Positions 1 through 33,625 of a stretch of DNA of 33,625 bases are shown in pieces. The notes under the pieces are model-generated. The model had not been told where the DNA came from and did no database searches. It saw only the letters and a list, made by a program, of their open reading frames with translations. The position numbers were made by a program, and so were the translations under genes. The stretch is from a virus. The DNA lies in IMG/VR virus record IMGVR_UViG_3300005613_000240, positions 1 to 33,625 of that record, one strand, 5' to 3'. Position 1 is the first letter of the stretch, and each line of letters opens with the position of its first letter.

Positions 1-108
1 CCGACACTGTAACCCGAGTCGAACTGAACAAACCTGAGTTCTTTAGAGCTTGATCTGTCTGCTTCTGGACATAATCCTTGAGGGAGAGTTTCATAATACC
101 TCTTTGTC
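1..108. repeat. Terminal duplication, left copy (assembly join of a circular genome)
   Basis: These 108 bases are identical to the last 108 bases of the window (position n matches n+33517), except that G84 corresponds to A33601. The repeat lies inside the terL coding sequence, and joining the ends restores one continuous frame. This is what an assembler leaves when it closes a circular or circularly permuted molecule. A true 108-bp physical terminal repeat is less likely because the gene would then be cut at both ends. Confidence 0.95.
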
Positions 109-419
109 ATTTCAAATAGGTTTTTGGTTGCCTCAGCTTCATGAGTGAGGATAAAAGCTTTCTTGCCCTTGTTTGTGATTACTTTGTGAAAGAATCTAGC
201 TTGGATGAGAGTGCTACAGCCTTGTTGTCTGCCTTTTAGAATTATAGCGCGGACTTTACCCGTTTTTTTTAACTGATTTTCTAAGCGCTCATGAATGTAA
301 TGTTGAGCCTGATTAAAGTTAAAATTGATCGGCCTGCCGCGCTTTGATCGTATCGTTAAAAAAGTGGGGGCGAAACGCTTTAGATCTTTAAGTGCTTCTA
401 GATTAACTTTGTCTAGCAT
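1..419 (-). CDS. terL: Terminase large subunit, N-terminal part (ATPase)
   Basis: This is the 5' part of the large terminase, the motor that pumps DNA into the procapsid through the portal and cuts concatemers. The ATG at 419-417 overlaps the TAA of the preceding gene (TAATG), so translation is probably coupled. Translation begins MLDKVNLEALKDLKRF and carries a Walker A-like motif GRQQGCST at residues 63-70. The gene runs off base 1 and continues at 33517; joined across the repeat it is 507 residues (174 before the Met at 33414 plus 333). The rest of the ATPase and the nuclease domain are in the piece at the right end. Confidence 0.95.
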   Translation of the reverse strand, partial: MLDKVNLEALKDLKRFAPTFLTIRSKRGRPINFNFNQAQHYIHERLENQLKKTGKVRAIILKGRQQGCSTLIQARFFHKVITNKGKKAFILTHEAEATKNLFEMTKRYYETLPQGLCPEADRSSSKELRFVQFDSGYSV

Positions 420-676
420 TAGCAGCCTGTCATTATGATGTGGTCAACATTGTGCGCGTAGTGATTGCCAATTTTGACCCGATTGTCACGAAGAGTTCGC
501 GGCTCTTGTTCTTTTAAGATTGCTTCGATTGCTTTTACAGCTGTTATAAGATCTTTTGCTTTGATAGTTCCAACGTGTATTGTATCGTAAATAATCTGAA
601 CTGAATTATCTGTCATGCGCATGACAAATACACCTTCTTCCTCTTCCATGTCATCTAAAGTAAATTCAATGTCCAC
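419..676 (-). CDS. Small acidic protein between terS and terL
   Basis: This encodes 85 residues with a strongly acidic start (LDDMEEEEG) and no recognised domain. The start is a GTG at 676-674, preceded by AAAGGATGA at a normal distance; no in-frame ATG is better placed. Its stop overlaps the terL start by one base, and a sigma70-like promoter lies just upstream, so it is the first gene of the terL transcript. The position between the terminase subunits suggests a packaging-related role, but that is only context. Confidence 0.75.
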   Translation of the reverse strand: MDIEFTLDDMEEEEGVFVMRMTDNSVQIIYDTIHVGTIKAKDLITAVKAIEAILKEQEPRTLRDNRVKIGNHYAHNVDHIIMTGC

Positions 677-702
677 AAGCTCATCCTTTTGTGAAAAGTT
701 AT

Positions 703-731
703 AATGTAAACTAGCGATGCTTGCTTGTCAA
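703..731 (-). promoter_or_regulatory. Promoter for terL operon with GCTAG/AGCAAGC elements
   Basis: On the minus strand a perfect -35 TTGACA (731-726) is followed after 17 bases by -10 TACATT (708-703). The spacer contains AGCAAGC and CGCTAG, the same elements found inside the promoters at 1318 and 8085. It sits in the 58-base gap between terS and the GTG of the 85-residue gene, so it can drive terL independently of terS. Confidence 0.6.
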
Positions 732-734
732 AGA

Positions 735-1082
735 TTAATCACTTAGCTTTTCAATAAGTGTCTCAAGCAAAGTGTCAGTTGTTGTCTTTTCTTCGCGCTT
801 GTAGTTTGTGTAACGTCCTTGTGTACGCAACAAGAACTCGGTCATCTTTTCAGAACCACCGAGCGCCATTCTGTACGCGTTTTGACTTAAGCCGCGAATC
901 ATTTCTAGTTTCGCTTTGTCTAGCTCTTCGCGGTAATGTTTGCGTAGTGTTTTATCATCAATGTTAAAATATTGCGCAATGTCATCTTGTGTAAAACCTG
1001 CGCAAGTAAAGTCGGCGACTTTCTCGCGAGATTCAGCAGTAGGCACGTGTTCAGGCTTTCCGCCCCTTTTCTTTTCGCTCAT
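735..1082 (-). CDS. terS: Terminase small subunit
   Basis: This 115-residue protein would recognise phage DNA and recruit the large terminase for packaging. The N-terminal half (TAESREKVADF... TQDDIAQYFNIDDKTLRKHY) is a helix-turn-helix typical of small terminases, and the remainder is helical and charged. The frame is open up to 1139, but the ATG at 1082 is preceded by AAAAGGTG at good spacing and gives MSEKKRGGKP, so that start is chosen. It sits directly upstream of the terL cluster. The family call rests on the HTH, the size and the position. Confidence 0.85.
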   Translation of the reverse strand: MSEKKRGGKPEHVPTAESREKVADFTCAGFTQDDIAQYFNIDDKTLRKHYREELDKAKLEMIRGLSQNAYRMALGGSEKMTEFLLRTQGRYTNYKREEKTTTDTLLETLIEKLSD

Positions 1083-1220
1083 AAAATGTACACCTTTTAA
1101 TATCGATGGGGAATTGTTTGTACTGGTAAAGAATAACACACAATTTTTAAAATTTTAAGCGCTTCAAGCGTGTGTGCAAAAACATCTTGATTAATACAAT
1201 TAAAGTTTATTAATCAACTC

Positions 1221-1249
1221 TTGACTTGCTAGCATTAATAGTTTATTCG
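1221..1249 (+). promoter_or_regulatory. Upstream copy of TTGACTTGCTAGCA; weak promoter or second operator
   Basis: The first 14 bases repeat those at 1318-1331 exactly. The -10 position 17 bases on reads TATTCG, which is poor, so this may act mainly as a second binding site 97 bases upstream of the main promoter. Confidence 0.4.
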
Positions 1250-1317
1250 CGCGCTCATTTAATACTTAACTTGATTAATTTAATTTAAAAAAACTTAAAA
1301 TTTATTGCTAATTAGTG

Positions 1318-1346
1318 TTGACTTGCTAGCAAGCAATCACTACAAT
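1318..1346 (+). promoter_or_regulatory. Strong sigma70-type promoter with 12-bp palindromic operator
   Basis: The -35 TTGACT (1318-1323) and -10 TACAAT (1341-1346) are separated by exactly 17 bases. The perfect palindrome CTTGCTAGCAAG (1322-1333) lies across the -35 end and spacer, where a bound protein would block RNA polymerase. It drives the J-domain gene starting at 1388. Confidence 0.7.
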
Positions 1347-1387
1347 GCAATCATTAACAACGCAACAACAACTTTAAGGGATTCAAC

Positions 1388-1900
1388 ATGAAAGACAATG
1401 ATGCTTTACACATATTAGGGTTAAACAACAACGCAAAAATGGAAGACATAAAACGTTCCTATAGACGATTATGTGCAAAATATCACCCTGACCGAAACCC
1501 TGCTGGGCTTGAGATGATGAAATTAATTAACAACGCTTACGAAGCTTTACAAGGTTATATAGAAACGGGCGAATATGATTTTTCAGTGCAAGAAGAAACC
1601 GAAACAGATTACAACTACGGCGAAGAAATCAACGAAGCTTTAAGTAAAATTATAAATTTAGGCTTAGAAATTGAAGTTTGCGGTTCCTGGGTTTGGGTTT
1701 CAGGTAACACAAAACAACACAAAGATATTCTGAAAGAGTCTGGATTTAAATGGGCTTCTAAAAAGAAAATGTGGCATTTTCGCCCCAATGATTATAAAAG
1801 TTTTGGGCGGGGCAAGTGGAGTATGGAAGAAATAAGAGCCACCCATGGCAGTCAGAAAGTTAAAAACAAATCTTACGTACAAATTACAGCAACAGCATGA
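1388..1900 (+). CDS. J-domain (DnaJ-like) protein
   Basis: This 170-residue protein begins with a J domain: ALHILGLNNNAKMEDIKRSY and the diagnostic HPD at residues 33-35 (YHPDRNP), which stimulates DnaK-type Hsp70 ATPase. An acidic linker (EETETDYNYGEE) leads to a C-terminal domain of about 75 residues with SWVWVSGNT, ESGFKWASKKKMWHF and RGKWSMEEI, seen in other phage and plasmid J proteins as I recall. It lacks the Gly/Phe and zinc regions of host DnaJ. AAGGG precedes the ATG. It could recruit host DnaK for replication or assembly; which one is not visible here. Confidence 0.85.
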   Translation: MKDNDALHILGLNNNAKMEDIKRSYRRLCAKYHPDRNPAGLEMMKLINNAYEALQGYIETGEYDFSVQEETETDYNYGEEINEALSKIINLGLEIEVCGSWVWVSGNTKQHKDILKESGFKWASKKKMWHFRPNDYKSFGRGKWSMEEIRATHGSQKVKNKSYVQITATA

Positions 1901-1906
1901 ATTAAT

Positions 1907-1924
1907 TGCCCCCCCTCGGGGGCA
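1907..1924. repeat. GC-rich intergenic hairpin
   Basis: TGCCCCC and GGGGGCA form a 7-bp stem with a CCTC loop just after the J-domain gene. No T tract follows on the + strand, so it is a poor intrinsic terminator; it may be an RNA-stability hairpin or a site of partial termination. Confidence 0.5.
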
Positions 1925-1942
1925 GCATTGGAGAAATTAAAA

Positions 1943-2161
1943 ATGAGTAACAATTCTTGGGTTAATACTTTTCACAACACAAAAACTACAAGTACTTTAA
2001 ACAATAAGGAAGTTGAAACAATTATTGAAAATTTTTTAGCGGGTCGTATAGATACTTGTGATTCAGATTTTAAAACTTATTGGAAACTATTAGAGGATCT
2101 ATGTCCAAATGGGTATATTTCCAGCAAGTGTTTATGTACACATGCCATTAAACAATGCTAA
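1943..2161 (+). CDS. Hypothetical protein
   Basis: This 72-residue protein is not recognised. It starts MSNNSWVNTFHNTKTTS and ends in a cysteine-rich tail (SSKCLCTHAIKQC), which may bind metal. The ATG at 1943 has GGAG nine bases upstream; the frame is open from a TTG at 1928 without ribosome site support. It lies in the same rightward operon as the J-domain gene and the following coiled-coil gene. Confidence 0.65.
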   Translation: MSNNSWVNTFHNTKTTSTLNNKEVETIIENFLAGRIDTCDSDFKTYWKLLEDLCPNGYISSKCLCTHAIKQC

Positions 2162-2188
2162 TTAAAACTTTAACTAAGGAGGCTTTAC

Positions 2189-2479
2189 ATGTTATCACCC
2201 AACATTCTAGAAACTACTACAACTTTAATTAACAATTACAAACGCTTAAAAGCTGAAATCAAAAAGCTTGAGTCTGAAGCTAATGCGATTAAAAAAACTT
2301 TAATCACTAATTACATGAAAGACACAGACACGCTTTTAAACAATGACGGTCATGTTATCGCGACATACAAAAAAGCTATTAGGATTACTTTTGACGCAAA
2401 AACATTTGCAGCAGACCACCAATCACTTTATGACGACTACTGCATAATGAGAGAAGTTAGCACTTTTTTAGCTAAGTAA
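2189..2479 (+). CDS. Coiled-coil protein resembling the C-terminal tail of YqaJ-type exonucleases
   Basis: This 96-residue protein opens with a coiled coil (residues 10-40) followed by a compact segment (HVIATYKKAIRITFDAKTFA, then a DHQSLYDDY block). The arrangement of LLxxDGxVIATYK, then RFD-like FDAKTF, then DHxxLYxxY, resembles the region after the catalytic domain in YqaJ-like phage exonucleases, from memory. No catalytic residues are present. A perfect AAGGAGG precedes the ATG. Its stop abuts the stop of the opposite-strand gene (TAATTA). It may assist the RecT-type recombination genes encoded further right. Confidence 0.7.
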   Translation: MLSPNILETTTTLINNYKRLKAEIKKLESEANAIKKTLITNYMKDTDTLLNNDGHVIATYKKAIRITFDAKTFAADHQSLYDDYCIMREVSTFLAK

Positions 2480-2662
2480 TTACATGCCCATGGCAATTTC
2501 AAGTGCTGCATCTTTTACATGTTCTAGTACAACATCATCAGCAGTGCTTGGAGTTGCCATGGTATAAAGTTTAACAGCAAAGTAAATTGCTAAAATCATC
2601 ACAATGTAACGTTTTTGTGGAAGTTGCGGCGGAGGAAACATTCTGTGTAACCAATTTTTCAT
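2480..2662 (-). CDS. Small single-pass membrane protein
   Basis: This 60-residue protein has a positive N-terminus, a PPPQLPQ stretch, a probable membrane helix at about residues 19-35 (YIVMILAIYFAVKLYTM) and a short acidic helical tail. GGAG lies upstream of the ATG. It is the last gene of the leftward small-gene block and ends tail-to-tail with the gene at 2189. It is one of several candidates for a lysis protein, but nothing specific shows this. Confidence 0.6.
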   Translation of the reverse strand: MKNWLHRMFPPPQLPQKRYIVMILAIYFAVKLYTMATPSTADDVVLEHVKDAALEIAMGM

Positions 2663-2695
2663 AAAACATCTCCAGCAATATTCACATTTAGTGTA

Positions 2696-2872
2696 TCACA
2701 ACTTTTCTGCAAGATAATCTATTCTAGAATGTAAATGCGCAACGTCTTCTTCAAGTTTTGTTTTTAAGTAACTCATGTCTTCAACGTCGCTTAGATAACA
2801 TTTTTTAAAAGTTATGTAACACGCTGAACCGCACAAAACTCCAACAATTATGCAAAAAAGCAAACTAGCCAT
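2696..2872 (-). CDS. Small N-anchored membrane protein with helical tail
   Basis: This 58-residue protein has an N-terminal membrane helix (MASLLFCIIVGVLCGSACYI), a short basic stretch, then an amphipathic helix (EDMSYLKTKLEEDVAHLHS). AAGGATG precedes the ATG with good spacing. The arrangement, an N-terminal anchor followed by a heptad-rich tail, is that of an inner-membrane spanin in miniature, but it is much shorter than usual and the call is speculative. Confidence 0.6.
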   Translation of the reverse strand: MASLLFCIIVGVLCGSACYITFKKCYLSDVEDMSYLKTKLEEDVAHLHSRIDYLAEKL

Positions 2873-2884
2873 AAATCATCCTTA

Positions 2885-3268
2885 TTAAATTAAGTTAGCA
2901 AGATATTGAGTTGTAATGTGTATTGCATCATCACAACCAAATGCAAACGTAGCATAATATTTGCGCGCTAGCAATTTTTCATGGAATTTGACTTGATGCT
3001 CTGGCATTTTGTGATTGCGCTTGTGCTTTTGTTTCATCTCGATGAACAAGCCATGCCAATTTTCGTTAGCACAAAAAATTTGGAAATCTGGTAACCCAGC
3101 AGTCATGCCAATTTGTTTTAGTCGTTTTCCTTCAGCGAGAGACCTTTTGCCCTCGTTCACATGATGAACGCCAAAAAGTTTCGGTTGCCAAAGCAGCCAA
3201 TCATTAAAAGCTTTACTTTCTGAATACTCACTTGTTATGACTTTTGATTGTTTCATCAGCTGCAACAT
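2885..3268 (-). CDS. VRR-NUC domain nuclease
   Basis: This 127-residue protein is a PD-(D/E)xK nuclease of the virus-type replication-repair (VRR-NUC) family. The active-site pattern is visible: GLPDF (D61), FIEMKQK (E77, K79) and HQVKFHEKL (Q92), followed by YYATFAFGCDDA. Phage members are thought to cut branched DNA or act as structure-specific nucleases in recombination and replication. Translation starts inside the end of the preceding gene; the Met at 3268 and the one at 3256 are both possible and neither has a strong ribosome site. Confidence 0.85.
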   Translation of the reverse strand: MLQLMKQSKVITSEYSESKAFNDWLLWQPKLFGVHHVNEGKRSLAEGKRLKQIGMTAGLPDFQIFCANENWHGLFIEMKQKHKRNHKMPEHQVKFHEKLLARKYYATFAFGCDDAIHITTQYLANLI

Positions 3269-3422
3269 TAACTATTCGTCGAGTAATTTTTAAACCATCG
3301 TGAGCGTTTAAATCTTTAATTTCAACTTGATGAGCATGTTTACACAAACGCGTAATTTCTATAGCTAAGTCAACAGCATCTTTAATTAGCATGTCACTGC
3401 TTGTAATTGTGATTTTAATCAT
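3228..3422 (-). CDS. Hypothetical protein
   Basis: This 64-residue protein has no recognised family: MIKITITSSDMLIKDAV at the start, a mixed alpha/beta pattern and a basic end. The start overlaps the end of the membrane-protein gene at 3415 and the end overlaps the VRR-NUC start, so it sits in a tightly coupled chain. A weak GGAATGA lies upstream. Confidence 0.6.
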   Translation of the reverse strand: MIKITITSSDMLIKDAVDLAIEITRLCKHAHQVEIKDLNAHDGLKITRRIVNVAADETIKSHNK

Positions 3423-3582
3423 GGGTATTCATTCCGACTTCAAAAATTGCTAAAGCTGCAAAAACATTAATTACAACCATTAGTATTTTTAAACTTGTTG
3501 GGATGTAAAATGAAATACCCCTGTAAGTTATACAAGTTACTATCAAAGCAAGTACAAATTGCTCTACATTATAAATTGACAT
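3415..3582 (-). CDS. Two-helix membrane protein, possible holin
   Basis: This 55-residue protein starts MSIYNVEQFVLALIVTCITY, with one hydrophobic segment at about residues 8-20 and a second at about 31-47 (LKILMVVINVFAALAIF). Two short hydrophobic segments in a protein this small fit a class II holin, but the size is at the lower limit and no endolysin lies beside it. No strong ribosome site is evident. It overlaps the following gene by eight bases. Confidence 0.55.
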   Translation of the reverse strand: MSIYNVEQFVLALIVTCITYRGISFYIPTSLKILMVVINVFAALAIFEVGMNTHD

Positions 3583-3601
3583 TTAAACCCCATTTTTTTA
3601 A

Positions 3602-3619
3602 AATGAAATTGGTTTCATT
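3602..3619. repeat. Perfect inverted repeat AATGAAA/TTTCATT
   Basis: Arms of seven bases flank a TTGG loop in the 113-base gap between the HNH gene and the two-helix membrane protein. It could be an operator for the membrane-protein genes or a small RNA hairpin. Confidence 0.4.
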
Positions 3620-3664
3620 ACCACTTCTCGTTTTGGATCTATAAAATTGAATTTATTTATTAAC

Positions 3665-3697
3665 TGGGAACAATTTTTAAATTGCTCCCATTTTTTT
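3665..3697 (+). terminator. Intrinsic terminator oriented rightward
   Basis: TGGGAACAATTT and AAATTGCTCCCA form a long stem with one mismatch, followed by seven Ts on the + strand. No rightward gene lies directly upstream; the nearest ends at 2479. It may stop antisense read-through from the J-domain operon. The same hairpin follows the leftward HNH stop but has no T tract in that direction. Confidence 0.6.
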
Positions 3698-4310
3698 ACT
3701 CGTTAGATTTTTTTTCAAATTCTGGAAGCTCATCAATACAGCGTAACAAATCATCTAAATAATGACCGTTTTTGCTGTGTTTTTCAGTCAAATTCATTAA
3801 ATTGTTTACTGCATTTTGTAAGATGTACAAAGCTTCACGAGTAACACCTTCATTTTCCGGTTCAAATGTTTCGTTGTTTGCAAGTCTTAGTATTAAATCG
3901 CTGTTAAGACATAAATTTTTAATTGCAGCTGTCATTATTGCGTTACCGTGTTTTAAACAAGCATCTTGCAAAAGTGGTACAAAGTCGCTTAATTGAGTGT
4001 ACCAAAAAACCTGTTCCAAACCTTGAAGAGTTTTGTGCCTCTCAAACTTTTTAATATTAGATTCCATTTGATGACAGCTACGGCACAATGTTACCAATGC
4101 TTCATCAGGATACTCCCAAGGCAATAACCTACCATTAGAGTCTTTCATGTAGTACTTGTGATGTACTTCAAGATAATCTTTCGATTTACACTTTGCGCAC
4201 TGATGATTGTAAAGTTGCCAAATTTCTTTTTTACGTTGATACCATTCTTCAGATTGACAAAGTTCAGACCAACTTTTCATTTGTAATTCACTTCTGTGTG
4301 ATTGATTCAT
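3696..4310 (-). CDS. HNH endonuclease with long C-terminal extension
   Basis: This 204-residue protein has an N-terminal HNH nuclease: a zinc pair C38-x2-C41 (QCAKCK), the catalytic HH at 50-51 (LEVHHKYY) and C76-x2-C79-H80 (TLCRSCHQ). Residues 85-204 form a helical extension of unknown role. AAGGAT precedes the ATG. The gene is not beside terL, where packaging-associated HNH proteins usually sit, so it could be a homing-type enzyme or a replication or defence nuclease. Confidence 0.85.
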   Translation of the reverse strand: MNQSHRSELQMKSWSELCQSEEWYQRKKEIWQLYNHQCAKCKSKDYLEVHHKYYMKDSNGRLLPWEYPDEALVTLCRSCHQMESNIKKFERHKTLQGLEQVFWYTQLSDFVPLLQDACLKHGNAIMTAAIKNLCLNSDLILRLANNETFEPENEGVTREALYILQNAVNNLMNLTEKHSKNGHYLDDLLRCIDELPEFEKKSNE

Positions 4311-4437
4311 AAAACTAATCCTTGTAATTAATGTAAATTTTGCTTGCTTGCTAATTGTGTAACAAAAGCTCTAAACAATCAAGCTTTTAAAATTAGTGTA
4401 TACTGTAAGTGTATTAACAGTAAGTGAGGGTTATAAA
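4311..4437. promoter_or_regulatory. Divergent promoter region of HNH gene and 91-residue gene
   Basis: A -10-like TATACT (4399-4404) points right, but a clear -35 is missing. Downstream are two direct repeats, ACTGTAAGTG (4402-4411) and ACAGTAAGTG (4417-4426), 15 bases apart, placed where a repressor would sit. A TTGCTTGCTTGCTAA run at 4340-4354 resembles the AGCAAGC part of the shared promoter motif. Confidence 0.4.
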
Positions 4438-4713
4438 ATGACTAAGCGCAAAAAACGACCTTATCCAAAAGTGAGATTTTTTAAATCAAAAAAGTCTGCT
4501 CAAAAAGCTGTTAAACCAAAGGACAATGAGGAAATTACTGAAAAGGATTTTTTAAATAAGTCAGCTTCTGAGGAACAAGAAATTGAAACAGGCGATCAAG
4601 CTGCGCCCGTTCAAATCACAAATGTTAATGTACACATTGCACAAGATGAGGATGCTGGAGCTGGATGTGGTGAAGTCTGCAAAGCGTTTTTTAGTTGCCT
4701 TCGTCCATCCTAA
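4438..4713 (+). CDS. Small charged protein, basic N-terminus and acidic middle
   Basis: This 91-residue protein starts MTKRKKRPYPKVRFFKSKKS, continues with an acidic stretch and ends with cysteines (GAGCGEVCKAFFSCLRPS). It is not recognised. The ATG at 4438 has GAGGG upstream; the frame is open to 4396, but that earlier start lies in the promoter-like region. It is a lone rightward gene between two leftward blocks with its own terminator, so it is an independent unit, probably early or a moron. Confidence 0.65.
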   Translation: MTKRKKRPYPKVRFFKSKKSAQKAVKPKDNEEITEKDFLNKSASEEQEIETGDQAAPVQITNVNVHIAQDEDAGAGCGEVCKAFFSCLRPS

Positions 4714-4715
4714 AT

Positions 4716-4738
4716 AAAGCCCCCGTGAGGGGGTTTTT
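4716..4738 (+). terminator. Intrinsic terminator of the 91-residue gene
   Basis: AAAGCCCCC, loop GTGA, GGGGGTTTTT: a five-GC-pair stem extended by A-T pairs and followed by a T run, three bases after the stop codon. Confidence 0.85.
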
Positions 4739-4847
4739 CCCCCCTTTTTTAAAACTGAATTAAAACCCCTGTAAGCAACTTTTTCTTAAACTAATACAAT
4801 CTTACTAATTAATCACAAAGTACGCTCCAGGGGCTTTAAATTAGCTC

Positions 4848-6134
4848 CTAGTAGCCTATATAGTCTTTAAACTGCAAATACTCAAATTTCTTTTCTAAAT
4901 TAATTTGGCCAGTTCTGCCGTTACGATTTTTTGTAATGTCAAGAATAGCTTTTTGAGGTTCTTTCGGGTCTTCATTAATGAACATGATGATATCAGCATC
5001 ATGAACAATGTGACCGCTTTGCCTGATTTCGCTCATCTTAATTTTATCTTTGCTGTTTGCGCCAGTTCGATTTAATTGAGTTAAAGCAATTACAGGAATA
5101 TCAAAATCTTTTGCAAGAATTTTTAACTCACGCGATATTTTGCCAAGTGCTAGTGTTGCATTTTCTCCTTCTTGCTCCATCAAACCCAAGTAATCAACAA
5201 ATACTGCATCAAGTCCGTGTTGCGATTTAACGCTACGGGCGTATTGCCTCATTTCAAATACTGACATCCCGCACTTGTCGTTGATAAAAGCTTTAAAGTT
5301 TGCGTTTTTAAGCTCAATACCTGCTTCCGCTAATTTGATAAAATCATTCGTTGAAAGTTTTTTTGGATTAAAGACCTTGTCGCCAATGACTTGCGCTTGT
5401 GTTGATAGCATACGTTGCACAAGTTCGCGGGCTGTCATTTCCATGCTAAAAAATATGGCTGACTTCTTTTGCTTCAAAGTAATGTCTTTAAACATGTTTA
5501 TTGCTAAAGTGGTTTTTCCGCTCCCGCTATGAGCACCCAAAATTATTAAGTTACCTTTTTGAAACCCGCCGCTGAAACTGTCTAATTTTCTAAAACCGCT
5601 TCCGATACCGGTGAGGTCGCCCTCTGTAGAAGCTTGTTCATCAATCCAGGTCATAGCATTATTAATTTGTTCGTCAAAAGAATGTACGCCTACTGTTGCA
5701 TCATTCTCTATTGCAGTAAGACCTTTTCTAAGTCGATCAATGTAAGAATCATCATCATTGTTGATTTGATTCATTACTTCATTAATCATAGCAATCGTTT
5801 TGCGCTTGTTCGCTGCTTTCTTAACAATGTGGGCATGATGCTTAAGATTTGCAGTGCTAAAAGTGTTGTTTGCAATTTCAGCTAAGTGAATAAAAATGTC
5901 ATTGGCAGTTTCTCCGTCTTCAGGTTTTATTTTCTCACTAACTGAAAGAAAGTCTATTGCTGATGTTTGAGAGTTGCTCCTAAGGTCTAGAATTGCTTTG
6001 TATGCCCTTTGTAGTTTCCAATCACTAAAATCTTCTGGTTTTAAAATGTCCTTAATGTCATCTAACTGATTTTCAAACATGCCTTTAATTAAACTTCCAA
6101 TAACTGATACTTCTGCAATGTGATGTGTACTCAT
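4848..6134 (-). CDS. dnaB: Replicative DNA helicase, DnaB family
   Basis: This 428-residue hexameric 5'-3' helicase would unwind DNA at the phage fork, like P22 gp12. The N-terminal DnaB domain spans about residues 1-110; the RecA-like core has Walker A GAHSGSGKT at about 200-208, SMEM at 230-233, Walker B VFVDYLGLM at 311-319, LTQLNR at 351-356 and KNRNGRTG at 402-409. The length is near that of other phage DnaB proteins. AAGGAA precedes the ATG, ten bases after the initiator gene, as in the P22 18-12 pair. The phage therefore does not need the host helicase. Confidence 0.95.
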   Translation of the reverse strand: MSTHHIAEVSVIGSLIKGMFENQLDDIKDILKPEDFSDWKLQRAYKAILDLRSNSQTSAIDFLSVSEKIKPEDGETANDIFIHLAEIANNTFSTANLKHHAHIVKKAANKRKTIAMINEVMNQINNDDDSYIDRLRKGLTAIENDATVGVHSFDEQINNAMTWIDEQASTEGDLTGIGSGFRKLDSFSGGFQKGNLIILGAHSGSGKTTLAINMFKDITLKQKKSAIFFSMEMTARELVQRMLSTQAQVIGDKVFNPKKLSTNDFIKLAEAGIELKNANFKAFINDKCGMSVFEMRQYARSVKSQHGLDAVFVDYLGLMEQEGENATLALGKISRELKILAKDFDIPVIALTQLNRTGANSKDKIKMSEIRQSGHIVHDADIIMFINEDPKEPQKAILDITKNRNGRTGQINLEKKFEYLQFKDYIGY

Positions 6135-6144
6135 AATTAATTCC

Positions 6145-6951
6145 TTAGGCTGATTTAAAGTTTTTCATGTAACTATTACTAAAATCTTTAGAAATAGGTT
6201 TACGGCTTTCAAGTGGTTCAATGATGTTATTTGATACGTATGGTTTACACGGTGATTTAACGAAGCCTGCAACAGTCTCGATCTCGTCTTCCCAGCGCTT
6301 GTTGTTTAAGTAAGTACTAGGATGAGGTATGTACCCATCCAACCACTTTTTATCAGTCTTAGATGATTGCTCAATGTGTTTTAAAATTACATCTATCTGC
6401 TTGTACAGTTTCTTTGACTTAAAAGTAGTCATGGCTCGTGATTTGTTTTTCTTAACTGGATAAGCTTTCCAAAACAATTCCCATGCTTGTGCAAATTCAT
6501 TTGCACTAGAAGTTAAATTATCTGAGTTTACATCTGGTATAGGTCGGCCAGTTCGGTCAATTGCATGTGACCGTTCGGTCAATTGCATATGACCGTTCGG
6601 GCAAATGAGGTTTTTACTGGGCTGATAGGGATTTAAAGCAGGAAACAAGGCTAAACCTTGATCAGTAAGTGTATACCATTTGGTCCTGTCATAACCCTTT
6701 GTATTATAATTGCCCGACATCAATAAGTTCTTTTTTAAACAATTGTTAATTACAGTTCTTACTGATTTTGCTGTCCAATATGGAAACAATGTAGCAAATG
6801 CTTCATGAGAATTATAGGTCCAATATCTGCCATCATGAAAATTTTTGTTGTTGGCTTTGTTTTGATGAATCCAAAAAGCAATGTTATTTAGAAAAATTGC
6901 TTCATTAACACCGTATTTCGTAGCTATAAATGTATTAAAAATGTGATGCAT
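6145..6951 (-). CDS. Replication initiation protein (lambda O / P22 gp18-like role)
   Basis: This 268-residue protein has an N-terminal winged-helix region (residues about 10-110, e.g. SHEAFATLFPYWTAKSVRTV, ending LTDQGLALF), a repeat-encoded linker (about 115-135), and a C-terminal domain with FWKAYPVKKNKSRA and GYIPHPSTYLNNKRWEDE typical of phage replication proteins. It should bind the iterons in its own gene and load the helicase encoded next. AAAAGGAG lies before the ATG, within a leader that carries a short upstream frame sharing the first five codons. The precise family is not certain. Confidence 0.85.
   Translation of the reverse strand: MHHIFNTFIATKYGVNEAIFLNNIAFWIHQNKANNKNFHDGRYWTYNSHEAFATLFPYWTAKSVRTVINNCLKKNLLMSGNYNTKGYDRTKWYTLTDQGLALFPALNPYQPSKNLICPNGHMQLTERSHAIDRTGRPIPDVNSDNLTSSANEFAQAWELFWKAYPVKKNKSRAMTTFKSKKLYKQIDVILKHIEQSSKTDKKWLDGYIPHPSTYLNNKRWEDEIETVAGFVKSPCKPYVSNNIIEPLESRKPISKDFSNSYMKNFKSA
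6551..6610. repeat. Iteron-like 22-bp direct repeats inside the initiator gene, probable origin
   Basis: Two head-to-tail 22-bp repeats (6551-6572 and 6573-6594) differ at one base, and a third partial copy starts at 6595 (GTTCGG). Each complete copy holds an internal dyad GGTCA...TGACC. Lambda O-type origins have the same build: dyad-containing iterons in the middle of the initiator gene. AT-rich sequence follows toward 6480-6540. Confidence 0.75.
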
Positions 6952-6965
6952 AACTTAAACTCCTT

Positions 6966-7049
6966 TTAAGCTAACAATTCCATTTGGCGATTTCGCCAAA
7001 TGAGTAAACATACGGGTTGAGGGTAATTTTGTTCAAAAATGTGATGCAT
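6966..7049 (-). CDS. Upstream leader peptide sharing its first codons with the initiator
   Basis: A 27-codon frame starts at 7049 with the codons for MHHIF, identical to the start of the initiator gene at 6951, and then diverges (EQNYPQPVCLLIWRNRQ). It has its own ribosome site (AAAAAGGAAA). Its stop falls 12 bases before the initiator ATG and a palindrome lies in its middle. It may be a translational leader controlling initiator synthesis or a remnant of a duplicated start. Confidence 0.45.
   Translation of the reverse strand: MHHIFEQNYPQPVCLLIWRNRQMELLA
6981..7002. repeat. Perfect palindrome in the initiator leader
   Basis: CATTTGGCGA and TCGCCAAATG form ten-base arms around two Ts, inside the 27-codon leader frame and 30 bases upstream of the initiator ATG. 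It could form a strong hairpin in the mRNA or be a protein-binding operator. Confidence 0.7.
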
Positions 7050-7233
7050 TAAAAATTTCCTTTTTGTGATTAATCCAATCCTGGGTTTAAATTTGATTTA
7101 AAACTTTTAATTTACATTAAATTTATGGCATAATTGAGTTTCCTTTTAGTGATTAATTTGTGTTTCCTTATAAAAGACCTTGAAGTAATGTTGTGTGCCA
7201 ATGCCCTTTCCAGGAAGGGCAAAAGCATTAATT
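7050..7233. promoter_or_regulatory. AT-rich leader with repeated ribosome-site modules
   Basis: This stretch precedes the leader peptide in the leftward operon. A 19-base sequence occurs twice with one mismatch (7056-7074 and 7139-7157); on the minus strand it reads ATTAATCAC, A or T, AAAAGGAAA and looks like a ribosome site. The copy at 7139 is followed by ATGCCATAA, a two-codon frame. A 38-codon frame at 7112-7228 has no ribosome site. GCCCTT/AAGGGC at 7203-7220 forms a small hairpin after the AlpA-like gene. Confidence 0.5.
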
Positions 7234-7434
7234 TTAAACATTGTTAAACTTTTCATCCAACCAATTGTTGATGTCTTTAACACGCCAAGCCAATAACCCA
7301 TTAATTTTAGCTGGTTCTGGGAATTCTCCTTTTTTCCACCAACGTTGCAATGTTTTCTTTGTGCGACCTGTTAGTTTTACAATGTCTGGCATAAAGTAAA
7401 TTTCTTTCTGAATTTTTCGTTCATTTTGACCCAT
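7234..7434 (-). CDS. AlpA-like helix-turn-helix regulator
   Basis: This 66-residue protein resembles AlpA/excisionase-type DNA-binding proteins: MPDIVKLTGRTKKTLQRWW is the HTH and GLLAWRVKDINNWLDE is the usual wing and helix. The ribosome site AGGAGGT five bases before the ATG is near perfect. It lies between the lipoprotein and initiator genes, so regulation of the replication operon is the natural role. With no integrase in the window, an excisionase role is unlikely. Confidence 0.8.
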   Translation of the reverse strand: MGQNERKIQKEIYFMPDIVKLTGRTKKTLQRWWKKGEFPEPAKINGLLAWRVKDINNWLDEKFNNV

Positions 7435-7467
7435 AATGACCTCCTAATGACGTACTTTGACGTTTTT

Positions 7468-7566
7468 TTAAATGTACCTTTCGCCTAAACAAAAAGCAAT
7501 AGTTTTTTGGAAAAGTTTGCGATAGAATAGTTGAGTTAATCGCCTCCTTACGATTGATAATTCCAT
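7468..7566 (-). CDS. Possible 32-residue basic peptide
   Basis: An ATG at 7566 with AAGGGAAG about eight bases upstream opens a 32-codon frame (start MELSIVRRRLTQLFYRK), rich in arginine, leucine and aromatic residues. The product is not recognised and the frame may be chance in an otherwise noncoding gap; two ACGTCA repeats (minus strand) lie just downstream near 7449-7463. Confidence 0.25.
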   Translation of the reverse strand: MELSIVRRRLTQLFYRKLFQKTIAFCLGERYI

Positions 7567-7570
7567 TTGA

Positions 7571-7608
7571 CTTCCCTTGGCTCTTTCCTGACAACAAGCT
7601 AAGGGAAG
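7571..7608. repeat. Long stem-loop after the lipoprotein gene
   Basis: CTTCCCTTGGCT and AGCTAAGGGAAG pair over 12 positions with one G-U, around a 14-base loop, eight bases after the leftward lipoprotein stop. No T tract follows on the minus strand, so it is more likely a partial terminator or mRNA-protecting hairpin. Confidence 0.55.
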
Positions 7609-7615
7609 GATTTAT

Positions 7616-7843
7616 TTACAAGTCGTAGTCTTCATTAATACGATGGTAAGTCACCATTTTGTTTGACCCGTCTTTAGACTTAACTTCGTGATATTTGTAA
7701 TCTTCAGAATCCCGTATCACTACACCCTCCCCTCTCGATTTGTGTGTGTGCTCGTTACATCCTACTAATTTATACCCCCCTACGCATGTACAAGCGGGTA
7801 GGGCGGTTGTTATCAATACAATTGCTAAAAATTTGTTAATCAT
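7616..7843 (-). CDS. Small secreted lipoprotein
   Basis: This 75-residue protein starts MINKFLAIVLITTALPAC: a lysine, a hydrophobic segment and a lipobox LPAC with Cys18 as the expected lipidated residue. The mature part is short, hydrophilic and has two more cysteines (CVGGYKLVGC). AAAGGAT lies before the ATG at 7843; a TTG two codons earlier is less likely. Phage lipoproteins often act in superinfection exclusion (Llp, Cor) or as outer-membrane spanins; here it leads the replication operon, so exclusion early in infection is the better guess. Confidence 0.7.
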   Translation of the reverse strand: MINKFLAIVLITTALPACTCVGGYKLVGCNEHTHKSRGEGVVIRDSEDYKYHEVKSKDGSNKMVTYHRINEDYDL

Positions 7844-7871
7844 TTTCAAATCCTTTGTTGCGTTAATGAAG

Positions 7872-7904
7872 TTGATATGATATCATGCAAATCTTTAAAG
7901 TAAA
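7872..7904. promoter_or_regulatory. Divergent promoter pair around palindrome ATGATATCAT
   Basis: Leftward: TTTACT (7904-7899), 16 bases, TATCAT (7882-7877), serving the lipoprotein-replication operon. Rightward: TTGATA (7872-7877), 16 bases, TTTAAA (7894-7899), serving the RHH gene. The palindrome ATGATATCAT at 7877-7886 overlaps the leftward -10 and the rightward -35, so one protein could switch both. Confidence 0.45.
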
Positions 7905-7933
7905 CCCCTTTTACACAATTTGAGGAAAGAAAA

Positions 7934-8101
7934 ATGGATCAAGATTTCAAAGTAGTATACGCACGTATTAGTCCTGAAGATCACATGGACTTTAGAATGC
8001 ACTGCGTAAAGACCGAACAGTCAATGAACATTGTAGTTGCTAAATTAATTAAAAGTTATTTGGAAAAAAATCTTGGAAAAGGTGTTGACATAGATTGCTA
8101 G
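7934..8101 (+). CDS. Small ribbon-helix-helix-like protein 1
   Basis: This 55-residue protein has the layout of Arc/CopG-type DNA-binding proteins: a beta strand (FKVVYARIS) followed by two helices (PEDHMDFRMHCVKTEQ, then SMNIVVAKLIKSYLEKN). GAGG is eight bases before the ATG. Such proteins bind short palindromes as dimers of dimers. The promoter of the next gene, carrying GCTAGC, overlaps its 3' end. The fold is inferred from the pattern only. Confidence 0.65.
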   Translation: MDQDFKVVYARISPEDHMDFRMHCVKTEQSMNIVVAKLIKSYLEKNLGKGVDIDC

Positions 8102-8112
8102 CTTGCTATAAT
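8085..8112 (+). promoter_or_regulatory. Consensus sigma70 promoter with GCTAGC in the spacer
   Basis: TTGACA (8085-8090) and TATAAT (8107-8112) are both perfect, 16 bases apart. The spacer holds TTGCTAGCTTGC, matching the operator-like element of the promoters at 1221, 1318 and 731. It overlaps the last codons and stop of the preceding gene and starts the long rightward operon. Confidence 0.8.
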
Positions 8113-8149
8113 GACAATGTGTTTACAAACAAATTAACGGAGATACACC

Positions 8150-8314
8150 ATGTTACACCAAGACACACTGAAGAAAACTTTTAAGGACGTAGCTATTAGC
8201 AGTAACGCTTGGAAAAAATTGCAAATTGATGCAATACAAAGTGAGTTATCAGTAGCCGAAGTTATTGCAAAGTATTTAGAGGAGAAAGCTAGCACGCAGA
8301 ATGTTAAAAAGTAA
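8150..8314 (+). CDS. Small ribbon-helix-helix-like protein 2
   Basis: This 54-residue protein has the same layout as its upstream neighbour: a strand (KDVAISSNAW), a helix (KKLQIDAIQSE) and a second helix after a serine (LSVAEVIAKYLEEKA). The two may be distant paralogs. ACGGAG precedes the ATG. It is the first gene after the consensus promoter at 8085, a typical position for an autoregulator. The hairpin at 8330 follows. Confidence 0.65.
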   Translation: MLHQDTLKKTFKDVAISSNAWKKLQIDAIQSELSVAEVIAKYLEEKASTQNVKK

Positions 8315-8329
8315 CTAGCAACAGGTATT

Positions 8330-8355
8330 ACTAGGGGGCCACTATTCCCCCTAGT
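8330..8355. repeat. Nine-base-pair GC-rich hairpin
   Basis: ACTAGGGGG and CCCCCTAGT pair perfectly around an eight-base loop. AAATG rather than Ts follows, so full termination is unlikely; attenuation or mRNA protection between the RHH gene and the rest of the operon is possible. Confidence 0.6.
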
Positions 8356-8386
8356 AAATGCACATTAATTAACGGAGAAAAAATCA

Positions 8387-8539
8387 ATGAACAATGAAAT
8401 TGTAGTCATTTTACCGTACATAAATCAACCCATAAAATACGAATCATCTCAACAAGTTCAGTTACAAGATGACCATGTTTTGTGCCCAATGTGCGAAATA
8501 TGGCACCATAACAATACTTTTTGTCAAGCTAACTTATAA
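8387..8539 (+). CDS. Small zinc-ribbon peptide
   Basis: This 50-residue protein has a possible metal site near its end: C33-x2-C36, H40/H41 and C46 (LCPMCEIWHHNNTFC). The first 30 residues are polar and unrecognised. ACGGAG precedes the ATG and the next gene starts 11 bases after its stop. Confidence 0.6.
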   Translation: MNNEIVVILPYINQPIKYESSQQVQLQDDHVLCPMCEIWHHNNTFCQANL

Positions 8540-8550
8540 GGAAGACTATT

Positions 8551-8904
8551 ATGACTTACACAATTCCAAAATTTTTATTCGAAAAACCTATTTATGACTT
8601 AGTAGAAGCTTTTGTAGCTGACGGTGCGACAAGTTACAGCAAACTTAGCAGTTTAGACAAAGATGACATTGTATGCGCTATTAGAAAAGTTTTAGGCCCA
8701 GATGCTTACAGCTTATTAATTGACTTTGAAAACTTTGAAAATGTTATGAACTCATACTGTAGTTTTTTAAAAACTGCTAACAGCGAAGACGCTTATGAAT
8801 TTATGTGCGATTTACGCAAAGGTTCACACGAAGTATACGCTTTTGATTTGGACATGCTTTTTGATTACGTTGTAGAACTTAACACAAAGCTTAGGAGCGC
8901 ATAA
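8551..8904 (+). CDS. Hypothetical acidic protein
   Basis: This 117-residue protein, starting MTYTIPKFLFEKPIYDLVEA, is probably all-helical and acidic, with many aspartates and aromatics. No family is recognised. AAGGAAG lies before the ATG. It is followed one base after its stop by a membrane-protein gene in the same operon. Acidic helical early proteins of this size can be DNA mimics or inhibitors, but nothing here proves it. Confidence 0.65.
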   Translation: MTYTIPKFLFEKPIYDLVEAFVADGATSYSKLSSLDKDDIVCAIRKVLGPDAYSLLIDFENFENVMNSYCSFLKTANSEDAYEFMCDLRKGSHEVYAFDLDMLFDYVVELNTKLRSA

Positions 8905-8905
8905 C

Positions 8906-9073
8906 ATGAAGGATCGCATTACGTCTAAGGAAAGACTCAAAGGTTTGGAAAAAAAAGAATTACCTGCACCCGCTTGGAAAGAAGCAGCAGCAGGATTTTT
9001 AATATTAGTTGGCTTTGTAGTATTTACTTACGTTGCCACGCACAAAATAGAAATTTTTGGGGTAGTTTTATGA
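8906..9073 (+). CDS. Small tail-anchored membrane protein
   Basis: This 55-residue protein has a charged N-terminal half (MKDRITSKERLKGLEKKELP) and a hydrophobic helix at about residues 27-45 (AAAGFLILVGFVVFTYVA). It overlaps the RecT-family gene by ATGA, so translation is coupled. AGGAG lies 11 bases upstream. The role is unknown. Confidence 0.6.
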   Translation: MKDRITSKERLKGLEKKELPAPAWKEAAAGFLILVGFVVFTYVATHKIEIFGVVL

Positions 9074-9903
9074 CTGAATTGACAACAACATCTAACAAAC
9101 CTTTTTCTATGGCTCCTCGCAATCTTAGCGAGGCCATGGAATTTGCTAAAATGGTTAGTCAAAGTAACTTTTGCCCTAGCTCAATGCAGGGAAAACCAGC
9201 CGACATTTTAATGGCTTTACAAATGGGTGCAGAAATTGGATTAAATCCAATGCAGGCTATACAAAACATTTGTGTTATTAACGGTAAACCAGCTTTATGG
9301 GGTGACGCTTTACTGGCTGTAGCAATTAACAGTCCTAATTATGTATCCCATGAAGAATGGGTTGAAGGAAGCATTGAAGAAAAAAACTTAACGGCTTTTT
9401 GTAAAGTTATTCGTAAAAACTCTCCAGAGCATATCTCAAAATTTAGCATGGATGACGCTAAAACGGCTCAATTATGGGGTAAACGTGGGCCTTGGTCACA
9501 ATATCCTGCAAGAATGTTGCAAATGCGTGCCCGAGCTTTTGCTTTGCGTGATAAATTTGGTGACGCTTTACGCGGAATGCAAAGCGCGGAAGAAGTTAGA
9601 GATTATCAGGTAGACACAAAACCACATGTAAACTTACCGTATCAAGTCCAAGAAGTTCAGCCTGTTGAACCTTTAGACCAAGAAGTATTGAAGCAGCATT
9701 TAGAAGACATACAAGCTTGTGACAGCGAAGAAAACTTGAAAGCTACGTTTGTAGCTATTACTAAAGAAAAAGCTGTGCGAGCAGATAGAGAAGCTCTTGA
9801 AATGATTATTGCTGCTAAGGATGCCAAGAAAGCAGAACTCGATAACAAAAGCACTGATGAATTTATTGAGGCTTTAGATTCCGAGGAATCAGACAATGGA
9901 TAG
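9070..9903 (+). CDS. recT: RecT-family single-strand annealing protein
   Basis: This 277-residue recombinase would coat and anneal single-stranded DNA in phage recombination and concatemer formation. Family features are plain: ILMALQMGAEIGLNPMQAIQ, then VINGKPALWGDAL, and later WSQYPARMLQMRARAFALRD with the DALRG and AEEVRD motifs. The C-terminal third is acidic and helical. The ATG at 9070 overlaps the preceding stop (ATGA); the frame is open from 8974, but that region encodes the membrane protein in another frame. No exonuclease partner lies next to it. Confidence 0.9.
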   Translation: MTELTTTSNKPFSMAPRNLSEAMEFAKMVSQSNFCPSSMQGKPADILMALQMGAEIGLNPMQAIQNICVINGKPALWGDALLAVAINSPNYVSHEEWVEGSIEEKNLTAFCKVIRKNSPEHISKFSMDDAKTAQLWGKRGPWSQYPARMLQMRARAFALRDKFGDALRGMQSAEEVRDYQVDTKPHVNLPYQVQEVQPVEPLDQEVLKQHLEDIQACDSEENLKATFVAITKEKAVRADREALEMIIAAKDAKKAELDNKSTDEFIEALDSEESDNG

Positions 9904-10447
9904 TCTTAAACTTTTTATATCAACGCTACAAAAATTGTTTGTGGCGTTAATGGCAATGTTTTTAAAAACTAAAATCCCAGCTTTACAAGTAAAAAATGAT
10001 GCGAATGTACAAAAAGTTAAACTTGTTGGCATAGAGTTGGAGGAAAAAGTACAACCTGCCAAATGTGTTAACAATTTTAAAACTAATTTTAAACAGGATG
10101 AAGAAATGTTTACCACAATGAAATTACTTAACCAATTTGTGTTAATTGATGAGGATTATCTTATGGACAGAAATACTGCAAACTTGTTTGACCGTGGATA
10201 TGTATCTAAAACTACTTTTAAAAACTTTATTGAAAAAAACAAACAGTGCATTTATCTTTACACCTCAGACAGAAAACAAGGCTTTGAAAGAGTTATACCT
10301 AAAACCGCTCCAGGCATTAATACATTTTTGTCTAAGACCAGCCAAAACTTTTTTAAACCATGGCATGACGTAATGATGGAAGGCATTCAAGTTACAAATA
10401 AAGAACGTGAGTTTATTGTTGCTAAACCACGTGAATGGAAACCCTAA
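9896..10447 (+). CDS. Hypothetical protein
   Basis: This 183-residue protein starts MDSLKLFISTLQKLFVALMA, hydrophobic enough for an amphipathic or membrane-associated helix. The C-terminal half (from about residue 70) is basic and aromatic (ENKAL-like frames aside, QCIYLYTSDRKQGFERVI). GAGG precedes the ATG, which overlaps the RecT stop by eight bases. An internal ATG at 10105 could give a shorter product of the second domain only. No family is recognised. Confidence 0.65.
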   Translation: MDSLKLFISTLQKLFVALMAMFLKTKIPALQVKNDANVQKVKLVGIELEEKVQPAKCVNNFKTNFKQDEEMFTTMKLLNQFVLIDEDYLMDRNTANLFDRGYVSKTTFKNFIEKNKQCIYLYTSDRKQGFERVIPKTAPGINTFLSKTSQNFFKPWHDVMMEGIQVTNKEREFIVAKPREWKP

Positions 10448-10476
10448 ACTAAACTAAACTTTACAAGGAAAAATTT

Positions 10477-10839
10477 ATGAAGAACGATTTTACAAAAAAA
10501 TTTTTTGAATTAATGCAAGAGTATCAAGATTGTGATTTAAGTAAAGCACCTAAATCTAATGCAATTTACATGGTTAGAACTTACAGTGCTGGAGTATTTT
10601 TTGGGGAAATAGTTGAAAGGAACGGTAAAGAAGTTGAAATGGCAAATGCTCGAAGGGTCTACTATTGGGATGGTGCTGCAACTTTATCTCAACTTGCTAC
10701 AGATGGAACTTCAAAACCAGAAAATTGCAAATTTCCTTGTGCTGTAGAAACAGTTTTTCTAACTGAAGTTATCGAAATCATTCCCATGACCGACAAAGCC
10801 ATTAAATCTTTAAGCAGTGTAGAAATATGGAGTGCTTAA
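10477..10839 (+). CDS. DUF6948-like phage protein
   Basis: This 120-residue protein contains YMVRTYSAGVFFGEI, then GKEVEMANARRVYYWDGAAT and a C-terminal LTEVIEIIPMTDKAIKSL. That succession matches a widespread phage family that I recall as DUF6948; the number was not checked. In other phages it is also followed by a glycine-rich gene, as here. AAGGAAAA precedes the ATG. The function is unknown. Confidence 0.75.
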   Translation: MKNDFTKKFFELMQEYQDCDLSKAPKSNAIYMVRTYSAGVFFGEIVERNGKEVEMANARRVYYWDGAATLSQLATDGTSKPENCKFPCAVETVFLTEVIEIIPMTDKAIKSLSSVEIWSA

Positions 10840-11084
10840 TTACTGAAATACATAAATCGGGCTTTGGCGGTGGCTCTGCTTCTGGATATGGCTCTGACTC
10901 TGGCTCTGGCTATGGCTTGGGCCGTGGCTATGGCTTGGGCCGTGGCTTTGGCTCTGGCTTTGGCTATGACTCTATCAATGGCCATGGCGGTGGCTTTGGC
11001 GATGATGATGGCTTTGGCGATGGCGGTGGCGATGGCTATGGATATGGCTCTGACGATGGCGATGGCGATGGAGGTTGGGAATGA
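10827..11084 (+). CDS. Glycine-rich protein 1
   Basis: This 85-residue protein starts inside the end of the DUF6948-like gene (13-base overlap; MECLITEIHKS). It then consists of Gly alternating with Tyr, Ser, Phe, Asp or Arg and ends DGGWE. The codons for GGWE (GGAGGTTGGGAA) form the ribosome site of the next gene, which begins in the ATGA overlap. Such low-complexity proteins are common beside DUF6948 genes; no role is established to my knowledge. Confidence 0.7.
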   Translation: MECLITEIHKSGFGGGSASGYGSDSGSGYGLGRGYGLGRGFGSGFGYDSINGHGGGFGDDDGFGDGGGDGYGYGSDDGDGDGGWE

Positions 11085-11449
11085 AAGATTTTGACTATGA
11101 CTCTGTGAGAGGCCATGGCCATGGCGGTGGCTATGGCTCTGGAGGTGGCACTAACTATGGCGCTGGCTATGGCGATGGAGGTTGGGAATGAACGATTTCG
11201 GCTATGGCGGTGGCAATGGCTCTGGAGGTAGCTCTGGCTTTGACTCTGGATATGGCTCTGGAGAGGGCTCTGGCCATGACTATGGCGATGGCTCTGGATA
11301 TGGCTCTGGCTCTGGCTATGACTATGGCGATGGCTCTGGATGTGGCTCTGGCTATGGCTCTGGCCATGACTATGGCAATGGCTCTGGATATGGCTCTGGC
11401 TCTGGCGATGGCTCTGGCGATGACTATGGCGATGGATTTGGAGATTGTA
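10859..11449. repeat. Hexanucleotide-type low-complexity tract coding the glycine-rich proteins
   Basis: About 590 bases are built from GGC followed by TCT, TAT, GAT or GGT. GGC-start hexamers lack stops in several frames, so long open frames rich in Ala/Met/Leu (+) and Ser/His/Gln (-) appear in parallel; these are shadows. The base composition is far more GC-rich than the surroundings. Confidence 0.85.
11081..11191 (+). CDS. Glycine-rich protein 2 (short)
   Basis: This 36-residue protein starts MKDFDYDSVRGHGHGGG, is Gly/Tyr/His-rich and ends GDGGWE like its upstream neighbour. It is joined to both neighbours by ATGA overlaps. The 22 bases at each end junction (11064-11085 and 11171-11192) are identical, so this unit probably arose by duplication of a junction cassette. 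Confidence 0.6.
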   Translation: MKDFDYDSVRGHGHGGGYGSGGGTNYGAGYGDGGWE

Positions 11450-11454
11450 AATGA
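11188..11454 (+). CDS. Glycine-rich protein 3
   Basis: This 88-residue protein starts MNDFGYGGGNGSGG, continues with repeats of the type GSGYGSG and HDYGDGSG, and ends GDGFGDCK. The ATG at 11188 has GGAGGTTGG just upstream. Its stop overlaps the Gp157 start (ATGA). It uses two codon-scale repeats, GGCTCT and GGCGAT/GGCTAT. Confidence 0.7.
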   Translation: MNDFGYGGGNGSGGSSGFDSGYGSGEGSGHDYGDGSGYGSGSGYDYGDGSGCGSGYGSGHDYGNGSGYGSGSGDGSGDDYGDGFGDCK

Positions 11455-11942
11455 AACCACTATATGAACTTACTGAAAAGTTTTTGCAATTAGCTGACAA
11501 ATTAAGCGAATGCGATGAAATTACAGATGAACAACTAAGCGAAATTAATGCTTCTGAAGATGACCTTAAAGCTAAAATCTGTAACGTAGCAGCATTTATT
11601 AAAAACTTAGAACTTGAAGTTGATGCAACTACAAAAGTAATTGGGGAATTAACTGAACGACTTACAAAGGCAAACAACAAAATGGAAAGTTTAAAAGCTT
11701 ATTTAGCATTTCAAATGGATAAAGCGCAAATCAAGGAAGTTAAAAGTGATATGTTTAACGTGAAACTTAAAACTAATCCTCCAAAAGTTAAGATTTTTGA
11801 CGAAACACAAGTTGAACCCGTGTATTTGAAAGAAAAGGTAACTACTACCGTTAACAAAAAGCTTATCAAGCAAGATTTACAGGATGGGGTAGTTTTAGAT
11901 TGGGCAGTTTTAGAAAACGAACGTAAGGTGCAAATTAAATGA
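11451..11942 (+). CDS. Gp157-family recombination-associated protein
   Basis: This 163-residue protein matches the siphovirus Gp157 pattern: a long N-terminal coiled coil (residues about 20-100, with LTERLTKANNKMESLKAYLA), FQMDKAQIKEVKSDMFNVKL, NPPKVKIFDETQ and a C-terminal KKLIKQDLQDG. Gp157 genes usually sit next to RecT or Erf-type annealing genes, as here within 1.6 kb. The exact role is not established; a recombination or replication accessory is likely. Confidence 0.85.
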   Translation: MKPLYELTEKFLQLADKLSECDEITDEQLSEINASEDDLKAKICNVAAFIKNLELEVDATTKVIGELTERLTKANNKMESLKAYLAFQMDKAQIKEVKSDMFNVKLKTNPPKVKIFDETQVEPVYLKEKVTTTVNKKLIKQDLQDGVVLDWAVLENERKVQIK

Positions 11943-12208
11943 GTCTATGTCACGTACCAAACACCAACATGAATGATGTTGAAAAGGAAATTGAAAAACG
12001 TTACTTCGAACTTTCAGCATTAATTGCTGACTTTACCAAAGATGTCACAGATCAATCTTCAGTTGCTCGTTATGACATGACATGCCAACTTTTAACACAA
12101 ATAATTAATGTTTTGTTACCTGAAACTGCTGGTTTAGATGATCAAATTGCATTTGTAGCTGCATTACTATGCGATAATCACTATGATGATTTCGATAATT
12201 TGCATTAA
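11939..12208 (+). CDS. Hypothetical helical protein
   Basis: This 89-residue protein overlaps the Gp157 stop by ATGA. A later ATG at 11969 (MNDVEKEIEKRYFEL) is an alternative start. It is mostly helical and acidic with no recognised family. It is the last gene of the long rightward operon; a new promoter overlaps its 3' end. Confidence 0.6.
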   Translation: MSLCHVPNTNMNDVEKEIEKRYFELSALIADFTKDVTDQSSVARYDMTCQLLTQIINVLLPETAGLDDQIAFVAALLCDNHYDDFDNLH

Positions 12209-12228
12209 ATCCTAATTTTTAGGATAAT
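12200..12228 (+). promoter_or_regulatory. Promoter with overlapping inverted repeat ATCCTAA/TTAGGAT
   Basis: TTGCAT (12200-12205) and GATAAT (12223-12228) are 17 bases apart. A perfect seven-base inverted repeat with a three-base loop (12209-12225) fills the spacer and enters the -10, as an operator would. It would drive the tail-domain gene at 12263. Confidence 0.55.
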
Positions 12229-12262
12229 GTTTGAGCTACTTAACTTTTCAAGGAAGAAAAAA

Positions 12263-12823
12263 ATGGCCGTTTTAAGTATTCGTAGAGATTGGGGACAAAA
12301 TCCCTGTATTGTAAGAATGGAAGTTGATGATAATTTGTCTGATGTAAGTCAAGCTGGTTACTTAGCTTCTGTAAATGACAGCATTCTTTCATTAAATAAT
12401 GGTGAATGGGAATGGTTAGAAGGTGATAATGTAAGAGTTTTAGCAGCTAACAATCAAGCTGGTGATTACATTATCAGTGAAGACCTTTCTGAATTAGTTC
12501 CACTTGGTTTGTCAGGTGGGTTGTCAGTGTTAAATGATATTGCGGCAGCAGCATCTGGACTTCAAGTTGATGCAACACCTTTAACAGCTGAAATAAATCG
12601 TGTTACAACCGCAGTAGCAAGCGCAAGCGTTGTATTACCTGCTGCATTAGCTGGTTCAAAACTGTATGTAATTAACGACTCTGGTGCTGACATCCAAATT
12701 TACCCTGCTGTAGGTGAAAGCTTAGATGGTGCTCCAGTTGATACACCATTTTTGCTTCCTGCGCTTGGTAGATTAACTTATGTTTCAGCTTTAAATGGTA
12801 ACTGGTCTAGCCTTTTAGATTAA
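12263..12823 (+). CDS. Probable virion/tail-associated protein sharing an N-terminal domain with the 591-residue tail gene
   Basis: This 186-residue protein opens MAVLSIRRDWGQNPCIVRME and remains alignable over about 80 residues with the start of the leftward protein at 15795-17570 (ITAIRRDYGVTPSMVRIE). The C-terminal part (VVLPAALAGSKLYVINDSGA, later YPAVGESLDG) resembles a beta-rich domain common in phage virion proteins, from memory. AAGGAAG precedes the ATG at 12263. Being on the opposite strand from the other structural genes is odd. Confidence 0.75.
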   Translation: MAVLSIRRDWGQNPCIVRMEVDDNLSDVSQAGYLASVNDSILSLNNGEWEWLEGDNVRVLAANNQAGDYIISEDLSELVPLGLSGGLSVLNDIAAAASGLQVDATPLTAEINRVTTAVASASVVLPAALAGSKLYVINDSGADIQIYPAVGESLDGAPVDTPFLLPALGRLTYVSALNGNWSSLLD

Positions 12824-12843
12824 TTTAACTTTGGAGATTTACT

Positions 12844-13056
12844 ATGAAAGACAACGGAAATTACGGTGCTGTTGAAGGTACAAACTACTGCATGGATAGC
12901 ATGAATGCTAGAAATGTTAAGGAAATGAATGACAAGATGGGGTACCACAATGTAAACGATATGGCAAATACTGGCAAAGCTCCAACCAAGCCAACAGGTG
13001 TTGCTACCAACTCTCAACATGGCCCAATGGCCGCTAACCCACGCAAAAACGACTAA
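12844..13056 (+). CDS. Small hydrophilic protein
   Basis: This 70-residue protein, starting MKDNGNYGAVEGTNYCMDSM, is rich in Asn, Met and Gly and ends with a basic tail (AANPRKND). No family is recognised. TGGAG lies upstream of the ATG. It follows the tail-domain gene by 20 bases and probably shares its transcript; the hairpin at 13061 ends it. Confidence 0.65.
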   Translation: MKDNGNYGAVEGTNYCMDSMNARNVKEMNDKMGYHNVNDMANTGKAPTKPTGVATNSQHGPMAANPRKND

Positions 13057-13060
13057 TCAT

Positions 13061-13080
13061 AAAGCCCCCGCAAGGGGGCG
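13061..13080. terminator. Bidirectional GC hairpin between converging operons
   Basis: GCCCCC, loop GCAA, GGGGGC: six GC pairs, four bases after the rightward stop region and six bases before the end of the leftward late operon. In the leftward direction it is followed by TTTAT; in the rightward direction by GTTAC and preceded by AAA. It fits a shared terminator, better for the leftward transcript. Confidence 0.65.
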
Positions 13081-13086
13081 TTACAA

Positions 13087-13368
13087 TTACCAAATCTTTC
13101 CGTTTAAAGCAATGTTATAAACTTCCCTATCTCCAGCCTGTGCGAGTTTTTCGCGTAAATCATTAGTCATCACAGGTGGGTTAAAAAAACTTTTAACTCT
13201 ATGGAGTGGGGGTGGAACATCACTAGCTTTAGAGCCTGGATGTTCGCCCTTATCAATAACAATTTCTTTAAGCTCGGCAGGTTGCTCAATGTCTTGTTTA
13301 GGCTCGCCATACCACATTTTTTTTAATCGTTTGGTACAAGGATCCATAAGTTTGTAAATTAACTTCAT
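13087..13368 (-). CDS. Hypothetical protein at end of late operon
   Basis: This 93-residue protein starts MKLIYKLMDPCTKRLKKMWY, basic at first and polar later, with a proline stretch (DVPPPLHRVKSFFNPP). No signal peptide or membrane segment is clear. GGGGAAAG precedes the ATG, just after the beta-helix tail gene. The last-gene position might suggest lysis or a tail chaperone; nothing in the sequence shows it. Confidence 0.6.
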   Translation of the reverse strand: MKLIYKLMDPCTKRLKKMWYGEPKQDIEQPAELKEIVIDKGEHPGSKASDVPPPLHRVKSFFNPPVMTNDLREKLAQAGDREVYNIALNGKIW

Positions 13369-13377
13369 ACTTTCCCC

Positions 13378-15786
13378 TTAGGCCTCAACGCCCGCTAATT
13401 GAATGTTGTTAACTAAAATGTCATTTGCACCCGTATCATTTTGAATATACAACTGGAATGTATCGCTTTGATCAGCAAATCCAATCACATTAAAACTAGC
13501 ATTAGCAGGGACTCCATTATCCGCTTCAACTTTAGTTGTAGGTCCGCTTGGTGCACCGTTACGTAACAAACCTATCACAATATTTTTATTGTTACCGCCG
13601 GATTGTGAAGTAAACTGTAAATTCAAATTAATAGTAAAGTAATTACTACGCTTTGAATCTTTAGTAATAACACCAGTCGAAGTATTCAATGTTACGCGGG
13701 AACTACCGTTGTCAATAAAAGTTGTTGCTAGGATTGGGGTAGGTGTTGAAACAGCTGCAATGGTCGTCACAAGTGCATTTGCATTAACTTCTGAATTTAT
13801 AAATGCAAGCAAGTTTGGCACGCCCTGATTAGCTTCAATAATCCAACTTGGTTGTAAATTAATATCAATTTGCAACGGTAAGAATGTTGGAGTATTTAAG
13901 TTTATATCAATAAACGTGTTTCCAACCATATTTCCGAAACCAAAGGTAGCGGCATTATCGACCACAATACCATTTTGGTTTTGCTGTGGGTGAAAAATGC
14001 AATTATTAATATTAACCGCGCCAAATCCAACGCCTGTGCTATTTTGTAGTTTTAATTGATCGCCTACAAAAAAGTCAATGGGTGCCGCAATTGTAGTTTC
14101 ATCAAACCATCTCAAAAACTCGCAACTTGTAAACTCAACTTTTGATGTCGCAAACAAATCAACACCGACTTGAGCTAGTGCATCTGTACGCTGCTGGAAG
14201 TAATAAAACAATGTTTGCGAAATATCAACCAAATCAAAACCTACAATCGCCATACCGTTGCGACAATTTCTAAGTTGACAATTGTACATGTTGAGAGTTT
14301 TAAGCCTGCCTTCATTTGGCGCACCTACGCCAGGATTGAAGTTTGCGCCAGTCAATGCAAAAGTATCGTCACCCAACGCGCTCAAAGTAATATCTGAAAT
14401 TTCAAAATCTTGGTCAACTACATCAATTAATGGCCCTGCAAAAGTTCCGTCAATCTTAGTATTGTCACGTCCTACACCTTTTATAACAACGCCTGGTTGG
14501 TTGATTGTTAAAGTGCTTGTAAATGTGTGATTCCCCAAGAAAATGTAAGTTGTGTTAGGGTTAACAACGGTAAGAACCGCTCCATCTGGAACATACACCA
14601 CTTGATTTTGTAATCTAATTTCACCAGTAGAAGATAGCTTTAAATTGTTATTACCGTTTACAATTAACTCGCCTGGATTAAAGTTAAAATCTAAAGAACC
14701 TTCATTGCCGTTGATTGCTGCAACTGCTACTTGGGAATTGTTTTTCAGGTCTAGAGTTTTGTAAATATTGACTTGTCCCGCGTTCATGTCAATATACTCG
14801 TCACCTGGGATGTTAGCTTCATTTAAAGTTATTGAGCTACCAGTTATCGTGATTGGTCCGACACCTGTCCCAACAATTAAAGGTGTTTCAATTTGTGATG
14901 TAACCCCTAGAAAACTATAGTTACCTCCAAAAGAGTAAATCTGATTGAGGGGCGTAGCACCTGTTCCCAAATCATTGACAGCAATAATATTATTACCATT
15001 CATGTTTAAAGTTTGGTTAAACTCTGCTTCATCTGCAACACCGTCATAACGAAAGTATGTTTTGAAACTTCCATTACTTTGAGCATTGTAACTACACAAA
15101 GCTGACTCATTGCCTGCTGTTAAGCTTGCAACTGTCGCAACCATTTGATTGTAAAGTACGACTGCATTTAAATCATTTTTACCAAAGGCATCTATTGCAA
15201 ATGTAGCGTTTAAAGCAACGGGAATTTGTGTTTGTGTAAAAGTTAGATTAGGCGGTATACCTAGACTGTCACTTTCAATATCTAAAGGTTCGTTTAACTG
15301 CGCTCTGTTTGATACGCCGTCATACTGAAAGTATGTTTTAGAAGTACCACTGCTGTAGGCGTTAAACCTGCATAATGCTGATTCGCTGCCAGTTGTTAAG
15401 TCTGCTACTGTCGCAACCATTTGATTATACGATATAGTTCCGCCTGTGTCATTTTGACTATATGCTCTAATGTCAAAAGTAGCTTGAAAACCAGCTGGAA
15501 TTTGAGTTTGTCTGAAGTACAAGCTTGGCACTGTTCCTAAACTTGTGCTTTCTATTTCGACTGGTTTTAAACTCAATGTATCTAATGAAATGACACCATT
15601 GCCAGCATCGTAGGCAGTTTGTAAAGTGGCAGAACCACCACCGCCACCAACATCAACCCAGGCTGCACCATCCCAACTTTGATTTAATTGAACGTCAGTG
15701 TTAAAAATCATCATGCCGTCTTTAACACTTACTAAAGCATTTCTTTCAGCAGTTGTTAAACTTGGAATTTGAATAGTTTGTGACAT
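13378..15786 (-). CDS. Tail spike/fibre with beta-helix domain and internal duplication
   Basis: This 802-residue protein has an N-terminal segment MSQTIQIPSLTTAERNALVS with DGMMIFNTDVQLNQSWDGAA, a pattern common at the start of tail fibres, then a glycine linker (47-51). Two tandem 92-residue repeats follow (about 75-166 and 167-258), then a parallel beta-helix of the pectate-lyase type beginning around residues 395-450 (PNTTYIFLGNHTFTSTLTIN, then VVIKGVGRDNTKIDG), and a beta-sandwich-like end. It should bind or degrade a host surface glycan. AGGAG precedes the ATG. No catalytic residues can be assigned. Confidence 0.8.
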   Translation of the reverse strand: MSQTIQIPSLTTAERNALVSVKDGMMIFNTDVQLNQSWDGAAWVDVGGGGGSATLQTAYDAGNGVISLDTLSLKPVEIESTSLGTVPSLYFRQTQIPAGFQATFDIRAYSQNDTGGTISYNQMVATVADLTTGSESALCRFNAYSSGTSKTYFQYDGVSNRAQLNEPLDIESDSLGIPPNLTFTQTQIPVALNATFAIDAFGKNDLNAVVLYNQMVATVASLTAGNESALCSYNAQSNGSFKTYFRYDGVADEAEFNQTLNMNGNNIIAVNDLGTGATPLNQIYSFGGNYSFLGVTSQIETPLIVGTGVGPITITGSSITLNEANIPGDEYIDMNAGQVNIYKTLDLKNNSQVAVAAINGNEGSLDFNFNPGELIVNGNNNLKLSSTGEIRLQNQVVYVPDGAVLTVVNPNTTYIFLGNHTFTSTLTINQPGVVIKGVGRDNTKIDGTFAGPLIDVVDQDFEISDITLSALGDDTFALTGANFNPGVGAPNEGRLKTLNMYNCQLRNCRNGMAIVGFDLVDISQTLFYYFQQRTDALAQVGVDLFATSKVEFTSCEFLRWFDETTIAAPIDFFVGDQLKLQNSTGVGFGAVNINNCIFHPQQNQNGIVVDNAATFGFGNMVGNTFIDINLNTPTFLPLQIDINLQPSWIIEANQGVPNLLAFINSEVNANALVTTIAAVSTPTPILATTFIDNGSSRVTLNTSTGVITKDSKRSNYFTINLNLQFTSQSGGNNKNIVIGLLRNGAPSGPTTKVEADNGVPANASFNVIGFADQSDTFQLYIQNDTGANDILVNNIQLAGVEA
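15013..15564 (-). repeat. Tandem 276-bp duplication inside the tail spike gene
   Basis: The coding sequence for residues about 75-166 and 167-258 repeats with a period of 276 bases; for example CCGTCATA...GAAAGTATG recurs at 15041 and 15317, and YNQMVATVA occurs in both protein copies. The copies have diverged clearly, so the duplication is not recent. Confidence 0.85.
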
Positions 15787-15794
15787 ATCAGCTC

Positions 15795-17570
15795 CTAATA
15801 CTTAGTAATGCGTGTGTTAACAAGATTGCAGGTCATATACTCGGTAGCGCTTCCACTGATTGGGCGCCATTCTAAAGTGATGGTGTTACTTACAGCGTCA
15901 TTATATGGATAAGTTAATGGTGTCTGCACAGGATAATATTGGACCATTTGTACAGGTGTATTCGTATAGTAACCACGATAATTCGCCTGTATAGTTGTCG
16001 CATCAATACGAGTTACAGAAAATGTTATTTCACCGTTCCTTGTTGCATTGTTTGTCAAAATGATATTAAAACCTTCATCACCTAGTGTGAGAATACCACC
16101 GAACGAAAATCTAAAGTTTCCAGATAATGATGGTTGCGCGCCAATCAAAGAAGGGTCTAAGTTAAAAAACACTTTAAGTTCTACTGTTTGACCAATATCA
16201 AGTTCACCTGGTCCAATTACAGGGGATCCTGACCATGTGTTGACCATGTTGCTATAAGTACTGATTGCATAACTTGTAACATTTGGATCTACAACAGTTG
16301 CTAAATTAACTACTGTGTTACCTGCAACACCTACACCACCAATGGCTGTAACTTTTGTATTTAAATCCTGAACTAAAACATTGTCAGTATTGGTGTTGTT
16401 TGTGACATAAAGTTCTATAGTGTCGCCATTAGCCACTTCCAACAAACAATTTACAGAAACTGTTTTAGGAGCAGGTGTAACGCCATCAATACTTACTGTC
16501 ATGGCAGACTTAGTAACAGGAGCACCATTTTTGTAAATAGTGAAAGTTAAATCTGCGGTAGATAGATTCATTGTTGCAGTTAATGAAACATCAATTTGAA
16601 CAGTTCTTATCGGAATATCTGTGTAGGTCAAAACACCGTTAGCTTCTGTAAATCCGAATAAATCACCTGATTGAGAGAAAGCTCCGCCAATTACAGATGG
16701 AACACCAATGCCTGTAATTACTGTATCAATAGCATTGTTTTGAAAATATGTTTCACCATACACTGCATCATCAACAGCAGCACTATTTAACGCATTATCA
16801 ATACCTTCTAAAGTTCCATCAAGAAAGGCATTTGTTGGGCTGTAGTTACTTGGCGCATAAGTTACAGGTAAATCAGTATCATCAAGTAATACTATTCCTG
16901 ATTTGTCGTTAACTGTTACAGTTTGTGGAACTACACCCCATGTTCCAGCAGCTGTAGAGGCATCAGTTAAATTGTAAAATACTCTACTATCTGGAGCTTG
17001 TACAAACAAAGGAACATCATTTTGATCAATGATTTCAATGCTATCGCCAGAAGTTGATAGTGCCTGAATTGTAGGACCTTGTGAAATTAAAAAACTTTCA
17101 TCAATGTTAGCTATTGGCAATTTTACTTGTAAACCAGCTGATGAGCTTGTAACAATTACAAAGTTAGGACATGGTACAGGTAGTTCATAAACACCAGCTG
17201 CAAAATCACCATCGTTAATTAAAATTGTTTCACCAGAACCTAAACCTAAGTTGTTAAATGAAACAAGCGTATTATCGACGTCAGATAAGTTCAACGCCTT
17301 TTCAAGATATGGACCTGTAATACCTGAAGAAATTGGTATTAAACTTGCAAAGTCACTTGATATTTCATAAAGCTCTACGCCATTTACGGCATAAACTAAA
17401 ACAGCGTCTGAAACTTCCCATTGAAAAGCACCTTTGTTTAGTTGATCAATTTCAGGTGCTTGTGCTGCGATATATCCTGTAGTGCTAACAGTAGCTAACG
17501 TGTCTGTGGTTTCAATACGGACCATGGATGGTGTAACACCATAGTCACGTCTAATTGCGGTAATACCCAT
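15795..17570 (-). CDS. Large tail/virion protein with shared N-terminal domain
   Basis: This 591-residue protein has residues 1-80 (start MGITAIRRDYGVTPSMVRIE) alignable with the rightward gene at 12263. The rest is beta-rich with many Thr, Asn and Val and includes segments such as VFYNLTDASTAAGTWGVVPQ and a C-terminal VSNTITLEWRPISGS. GGGAG precedes the ATG. It lies between small tail genes and the spike. It is probably a fibre or spike adaptor; the family is not recognised. Confidence 0.75.
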   Translation of the reverse strand: MGITAIRRDYGVTPSMVRIETTDTLATVSTTGYIAAQAPEIDQLNKGAFQWEVSDAVLVYAVNGVELYEISSDFASLIPISSGITGPYLEKALNLSDVDNTLVSFNNLGLGSGETILINDGDFAAGVYELPVPCPNFVIVTSSSAGLQVKLPIANIDESFLISQGPTIQALSTSGDSIEIIDQNDVPLFVQAPDSRVFYNLTDASTAAGTWGVVPQTVTVNDKSGIVLLDDTDLPVTYAPSNYSPTNAFLDGTLEGIDNALNSAAVDDAVYGETYFQNNAIDTVITGIGVPSVIGGAFSQSGDLFGFTEANGVLTYTDIPIRTVQIDVSLTATMNLSTADLTFTIYKNGAPVTKSAMTVSIDGVTPAPKTVSVNCLLEVANGDTIELYVTNNTNTDNVLVQDLNTKVTAIGGVGVAGNTVVNLATVVDPNVTSYAISTYSNMVNTWSGSPVIGPGELDIGQTVELKVFFNLDPSLIGAQPSLSGNFRFSFGGILTLGDEGFNIILTNNATRNGEITFSVTRIDATTIQANYRGYYTNTPVQMVQYYPVQTPLTYPYNDAVSNTITLEWRPISGSATEYMTCNLVNTRITKY

Positions 17571-17585
17571 AAGTATCTCCCTATA

Positions 17586-17831
17586 CTAAGTTAAAGTAAT
17601 CCATGCTAAAGATGCTTCGCTATAAAATTCATACTGATTAAGATCTGTGTTTAACCTCATGTCGCCATTGTTAGCAGTAAGAGGCCTACTTGCAGTATCT
17701 CCAGGTGGCAACAAATTTGGACCTGATTTAGAAAATTTAGCATTTTCGCCAGCATCTAAACCAACAACGGTATCACCTGCTTCTAATTCACCGCCATCAA
17801 CAAATTCACTAAATTTGATTGTATTAACCAT
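17586..17831 (-). CDS. Small tail-fibre-like protein
   Basis: This 81-residue protein carries GDMRLNTDLNQYEFYSEASL followed by AWITLT, the motif seen near the N-terminus of many phage fibres and matched in part by the 802-residue spike (MIFNTD...AAWVDV). TAGGAG lies before the ATG, eight bases after the preceding gene. It may be a connector or a free-standing fibre domain. Confidence 0.65.
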   Translation of the reverse strand: MVNTIKFSEFVDGGELEAGDTVVGLDAGENAKFSKSGPNLLPPGDTASRPLTANNGDMRLNTDLNQYEFYSEASLAWITLT

Positions 17832-17839
17832 ACTAACTC

Positions 17840-18178
17840 CTAGTTAGAATCTGGAAGTTCAAGCAGTGAAATACCACCATTTAACATGTCTGAATCGCTT
17901 ATGAAACTTAACACATCTCCACCCCTAACGTAACGAAATCTTGGGTTAAGTTCACAATTGCTACTAGGATCCATTACTCCAGGAGTAGGTAGTGTTGCTG
18001 TTGTGTTTTTGGCAACCCATACAGAAGCGTCATTAGGATAACTTAACCTTGCTCTATAGCTTTTGTTTTTACCGCCTGGAACGGTATAAGTAAGCTCTAC
18101 GCCTGCCAATAATGAATACTGAGGCGCAATGTCTGCAAAAGGCAAAGTGCCTAAAAAGTTCGTGTTAAATCTAGCCAT
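17840..18178 (-). CDS. Small virion-associated protein, unknown role
   Basis: This 112-residue protein, probably a beta sandwich (start MARFNTNFLGTLPFADIAPQ; later FRYVRGGDVLSFISDSD), resembles small proteins found in tail-fibre clusters of other phages as far as I recall. AAAAAGGAT precedes the ATG. It is part of the tight late operon. Confidence 0.65.
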   Translation of the reverse strand: MARFNTNFLGTLPFADIAPQYSLLAGVELTYTVPGGKNKSYRARLSYPNDASVWVAKNTTATLPTPGVMDPSSNCELNPRFRYVRGGDVLSFISDSDMLNGGISLLELPDSN

Positions 18179-18202
18179 CTTAAAATCCTTTTTAAGTTAA
18201 AG

Positions 18203-20335
18203 TTAAGTACCAAGTCTAGCGTCAGCTGTGTAATGAAAATATATGTTAGCTTGTATTACGTTATTTGCTGAAATAGTAGTAGTTAAAATTGTGTTATCAC
18301 CATAAAAAGATGCAGATTTTTTACCAACACCTAAAAGTGCGCTCCATTTACCTATTGACACATCATTATCTGCATCGTTTGATGGACTAACTACTCTTGC
18401 ATAAACAACATCGACAGTTAGTGTACGTGGAGAATAGAAAGTTAAAGTTGGTTCAGCTCGTTTGTTTGTATTATATGCAAACTCAAAATCAGCTGCATAA
18501 CCTCCACCACCATATTGTGTTGCAACACCCGCAGTTTGTCTTCTAGTAATTTGTCCCAACTGATCACCTATACCTGGTGTAATTACACTAAAAGGGTAAT
18601 TTTCATTATTAAAGCTTTTTTCATAATAAAACTGACACTCTTGCAAAACTTGATCAAAAGTTTTTGGGGGTGAAACAATTGCAAAGTCATTATTAACTAG
18701 TGATACGCTGTCAAAAATTAATTGGTCTTTATTGCCTGGTGTACTTACAAAAGGTTGAGTTGTGTAAATAACAACGCCTAAGTACATTGTAGCATTTTCA
18801 GCTGGAGGCATTTGAAATTGATCAAAGCTAAAGTCTACAAAATCACTACCATTTTCTAGCGTATAAGTAGGGTCATTTAAAGGTAAAATTTCATTCCAAG
18901 AAGGATTAAACTCTGGATCGCCGTTAACAGGCCATGATGAAATTGGTTCAGAATTACCTAATGTAGGTGGTAAATCGTTTCTGTAAATCAAACGCATTTT
19001 TAAGCCCACATTAGTATTAAGTGTAGGACTTACAAATTTAACTTTAGCCAATGAAGACAAAACCTTATTCCAGTAAGGCCTAATAGTTGCAGCATCTACA
19101 TATTGAATTAACGCAACTCTAGAATCTTGGCTATCCACAGGCTGTACTTGAAACGCAAAATTATTTGCAGCACTTGCTTGACCTGTTTCAATTGAACTAG
19201 CAAATTCCTGCCTAACAATTGTTTGGTCAGCACGATATTGTGTTAAGTCAGCAGGCATTGCAGATATTGCAGGTGCTATAAACTGATATGGGTTCAAACT
19301 AAAGTTCCAGCCAGTTAAAATGTCTTCCTTTGGTTGCATTACTAATGAGTCTTTATAGTAATGGAACAAATGATCTACACCACGCTCAATTGTTTCCTGA
19401 ATGTATTCAGTCGGAGCAGGTAGTTCAGAATCTACAGGTATAACACCGCCAACCATTTGCAAATTACTAACTTCTAAATTGCCAGTACCCTGCAAGGCAA
19501 TTACCATTGTTACAGTAGCATTATCGCCAGTGTTACTATTATTAGATTCTGGTAAAACTTTTATACCAGTAAATGATTGAAACACACCTGAAAACACAGT
19601 GTCTTGTATAACTGTAGTACCTATGCCAACCGATGGTTGATAAGTTACCTCAATTGGATAGTCGTCATCTGCTCTAGCGGTAAAACCCATCGAAACAACG
19701 CCAGTTTGCTCATTATTAACGCTAGAAAAAATTGCGCCATTGCCAGTAAATACTTGTCTTAATTCAGCTGTCGTATAACTTGCAATTTGTAACCTTAAAA
19801 AATATGGAGGGCTGTTAACTTGGTTTTGTTGTCCATCCACTGGTGTAAGAGTTAATCTAGCATTTGCACCACCTTGGTCACCGTCTAAAAACAATTGCCA
19901 TCCTGGTGCAATGTCAAAAGTACCTTCGCCTTCCAAAATTAAATCGTTTGTAAAATCAACTTCAGAAAATTGTGGATTAGATACTAAATTGTCACCACCA
20001 AAAGCTGAACCTGCATTTGCACCAGCATCTTCAGAAGGATTGTAGTTTTCAATAAGCCAAATTAAAGGATCATTTTGTGTATTGCCTTGTCTAATCTCAA
20101 TCCTGTAAGTTTTGTCAGGATCAAAGTACAAGTTATTAGGCAGTGTGCCACTAGGTTGAAACTGTAATGGATTATTCCATACAGTTGTGGCTGCTGCGTC
20201 TTGATATACGTTTTGCGGCAAATATGGAATTGTGTTTTCCAAGAAAAACGCATAGTACTGGTCATTCAAAGGCAGACCAGTCAAGTCTGGTAGCCACCAA
20301 ATTGGGTTTGCACCCCTAACTAATGTATCTGCCAT
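18203..20335 (-). CDS. Large tail fibre/appendage protein
   Basis: This 710-residue protein has an N-terminal domain (about 1-120) with NPIWWLPDLTGLPLNDQYYA, LQFQPSGTLPNNLYFDP and YRIEIRQGNTQNDPLIWLIE, a conserved start of some phage fibre proteins from memory. The remainder is beta-rich, with carbohydrate-binding-like stretches (NLVSNPQFSEVDFTNDL near 150) and an end typical of a C-terminal trimer domain. AAAGGAT lies before the ATG. It follows the ejection-protein genes directly, so it is probably the first tail appendage gene. Confidence 0.75.
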   Translation of the reverse strand: MADTLVRGANPIWWLPDLTGLPLNDQYYAFFLENTIPYLPQNVYQDAAATTVWNNPLQFQPSGTLPNNLYFDPDKTYRIEIRQGNTQNDPLIWLIENYNPSEDAGANAGSAFGGDNLVSNPQFSEVDFTNDLILEGEGTFDIAPGWQLFLDGDQGGANARLTLTPVDGQQNQVNSPPYFLRLQIASYTTAELRQVFTGNGAIFSSVNNEQTGVVSMGFTARADDDYPIEVTYQPSVGIGTTVIQDTVFSGVFQSFTGIKVLPESNNSNTGDNATVTMVIALQGTGNLEVSNLQMVGGVIPVDSELPAPTEYIQETIERGVDHLFHYYKDSLVMQPKEDILTGWNFSLNPYQFIAPAISAMPADLTQYRADQTIVRQEFASSIETGQASAANNFAFQVQPVDSQDSRVALIQYVDAATIRPYWNKVLSSLAKVKFVSPTLNTNVGLKMRLIYRNDLPPTLGNSEPISSWPVNGDPEFNPSWNEILPLNDPTYTLENGSDFVDFSFDQFQMPPAENATMYLGVVIYTTQPFVSTPGNKDQLIFDSVSLVNNDFAIVSPPKTFDQVLQECQFYYEKSFNNENYPFSVITPGIGDQLGQITRRQTAGVATQYGGGGYAADFEFAYNTNKRAEPTLTFYSPRTLTVDVVYARVVSPSNDADNDVSIGKWSALLGVGKKSASFYGDNTILTTTISANNVIQANIYFHYTADARLGT

Positions 20336-20345
20336 AGTAAATCCT

Positions 20346-21632
20346 TTACTTAATAAATTCTTTGCCTGCTAAATATCCGCCACCAACTAAAGCTGGTCCT
20401 TTTAATTTACGCATTAAATCAGCAATACGTTCTTTGTCTTTTACTAATTGAATTTCATCAGTAATTTCAGGATGCTCAGTTCGCAATCTACGCATTTTTG
20501 TAGAATCTTCTGAAAGAAGTTTTAAAACATCTCTAGGAATTAATCGTTCTTCTGGATCAACAAGCTTTGCAATTCTGTTATGTGAATAGTAAGTTTTTTT
20601 CAAATCACGATACTTTGAAGTGGCATCTTGTAAAATGTCAGCTAAATCTTTATTACCTGTGTTTTCAAAATGACGCTCTACAGATTTGTTGATGTCGTTA
20701 CGTAATTCTAACATGCTTTCGCCAATGTCTCGTTCTGCTGCTAAATCAGATTGCAAACGTTTTTCACCCCTTGCACGCAAATCGCTTTGTAATTTTCTAA
20801 CCGAACTATAATTTCCTGTTCTAGCTTTGTTAATTAAATCACGACTTGCTTTAGTATTGGGTAAATAGTCCATCGCTTGATTAATTAAATCTTTATCCAT
20901 CTCGACTGTGCTAATACCACGATTTTCGGCTTCACGTGTAACTTTATTGAATAATTTTGACGCATCGTACTTTTGTATGTCATGAGCAGTTTGTATTTGT
21001 TTAGCTACTTTTTCAGGATTAGATTTCGTCATTAAAGTTTTTATAACATTTGGTAGTTTTAGTCCTGGAATTGCAGCAGGTATTGCGCCCATAGCTGCAC
21101 CTAAAGCTCTTCCTGGTACATCTCCAGGAGTTGTTGCAGCTCCAGCTACTGCGCCTCCTAACAAACCACCAATAATTGGTGCTCCTAAAGCACCGCCTGA
21201 AGCTGCTATTGGTGCTGCTATTGCTCCATAAAGTGGAGCTTGTCCTAACATTTCACCAAGACCATATGCGAAACCTTCACCTTCTGGAACTATTTCAGGT
21301 TCATAATACTCACCTTTAATACCAGCTAATGATTTTTTAAAACCAGCTTGTGCACCTTTTCCAACTGCACTTATATCACGTAATTGCTCACCCGCTAATT
21401 GTGACATATCCATATCAGCTTGTTGACTGTCAAATCTAAAAGGAGCCAATCCTTGACCACCTAAACTTTTAATTTTTTCCATTAAATTCATAGTTTGTTC
21501 AGGTTGTGGCTGCATAGCTTCAGCTTCAAGAATATCTTCCATTGTGAGTTGATACTCATCAGGTTGTTTAGGTTGCTGTTGTTGCATACCTTCAGCTTCA
21601 AGTATATCTTCTAGGGTAAGTTCATAAGCCAT
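20346..21632 (-). CDS. Internal virion (ejection) protein, P22 gp16-like position
   Basis: This 428-residue protein has an N-terminal tandem motif ELTLEDILEAEGMQ (4-17) and QLTMEDILEAEAMQ (28-41) with Gln/Pro linkers. A glycine/alanine-rich hydrophobic stretch follows (about 135-190, e.g. GGALGAPIIGGLLGGAVAGA), then a long charged helical region. Hydrophobic Gly/Ala segments suit a protein that enters the host envelope during DNA ejection. It is the third of three internal-protein genes, as in P22 7-20-16. No lytic transglycosylase motif was seen. Confidence 0.7.
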   Translation of the reverse strand: MAYELTLEDILEAEGMQQQQPKQPDEYQLTMEDILEAEAMQPQPEQTMNLMEKIKSLGGQGLAPFRFDSQQADMDMSQLAGEQLRDISAVGKGAQAGFKKSLAGIKGEYYEPEIVPEGEGFAYGLGEMLGQAPLYGAIAAPIAASGGALGAPIIGGLLGGAVAGAATTPGDVPGRALGAAMGAIPAAIPGLKLPNVIKTLMTKSNPEKVAKQIQTAHDIQKYDASKLFNKVTREAENRGISTVEMDKDLINQAMDYLPNTKASRDLINKARTGNYSSVRKLQSDLRARGEKRLQSDLAAERDIGESMLELRNDINKSVERHFENTGNKDLADILQDATSKYRDLKKTYYSHNRIAKLVDPEERLIPRDVLKLLSEDSTKMRRLRTEHPEITDEIQLVKDKERIADLMRKLKGPALVGGGYLAGKEFIK

Positions 21633-21633
21633 T

Positions 21634-22746
21634 CTATTTACCCCCTTGATACTTTAACTTAATAGCATTTTGAACAGTTTTAGGTTGCTGATTATACCAA
21701 TTAACAGCTTCCTCTTTGGTAGCAAACTTTGGAACTTCTAAATCTTTAGCTAAAATTTTAGAACCAGCACTCATTTTTTCAGGCATTGCTTCTTGTTGTT
21801 GCTCAGCAGGCTTTCTCTCCCTGGATAATTCTTCTCTTCCACCCAGAACATCAAAAAATGTATCAGCTTCTGTTTCTAGAATTTTTTTAAACTGATTAAA
21901 CATTCCTTTAGCAACATCTGGATGCTCCATCCAAGAAGAAGGGTTTACCAAGTGCTTTAAACCTTCTTGAACACTTGGAGTAATAGAATCACCGTAGAAC
22001 TGTCTAACCTGTTTAGCCAAAGTATTTGCTGCTGTTAAAGCGTTTTTATAATCTTGGTATCTCTGTGTTGGCTTACCCTTAAGAGCATTTCTTTTGTCAT
22101 TTAAAAGTTCTATTGAACCTTTAAGACCTGAGTATCCTACTAAATGATCAACATTTAAATTATCTAAAGTTTTTTCCATGTTAGTAGCAAATATAGCTCT
22201 TTTTCGTGTGTCTGGATCGGTAATATCTTTAGTAAGCTTTTGTTTGTACTGAGCTGATAACTTTTTCTGAACTTCAGGTTCAATTCTTTCACCTGGTCCT
22301 CCAGTAGATGTACTTCCAGGCCTCAACCCTTGTTCAATTTCCTGTTGCTCCATAACCATTTTAGCCATAGGAGTGGCATATCTTTTAGGTTGTGATTCCA
22401 TTAAAGACTTTTGGTACTCCATGGTTTGGCGCATTTTATCTTTTTCAAGATCATAATCAGCTTTAGCTTCTAAATAAGGTGTACTGTCATAACCATATTT
22501 CTGTCCAATCATATCAAGTGCCATATATCTACCAGCAGCACCAGGCATTTGTCGTCCAGCAAATGGTAATTCAGCTAACGTCCTTTCTCGTGAAGCTTCA
22601 GCTTGAGCTTTTTCTGTTTGAGCTTGAGTTAAAGGAGCTTCCATAGCCATTTTTTGCTCGAATTGTCTTTGCTGCTGTTGCTGTTTAAGCATATTTTGAA
22701 GCATGCTCATGTCAGTTGGGTGATAAAGTCCACTAAATACTGCCAT
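21634..22746 (-). CDS. Internal virion (ejection) protein, P22 gp20-like position
   Basis: This 370-residue protein has an N-terminal Gln-rich helix (MLKQQQQQRQFEQKMAMEA), a repeated helical AQTEKAQAEASRERTLAEL region, and a middle of charged helices (DNLNVDHLVGYSGLKGSIEL). The start resembles internal proteins of podophages. AGGAG lies before the ATG; it ends one base before the next gene's start. The role is by position and composition. Confidence 0.65.
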   Translation of the reverse strand: MAVFSGLYHPTDMSMLQNMLKQQQQQRQFEQKMAMEAPLTQAQTEKAQAEASRERTLAELPFAGRQMPGAAGRYMALDMIGQKYGYDSTPYLEAKADYDLEKDKMRQTMEYQKSLMESQPKRYATPMAKMVMEQQEIEQGLRPGSTSTGGPGERIEPEVQKKLSAQYKQKLTKDITDPDTRKRAIFATNMEKTLDNLNVDHLVGYSGLKGSIELLNDKRNALKGKPTQRYQDYKNALTAANTLAKQVRQFYGDSITPSVQEGLKHLVNPSSWMEHPDVAKGMFNQFKKILETEADTFFDVLGGREELSRERKPAEQQQEAMPEKMSAGSKILAKDLEVPKFATKEEAVNWYNQQPKTVQNAIKLKYQGGK

Positions 22747-22755
22747 AAATATCTC

Positions 22756-23415
22756 CTAAAGCAATCCCATTAACATTGGACCATATTTTTCTAAAGCAGT
22801 GCCAGCATTACCACCACTACCACCACTATCACCGCCGCCAAAAGCTTTTCCAAATTGACTAGCACCATATGCTTGACCACCTAATCCCAACAAATCCATT
22901 AACATCTGATTTCTAGATTGAGATTTCATGGCTTCTAGTTCACCCATACCCATTCCATACTGCATACCCATTTGACCTAATGTTCCAGCAGCACCTGCAC
23001 CTTTGCCGTAAATGTCTTGACCTATGTCTATAGCTGCCATGTATTTGTCCATTAAGTCTTTCATATACCTTTCTCGGTCAGCTTGCATGATGTTTGCGCT
23101 TGTTTGTTGCAAGTTTTGTAATGCTGCACTACTGCCACCAAGGCCCATGCTACCCATAGAGCTTAATCCAGCTTCTTGTGCTGCTCCTTGTAATTGTTGA
23201 GCATATGGCGACATTTCATAGCCTTGTGCCCACTGACTTTGTAAAGCCGCTGGATCCATTAAAGCAGCCTGAGCACCTAAAAGTTGTTCTAATTGACTGG
23301 TTCCAGCTCCTGCATAAGGATCTAGATATCCTTTTCCTTCCTCATAGCCTTTCGTGTATTCTTTCATTGCTGATTTGTAACCACGTCCAGGATCCAAAAA
23401 GTCTAATAATGCCAT
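22756..23415 (-). CDS. Internal virion (ejection) protein, P22 gp7-like position
   Basis: This 219-residue protein is Gly/Met/Ala/Gln-rich (AGTLGQMGMQYGMGMGELEA) with an N-terminal SAMKEYTKGYEEGKGYLDPY typical of phage internal-protein starts. The C-terminus has a Gly/Ser stretch. A perfect AGGAGG lies before the ATG, formed by the last codons of the overlapping small gene upstream. Confidence 0.65.
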   Translation of the reverse strand: MALLDFLDPGRGYKSAMKEYTKGYEEGKGYLDPYAGAGTSQLEQLLGAQAALMDPAALQSQWAQGYEMSPYAQQLQGAAQEAGLSSMGSMGLGGSSAALQNLQQTSANIMQADRERYMKDLMDKYMAAIDIGQDIYGKGAGAAGTLGQMGMQYGMGMGELEAMKSQSRNQMLMDLLGLGGQAYGASQFGKAFGGGDSGGSGGNAGTALEKYGPMLMGLL

Positions 23416-23416
23416 G

Positions 23417-23593
23417 CTATCCTCCTAATGCTGTAATGCGGGCATCTAATTGCTGTATACATTCTTCAAGAATGTTTAAATCTTCGTTAATAGTGTCCAC
23501 AGTGGTACTAAGCCAACTCAAAAACTCTGGACTAAAATTTGTGTCTTGTATGGGTGCAGTATCTACCCTGTTAAAAGTACAATCAGTTGCCAC
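23417..23593 (-). CDS. Short coiled-coil protein in the tail-needle position
   Basis: A 58-codon frame starts with GTG at 23593, with AAAAGGAG eight bases upstream, and overlaps the end of the gp10-like gene by 11 bases. It encodes a predicted coiled coil (WLSTTVDTINEDLNILEECI, then QQLDARITALGG), and its last codons GGAGGATAG carry the ribosome site for the next gene. P22 encodes its trimeric coiled-coil needle gp26 after gp10; this protein has that place and character but only a quarter of the length. Confidence 0.6.
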   Translation of the reverse strand: MATDCTFNRVDTAPIQDTNFSPEFLSWLSTTVDTINEDLNILEECIQQLDARITALGG

Positions 23594-25412
23594 CGCCAGA
23601 ACTCCTTTTAACTTCCATTACACCACCAAGTACAACTATTGGAGCAGGACTAACGCAAACTAGCTTATAAACCCTATTCCTTGATGGACCTAATTGGTAC
23701 CAACGCATACGCCACTGATACACGCCTAATTGACTAAATTCTAAGTTGTCAGCGTAATTGAAACTTATTCCGCCATCATCTGAAAAGTACAATGACACAT
23801 GTGGTTTGTAAAAATTGTTGTAAATCTTAGAGTCTTTAGTAGGAAAGTTTGTATTTTCCTGAATAATGAAATTGCCATCTTCGTCTGTCAAGTAAGTTGG
23901 CTCACCTCCAGATACAACACTTTCTGCAACAACAAAAACTGTGTTTTCAAACGGATTTAAACTACTTGTAAACGTAGAATCACCAAACACAAAGTCTATT
24001 TGTACGTATGAGGTTATAAATTCGCTATAGTCAGGCTGGAAAATGATTGGAGTTGTTCTTTCATAACGAAATGGAAATTGTATATAGCCATCTGAAGCAT
24101 TTGGGTTTGGCTGTTCAGGGTTTCTAAGTTCATTTGTATAGAACTGGCCAGACATTTCATAAACCGTGTCTTCGCCCTGTACTGTAACGTAATGCACATT
24201 GTTAAAAAACATGTGCTTTTCAATACGGTTACGCGCCCCATTGTCCTCAATAACTCTAGCCCACTTGTTAGTGTCGAAATTAAATTCAATGCTGTTAGCC
24301 TCAAGTGTACAATCCAAATTTTTGTAAGTTTTGTACTGACCAGCCGAAATTCTATAGTAAATCGTGTTTTCAAACTGATACAAAAATCCGTTAGTATTAC
24401 CTTGTAAGAACGGACTTAACTCTTGTGTGGTGCGATTCTTTTGAAATAAAACATCAATTGCTTTAGTAGACAATTTTTGTGGCTGTCCACCGTCTGAAAT
24501 CATTACTTGAACCAATCCATTTTGATTTTTAGCTAACCAAACAATGCGTTGGAAGTCAGTATCTATAGACAATGGATCAGCTATTCCATAATCCCAGTTG
24601 TAAGTAGTACTTTTTTTAAAGGGAAATGTTACAGGAATGTCCCCACCTTCAAATACTGACGGTATGTTTGACCAAATTTCAGTAGTAAAGTCTGTAAATA
24701 TGTACAGTTGATTGTTAAGCACTGTAAATTGTCTTACTTCACCTTCAACAGTGTTAAATATTGCATTGCCCACAGCAGGTGGAGTGGCTTCTGTTGAAAA
24801 TGCTGTATCAGGATCAAAATTACTACCGCCTAAATTAAACTTGGAAATGTAGTAAAATGCGCTGTTACTGCCATTAATCACAATGCGATTGCCAAACGCT
24901 CTTACTACAGTAGGTCTAACATCAACAACATTAGGATCTGTGATTAAATAAAATTGACCTGTATCGGTAATTGTTCCATCTGGTTCAACAGTTGGTTCTT
25001 GGTAAACGTAAGTATTTACACCATCTACAAAAGTTACAAATGTTATATTACCTGCAATTAAGTAATCAGCAAAAACATTTGTGCTAATTGAATTCAGCTC
25101 TGTTAAACCTTGCGATACATTAAAACTAATTTTTACAGTATTGTAAGCTGAGTCAACTCGAAATATGTCACTGCCTACTACATAGTACATGTATTTAAGT
25201 GACCTAAATATTCCCCTAGGTTCAACAGCAAAAATTAATCTCGCGCTGCCATTGTAAGTTATATGACGCCTGCCCATTGCAGGGTACATTGCTGTTTCTC
25301 GTTTGCCAGAAGGTGCTGTTACTAGTGTCCAATTTGCTGCATCTTCAGGACTGTATTGCTTAAACCTTTGCTGGTCATAACCGCCTTGTATTGGTAGTTC
25401 AGTAATAGGCAT
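23583..25412 (-). CDS. P22 gp10-like tail accessory / packaged-DNA stabilisation protein
   Basis: This 609-residue protein has a start typical of the gp10 family: PITELPIQGGYDQQRFKQYS, NWTLVTAPSGKRETAMYPAM and GIFRSLKYMYYVVGSDIFRV. Beta-propeller-like repeats follow throughout. In P22, gp10 binds beneath gp4 on the portal and closes the filled head. The length is somewhat above gp10 of P22 (about 470), as in many relatives. It directly follows the gp4-like gene, as expected. Confidence 0.85.
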   Translation of the reverse strand: MPITELPIQGGYDQQRFKQYSPEDAANWTLVTAPSGKRETAMYPAMGRRHITYNGSARLIFAVEPRGIFRSLKYMYYVVGSDIFRVDSAYNTVKISFNVSQGLTELNSISTNVFADYLIAGNITFVTFVDGVNTYVYQEPTVEPDGTITDTGQFYLITDPNVVDVRPTVVRAFGNRIVINGSNSAFYYISKFNLGGSNFDPDTAFSTEATPPAVGNAIFNTVEGEVRQFTVLNNQLYIFTDFTTEIWSNIPSVFEGGDIPVTFPFKKSTTYNWDYGIADPLSIDTDFQRIVWLAKNQNGLVQVMISDGGQPQKLSTKAIDVLFQKNRTTQELSPFLQGNTNGFLYQFENTIYYRISAGQYKTYKNLDCTLEANSIEFNFDTNKWARVIEDNGARNRIEKHMFFNNVHYVTVQGEDTVYEMSGQFYTNELRNPEQPNPNASDGYIQFPFRYERTTPIIFQPDYSEFITSYVQIDFVFGDSTFTSSLNPFENTVFVVAESVVSGGEPTYLTDEDGNFIIQENTNFPTKDSKIYNNFYKPHVSLYFSDDGGISFNYADNLEFSQLGVYQWRMRWYQLGPSRNRVYKLVCVSPAPIVVLGGVMEVKRSSGGGN

Positions 25413-25417
25413 GATTC

Positions 25418-26137
25418 TTAAACCCCACTTCGGACGCGGTAAGCACCATTTAGTAAACTTTCGTTTTCCGTTTCGATAACAAGGTTAGTTGTACTCACAG
25501 ATTCCATATCCATTTTGGCCTGTACGTACATTAATTCTAGCTTATCTGTCCATGCTTCCGCACGCCCTTTATACATTGCTAGGTCTCTAGCTAAGGCAAA
25601 TTTTAAGTAACGATTGTAATACAATGGCAAGTTAGATAAATCATCATTTTCTGTGTATTCAGGTAACTCAAATTTACCGTAAACACGCAATTCATAAGCT
25701 TGTGATGCGCCAGGATAAATTCTCATTCTAGTTACATCAACTTCATTGTAAATAATTGCAAATCTTGGCAATCCAATTTGTGGGTCAAACTTATAGCTAG
25801 ACAAAAATGAATTACGATTTTGAATGATTAATGGATAGGTTACGTTTTCCAAAAGTAGGTACACATTTTGTGTGTTAGCTAGTCTTCCTTCTTGTACATC
25901 AGCAGGGGGGGTGTAATCAGGATCTGCAAATGTAATTTCACTTTGTCCAATCGATAATTGGTAACTAATTTCTTTAGAGATTGTGGTCATTAATCCAGTA
26001 CCGCTATAAGACTGAATCAGTTCATTTAAAAACTGTACGCCTTTCAACATATCATTGCCTTGTAATGGCACTGTAGGACTGTTGGCACTAATTAACTGAT
26101 ACGCATCTGTGACAAACTGCTTAACCGTTTGACTCAT
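25418..26137 (-). CDS. P22 gp4-like head-completion / tail accessory protein
   Basis: This 239-residue protein starts MSQTVKQFVTDAYQLISANS; it has GMLKGVQF-type NDMLKGVQFLNELIQSYSGT, YLLLENVTYPLIIQNRNSFL and YELRVYGKFELPEYTENDDL, the pattern of portal-adjacent gp4-type adaptors. The ATG at 26137 follows AAGGAT; a GTG one codon earlier is less likely. It overlaps the upstream small gene by 17 bases. Some P22 gp4 proteins have muramidase activity, but no catalytic motif is assignable here. Confidence 0.8.
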   Translation of the reverse strand: MSQTVKQFVTDAYQLISANSPTVPLQGNDMLKGVQFLNELIQSYSGTGLMTTISKEISYQLSIGQSEITFADPDYTPPADVQEGRLANTQNVYLLLENVTYPLIIQNRNSFLSSYKFDPQIGLPRFAIIYNEVDVTRMRIYPGASQAYELRVYGKFELPEYTENDDLSNLPLYYNRYLKFALARDLAMYKGRAEAWTDKLELMYVQAKMDMESVSTTNLVIETENESLLNGAYRVRSGV

Positions 26138-26354
26138 CACTTAAATCCTTTTTTTTTGCAGACTTTTTTCCTTTAGCTGCTTTGTCAGCTAATTCCTGAG
26201 ACTCATACCAACCGTTCGCTAACATGTCTTGATACTCTTGCCAATTGTTAGCAATAGACCTTTCGCCTTTTTTGTAAACGTAAGCACGATAAATGCTTTT
26301 ATCAATCCATTGACCATTTACAAAAACTTTTGGACCTGATGTTTTGAAATACAT
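26121..26354 (-). CDS. Small basic head-associated protein
   Basis: This 77-residue protein starts MYFKTSGPKVFVNGQWIDKS and has a Lys-rich tail (KAAKGKKSAKKKDLS). It starts at the ATG at 26354 after CAGGT; the frame is open to 26432 only because it runs through the terminator and the coat gene end. It lies between coat and gp4-like genes, where head-completion genes often occur, but no family is recognised. Confidence 0.65.
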   Translation of the reverse strand: MYFKTSGPKVFVNGQWIDKSIYRAYVYKKGERSIANNWQEYQDMLANGWYESQELADKAAKGKKSAKKKDLSDESNG

Positions 26355-26370
26355 AAATTTTACCTGAAAA

Positions 26371-26400
26371 AAAGGAGGGGAGGATGAGGCCCCTCCGTAA
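26371..26400 (-). terminator. Intrinsic terminator after the coat gene
   Basis: On the minus strand GGAGGGG and CCCCTCC (seven GC-rich pairs, nine-base loop) are followed by seven Ts. It begins ten bases after the coat stop and precedes the 77-residue gene, so downstream tail genes are read through at lower level. Confidence 0.9.
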
Positions 26401-26409
26401 ACACATGGA

Positions 26410-27645
26410 TTAAGAGCGAACTCTAACCGCAAACTCTGGGTTAATTGCTACACCGCAAATAACGTCTATACGATCCAATTGGATGTAGTTACGTATATCA
26501 GCACCTAATGTGTAGGTCATAGCCAATTTGTAGAGATCGCTGTAAGAAGTCACTGCTTCAACACCGCCCTTCAATTCTTTGATTGCTGGAGCTGCGAAGA
26601 CGATAGCTTGATTATGGAAAGCTATTGAAACATTGTGGTCATCAGCTAGATAAACTTGTGAAGTATCTGGAATAGCAGCACTGATATTTTGTCTAGCACC
26701 AGAAACTACAATTTCAGGATTAACAGGTATTACTGCCTTGCCACCAGCAACAACAACATCAGCTGTAACAACAAATTGAGCACGTTGTGGTAATGCTTCA
26801 TAAGTTAAAGGATTAACCATGAAAACATTTTCAACTTCTATGCTGTCACCTTCGTTAAACATAACTACACCGTCTGGGTTAGTTGTGTTAACTGTTATTG
26901 TATTGCCTCCAGCTGTTAAACCATCTACTGTACCACCATTTTTGAAGCCATTTTCTAATGGAACTAAAGGAGCTGGATCACCAGCACCTGCTATTTGACG
27001 CTTCAAAAAGTTAGTTTTGAAGAAATCAAAGCCTGATAGGTGACCAATGAAGCCGTCTAGTAAAGCACCACGGTTAACTGTTTGGTTAAACACTGTACTT
27101 AATTCGTTAGAAAGGCTTGCAGAAACTCTTGGTGAGTTAGCAAAGTAACGGTTACCGTCTTCTGGTATACCTAATTCAGTCATGTAAGCATCAGCTAGTG
27201 TAATTGTTTCAAAATCAACAGCAACACCAGGAGTACCAACAGCTTGATAAACTTCTAATTGTAAGTTGTCGGTAGCAATGAAGCTTTCTGTTAAGTTAGC
27301 AAGAGTTTTAGCTCTTGGGTTTAACATCATGTCTAAATAAGGTTCGTCTCTAGCGCGATCGAATGTCAATTCAAAGCCTGAAAATTCAACCATTGTGTGG
27401 AATTGCTTGTCGATGGTTAGAGGACGAATTTGTTGTACAACAGCTTCAGAAGTAGCTGTAGCACCTTCACCGCCTTTGAATCTTTCTTCTAAGCGATAGT
27501 TAATTGTCTGACCAGTAGCGTATTTAAGACCTTTAAAGTCACCTTCAAGGTTTCTGTTAGCTACTTTTGCAAAATTTAGATAGTTGACGTAGCGAATAAA
27601 CACTTCGTCTAGGACATATTGGGTGGTTTCAAAAATATTAGCCAT
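26410..27645 (-). CDS. Major capsid (coat) protein, P22 gp5 family
   Basis: This 411-residue protein has an N-terminal MANIFETTQYVLDEVFIRYV and an end (YIQLDRIDVICGVAINPEFA, then VRVRS) that match the P22 coat family, with HK97-type fold and P22-like insertion expected in the middle. It forms the icosahedral shell with the scaffold encoded upstream. GGGAG lies before the ATG. It has its own probable promoter upstream and a strong terminator downstream, fitting high expression. Confidence 0.9.
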   Translation of the reverse strand: MANIFETTQYVLDEVFIRYVNYLNFAKVANRNLEGDFKGLKYATGQTINYRLEERFKGGEGATATSEAVVQQIRPLTIDKQFHTMVEFSGFELTFDRARDEPYLDMMLNPRAKTLANLTESFIATDNLQLEVYQAVGTPGVAVDFETITLADAYMTELGIPEDGNRYFANSPRVSASLSNELSTVFNQTVNRGALLDGFIGHLSGFDFFKTNFLKRQIAGAGDPAPLVPLENGFKNGGTVDGLTAGGNTITVNTTNPDGVVMFNEGDSIEVENVFMVNPLTYEALPQRAQFVVTADVVVAGGKAVIPVNPEIVVSGARQNISAAIPDTSQVYLADDHNVSIAFHNQAIVFAAPAIKELKGGVEAVTSYSDLYKLAMTYTLGADIRNYIQLDRIDVICGVAINPEFAVRVRS

Positions 27646-27782
27646 TGTAAATGCTCCCTGCTGACAATGGGTTAAAAAATTGCGTTATAAAACGCGCCTA
27701 ATTACACATTGTCCGGGGGCCGACATTTACACACCCTTGCGATGCTCAGTGGAAACATCCTTGCTTACACACTGATGCGTAC

Positions 27783-27812
27783 ATTGTAACCAATAACTTA
27801 AGTAAGTTGCAA
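27783..27812 (-). promoter_or_regulatory. Probable coat-gene promoter
   Basis: On the minus strand TTGCAA (27812-27807) is followed after 18 bases by TACAAT (27788-27783), giving a start about 130 bases before the coat ATG. The coat gene needs its own promoter because the inverted gene at 28016 and several small genes separate it from the scaffold transcript. Confidence 0.5.
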
Positions 27813-27909
27813 GTTTGCAAAAAATTTAAGCTTGTCACGCCAGTTAAATAGGCCAAATTTTGGGGGGGTTTAATTTTGGATACTTTGTATATCCAGAATG
27901 CCCAATGCC

Positions 27910-27948
27910 GAATGCCTGCCGAATGCCTGCCGAATGCCTGCCGAATGC
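27910..27948. repeat. 11-bp tandem repeat GAATGCCTGCC
   Basis: Three perfect copies start at 27910, 27921 and 27932, with a partial fourth at 27943; degenerate GAATGCC units precede them. They could be protein-binding iterons upstream of both the coat promoter and the rightward gene, or a slippage product. Confidence 0.8.
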
Positions 27949-28015
27949 TCGGAATTCCGACATGTACGTTAAAATTCATGTTACAATGTAGAAACCCAAT
28001 TTAATGGACTAAATT

Positions 28016-28297
28016 ATGGCTAAATCACCAGCATGGCAACGTAAAGCAGGCAAAGACCCTGAAGGCGGTCTAAATCGTAAAGGACGTGAGTCTTACAAAC
28101 GCGAGACGGGCGGTACTCTTAAACCACCTGTAAGTGCAAAACAAGCTGCAAAGTCTCCTAAAGCTGCTGCTAGGCGTAAATCTTTTTGCGCTAGAATGTC
28201 AGGAATGGAAGGACCTATGAAGGATGAGAAAGGAAGGCCAACACGTAAAGCATTGGCTCTCAGGAAATGGGATTGCAGAAATCATCCTCGCGGATAA
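28016..28297 (+). CDS. DUF6321-like small basic phage protein
   Basis: This 93-residue protein starts [20 protein letters not shown] and includes [20 protein letters not shown] and [13 protein letters not shown], a highly conserved pattern of a small basic family that I recall as DUF6321 (number not checked), usually found near head genes. It is very basic and could bind DNA or be a head protein. It is the only rightward gene inside the late operon; its stop overlaps the leftward gene at 28282 by 16 bases. Confidence 0.8.
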
Positions 28298-28461
28298 GAT
28301 TTTTTCATGCTCTTGCTTTTACTGGATTTGGCTTTAGGCTTAGCTTTACCAGCTTTTGATAGAGCAATTGCTACAGCTTGTTTTTGCGGTTTGCCAGAAG
28401 CCATTTCCGTTTTGATGTTTTGACTAATAACTTTTTGAGATTTACCTTTTTTTAACGGCAT
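28282..28461 (-). CDS. Small lysine-rich phage protein
   Basis: This 59-residue protein starts [20 protein letters not shown] and continues [20 protein letters not shown] with a Lys/Ser tail. This is a familiar short protein of podophages near head genes; no function is known to me. AAAGG precedes the ATG, two bases after the preceding stop. It ends inside the 3' end of the DUF6321-like gene. Confidence 0.7.
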
Positions 28462-28462
28462 A

Positions 28463-28657
28463 TTAACTTACCTTTCCAAAAATGCTGTTCTTTTTAGGTG
28501 AAGGTTTGTTCAATTTAACCTCTTTAGTTACAGCAGTTGCACCTGTATAACGATTCATACGTATAGAATCTTCAACCAATTGTGGATTGTATTGAGCTAT
28601 TTCGTCACGATGCATTCCTTGGTGCATTTTTGCTCTTTCAGAAACTTTCTTTTTCAT
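28463..28657 (-). CDS. Small basic head-region protein
   Basis: This 64-residue protein starts [20 protein letters not shown] and has [20 protein letters not shown] near the end. The ATG at 28657 has AAAAGGAT upstream; the frame is open from a TTG at 28675 that overlaps this ribosome site. The family is not recognised; it is coupled to the next gene. Confidence 0.65.
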
Positions 28658-28692
28658 GTGCAAATCCTTTTGCAAAAGTTAGTGTACTAACA

Positions 28693-29181
28693 TCATACAA
28701 CATGTTTCCAAATCCTGCCATTGATGATGTTGTAAAAATGGGATGACTCAATGTTAAATTTTTCCAAAATAATTTTTTTCTTAACACCATCATCTTTCAT
28801 TTTGCGAATCTCCCTAACATCATTTTCAGTCAATCTTGAACGCGGGTTTGCTTCGCCATTGTTGTAAATAGCTAAATGAGCTCCGTTTGCTTTTCCAGAA
28901 CATTTTTTACTACAGTATTTGTTTCGACCTGCCTTGACTCGGTTTTTTTCTGCCCAAAATTCCTTTTCACAATACAAGCAATTAAGTTTTACAGTATGAC
29001 TTGTTAAACTTAACCACCTGTCAGTGCGTTTTTTGTCATCACAAACTTTGCAGTAAATCATAAAACCATGTGAAGTGTGTTGGTTTTTGTAAAAATTTTT
29101 ACTGTCTAGAGGTTTTAATTCTTCGCAATATCTGCAATACAAAAAGCCAATTGGATCATCAAATTTAGGTTTGTTTCCCAT
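28693..29181 (-). CDS. Zinc-ribbon protein with homing-endonuclease-type HTH tail
   Basis: This 162-residue protein has four CxxC-type pairs (C16/C19, C44/C47, C68/C71, C90/C94), giving two zinc ribbons. The C-terminal HTH at about 117-161 (RLTENDVREIRKM, then NIINGRIWKHV) is the DNA-binding tail seen in HNH and GIY-YIG homing enzymes. No HNH or GIY-YIG catalytic motif is visible, so it may be a degenerate homing enzyme or a DNA-binding moron. A perfect AGGAGG precedes the ATG and it lies just after the scaffold terminator. Confidence 0.75.
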   Translation of the reverse strand: MGNKPKFDDPIGFLYCRYCEELKPLDSKNFYKNQHTSHGFMIYCKVCDDKKRTDRWLSLTSHTVKLNCLYCEKEFWAEKNRVKAGRNKYCSKKCSGKANGAHLAIYNNGEANPRSRLTENDVREIRKMKDDGVKKKIILEKFNIESSHFYNIINGRIWKHVV

Positions 29182-29206
29182 GTGTTGCCTCCTAGTCCAT
29201 TAAGTT

Positions 29207-29233
29207 AAAAAATGGGCCTTTTTAAGACCCATC
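29207..29233 (-). terminator. Intrinsic terminator after the scaffold gene
   Basis: On the minus strand ATGGGTCTT and AGGCCCAT form a stem of about nine pairs (one G-U), with a run of Ts after it. It lies 15 bases after the scaffold stop and cuts the scaffold transcript from the zinc-ribbon and small genes. Confidence 0.8.
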
Positions 29234-29247
29234 ATCACAAAAACAAT

Positions 29248-30225
29248 CTATTGTCTAGATAGTTTACGCCTAGCGTCTGAATTTATCAAGCTATCAATGC
29301 TAGGTTTGTCATTATATTTGCTCGAAACATCACTAGTGATTTTGGTTGCAGGTCTTGGGGCAGAACTTACATTTTTAGAACGTTTCATTCGTTCTTCAAG
29401 ACGACCAACCTCAGTTGCAATTTCATATGGATTAGTTAGTTTAGAAATACGGTCTATTTCTCCTGGGTGCATTTTAGCAGCAGCATAACAAAAAGCAGCT
29501 GGATCTTTCATAGACATAGTTGCTTGCATTATGTCATTAGTAAAAGGCTTGTTACCAACTACAGTTTGAAAATCTTGATACCTGCTCATTCCGTTTGTAA
29601 AATTGGTTTCAAATTCTTGCTGCTTTCTTTGAAGTTCAGCTTTATAGTGCTGTTGTTGCTGTTCTTGCGACATCCTACCAACTTCATTTCTGATAAAGTT
29701 ACTTAGTTGCGTTTCCCAGCTTTCACTACTGTCTGGATCTGCTTCAAAGTTGTTTGCAGCTTGTTGCACTTGCTGTTGAGTATTAATTCCAACATTTTCT
29801 TGGTAATTGTTAGCCTCTGTCTTAACTCTCGAAAGGCGGTCTCGAATCATGTTTTGCACTTCTTCCTCTGTAAACATGCGAGATTCTTTCTTTTGAACTG
29901 GTGTGCCATATTCATCAGTTTCAGAAGTACCTTCAACAACTTCTTCAGTAGCTTCTACAGTAGGTCTAGATTCGCTTGTTACAGGTTCAGTAGCTGCTTC
30001 TGCCTCTGGTTCTGATTTAGTTACAGTTTCTTTAGGATTTAAAAACTCTTCCTTGTCTTTTCGAAATTGATCAAGGTAATTTAGTTTTTCCTCTTGAGAA
30101 CGTTCTTCAATTGATGCCTTAGAACCTTCTGAATCTTCACTAAATGCTTGTTTTTGAACTGACTCTTGAGTCGGTTCAACCTGTTGTTGTGTATGCAAAA
30201 GCTCATCCACGTTATGCGATGTCAT
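29248..30225 (-). CDS. Scaffolding protein
   Basis: This 325-residue protein is acidic and highly charged in its first 130 residues (SEDSEGSKASIEERSQEEKL). It has FTEEEVQNMIRDRLSRVKTE at about 120-140, a pattern of phage scaffolds, a Gln-rich middle and a basic helical end that would bind coat. The place between portal and coat is that of P22 gp8. GGAGAG lies before the ATG. Confidence 0.8.
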   Translation of the reverse strand: MTSHNVDELLHTQQQVEPTQESVQKQAFSEDSEGSKASIEERSQEEKLNYLDQFRKDKEEFLNPKETVTKSEPEAEAATEPVTSESRPTVEATEEVVEGTSETDEYGTPVQKKESRMFTEEEVQNMIRDRLSRVKTEANNYQENVGINTQQQVQQAANNFEADPDSSESWETQLSNFIRNEVGRMSQEQQQQHYKAELQRKQQEFETNFTNGMSRYQDFQTVVGNKPFTNDIMQATMSMKDPAAFCYAAAKMHPGEIDRISKLTNPYEIATEVGRLEERMKRSKNVSSAPRPATKITSDVSSKYNDKPSIDSLINSDARRKLSRQ

Positions 30226-30246
30226 TTTTAACTCTCCATGTCAAAG

Positions 30247-32361
30247 TTAAGTTGGTGGTTTAGATTTTTTGTCAGCATGTATTAGCAACTTAGACAAATT
30301 ATTAGCGTGCGCTATGTCTACATCGGCCCCTATGCGTTCCATCTCTGCCTTGTAACGCATTACTTGTTCTTCTAAGTTTGCTGCTGCTTCTAATTTTTGT
30401 GCCTCGATTTGTTGCCATTCCATGGCTACGCGTTGCCTGTCATGATCTTGTCTAGACTCTAGTTCGCGCTGCTTCATGTTTAGCTCAGCCATTTTTTCAG
30501 CTGCTTTTTGTTCTGCTTTTTTCATTTCAAGTTGTAATTGCTGTTCTTTTAACTGCATTTCCTGCATTTTTAGCATTACTTCTGGATTTGGTTGTGGTGG
30601 TTGAGGCGGTGGAGACTTACCAGTTTTACCAGCTTCAATAATTTCAGGCGGTACAAGTGTTTTAAGCCTGTTTCTAAGCTCAATATTGTTAGCCAAAGGC
30701 AAGTTTTCACAATAAAGATCCGCTATCATGTTAAACAAACCAGGATTTGACTGTAAAACCATCTGTAAAGACTCTAAAGCTACAGTTTTTTGACCTTCGT
30801 AGCTTGGTCCTGGTCTTAATCTTACTTTGTAACGACCTTTTGTCATGTCATTACGAATTTGTGTACCGTATTCATCAACTGGCTGGTTTATAGGTACTGG
30901 TTGTACGATTTTGTCGCTTAATTCAATCATTAAAATGCGTTCTGCATCGTATAAAGCAGGAATCATTTCTTCAATGATGCAACCTGCTGCACAGATTGCT
31001 CTGTTGATTGAGTCGTACGCAACATACGTGTTGTTCGCGCCACGCCGTGTCCTAGCATCCACAGCTGCACCCGACATTTCATTTCCTTGCTGCCCAATTT
31101 GCGTATCATAGATTCCAGTACTTGATTGTATGTCACGTAGAGTCCGCTCATATTGTGTCAATAGTGATTGTGAAAGTTCAGGTGGAACCAGCCTTTCAGG
31201 CTTATTACCGTTTGGTGACTCGTCATAAAATAACGCACCTTGAACTGTTGATGGATCACGCCAAATTGCCTGTGTATCAGCACTTTTAACGTTTTGTTTT
31301 GAAGCAATGAACTGGTCATAGCGACTGATTTTCATCATGTAGGCTGATTGCGTACCTAAGTAATTTAAGTACTTCTGTGAGTCCCTAGCATCTTTAAAGA
31401 ATGGTCTACAAAACTGCTTGCCATTCTTGTCGTAGTAGCTGTTTTGATCAACAAAAACAATTGGTAGCTGTTCGCTTGGAAAATCATTTTTTTCAAGAAC
31501 ATAATCTCCAGCAACTTTTCTATGTGTCACTTTGTATCTATGCGCTGTACGAGTATTAACAACAGTAACTATTTCATCATCCCATAACACTTCTTCACCA
31601 TCTACCTCAACCACTTGTAGTTCATCAAAAAGTTTTTGGTCCATGGTCTTGCCATTGCTTAACTCATACATTTTCACTCGATCGTAAGAACGTTCATAAT
31701 CTTCAATGACTGTAATAGTTTCCTCATCATCAAATGACATTAAATTTGTGTCATCTTCATAGCTGGAACTTGGAATCATGCGTTCTATACGCTCGCCGTA
31801 CATTTCTCTAAACTTAGTGCGAGAAACTCTAGTCCTGTATCCAGCATACATACCATCAGTTTTACAAGGTGATTCTGCACTTACATCCCAATAACAACGA
31901 GTTGGATTTTTAATTGGATAAATTACTATGCGTTGGTCAAAGCTGTATTCATTTTCGTACTCTGTACGTATGCCAAACGCACCATATCCGCCAATTATTG
32001 AAGACTGAAACGCATACTGATATGCAACTTTGCTATGTGACTCAAAAGCTATCGATTTGATAATTGCTTCACGTACTTCTACAGCTTCAAGAGGTGCTGA
32101 TTGATCAGGGACGACTTCAAGCGCGGGAGTGTTTTGTCGTTGTTCGCCAATTAAGTAATTAGCCAATGGTGAAAGCTTATTAAATGTAAGTGGCAATTTA
32201 TTATAACGCTCAAACAATCTAGACTCTTCATCAGTCCACATGTCGCCCATGATGAAATCTTGGTATTCATTGTACTGTGTGCGGTTAAATTTCCAGTTAT
32301 CATCCCACTTTTTGATGCGTTCGCGCACCTTTTGTGCGACTTTTAAATCTTTCCTAGGCAT
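30247..32361 (-). CDS. Portal protein, P22 family
   Basis: This 704-residue protein is the ring through which DNA enters and leaves the head. Features: RIKKWDDNWKFNRTQYNEYQ near the start, GDMWTDEESRLFERYNKLPL, LANYLIGEQRQNTPALEVVP, GGYGAFGIRTEYENEYSFDQ, and a C-terminal Gln/Glu-rich helical segment (about 595-690), as in the P22 barrel. GGATG lies before the ATG. It lies 51 bases downstream of terL. Confidence 0.95.
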   Translation of the reverse strand: MPRKDLKVAQKVRERIKKWDDNWKFNRTQYNEYQDFIMGDMWTDEESRLFERYNKLPLTFNKLSPLANYLIGEQRQNTPALEVVPDQSAPLEAVEVREAIIKSIAFESHSKVAYQYAFQSSIIGGYGAFGIRTEYENEYSFDQRIVIYPIKNPTRCYWDVSAESPCKTDGMYAGYRTRVSRTKFREMYGERIERMIPSSSYEDDTNLMSFDDEETITVIEDYERSYDRVKMYELSNGKTMDQKLFDELQVVEVDGEEVLWDDEIVTVVNTRTAHRYKVTHRKVAGDYVLEKNDFPSEQLPIVFVDQNSYYDKNGKQFCRPFFKDARDSQKYLNYLGTQSAYMMKISRYDQFIASKQNVKSADTQAIWRDPSTVQGALFYDESPNGNKPERLVPPELSQSLLTQYERTLRDIQSSTGIYDTQIGQQGNEMSGAAVDARTRRGANNTYVAYDSINRAICAAGCIIEEMIPALYDAERILMIELSDKIVQPVPINQPVDEYGTQIRNDMTKGRYKVRLRPGPSYEGQKTVALESLQMVLQSNPGLFNMIADLYCENLPLANNIELRNRLKTLVPPEIIEAGKTGKSPPPQPPQPNPEVMLKMQEMQLKEQQLQLEMKKAEQKAAEKMAELNMKQRELESRQDHDRQRVAMEWQQIEAQKLEAAANLEEQVMRYKAEMERIGADVDIAHANNLSKLLIHADKKSKPPT

Positions 32362-32412
32362 AATTCACATCCGTATGAAATTATTGCGTTTAATTGTAAC
32401 AGCTTTAGTTAA

Positions 32413-33625
32413 TTAGATGAACATTCCTTTTTCACGCGTTGATATAAAAGTAGTCTCTACATGATGATCAGTGCTAAAAGCGGAATCATAGAAAGTTAAG
32501 CTTAAAGCATCTGCAATATCTGGTGATGGCATGCCACGCGCTCTTAAATCAATCTTAGATTCTATAAGTAGTTGTCCGTTGCTTTTAAACTTGTACCCTA
32601 AACTACATAGTTGACCGTGTAATGTGTCAATGTCGGGTATTTCTACGGGCAATTCATTTTGCATTAACCATTCTTTCATTTGGTCCCAGAGTTCAGCTCT
32701 TAAGTTTGCGTAGCGTTCTTTGTTATTAGAAGTTCTGCCAACATTAACCGGTATAACTTGCATGTAGCCCATCTCATGCAGTCTATCAACAATACCAGCA
32801 CCAATGCCAATACAGTCAATGAACACTTTAAGCGGCTTTTCTTCAATAATTAGTTGTTTAACTTTAGCAGCAATTTCCATCGTGTTCAGATTGTTAAACG
32901 TTTCACATCGGTAAGCTTTGCGTCCACGCCTACGAATAATAGCTGTCTGGTCATTGTCACTTACAGCAGGATCAACACCAATCAACAGTCCTACATTGCT
33001 TTCAACATCGTTTTGTCTGGCTCTCATAACTTGCTTAGAGCTTATAAAGACGTTCTCAATTGGGTTCCTGAAAGCTTCATCAGCGCTTATGGGATATTCA
33101 GTACAAAAAAGCTCTTTTCCAATTTCCGCATCATTAGAAAGCTCGCCAATCTTACTTCTACGCCACATAAGATTTTCTTTAGTCAAGCCGTCATGACTGT
33201 AGCTATAAAGTAAGTCATCTTCCTCATCTGTCAATTGTACGTGTTCAGCATCAGAAGTGTATTCTGTCTGCCAATACCAAGGAATGAAGATTGACTCATA
33301 CTCATTTTTCCCTTGTCTTGACGCTTGCCACATGTTGTAAAAGTAATTACCTATGCCGTTTGCTGTAGATTCTAAGATGATTTCAGTGCCTGGCTCGTTG
33401 CTGATTGCTTGCATAACTCCTTTTGCATGTTCTTCCGCGTTCGGCCAATATCCACATTCACTACCGTGAAATAGTTGGATCGTTTGACTTCTGCCTGCGC
33501 CTTTGTTTCCTGCGGTACCGACACTGTAACCCGAGTCGAACTGAACAAACCTGAGTTCTTTAGAGCTTGATCTGTCTGCTTCTGGACATAATCCTTGAGG
33601 AAGAGTTTCATAATACCTCTTTGTC
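32413..33625 (-). CDS. terL: Terminase large subunit, C-terminal part (ATPase end and nuclease)
   Basis: This is the continuation of terL from base 1; the frame stays open through the terminal repeat. It covers Walker B at about 185-190 (TEIILESTANG) and the RNase H-like nuclease with acidic residues D322 (IGVDPAVSDND), D374 (KVFIDCIGIG) and D476 (SPDIADALSL), numbered on the joined 507-residue protein. The Met at 33414 is internal, not a start. Silent base A33601 (G84 in the other copy) changes CTC to CTT for Leu on the minus strand. Confidence 0.95.
   Translation of the reverse strand, partial: TKRYYETLPQGLCPEADRSSSKELRFVQFDSGYSVGTAGNKGAGRSQTIQLFHGSECGYWPNAEEHAKGVMQAISNEPGTEIILESTANGIGNYFYNMWQASRQGKNEYESIFIPWYWQTEYTSDAEHVQLTDEEDDLLYSYSHDGLTKENLMWRRSKIGELSNDAEIGKELFCTEYPISADEAFRNPIENVFISSKQVMRARQNDVESNVGLLIGVDPAVSDNDQTAIIRRRGRKAYRCETFNNLNTMEIAAKVKQLIIEEKPLKVFIDCIGIGAGIVDRLHEMGYMQVIPVNVGRTSNNKERYANLRAELWDQMKEWLMQNELPVEIPDIDTLHGQLCSLGYKFKSNGQLLIESKIDLRARGMPSPDIADALSLTFYDSAFSTDHHVETTFISTREKGMFI
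33518..33625. repeat. Terminal duplication, right copy
   Basis: These bases repeat positions 1-108 with one difference (A33601 versus G84). Removing either copy gives a 33,517-bp circle with an intact terL. Confidence 0.95.

Follow-up and report, generated by a model that had tools for sequence, protein, structure and literature searches.

Does a short word that recurs in several promoters of a phage mark the operator of a single regulator, and which protein would bind it? A first-pass annotation raised this question for the promoters before terL, a J-domain gene and the RHH/recombination genes, and proposed one regulator over late and early operons, with two small RHH-like proteins as the obvious candidates. 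The window (the whole stretch of DNA analysed) is a virus genome of 33,625 bases, IMG/VR record IMGVR_UViG_3300005613_000240. Since terL is divided between both record ends (3-419 and 32413-33624, both on the minus strand), the genome is circularly cut and nearly complete. It encodes a P22-type portal protein (phrog_156; 27% identity to those of Vibrio and Shewanella phages), and a protein family search revealed a RecT-like protein and a helicase of the DnaB type. No match was found when phage records were searched at the nucleotide level, and Rfam and tRNA scans were empty. A terL scan of a genome collection gave a single metagenome contig labelled Alphaproteobacteria, which is too little for naming the host. 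In agreement with the initial remark that no CI-type repressor is visible, family and profile searches detected no CI, Cro or integrase among the tested proteins of the phage.

Promoters and operator-like sites

Promoters were called with a sigma70 matrix, and the hits were filtered by orientation and intergenic location. Sites D, C and A (Table 1) are the three top-scoring gene-directed sigma70-like promoters of the genome, and all three carry the core WWGCWAGC near TTGAC. Their layouts are TTGACA-AGCAAGCATCGCTAGTT-TACATT (A, read from 731 to 703 on the minus strand), TTGACT-TGCTAGCAAGCAATCAC-TACAAT (C) and TTGACA-TAGATTGCTAGCTTGC-TATAAT (D). TTGACWWGCWAGCA is common to A, B and C and occurs nowhere else in the genome, and C and D have TTGCTAGC plus AGCAAGC in common. 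The palindrome described at 1322-1333 within C, CTTGCTAGCAAG, is indeed exact and has a single occurrence. In D, the core begins 5 bases past TTGAC; the distance from TTGAC to the element varies among the sites from 2 to 7 or more bases, which argues for an operator rather than a fixed promoter element.

The quoted TTGAC sites and motif letters were all found in place, but not all of these sites are promoters: B (TTGACTTGCTAGCATTAATAG at 1221) has no usable −10 and was rejected. It makes better sense as an additional site, located 97 bp upstream of C. The further site suspected at 4340 is present with 2 mismatches to the C site, although no strong promoter overlapping it was found in the sigma70 matrix scan. 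As for the late genes, the proposal holds only for site A, before a small ORF and terL, whereas the promoter-like site before the head genes (27812, minus strand) is without the element.

Table 1 Sites, operons and candidate regulator genes of the window
Feature	Position	Strand	Remarks
Site A, promoter with operator-like spacer TTGACAAGCAAGCATCGCTAGTTTACATT	703-731	−	Score 11.2; upstream of ORF 419-676 and terL
Site B, extra operator-like site TTGACTTGCTAGCAT	1221-1235	+	Same 14-mer as C; below promoter cut-off
Site C, left-early promoter, predicted operator TTGCTAGCAAGCAA in spacer	1318-1352	+	Score 12.1; three overlapping cores
Left-early operon under C	1388-2479	+	J-domain protein (DnaJ PF00226, E=6e-14), two small ORFs
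Possible further site TTGCTTGCTTGCTAA	4340-4354		Between HNH gene and ORF 4438-4713
AlpA/HTH_17-like protein	7234-7434	−	HTH_17 E=1.5e-4, phrog_66 E=1.5e-9; rival regulator
Perfect palindrome ATGATATCAT	7877-7886		Upstream of RHH1; single exact copy in genome
RHH1, Arc/ParG-like, 55 aa	7934-8101	+	Favoured candidate regulator
Site D, right-early promoter, predicted operator TTGCTAGCTTGC in spacer	8085-8112	+	Score 13.4; best promoter of the genome
RHH2, RHH-like, 54 aa	8150-8314	+	First gene under D; second candidate
Right-early operon under D	8150-13056	+	RHH2, small ORFs, RecT-like (PF03837), Gp157-like (Sipho_Gp157 E=8e-35); extent according to gene order

Frequency of the element

Whether the motif is equally frequent outside promoters, which was named at the outset as a ground for dismissing it, depends on how much of it is counted. 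Bare GCTAGC was observed 5 times, compared with a mean of 5.6 in 1000 dinucleotide shuffles; as its count matches the shuffle expectation, it was rejected as a stand-alone enriched word. For the fuller motif the objection does not hold. TTGCTAGC is weakly enriched (5 versus 1.6, equalled in 3.2% of shuffles), and TTGAC followed after 0-7 bases by TTGCTAGC was observed three times against 0.02 expected, a count attained in none of the 1000 shuffles. This composite pattern had been set after the sites had been seen, and an independent blind word screen was therefore run with 7- to 10-mers in intergenic DNA, which makes up about 7% of the genome. Both GCTAGCAA (4 of 5 copies intergenic) and AGCAAGCA (4 of 4) came out near the top, and the 4340 site was recovered as well. 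Of the 13 clusters formed by WWGCWAGC, five are intergenic, namely A, B, C, 4340 and D (binomial p=0.0015). Cores overlap in four clusters, every one of them intergenic (B, C, 4340 and D). The shared operator-like element is real.

Conservation in close relatives

Related phages were scanned for the motif, as the first-pass annotation had recommended. A and B are kept in close relatives; other terL relatives have different words. Three contigs share terL at about 98%, and two of them (L019 and L020) cover site A. There, some 27 nt spanning the −35 and the spacer are conserved except for a single substitution (C to T, resulting in TTGCTAG), while the leader below has diverged by indels and other changes. 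Site B is also kept in L019, but the entire surrounding region is highly conserved in this contig, so that the conservation of B says little. The L019 contig stops after TTGACACGCT within C, and none of the close relatives reaches D. No counterpart of site A or of the 4340 site was shown in the other relatives.

The DNA separating terS from the J-domain gene contains a hairpin, TTGATTAATA-N11-TATTAATCAA (1188-1219). In L019 (approximately 108-145), the 11-nt loop, which is CAATTAAAGTT in the window phage, is present in exact inversion and reads AACTTTAATTG; to judge from the two sequences, the difference is a micro-inversion between inverted repeats.

Early promoters and candidate regulators of terL relatives

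Whole records of the terL relatives (G001 and following) were taken and the gene-directed promoters were listed for each. In many of these phages, one and the same word, private to the phage or its near kin, occurs in the left-early promoter and in the promoter next to the regulator: TTGGGTAT in G014, TTGTAATA in G021, G023 and G025, CCGGTCAA in G013 and G019, TTGCGCTA in G012 and ATGATAYYAYGGTATYAT in G022. The 18-bp operator-like site of G022 (within three mismatches) is confined to the two early promoters, apart from a diverged third copy upstream of the RHH gene. When left and right promoters were compared in hand-picked pairs, some of which had been chosen with prior knowledge of shared words, the mean score was 14.3 within a phage and 9.3 between phages (permutation p<5e-5). 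Because the choice was partly informed, the test was repeated with automatic picking, which gave 12.1 within and 8.7 between phages (p<2e-5). The C-D pair scores 14, whereas the rest of its row and column does not exceed 12. The early promoters of G006 and G007 have no common word within each phage, and those of G006 are without the word of the window phage. Relatives of the J-domain protein are not whole-genome relatives and the motif is absent from them; the RecT relatives were likewise of no help.

Since the relatives exhibit the same wiring with another word and often another kind of regulator, the element most probably marks the docking site of a switch protein of the phage itself. The proposal of one regulator over several operons is well supported by these comparisons: in the window phage and also in most relatives, a phage-specific word is common to the left- and right-early promoters.

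Twelve terL relatives encode a Cro-like protein of 59-78 aa (phrog_409), mostly beside the right-early promoter; the two that were tested matched P22_Cro PF14549 with E=2e-6 and 5e-5, under the curated cut-off. When a clade-specific Cro HMM was run against all ORFs of at least 35 aa of the window phage, no Cro was detected, the best hit being the AlpA-like protein (E=0.51). In the terL tree, the window phage falls with G001, G005-G010 and G022 into a supported clade (98/93) that has no Cro-like member. In four clade members (the window phage, G007, G009 and G022), the right-early −35 lies within the final 16-29 bases of a small RHH-like gene; G001 and G005, which are partial records without the early region, stand outside this count, as do G008 and G010. 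The right-early TTGAC of G007, G009 and G022 is encoded by the conserved C-terminal KLT of the RHH gene, and G007 has a second RHH-like gene past the promoter, as in the window phage. The gene of the candidate regulator adjoins the right-early promoter: the 3' end of RHH1 extends into D, and RHH2 follows. G007, G009 and G022 likewise have the RHH gene next to this promoter.

A tentative reading, whose prospects we put somewhat short of even, is that within one terL lineage the early repressor was exchanged between P22-Cro-like HTH and RHH, two unrelated folds, without a change in the wiring, in which one private operator serves both early promoters and the regulator sits beside the right one. 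The RHH branch would have its right-early promoter embedded in the 3' end of the regulator gene, the product of which would, in the window phage, act on the terL promoter as well.

Candidate regulator proteins

The suggestion that the RHH-like proteins are the regulators has been strengthened, because the relatives devoid of Cro have an RHH gene at the same place; the assignment of the 54-residue protein, RHH2, depends mainly on a pooled profile. RHH1 matches Arc-like phrog_3180 (E=0.0011) and ParG (E=0.015), below the curated cut-off. It is the positional counterpart of the RHH genes in G007, G009 and G022, the latter two having a single RHH gene. Against the profile of these three proteins, the hhalign probability was 63 for RHH1 and 7 for RHH2, and the beta-strand arginine which is invariant in the three phages is, in our own reading of the alignment, present in RHH1 and absent in RHH2. 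Searches of Pfam, NCBIfam and phrog gave no single-family match for RHH2, which is weakly similar to the second RHH protein of G007 (phmmer E=0.08). It is a candidate since, as the first gene under D, it stands where an autoregulator would be expected.

RHH1 and RHH2 had no match in protein searches of viral contigs, phage records and 23 records of relatives; the RHH relatives came to light only when a sensitive phmmer search covered every ORF of the terL relatives. The RHH profile pooled with the relatives matches the solved CopG-family protein 9kkd (E=1.4e-6) and omega proteins. Weak single matches together with this pooled-profile match to solved RHH proteins suggest the RHH fold of the candidates; single-sequence AlphaFold2, which cannot decide the fold, rendered RHH2 as one long helix and RHH1 with a pLDDT of 63. 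We estimate that RHH1 has about an even chance of being the binder of the predicted operator, and for RHH2 the chance appears modest. The palindrome ATGATATCAT is possibly a separate autoregulatory site of RHH1.

Proposed circuit and alternative explanations

We consider it fairly probable that the element is the putative operator of a phage-encoded early repressor, an RHH protein standing where relatives have Cro. The predicted operator is situated between the −35 and −10 of C and D and also in A, with B as an extra copy. After infection, the host polymerase would read C, D and A; the RHH1/RHH2 locus would then supply a small RHH protein that binds the TTGCTAGC/AAGCAAGC cores, covers the spacer and turns down all three promoters, including the one making RHH2. 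This protein would thereby do the job of the P22-Cro-like protein in related phages. We infer from sequence comparison that a protein binds the word, which protein it is, and that its effect is repression and not activation. The preservation of A next to a diverged leader counts for the operator reading, whereas G006 and G007, which belong to the same clade and have no shared early word, count against an RHH operator.

A different phage protein, most probably the AlpA/HTH_17-like one, may instead use the element as its operator, acting as a repressor or an activator, with the RHH proteins binding elsewhere, e.g. at ATGATATCAT. This protein has a clear HTH, its gene adjoins the RHH locus and it heads the right-early operon in the sister phage G006; moreover, RHH1 is preceded by a palindrome different from the element. 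We nevertheless hold this explanation to be unlikely, given that the AlpA-like gene is encoded on the opposite strand, where no element-bearing promoter precedes it, that G006 has the AlpA-like protein and lacks the word, and that the RHH arrangement is seen in G007, G009 and G022. Binding by a host regulator, or a promoter feature for the host polymerase with no phage protein involved, would fit the fact that the word always accompanies strong TTGAC promoters, but the variable distance from TTGAC, the other words private to each phage in the strong promoters of relatives, and sites 4340 and B, which are not strong promoters, make it quite improbable. Chance likeness or the copying of one promoter segment (shared descent) is very unlikely: although GCTAGC alone occurs at the expected frequency, the composite pattern was defined post hoc and B and C have a 14-mer in common, the blind screen recovers the motif, A is conserved against its diverged leader, words are shared within the same genome across the terL relatives, and outside the core A and D are not copies of C.

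Comparison with known systems

The circuit proposed here is of a kind known from two phage systems. Cro of lambda and P22 acts at shared operators of two early promoters. The window phage would resemble this circuit in having a single small repressor, the regulator at the right promoter and the same operator word in its two early promoters, and a P22_Cro-like protein is encoded by the 12 terL relatives mentioned above. Unlike in the Cro circuit, neither a Cro-like nor a CI protein was detected among the tested proteins of the window phage, and the RHH protein would stand in; both early operons have the same direction, and an extra site precedes terL. P22 Arc belongs to the RHH proteins and dampens lytic transcription through an operator that lies between the −35 and the −10. 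A small putative RHH protein, a predicted operator in the promoter spacer and independence from lysogeny genes are common features. However, Arc acts at P-ant/arc in the immI region, whereas the word of the window phage is found in the two early promoters and upstream of terL, and the sequence match to Arc-like families is weak. Omega/CopG-type RHH regulators control plasmid copy number and partition. Small RHH dimers and short repeated boxes in several promoters would be shared with them, and the pooled profile matches both types, but the boxes are different and no partition gene was seen beside the RHH genes of the window phage.

A literature search, with most subscription journals beyond its reach, found no published description of the arrangement. 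The replacement of Cro by an RHH protein in one lineage and the extension to terL would be new. If the reading is true, these phages represent a natural series in which the logic of the early switch is kept while the regulator fold and the DNA word change, and regulator replacement and regulator/operator co-evolution become directly testable. Several small RHH and Cro-like repressors would gain predicted operators, and tiny proteins annotated as hypothetical would gain a role.

Other features of the genomes

A second word, ATTAATCA, is concentrated in intergenic DNA to the same degree as the operator-like word (734, 1188, 1209, 1272, 4808, 7067 and 7150); its copies at 7067 and 7150 sit in a repeated leader, ATTAATCACNAAAAGGAAA. 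Two 22-nt tandem repeats (6551-6594) are located inside a replication-type gene (6145-6951), and the counterpart gene of G006 contains three 22-nt repeats of another sequence (L109 17246-17312). The arrangement resembles an initiator gene with an iteron origin in its interior, as in lambda O. A short frame on the minus strand (7025-7052), starting MHHIF, repeats the start of the same gene (MHHIFNTFI), as if its 5' end had been duplicated. A simple-repeat stretch at 10827-11467 holds two overlapping low-complexity frames, one Gly-rich and the other Ala/Met-rich. The terL of G022 (L146 9351-12005) is interrupted by about 1.1 kb and yet forms one open frame of 884 aa, which suggests an intein; the terL of G019 is also split.
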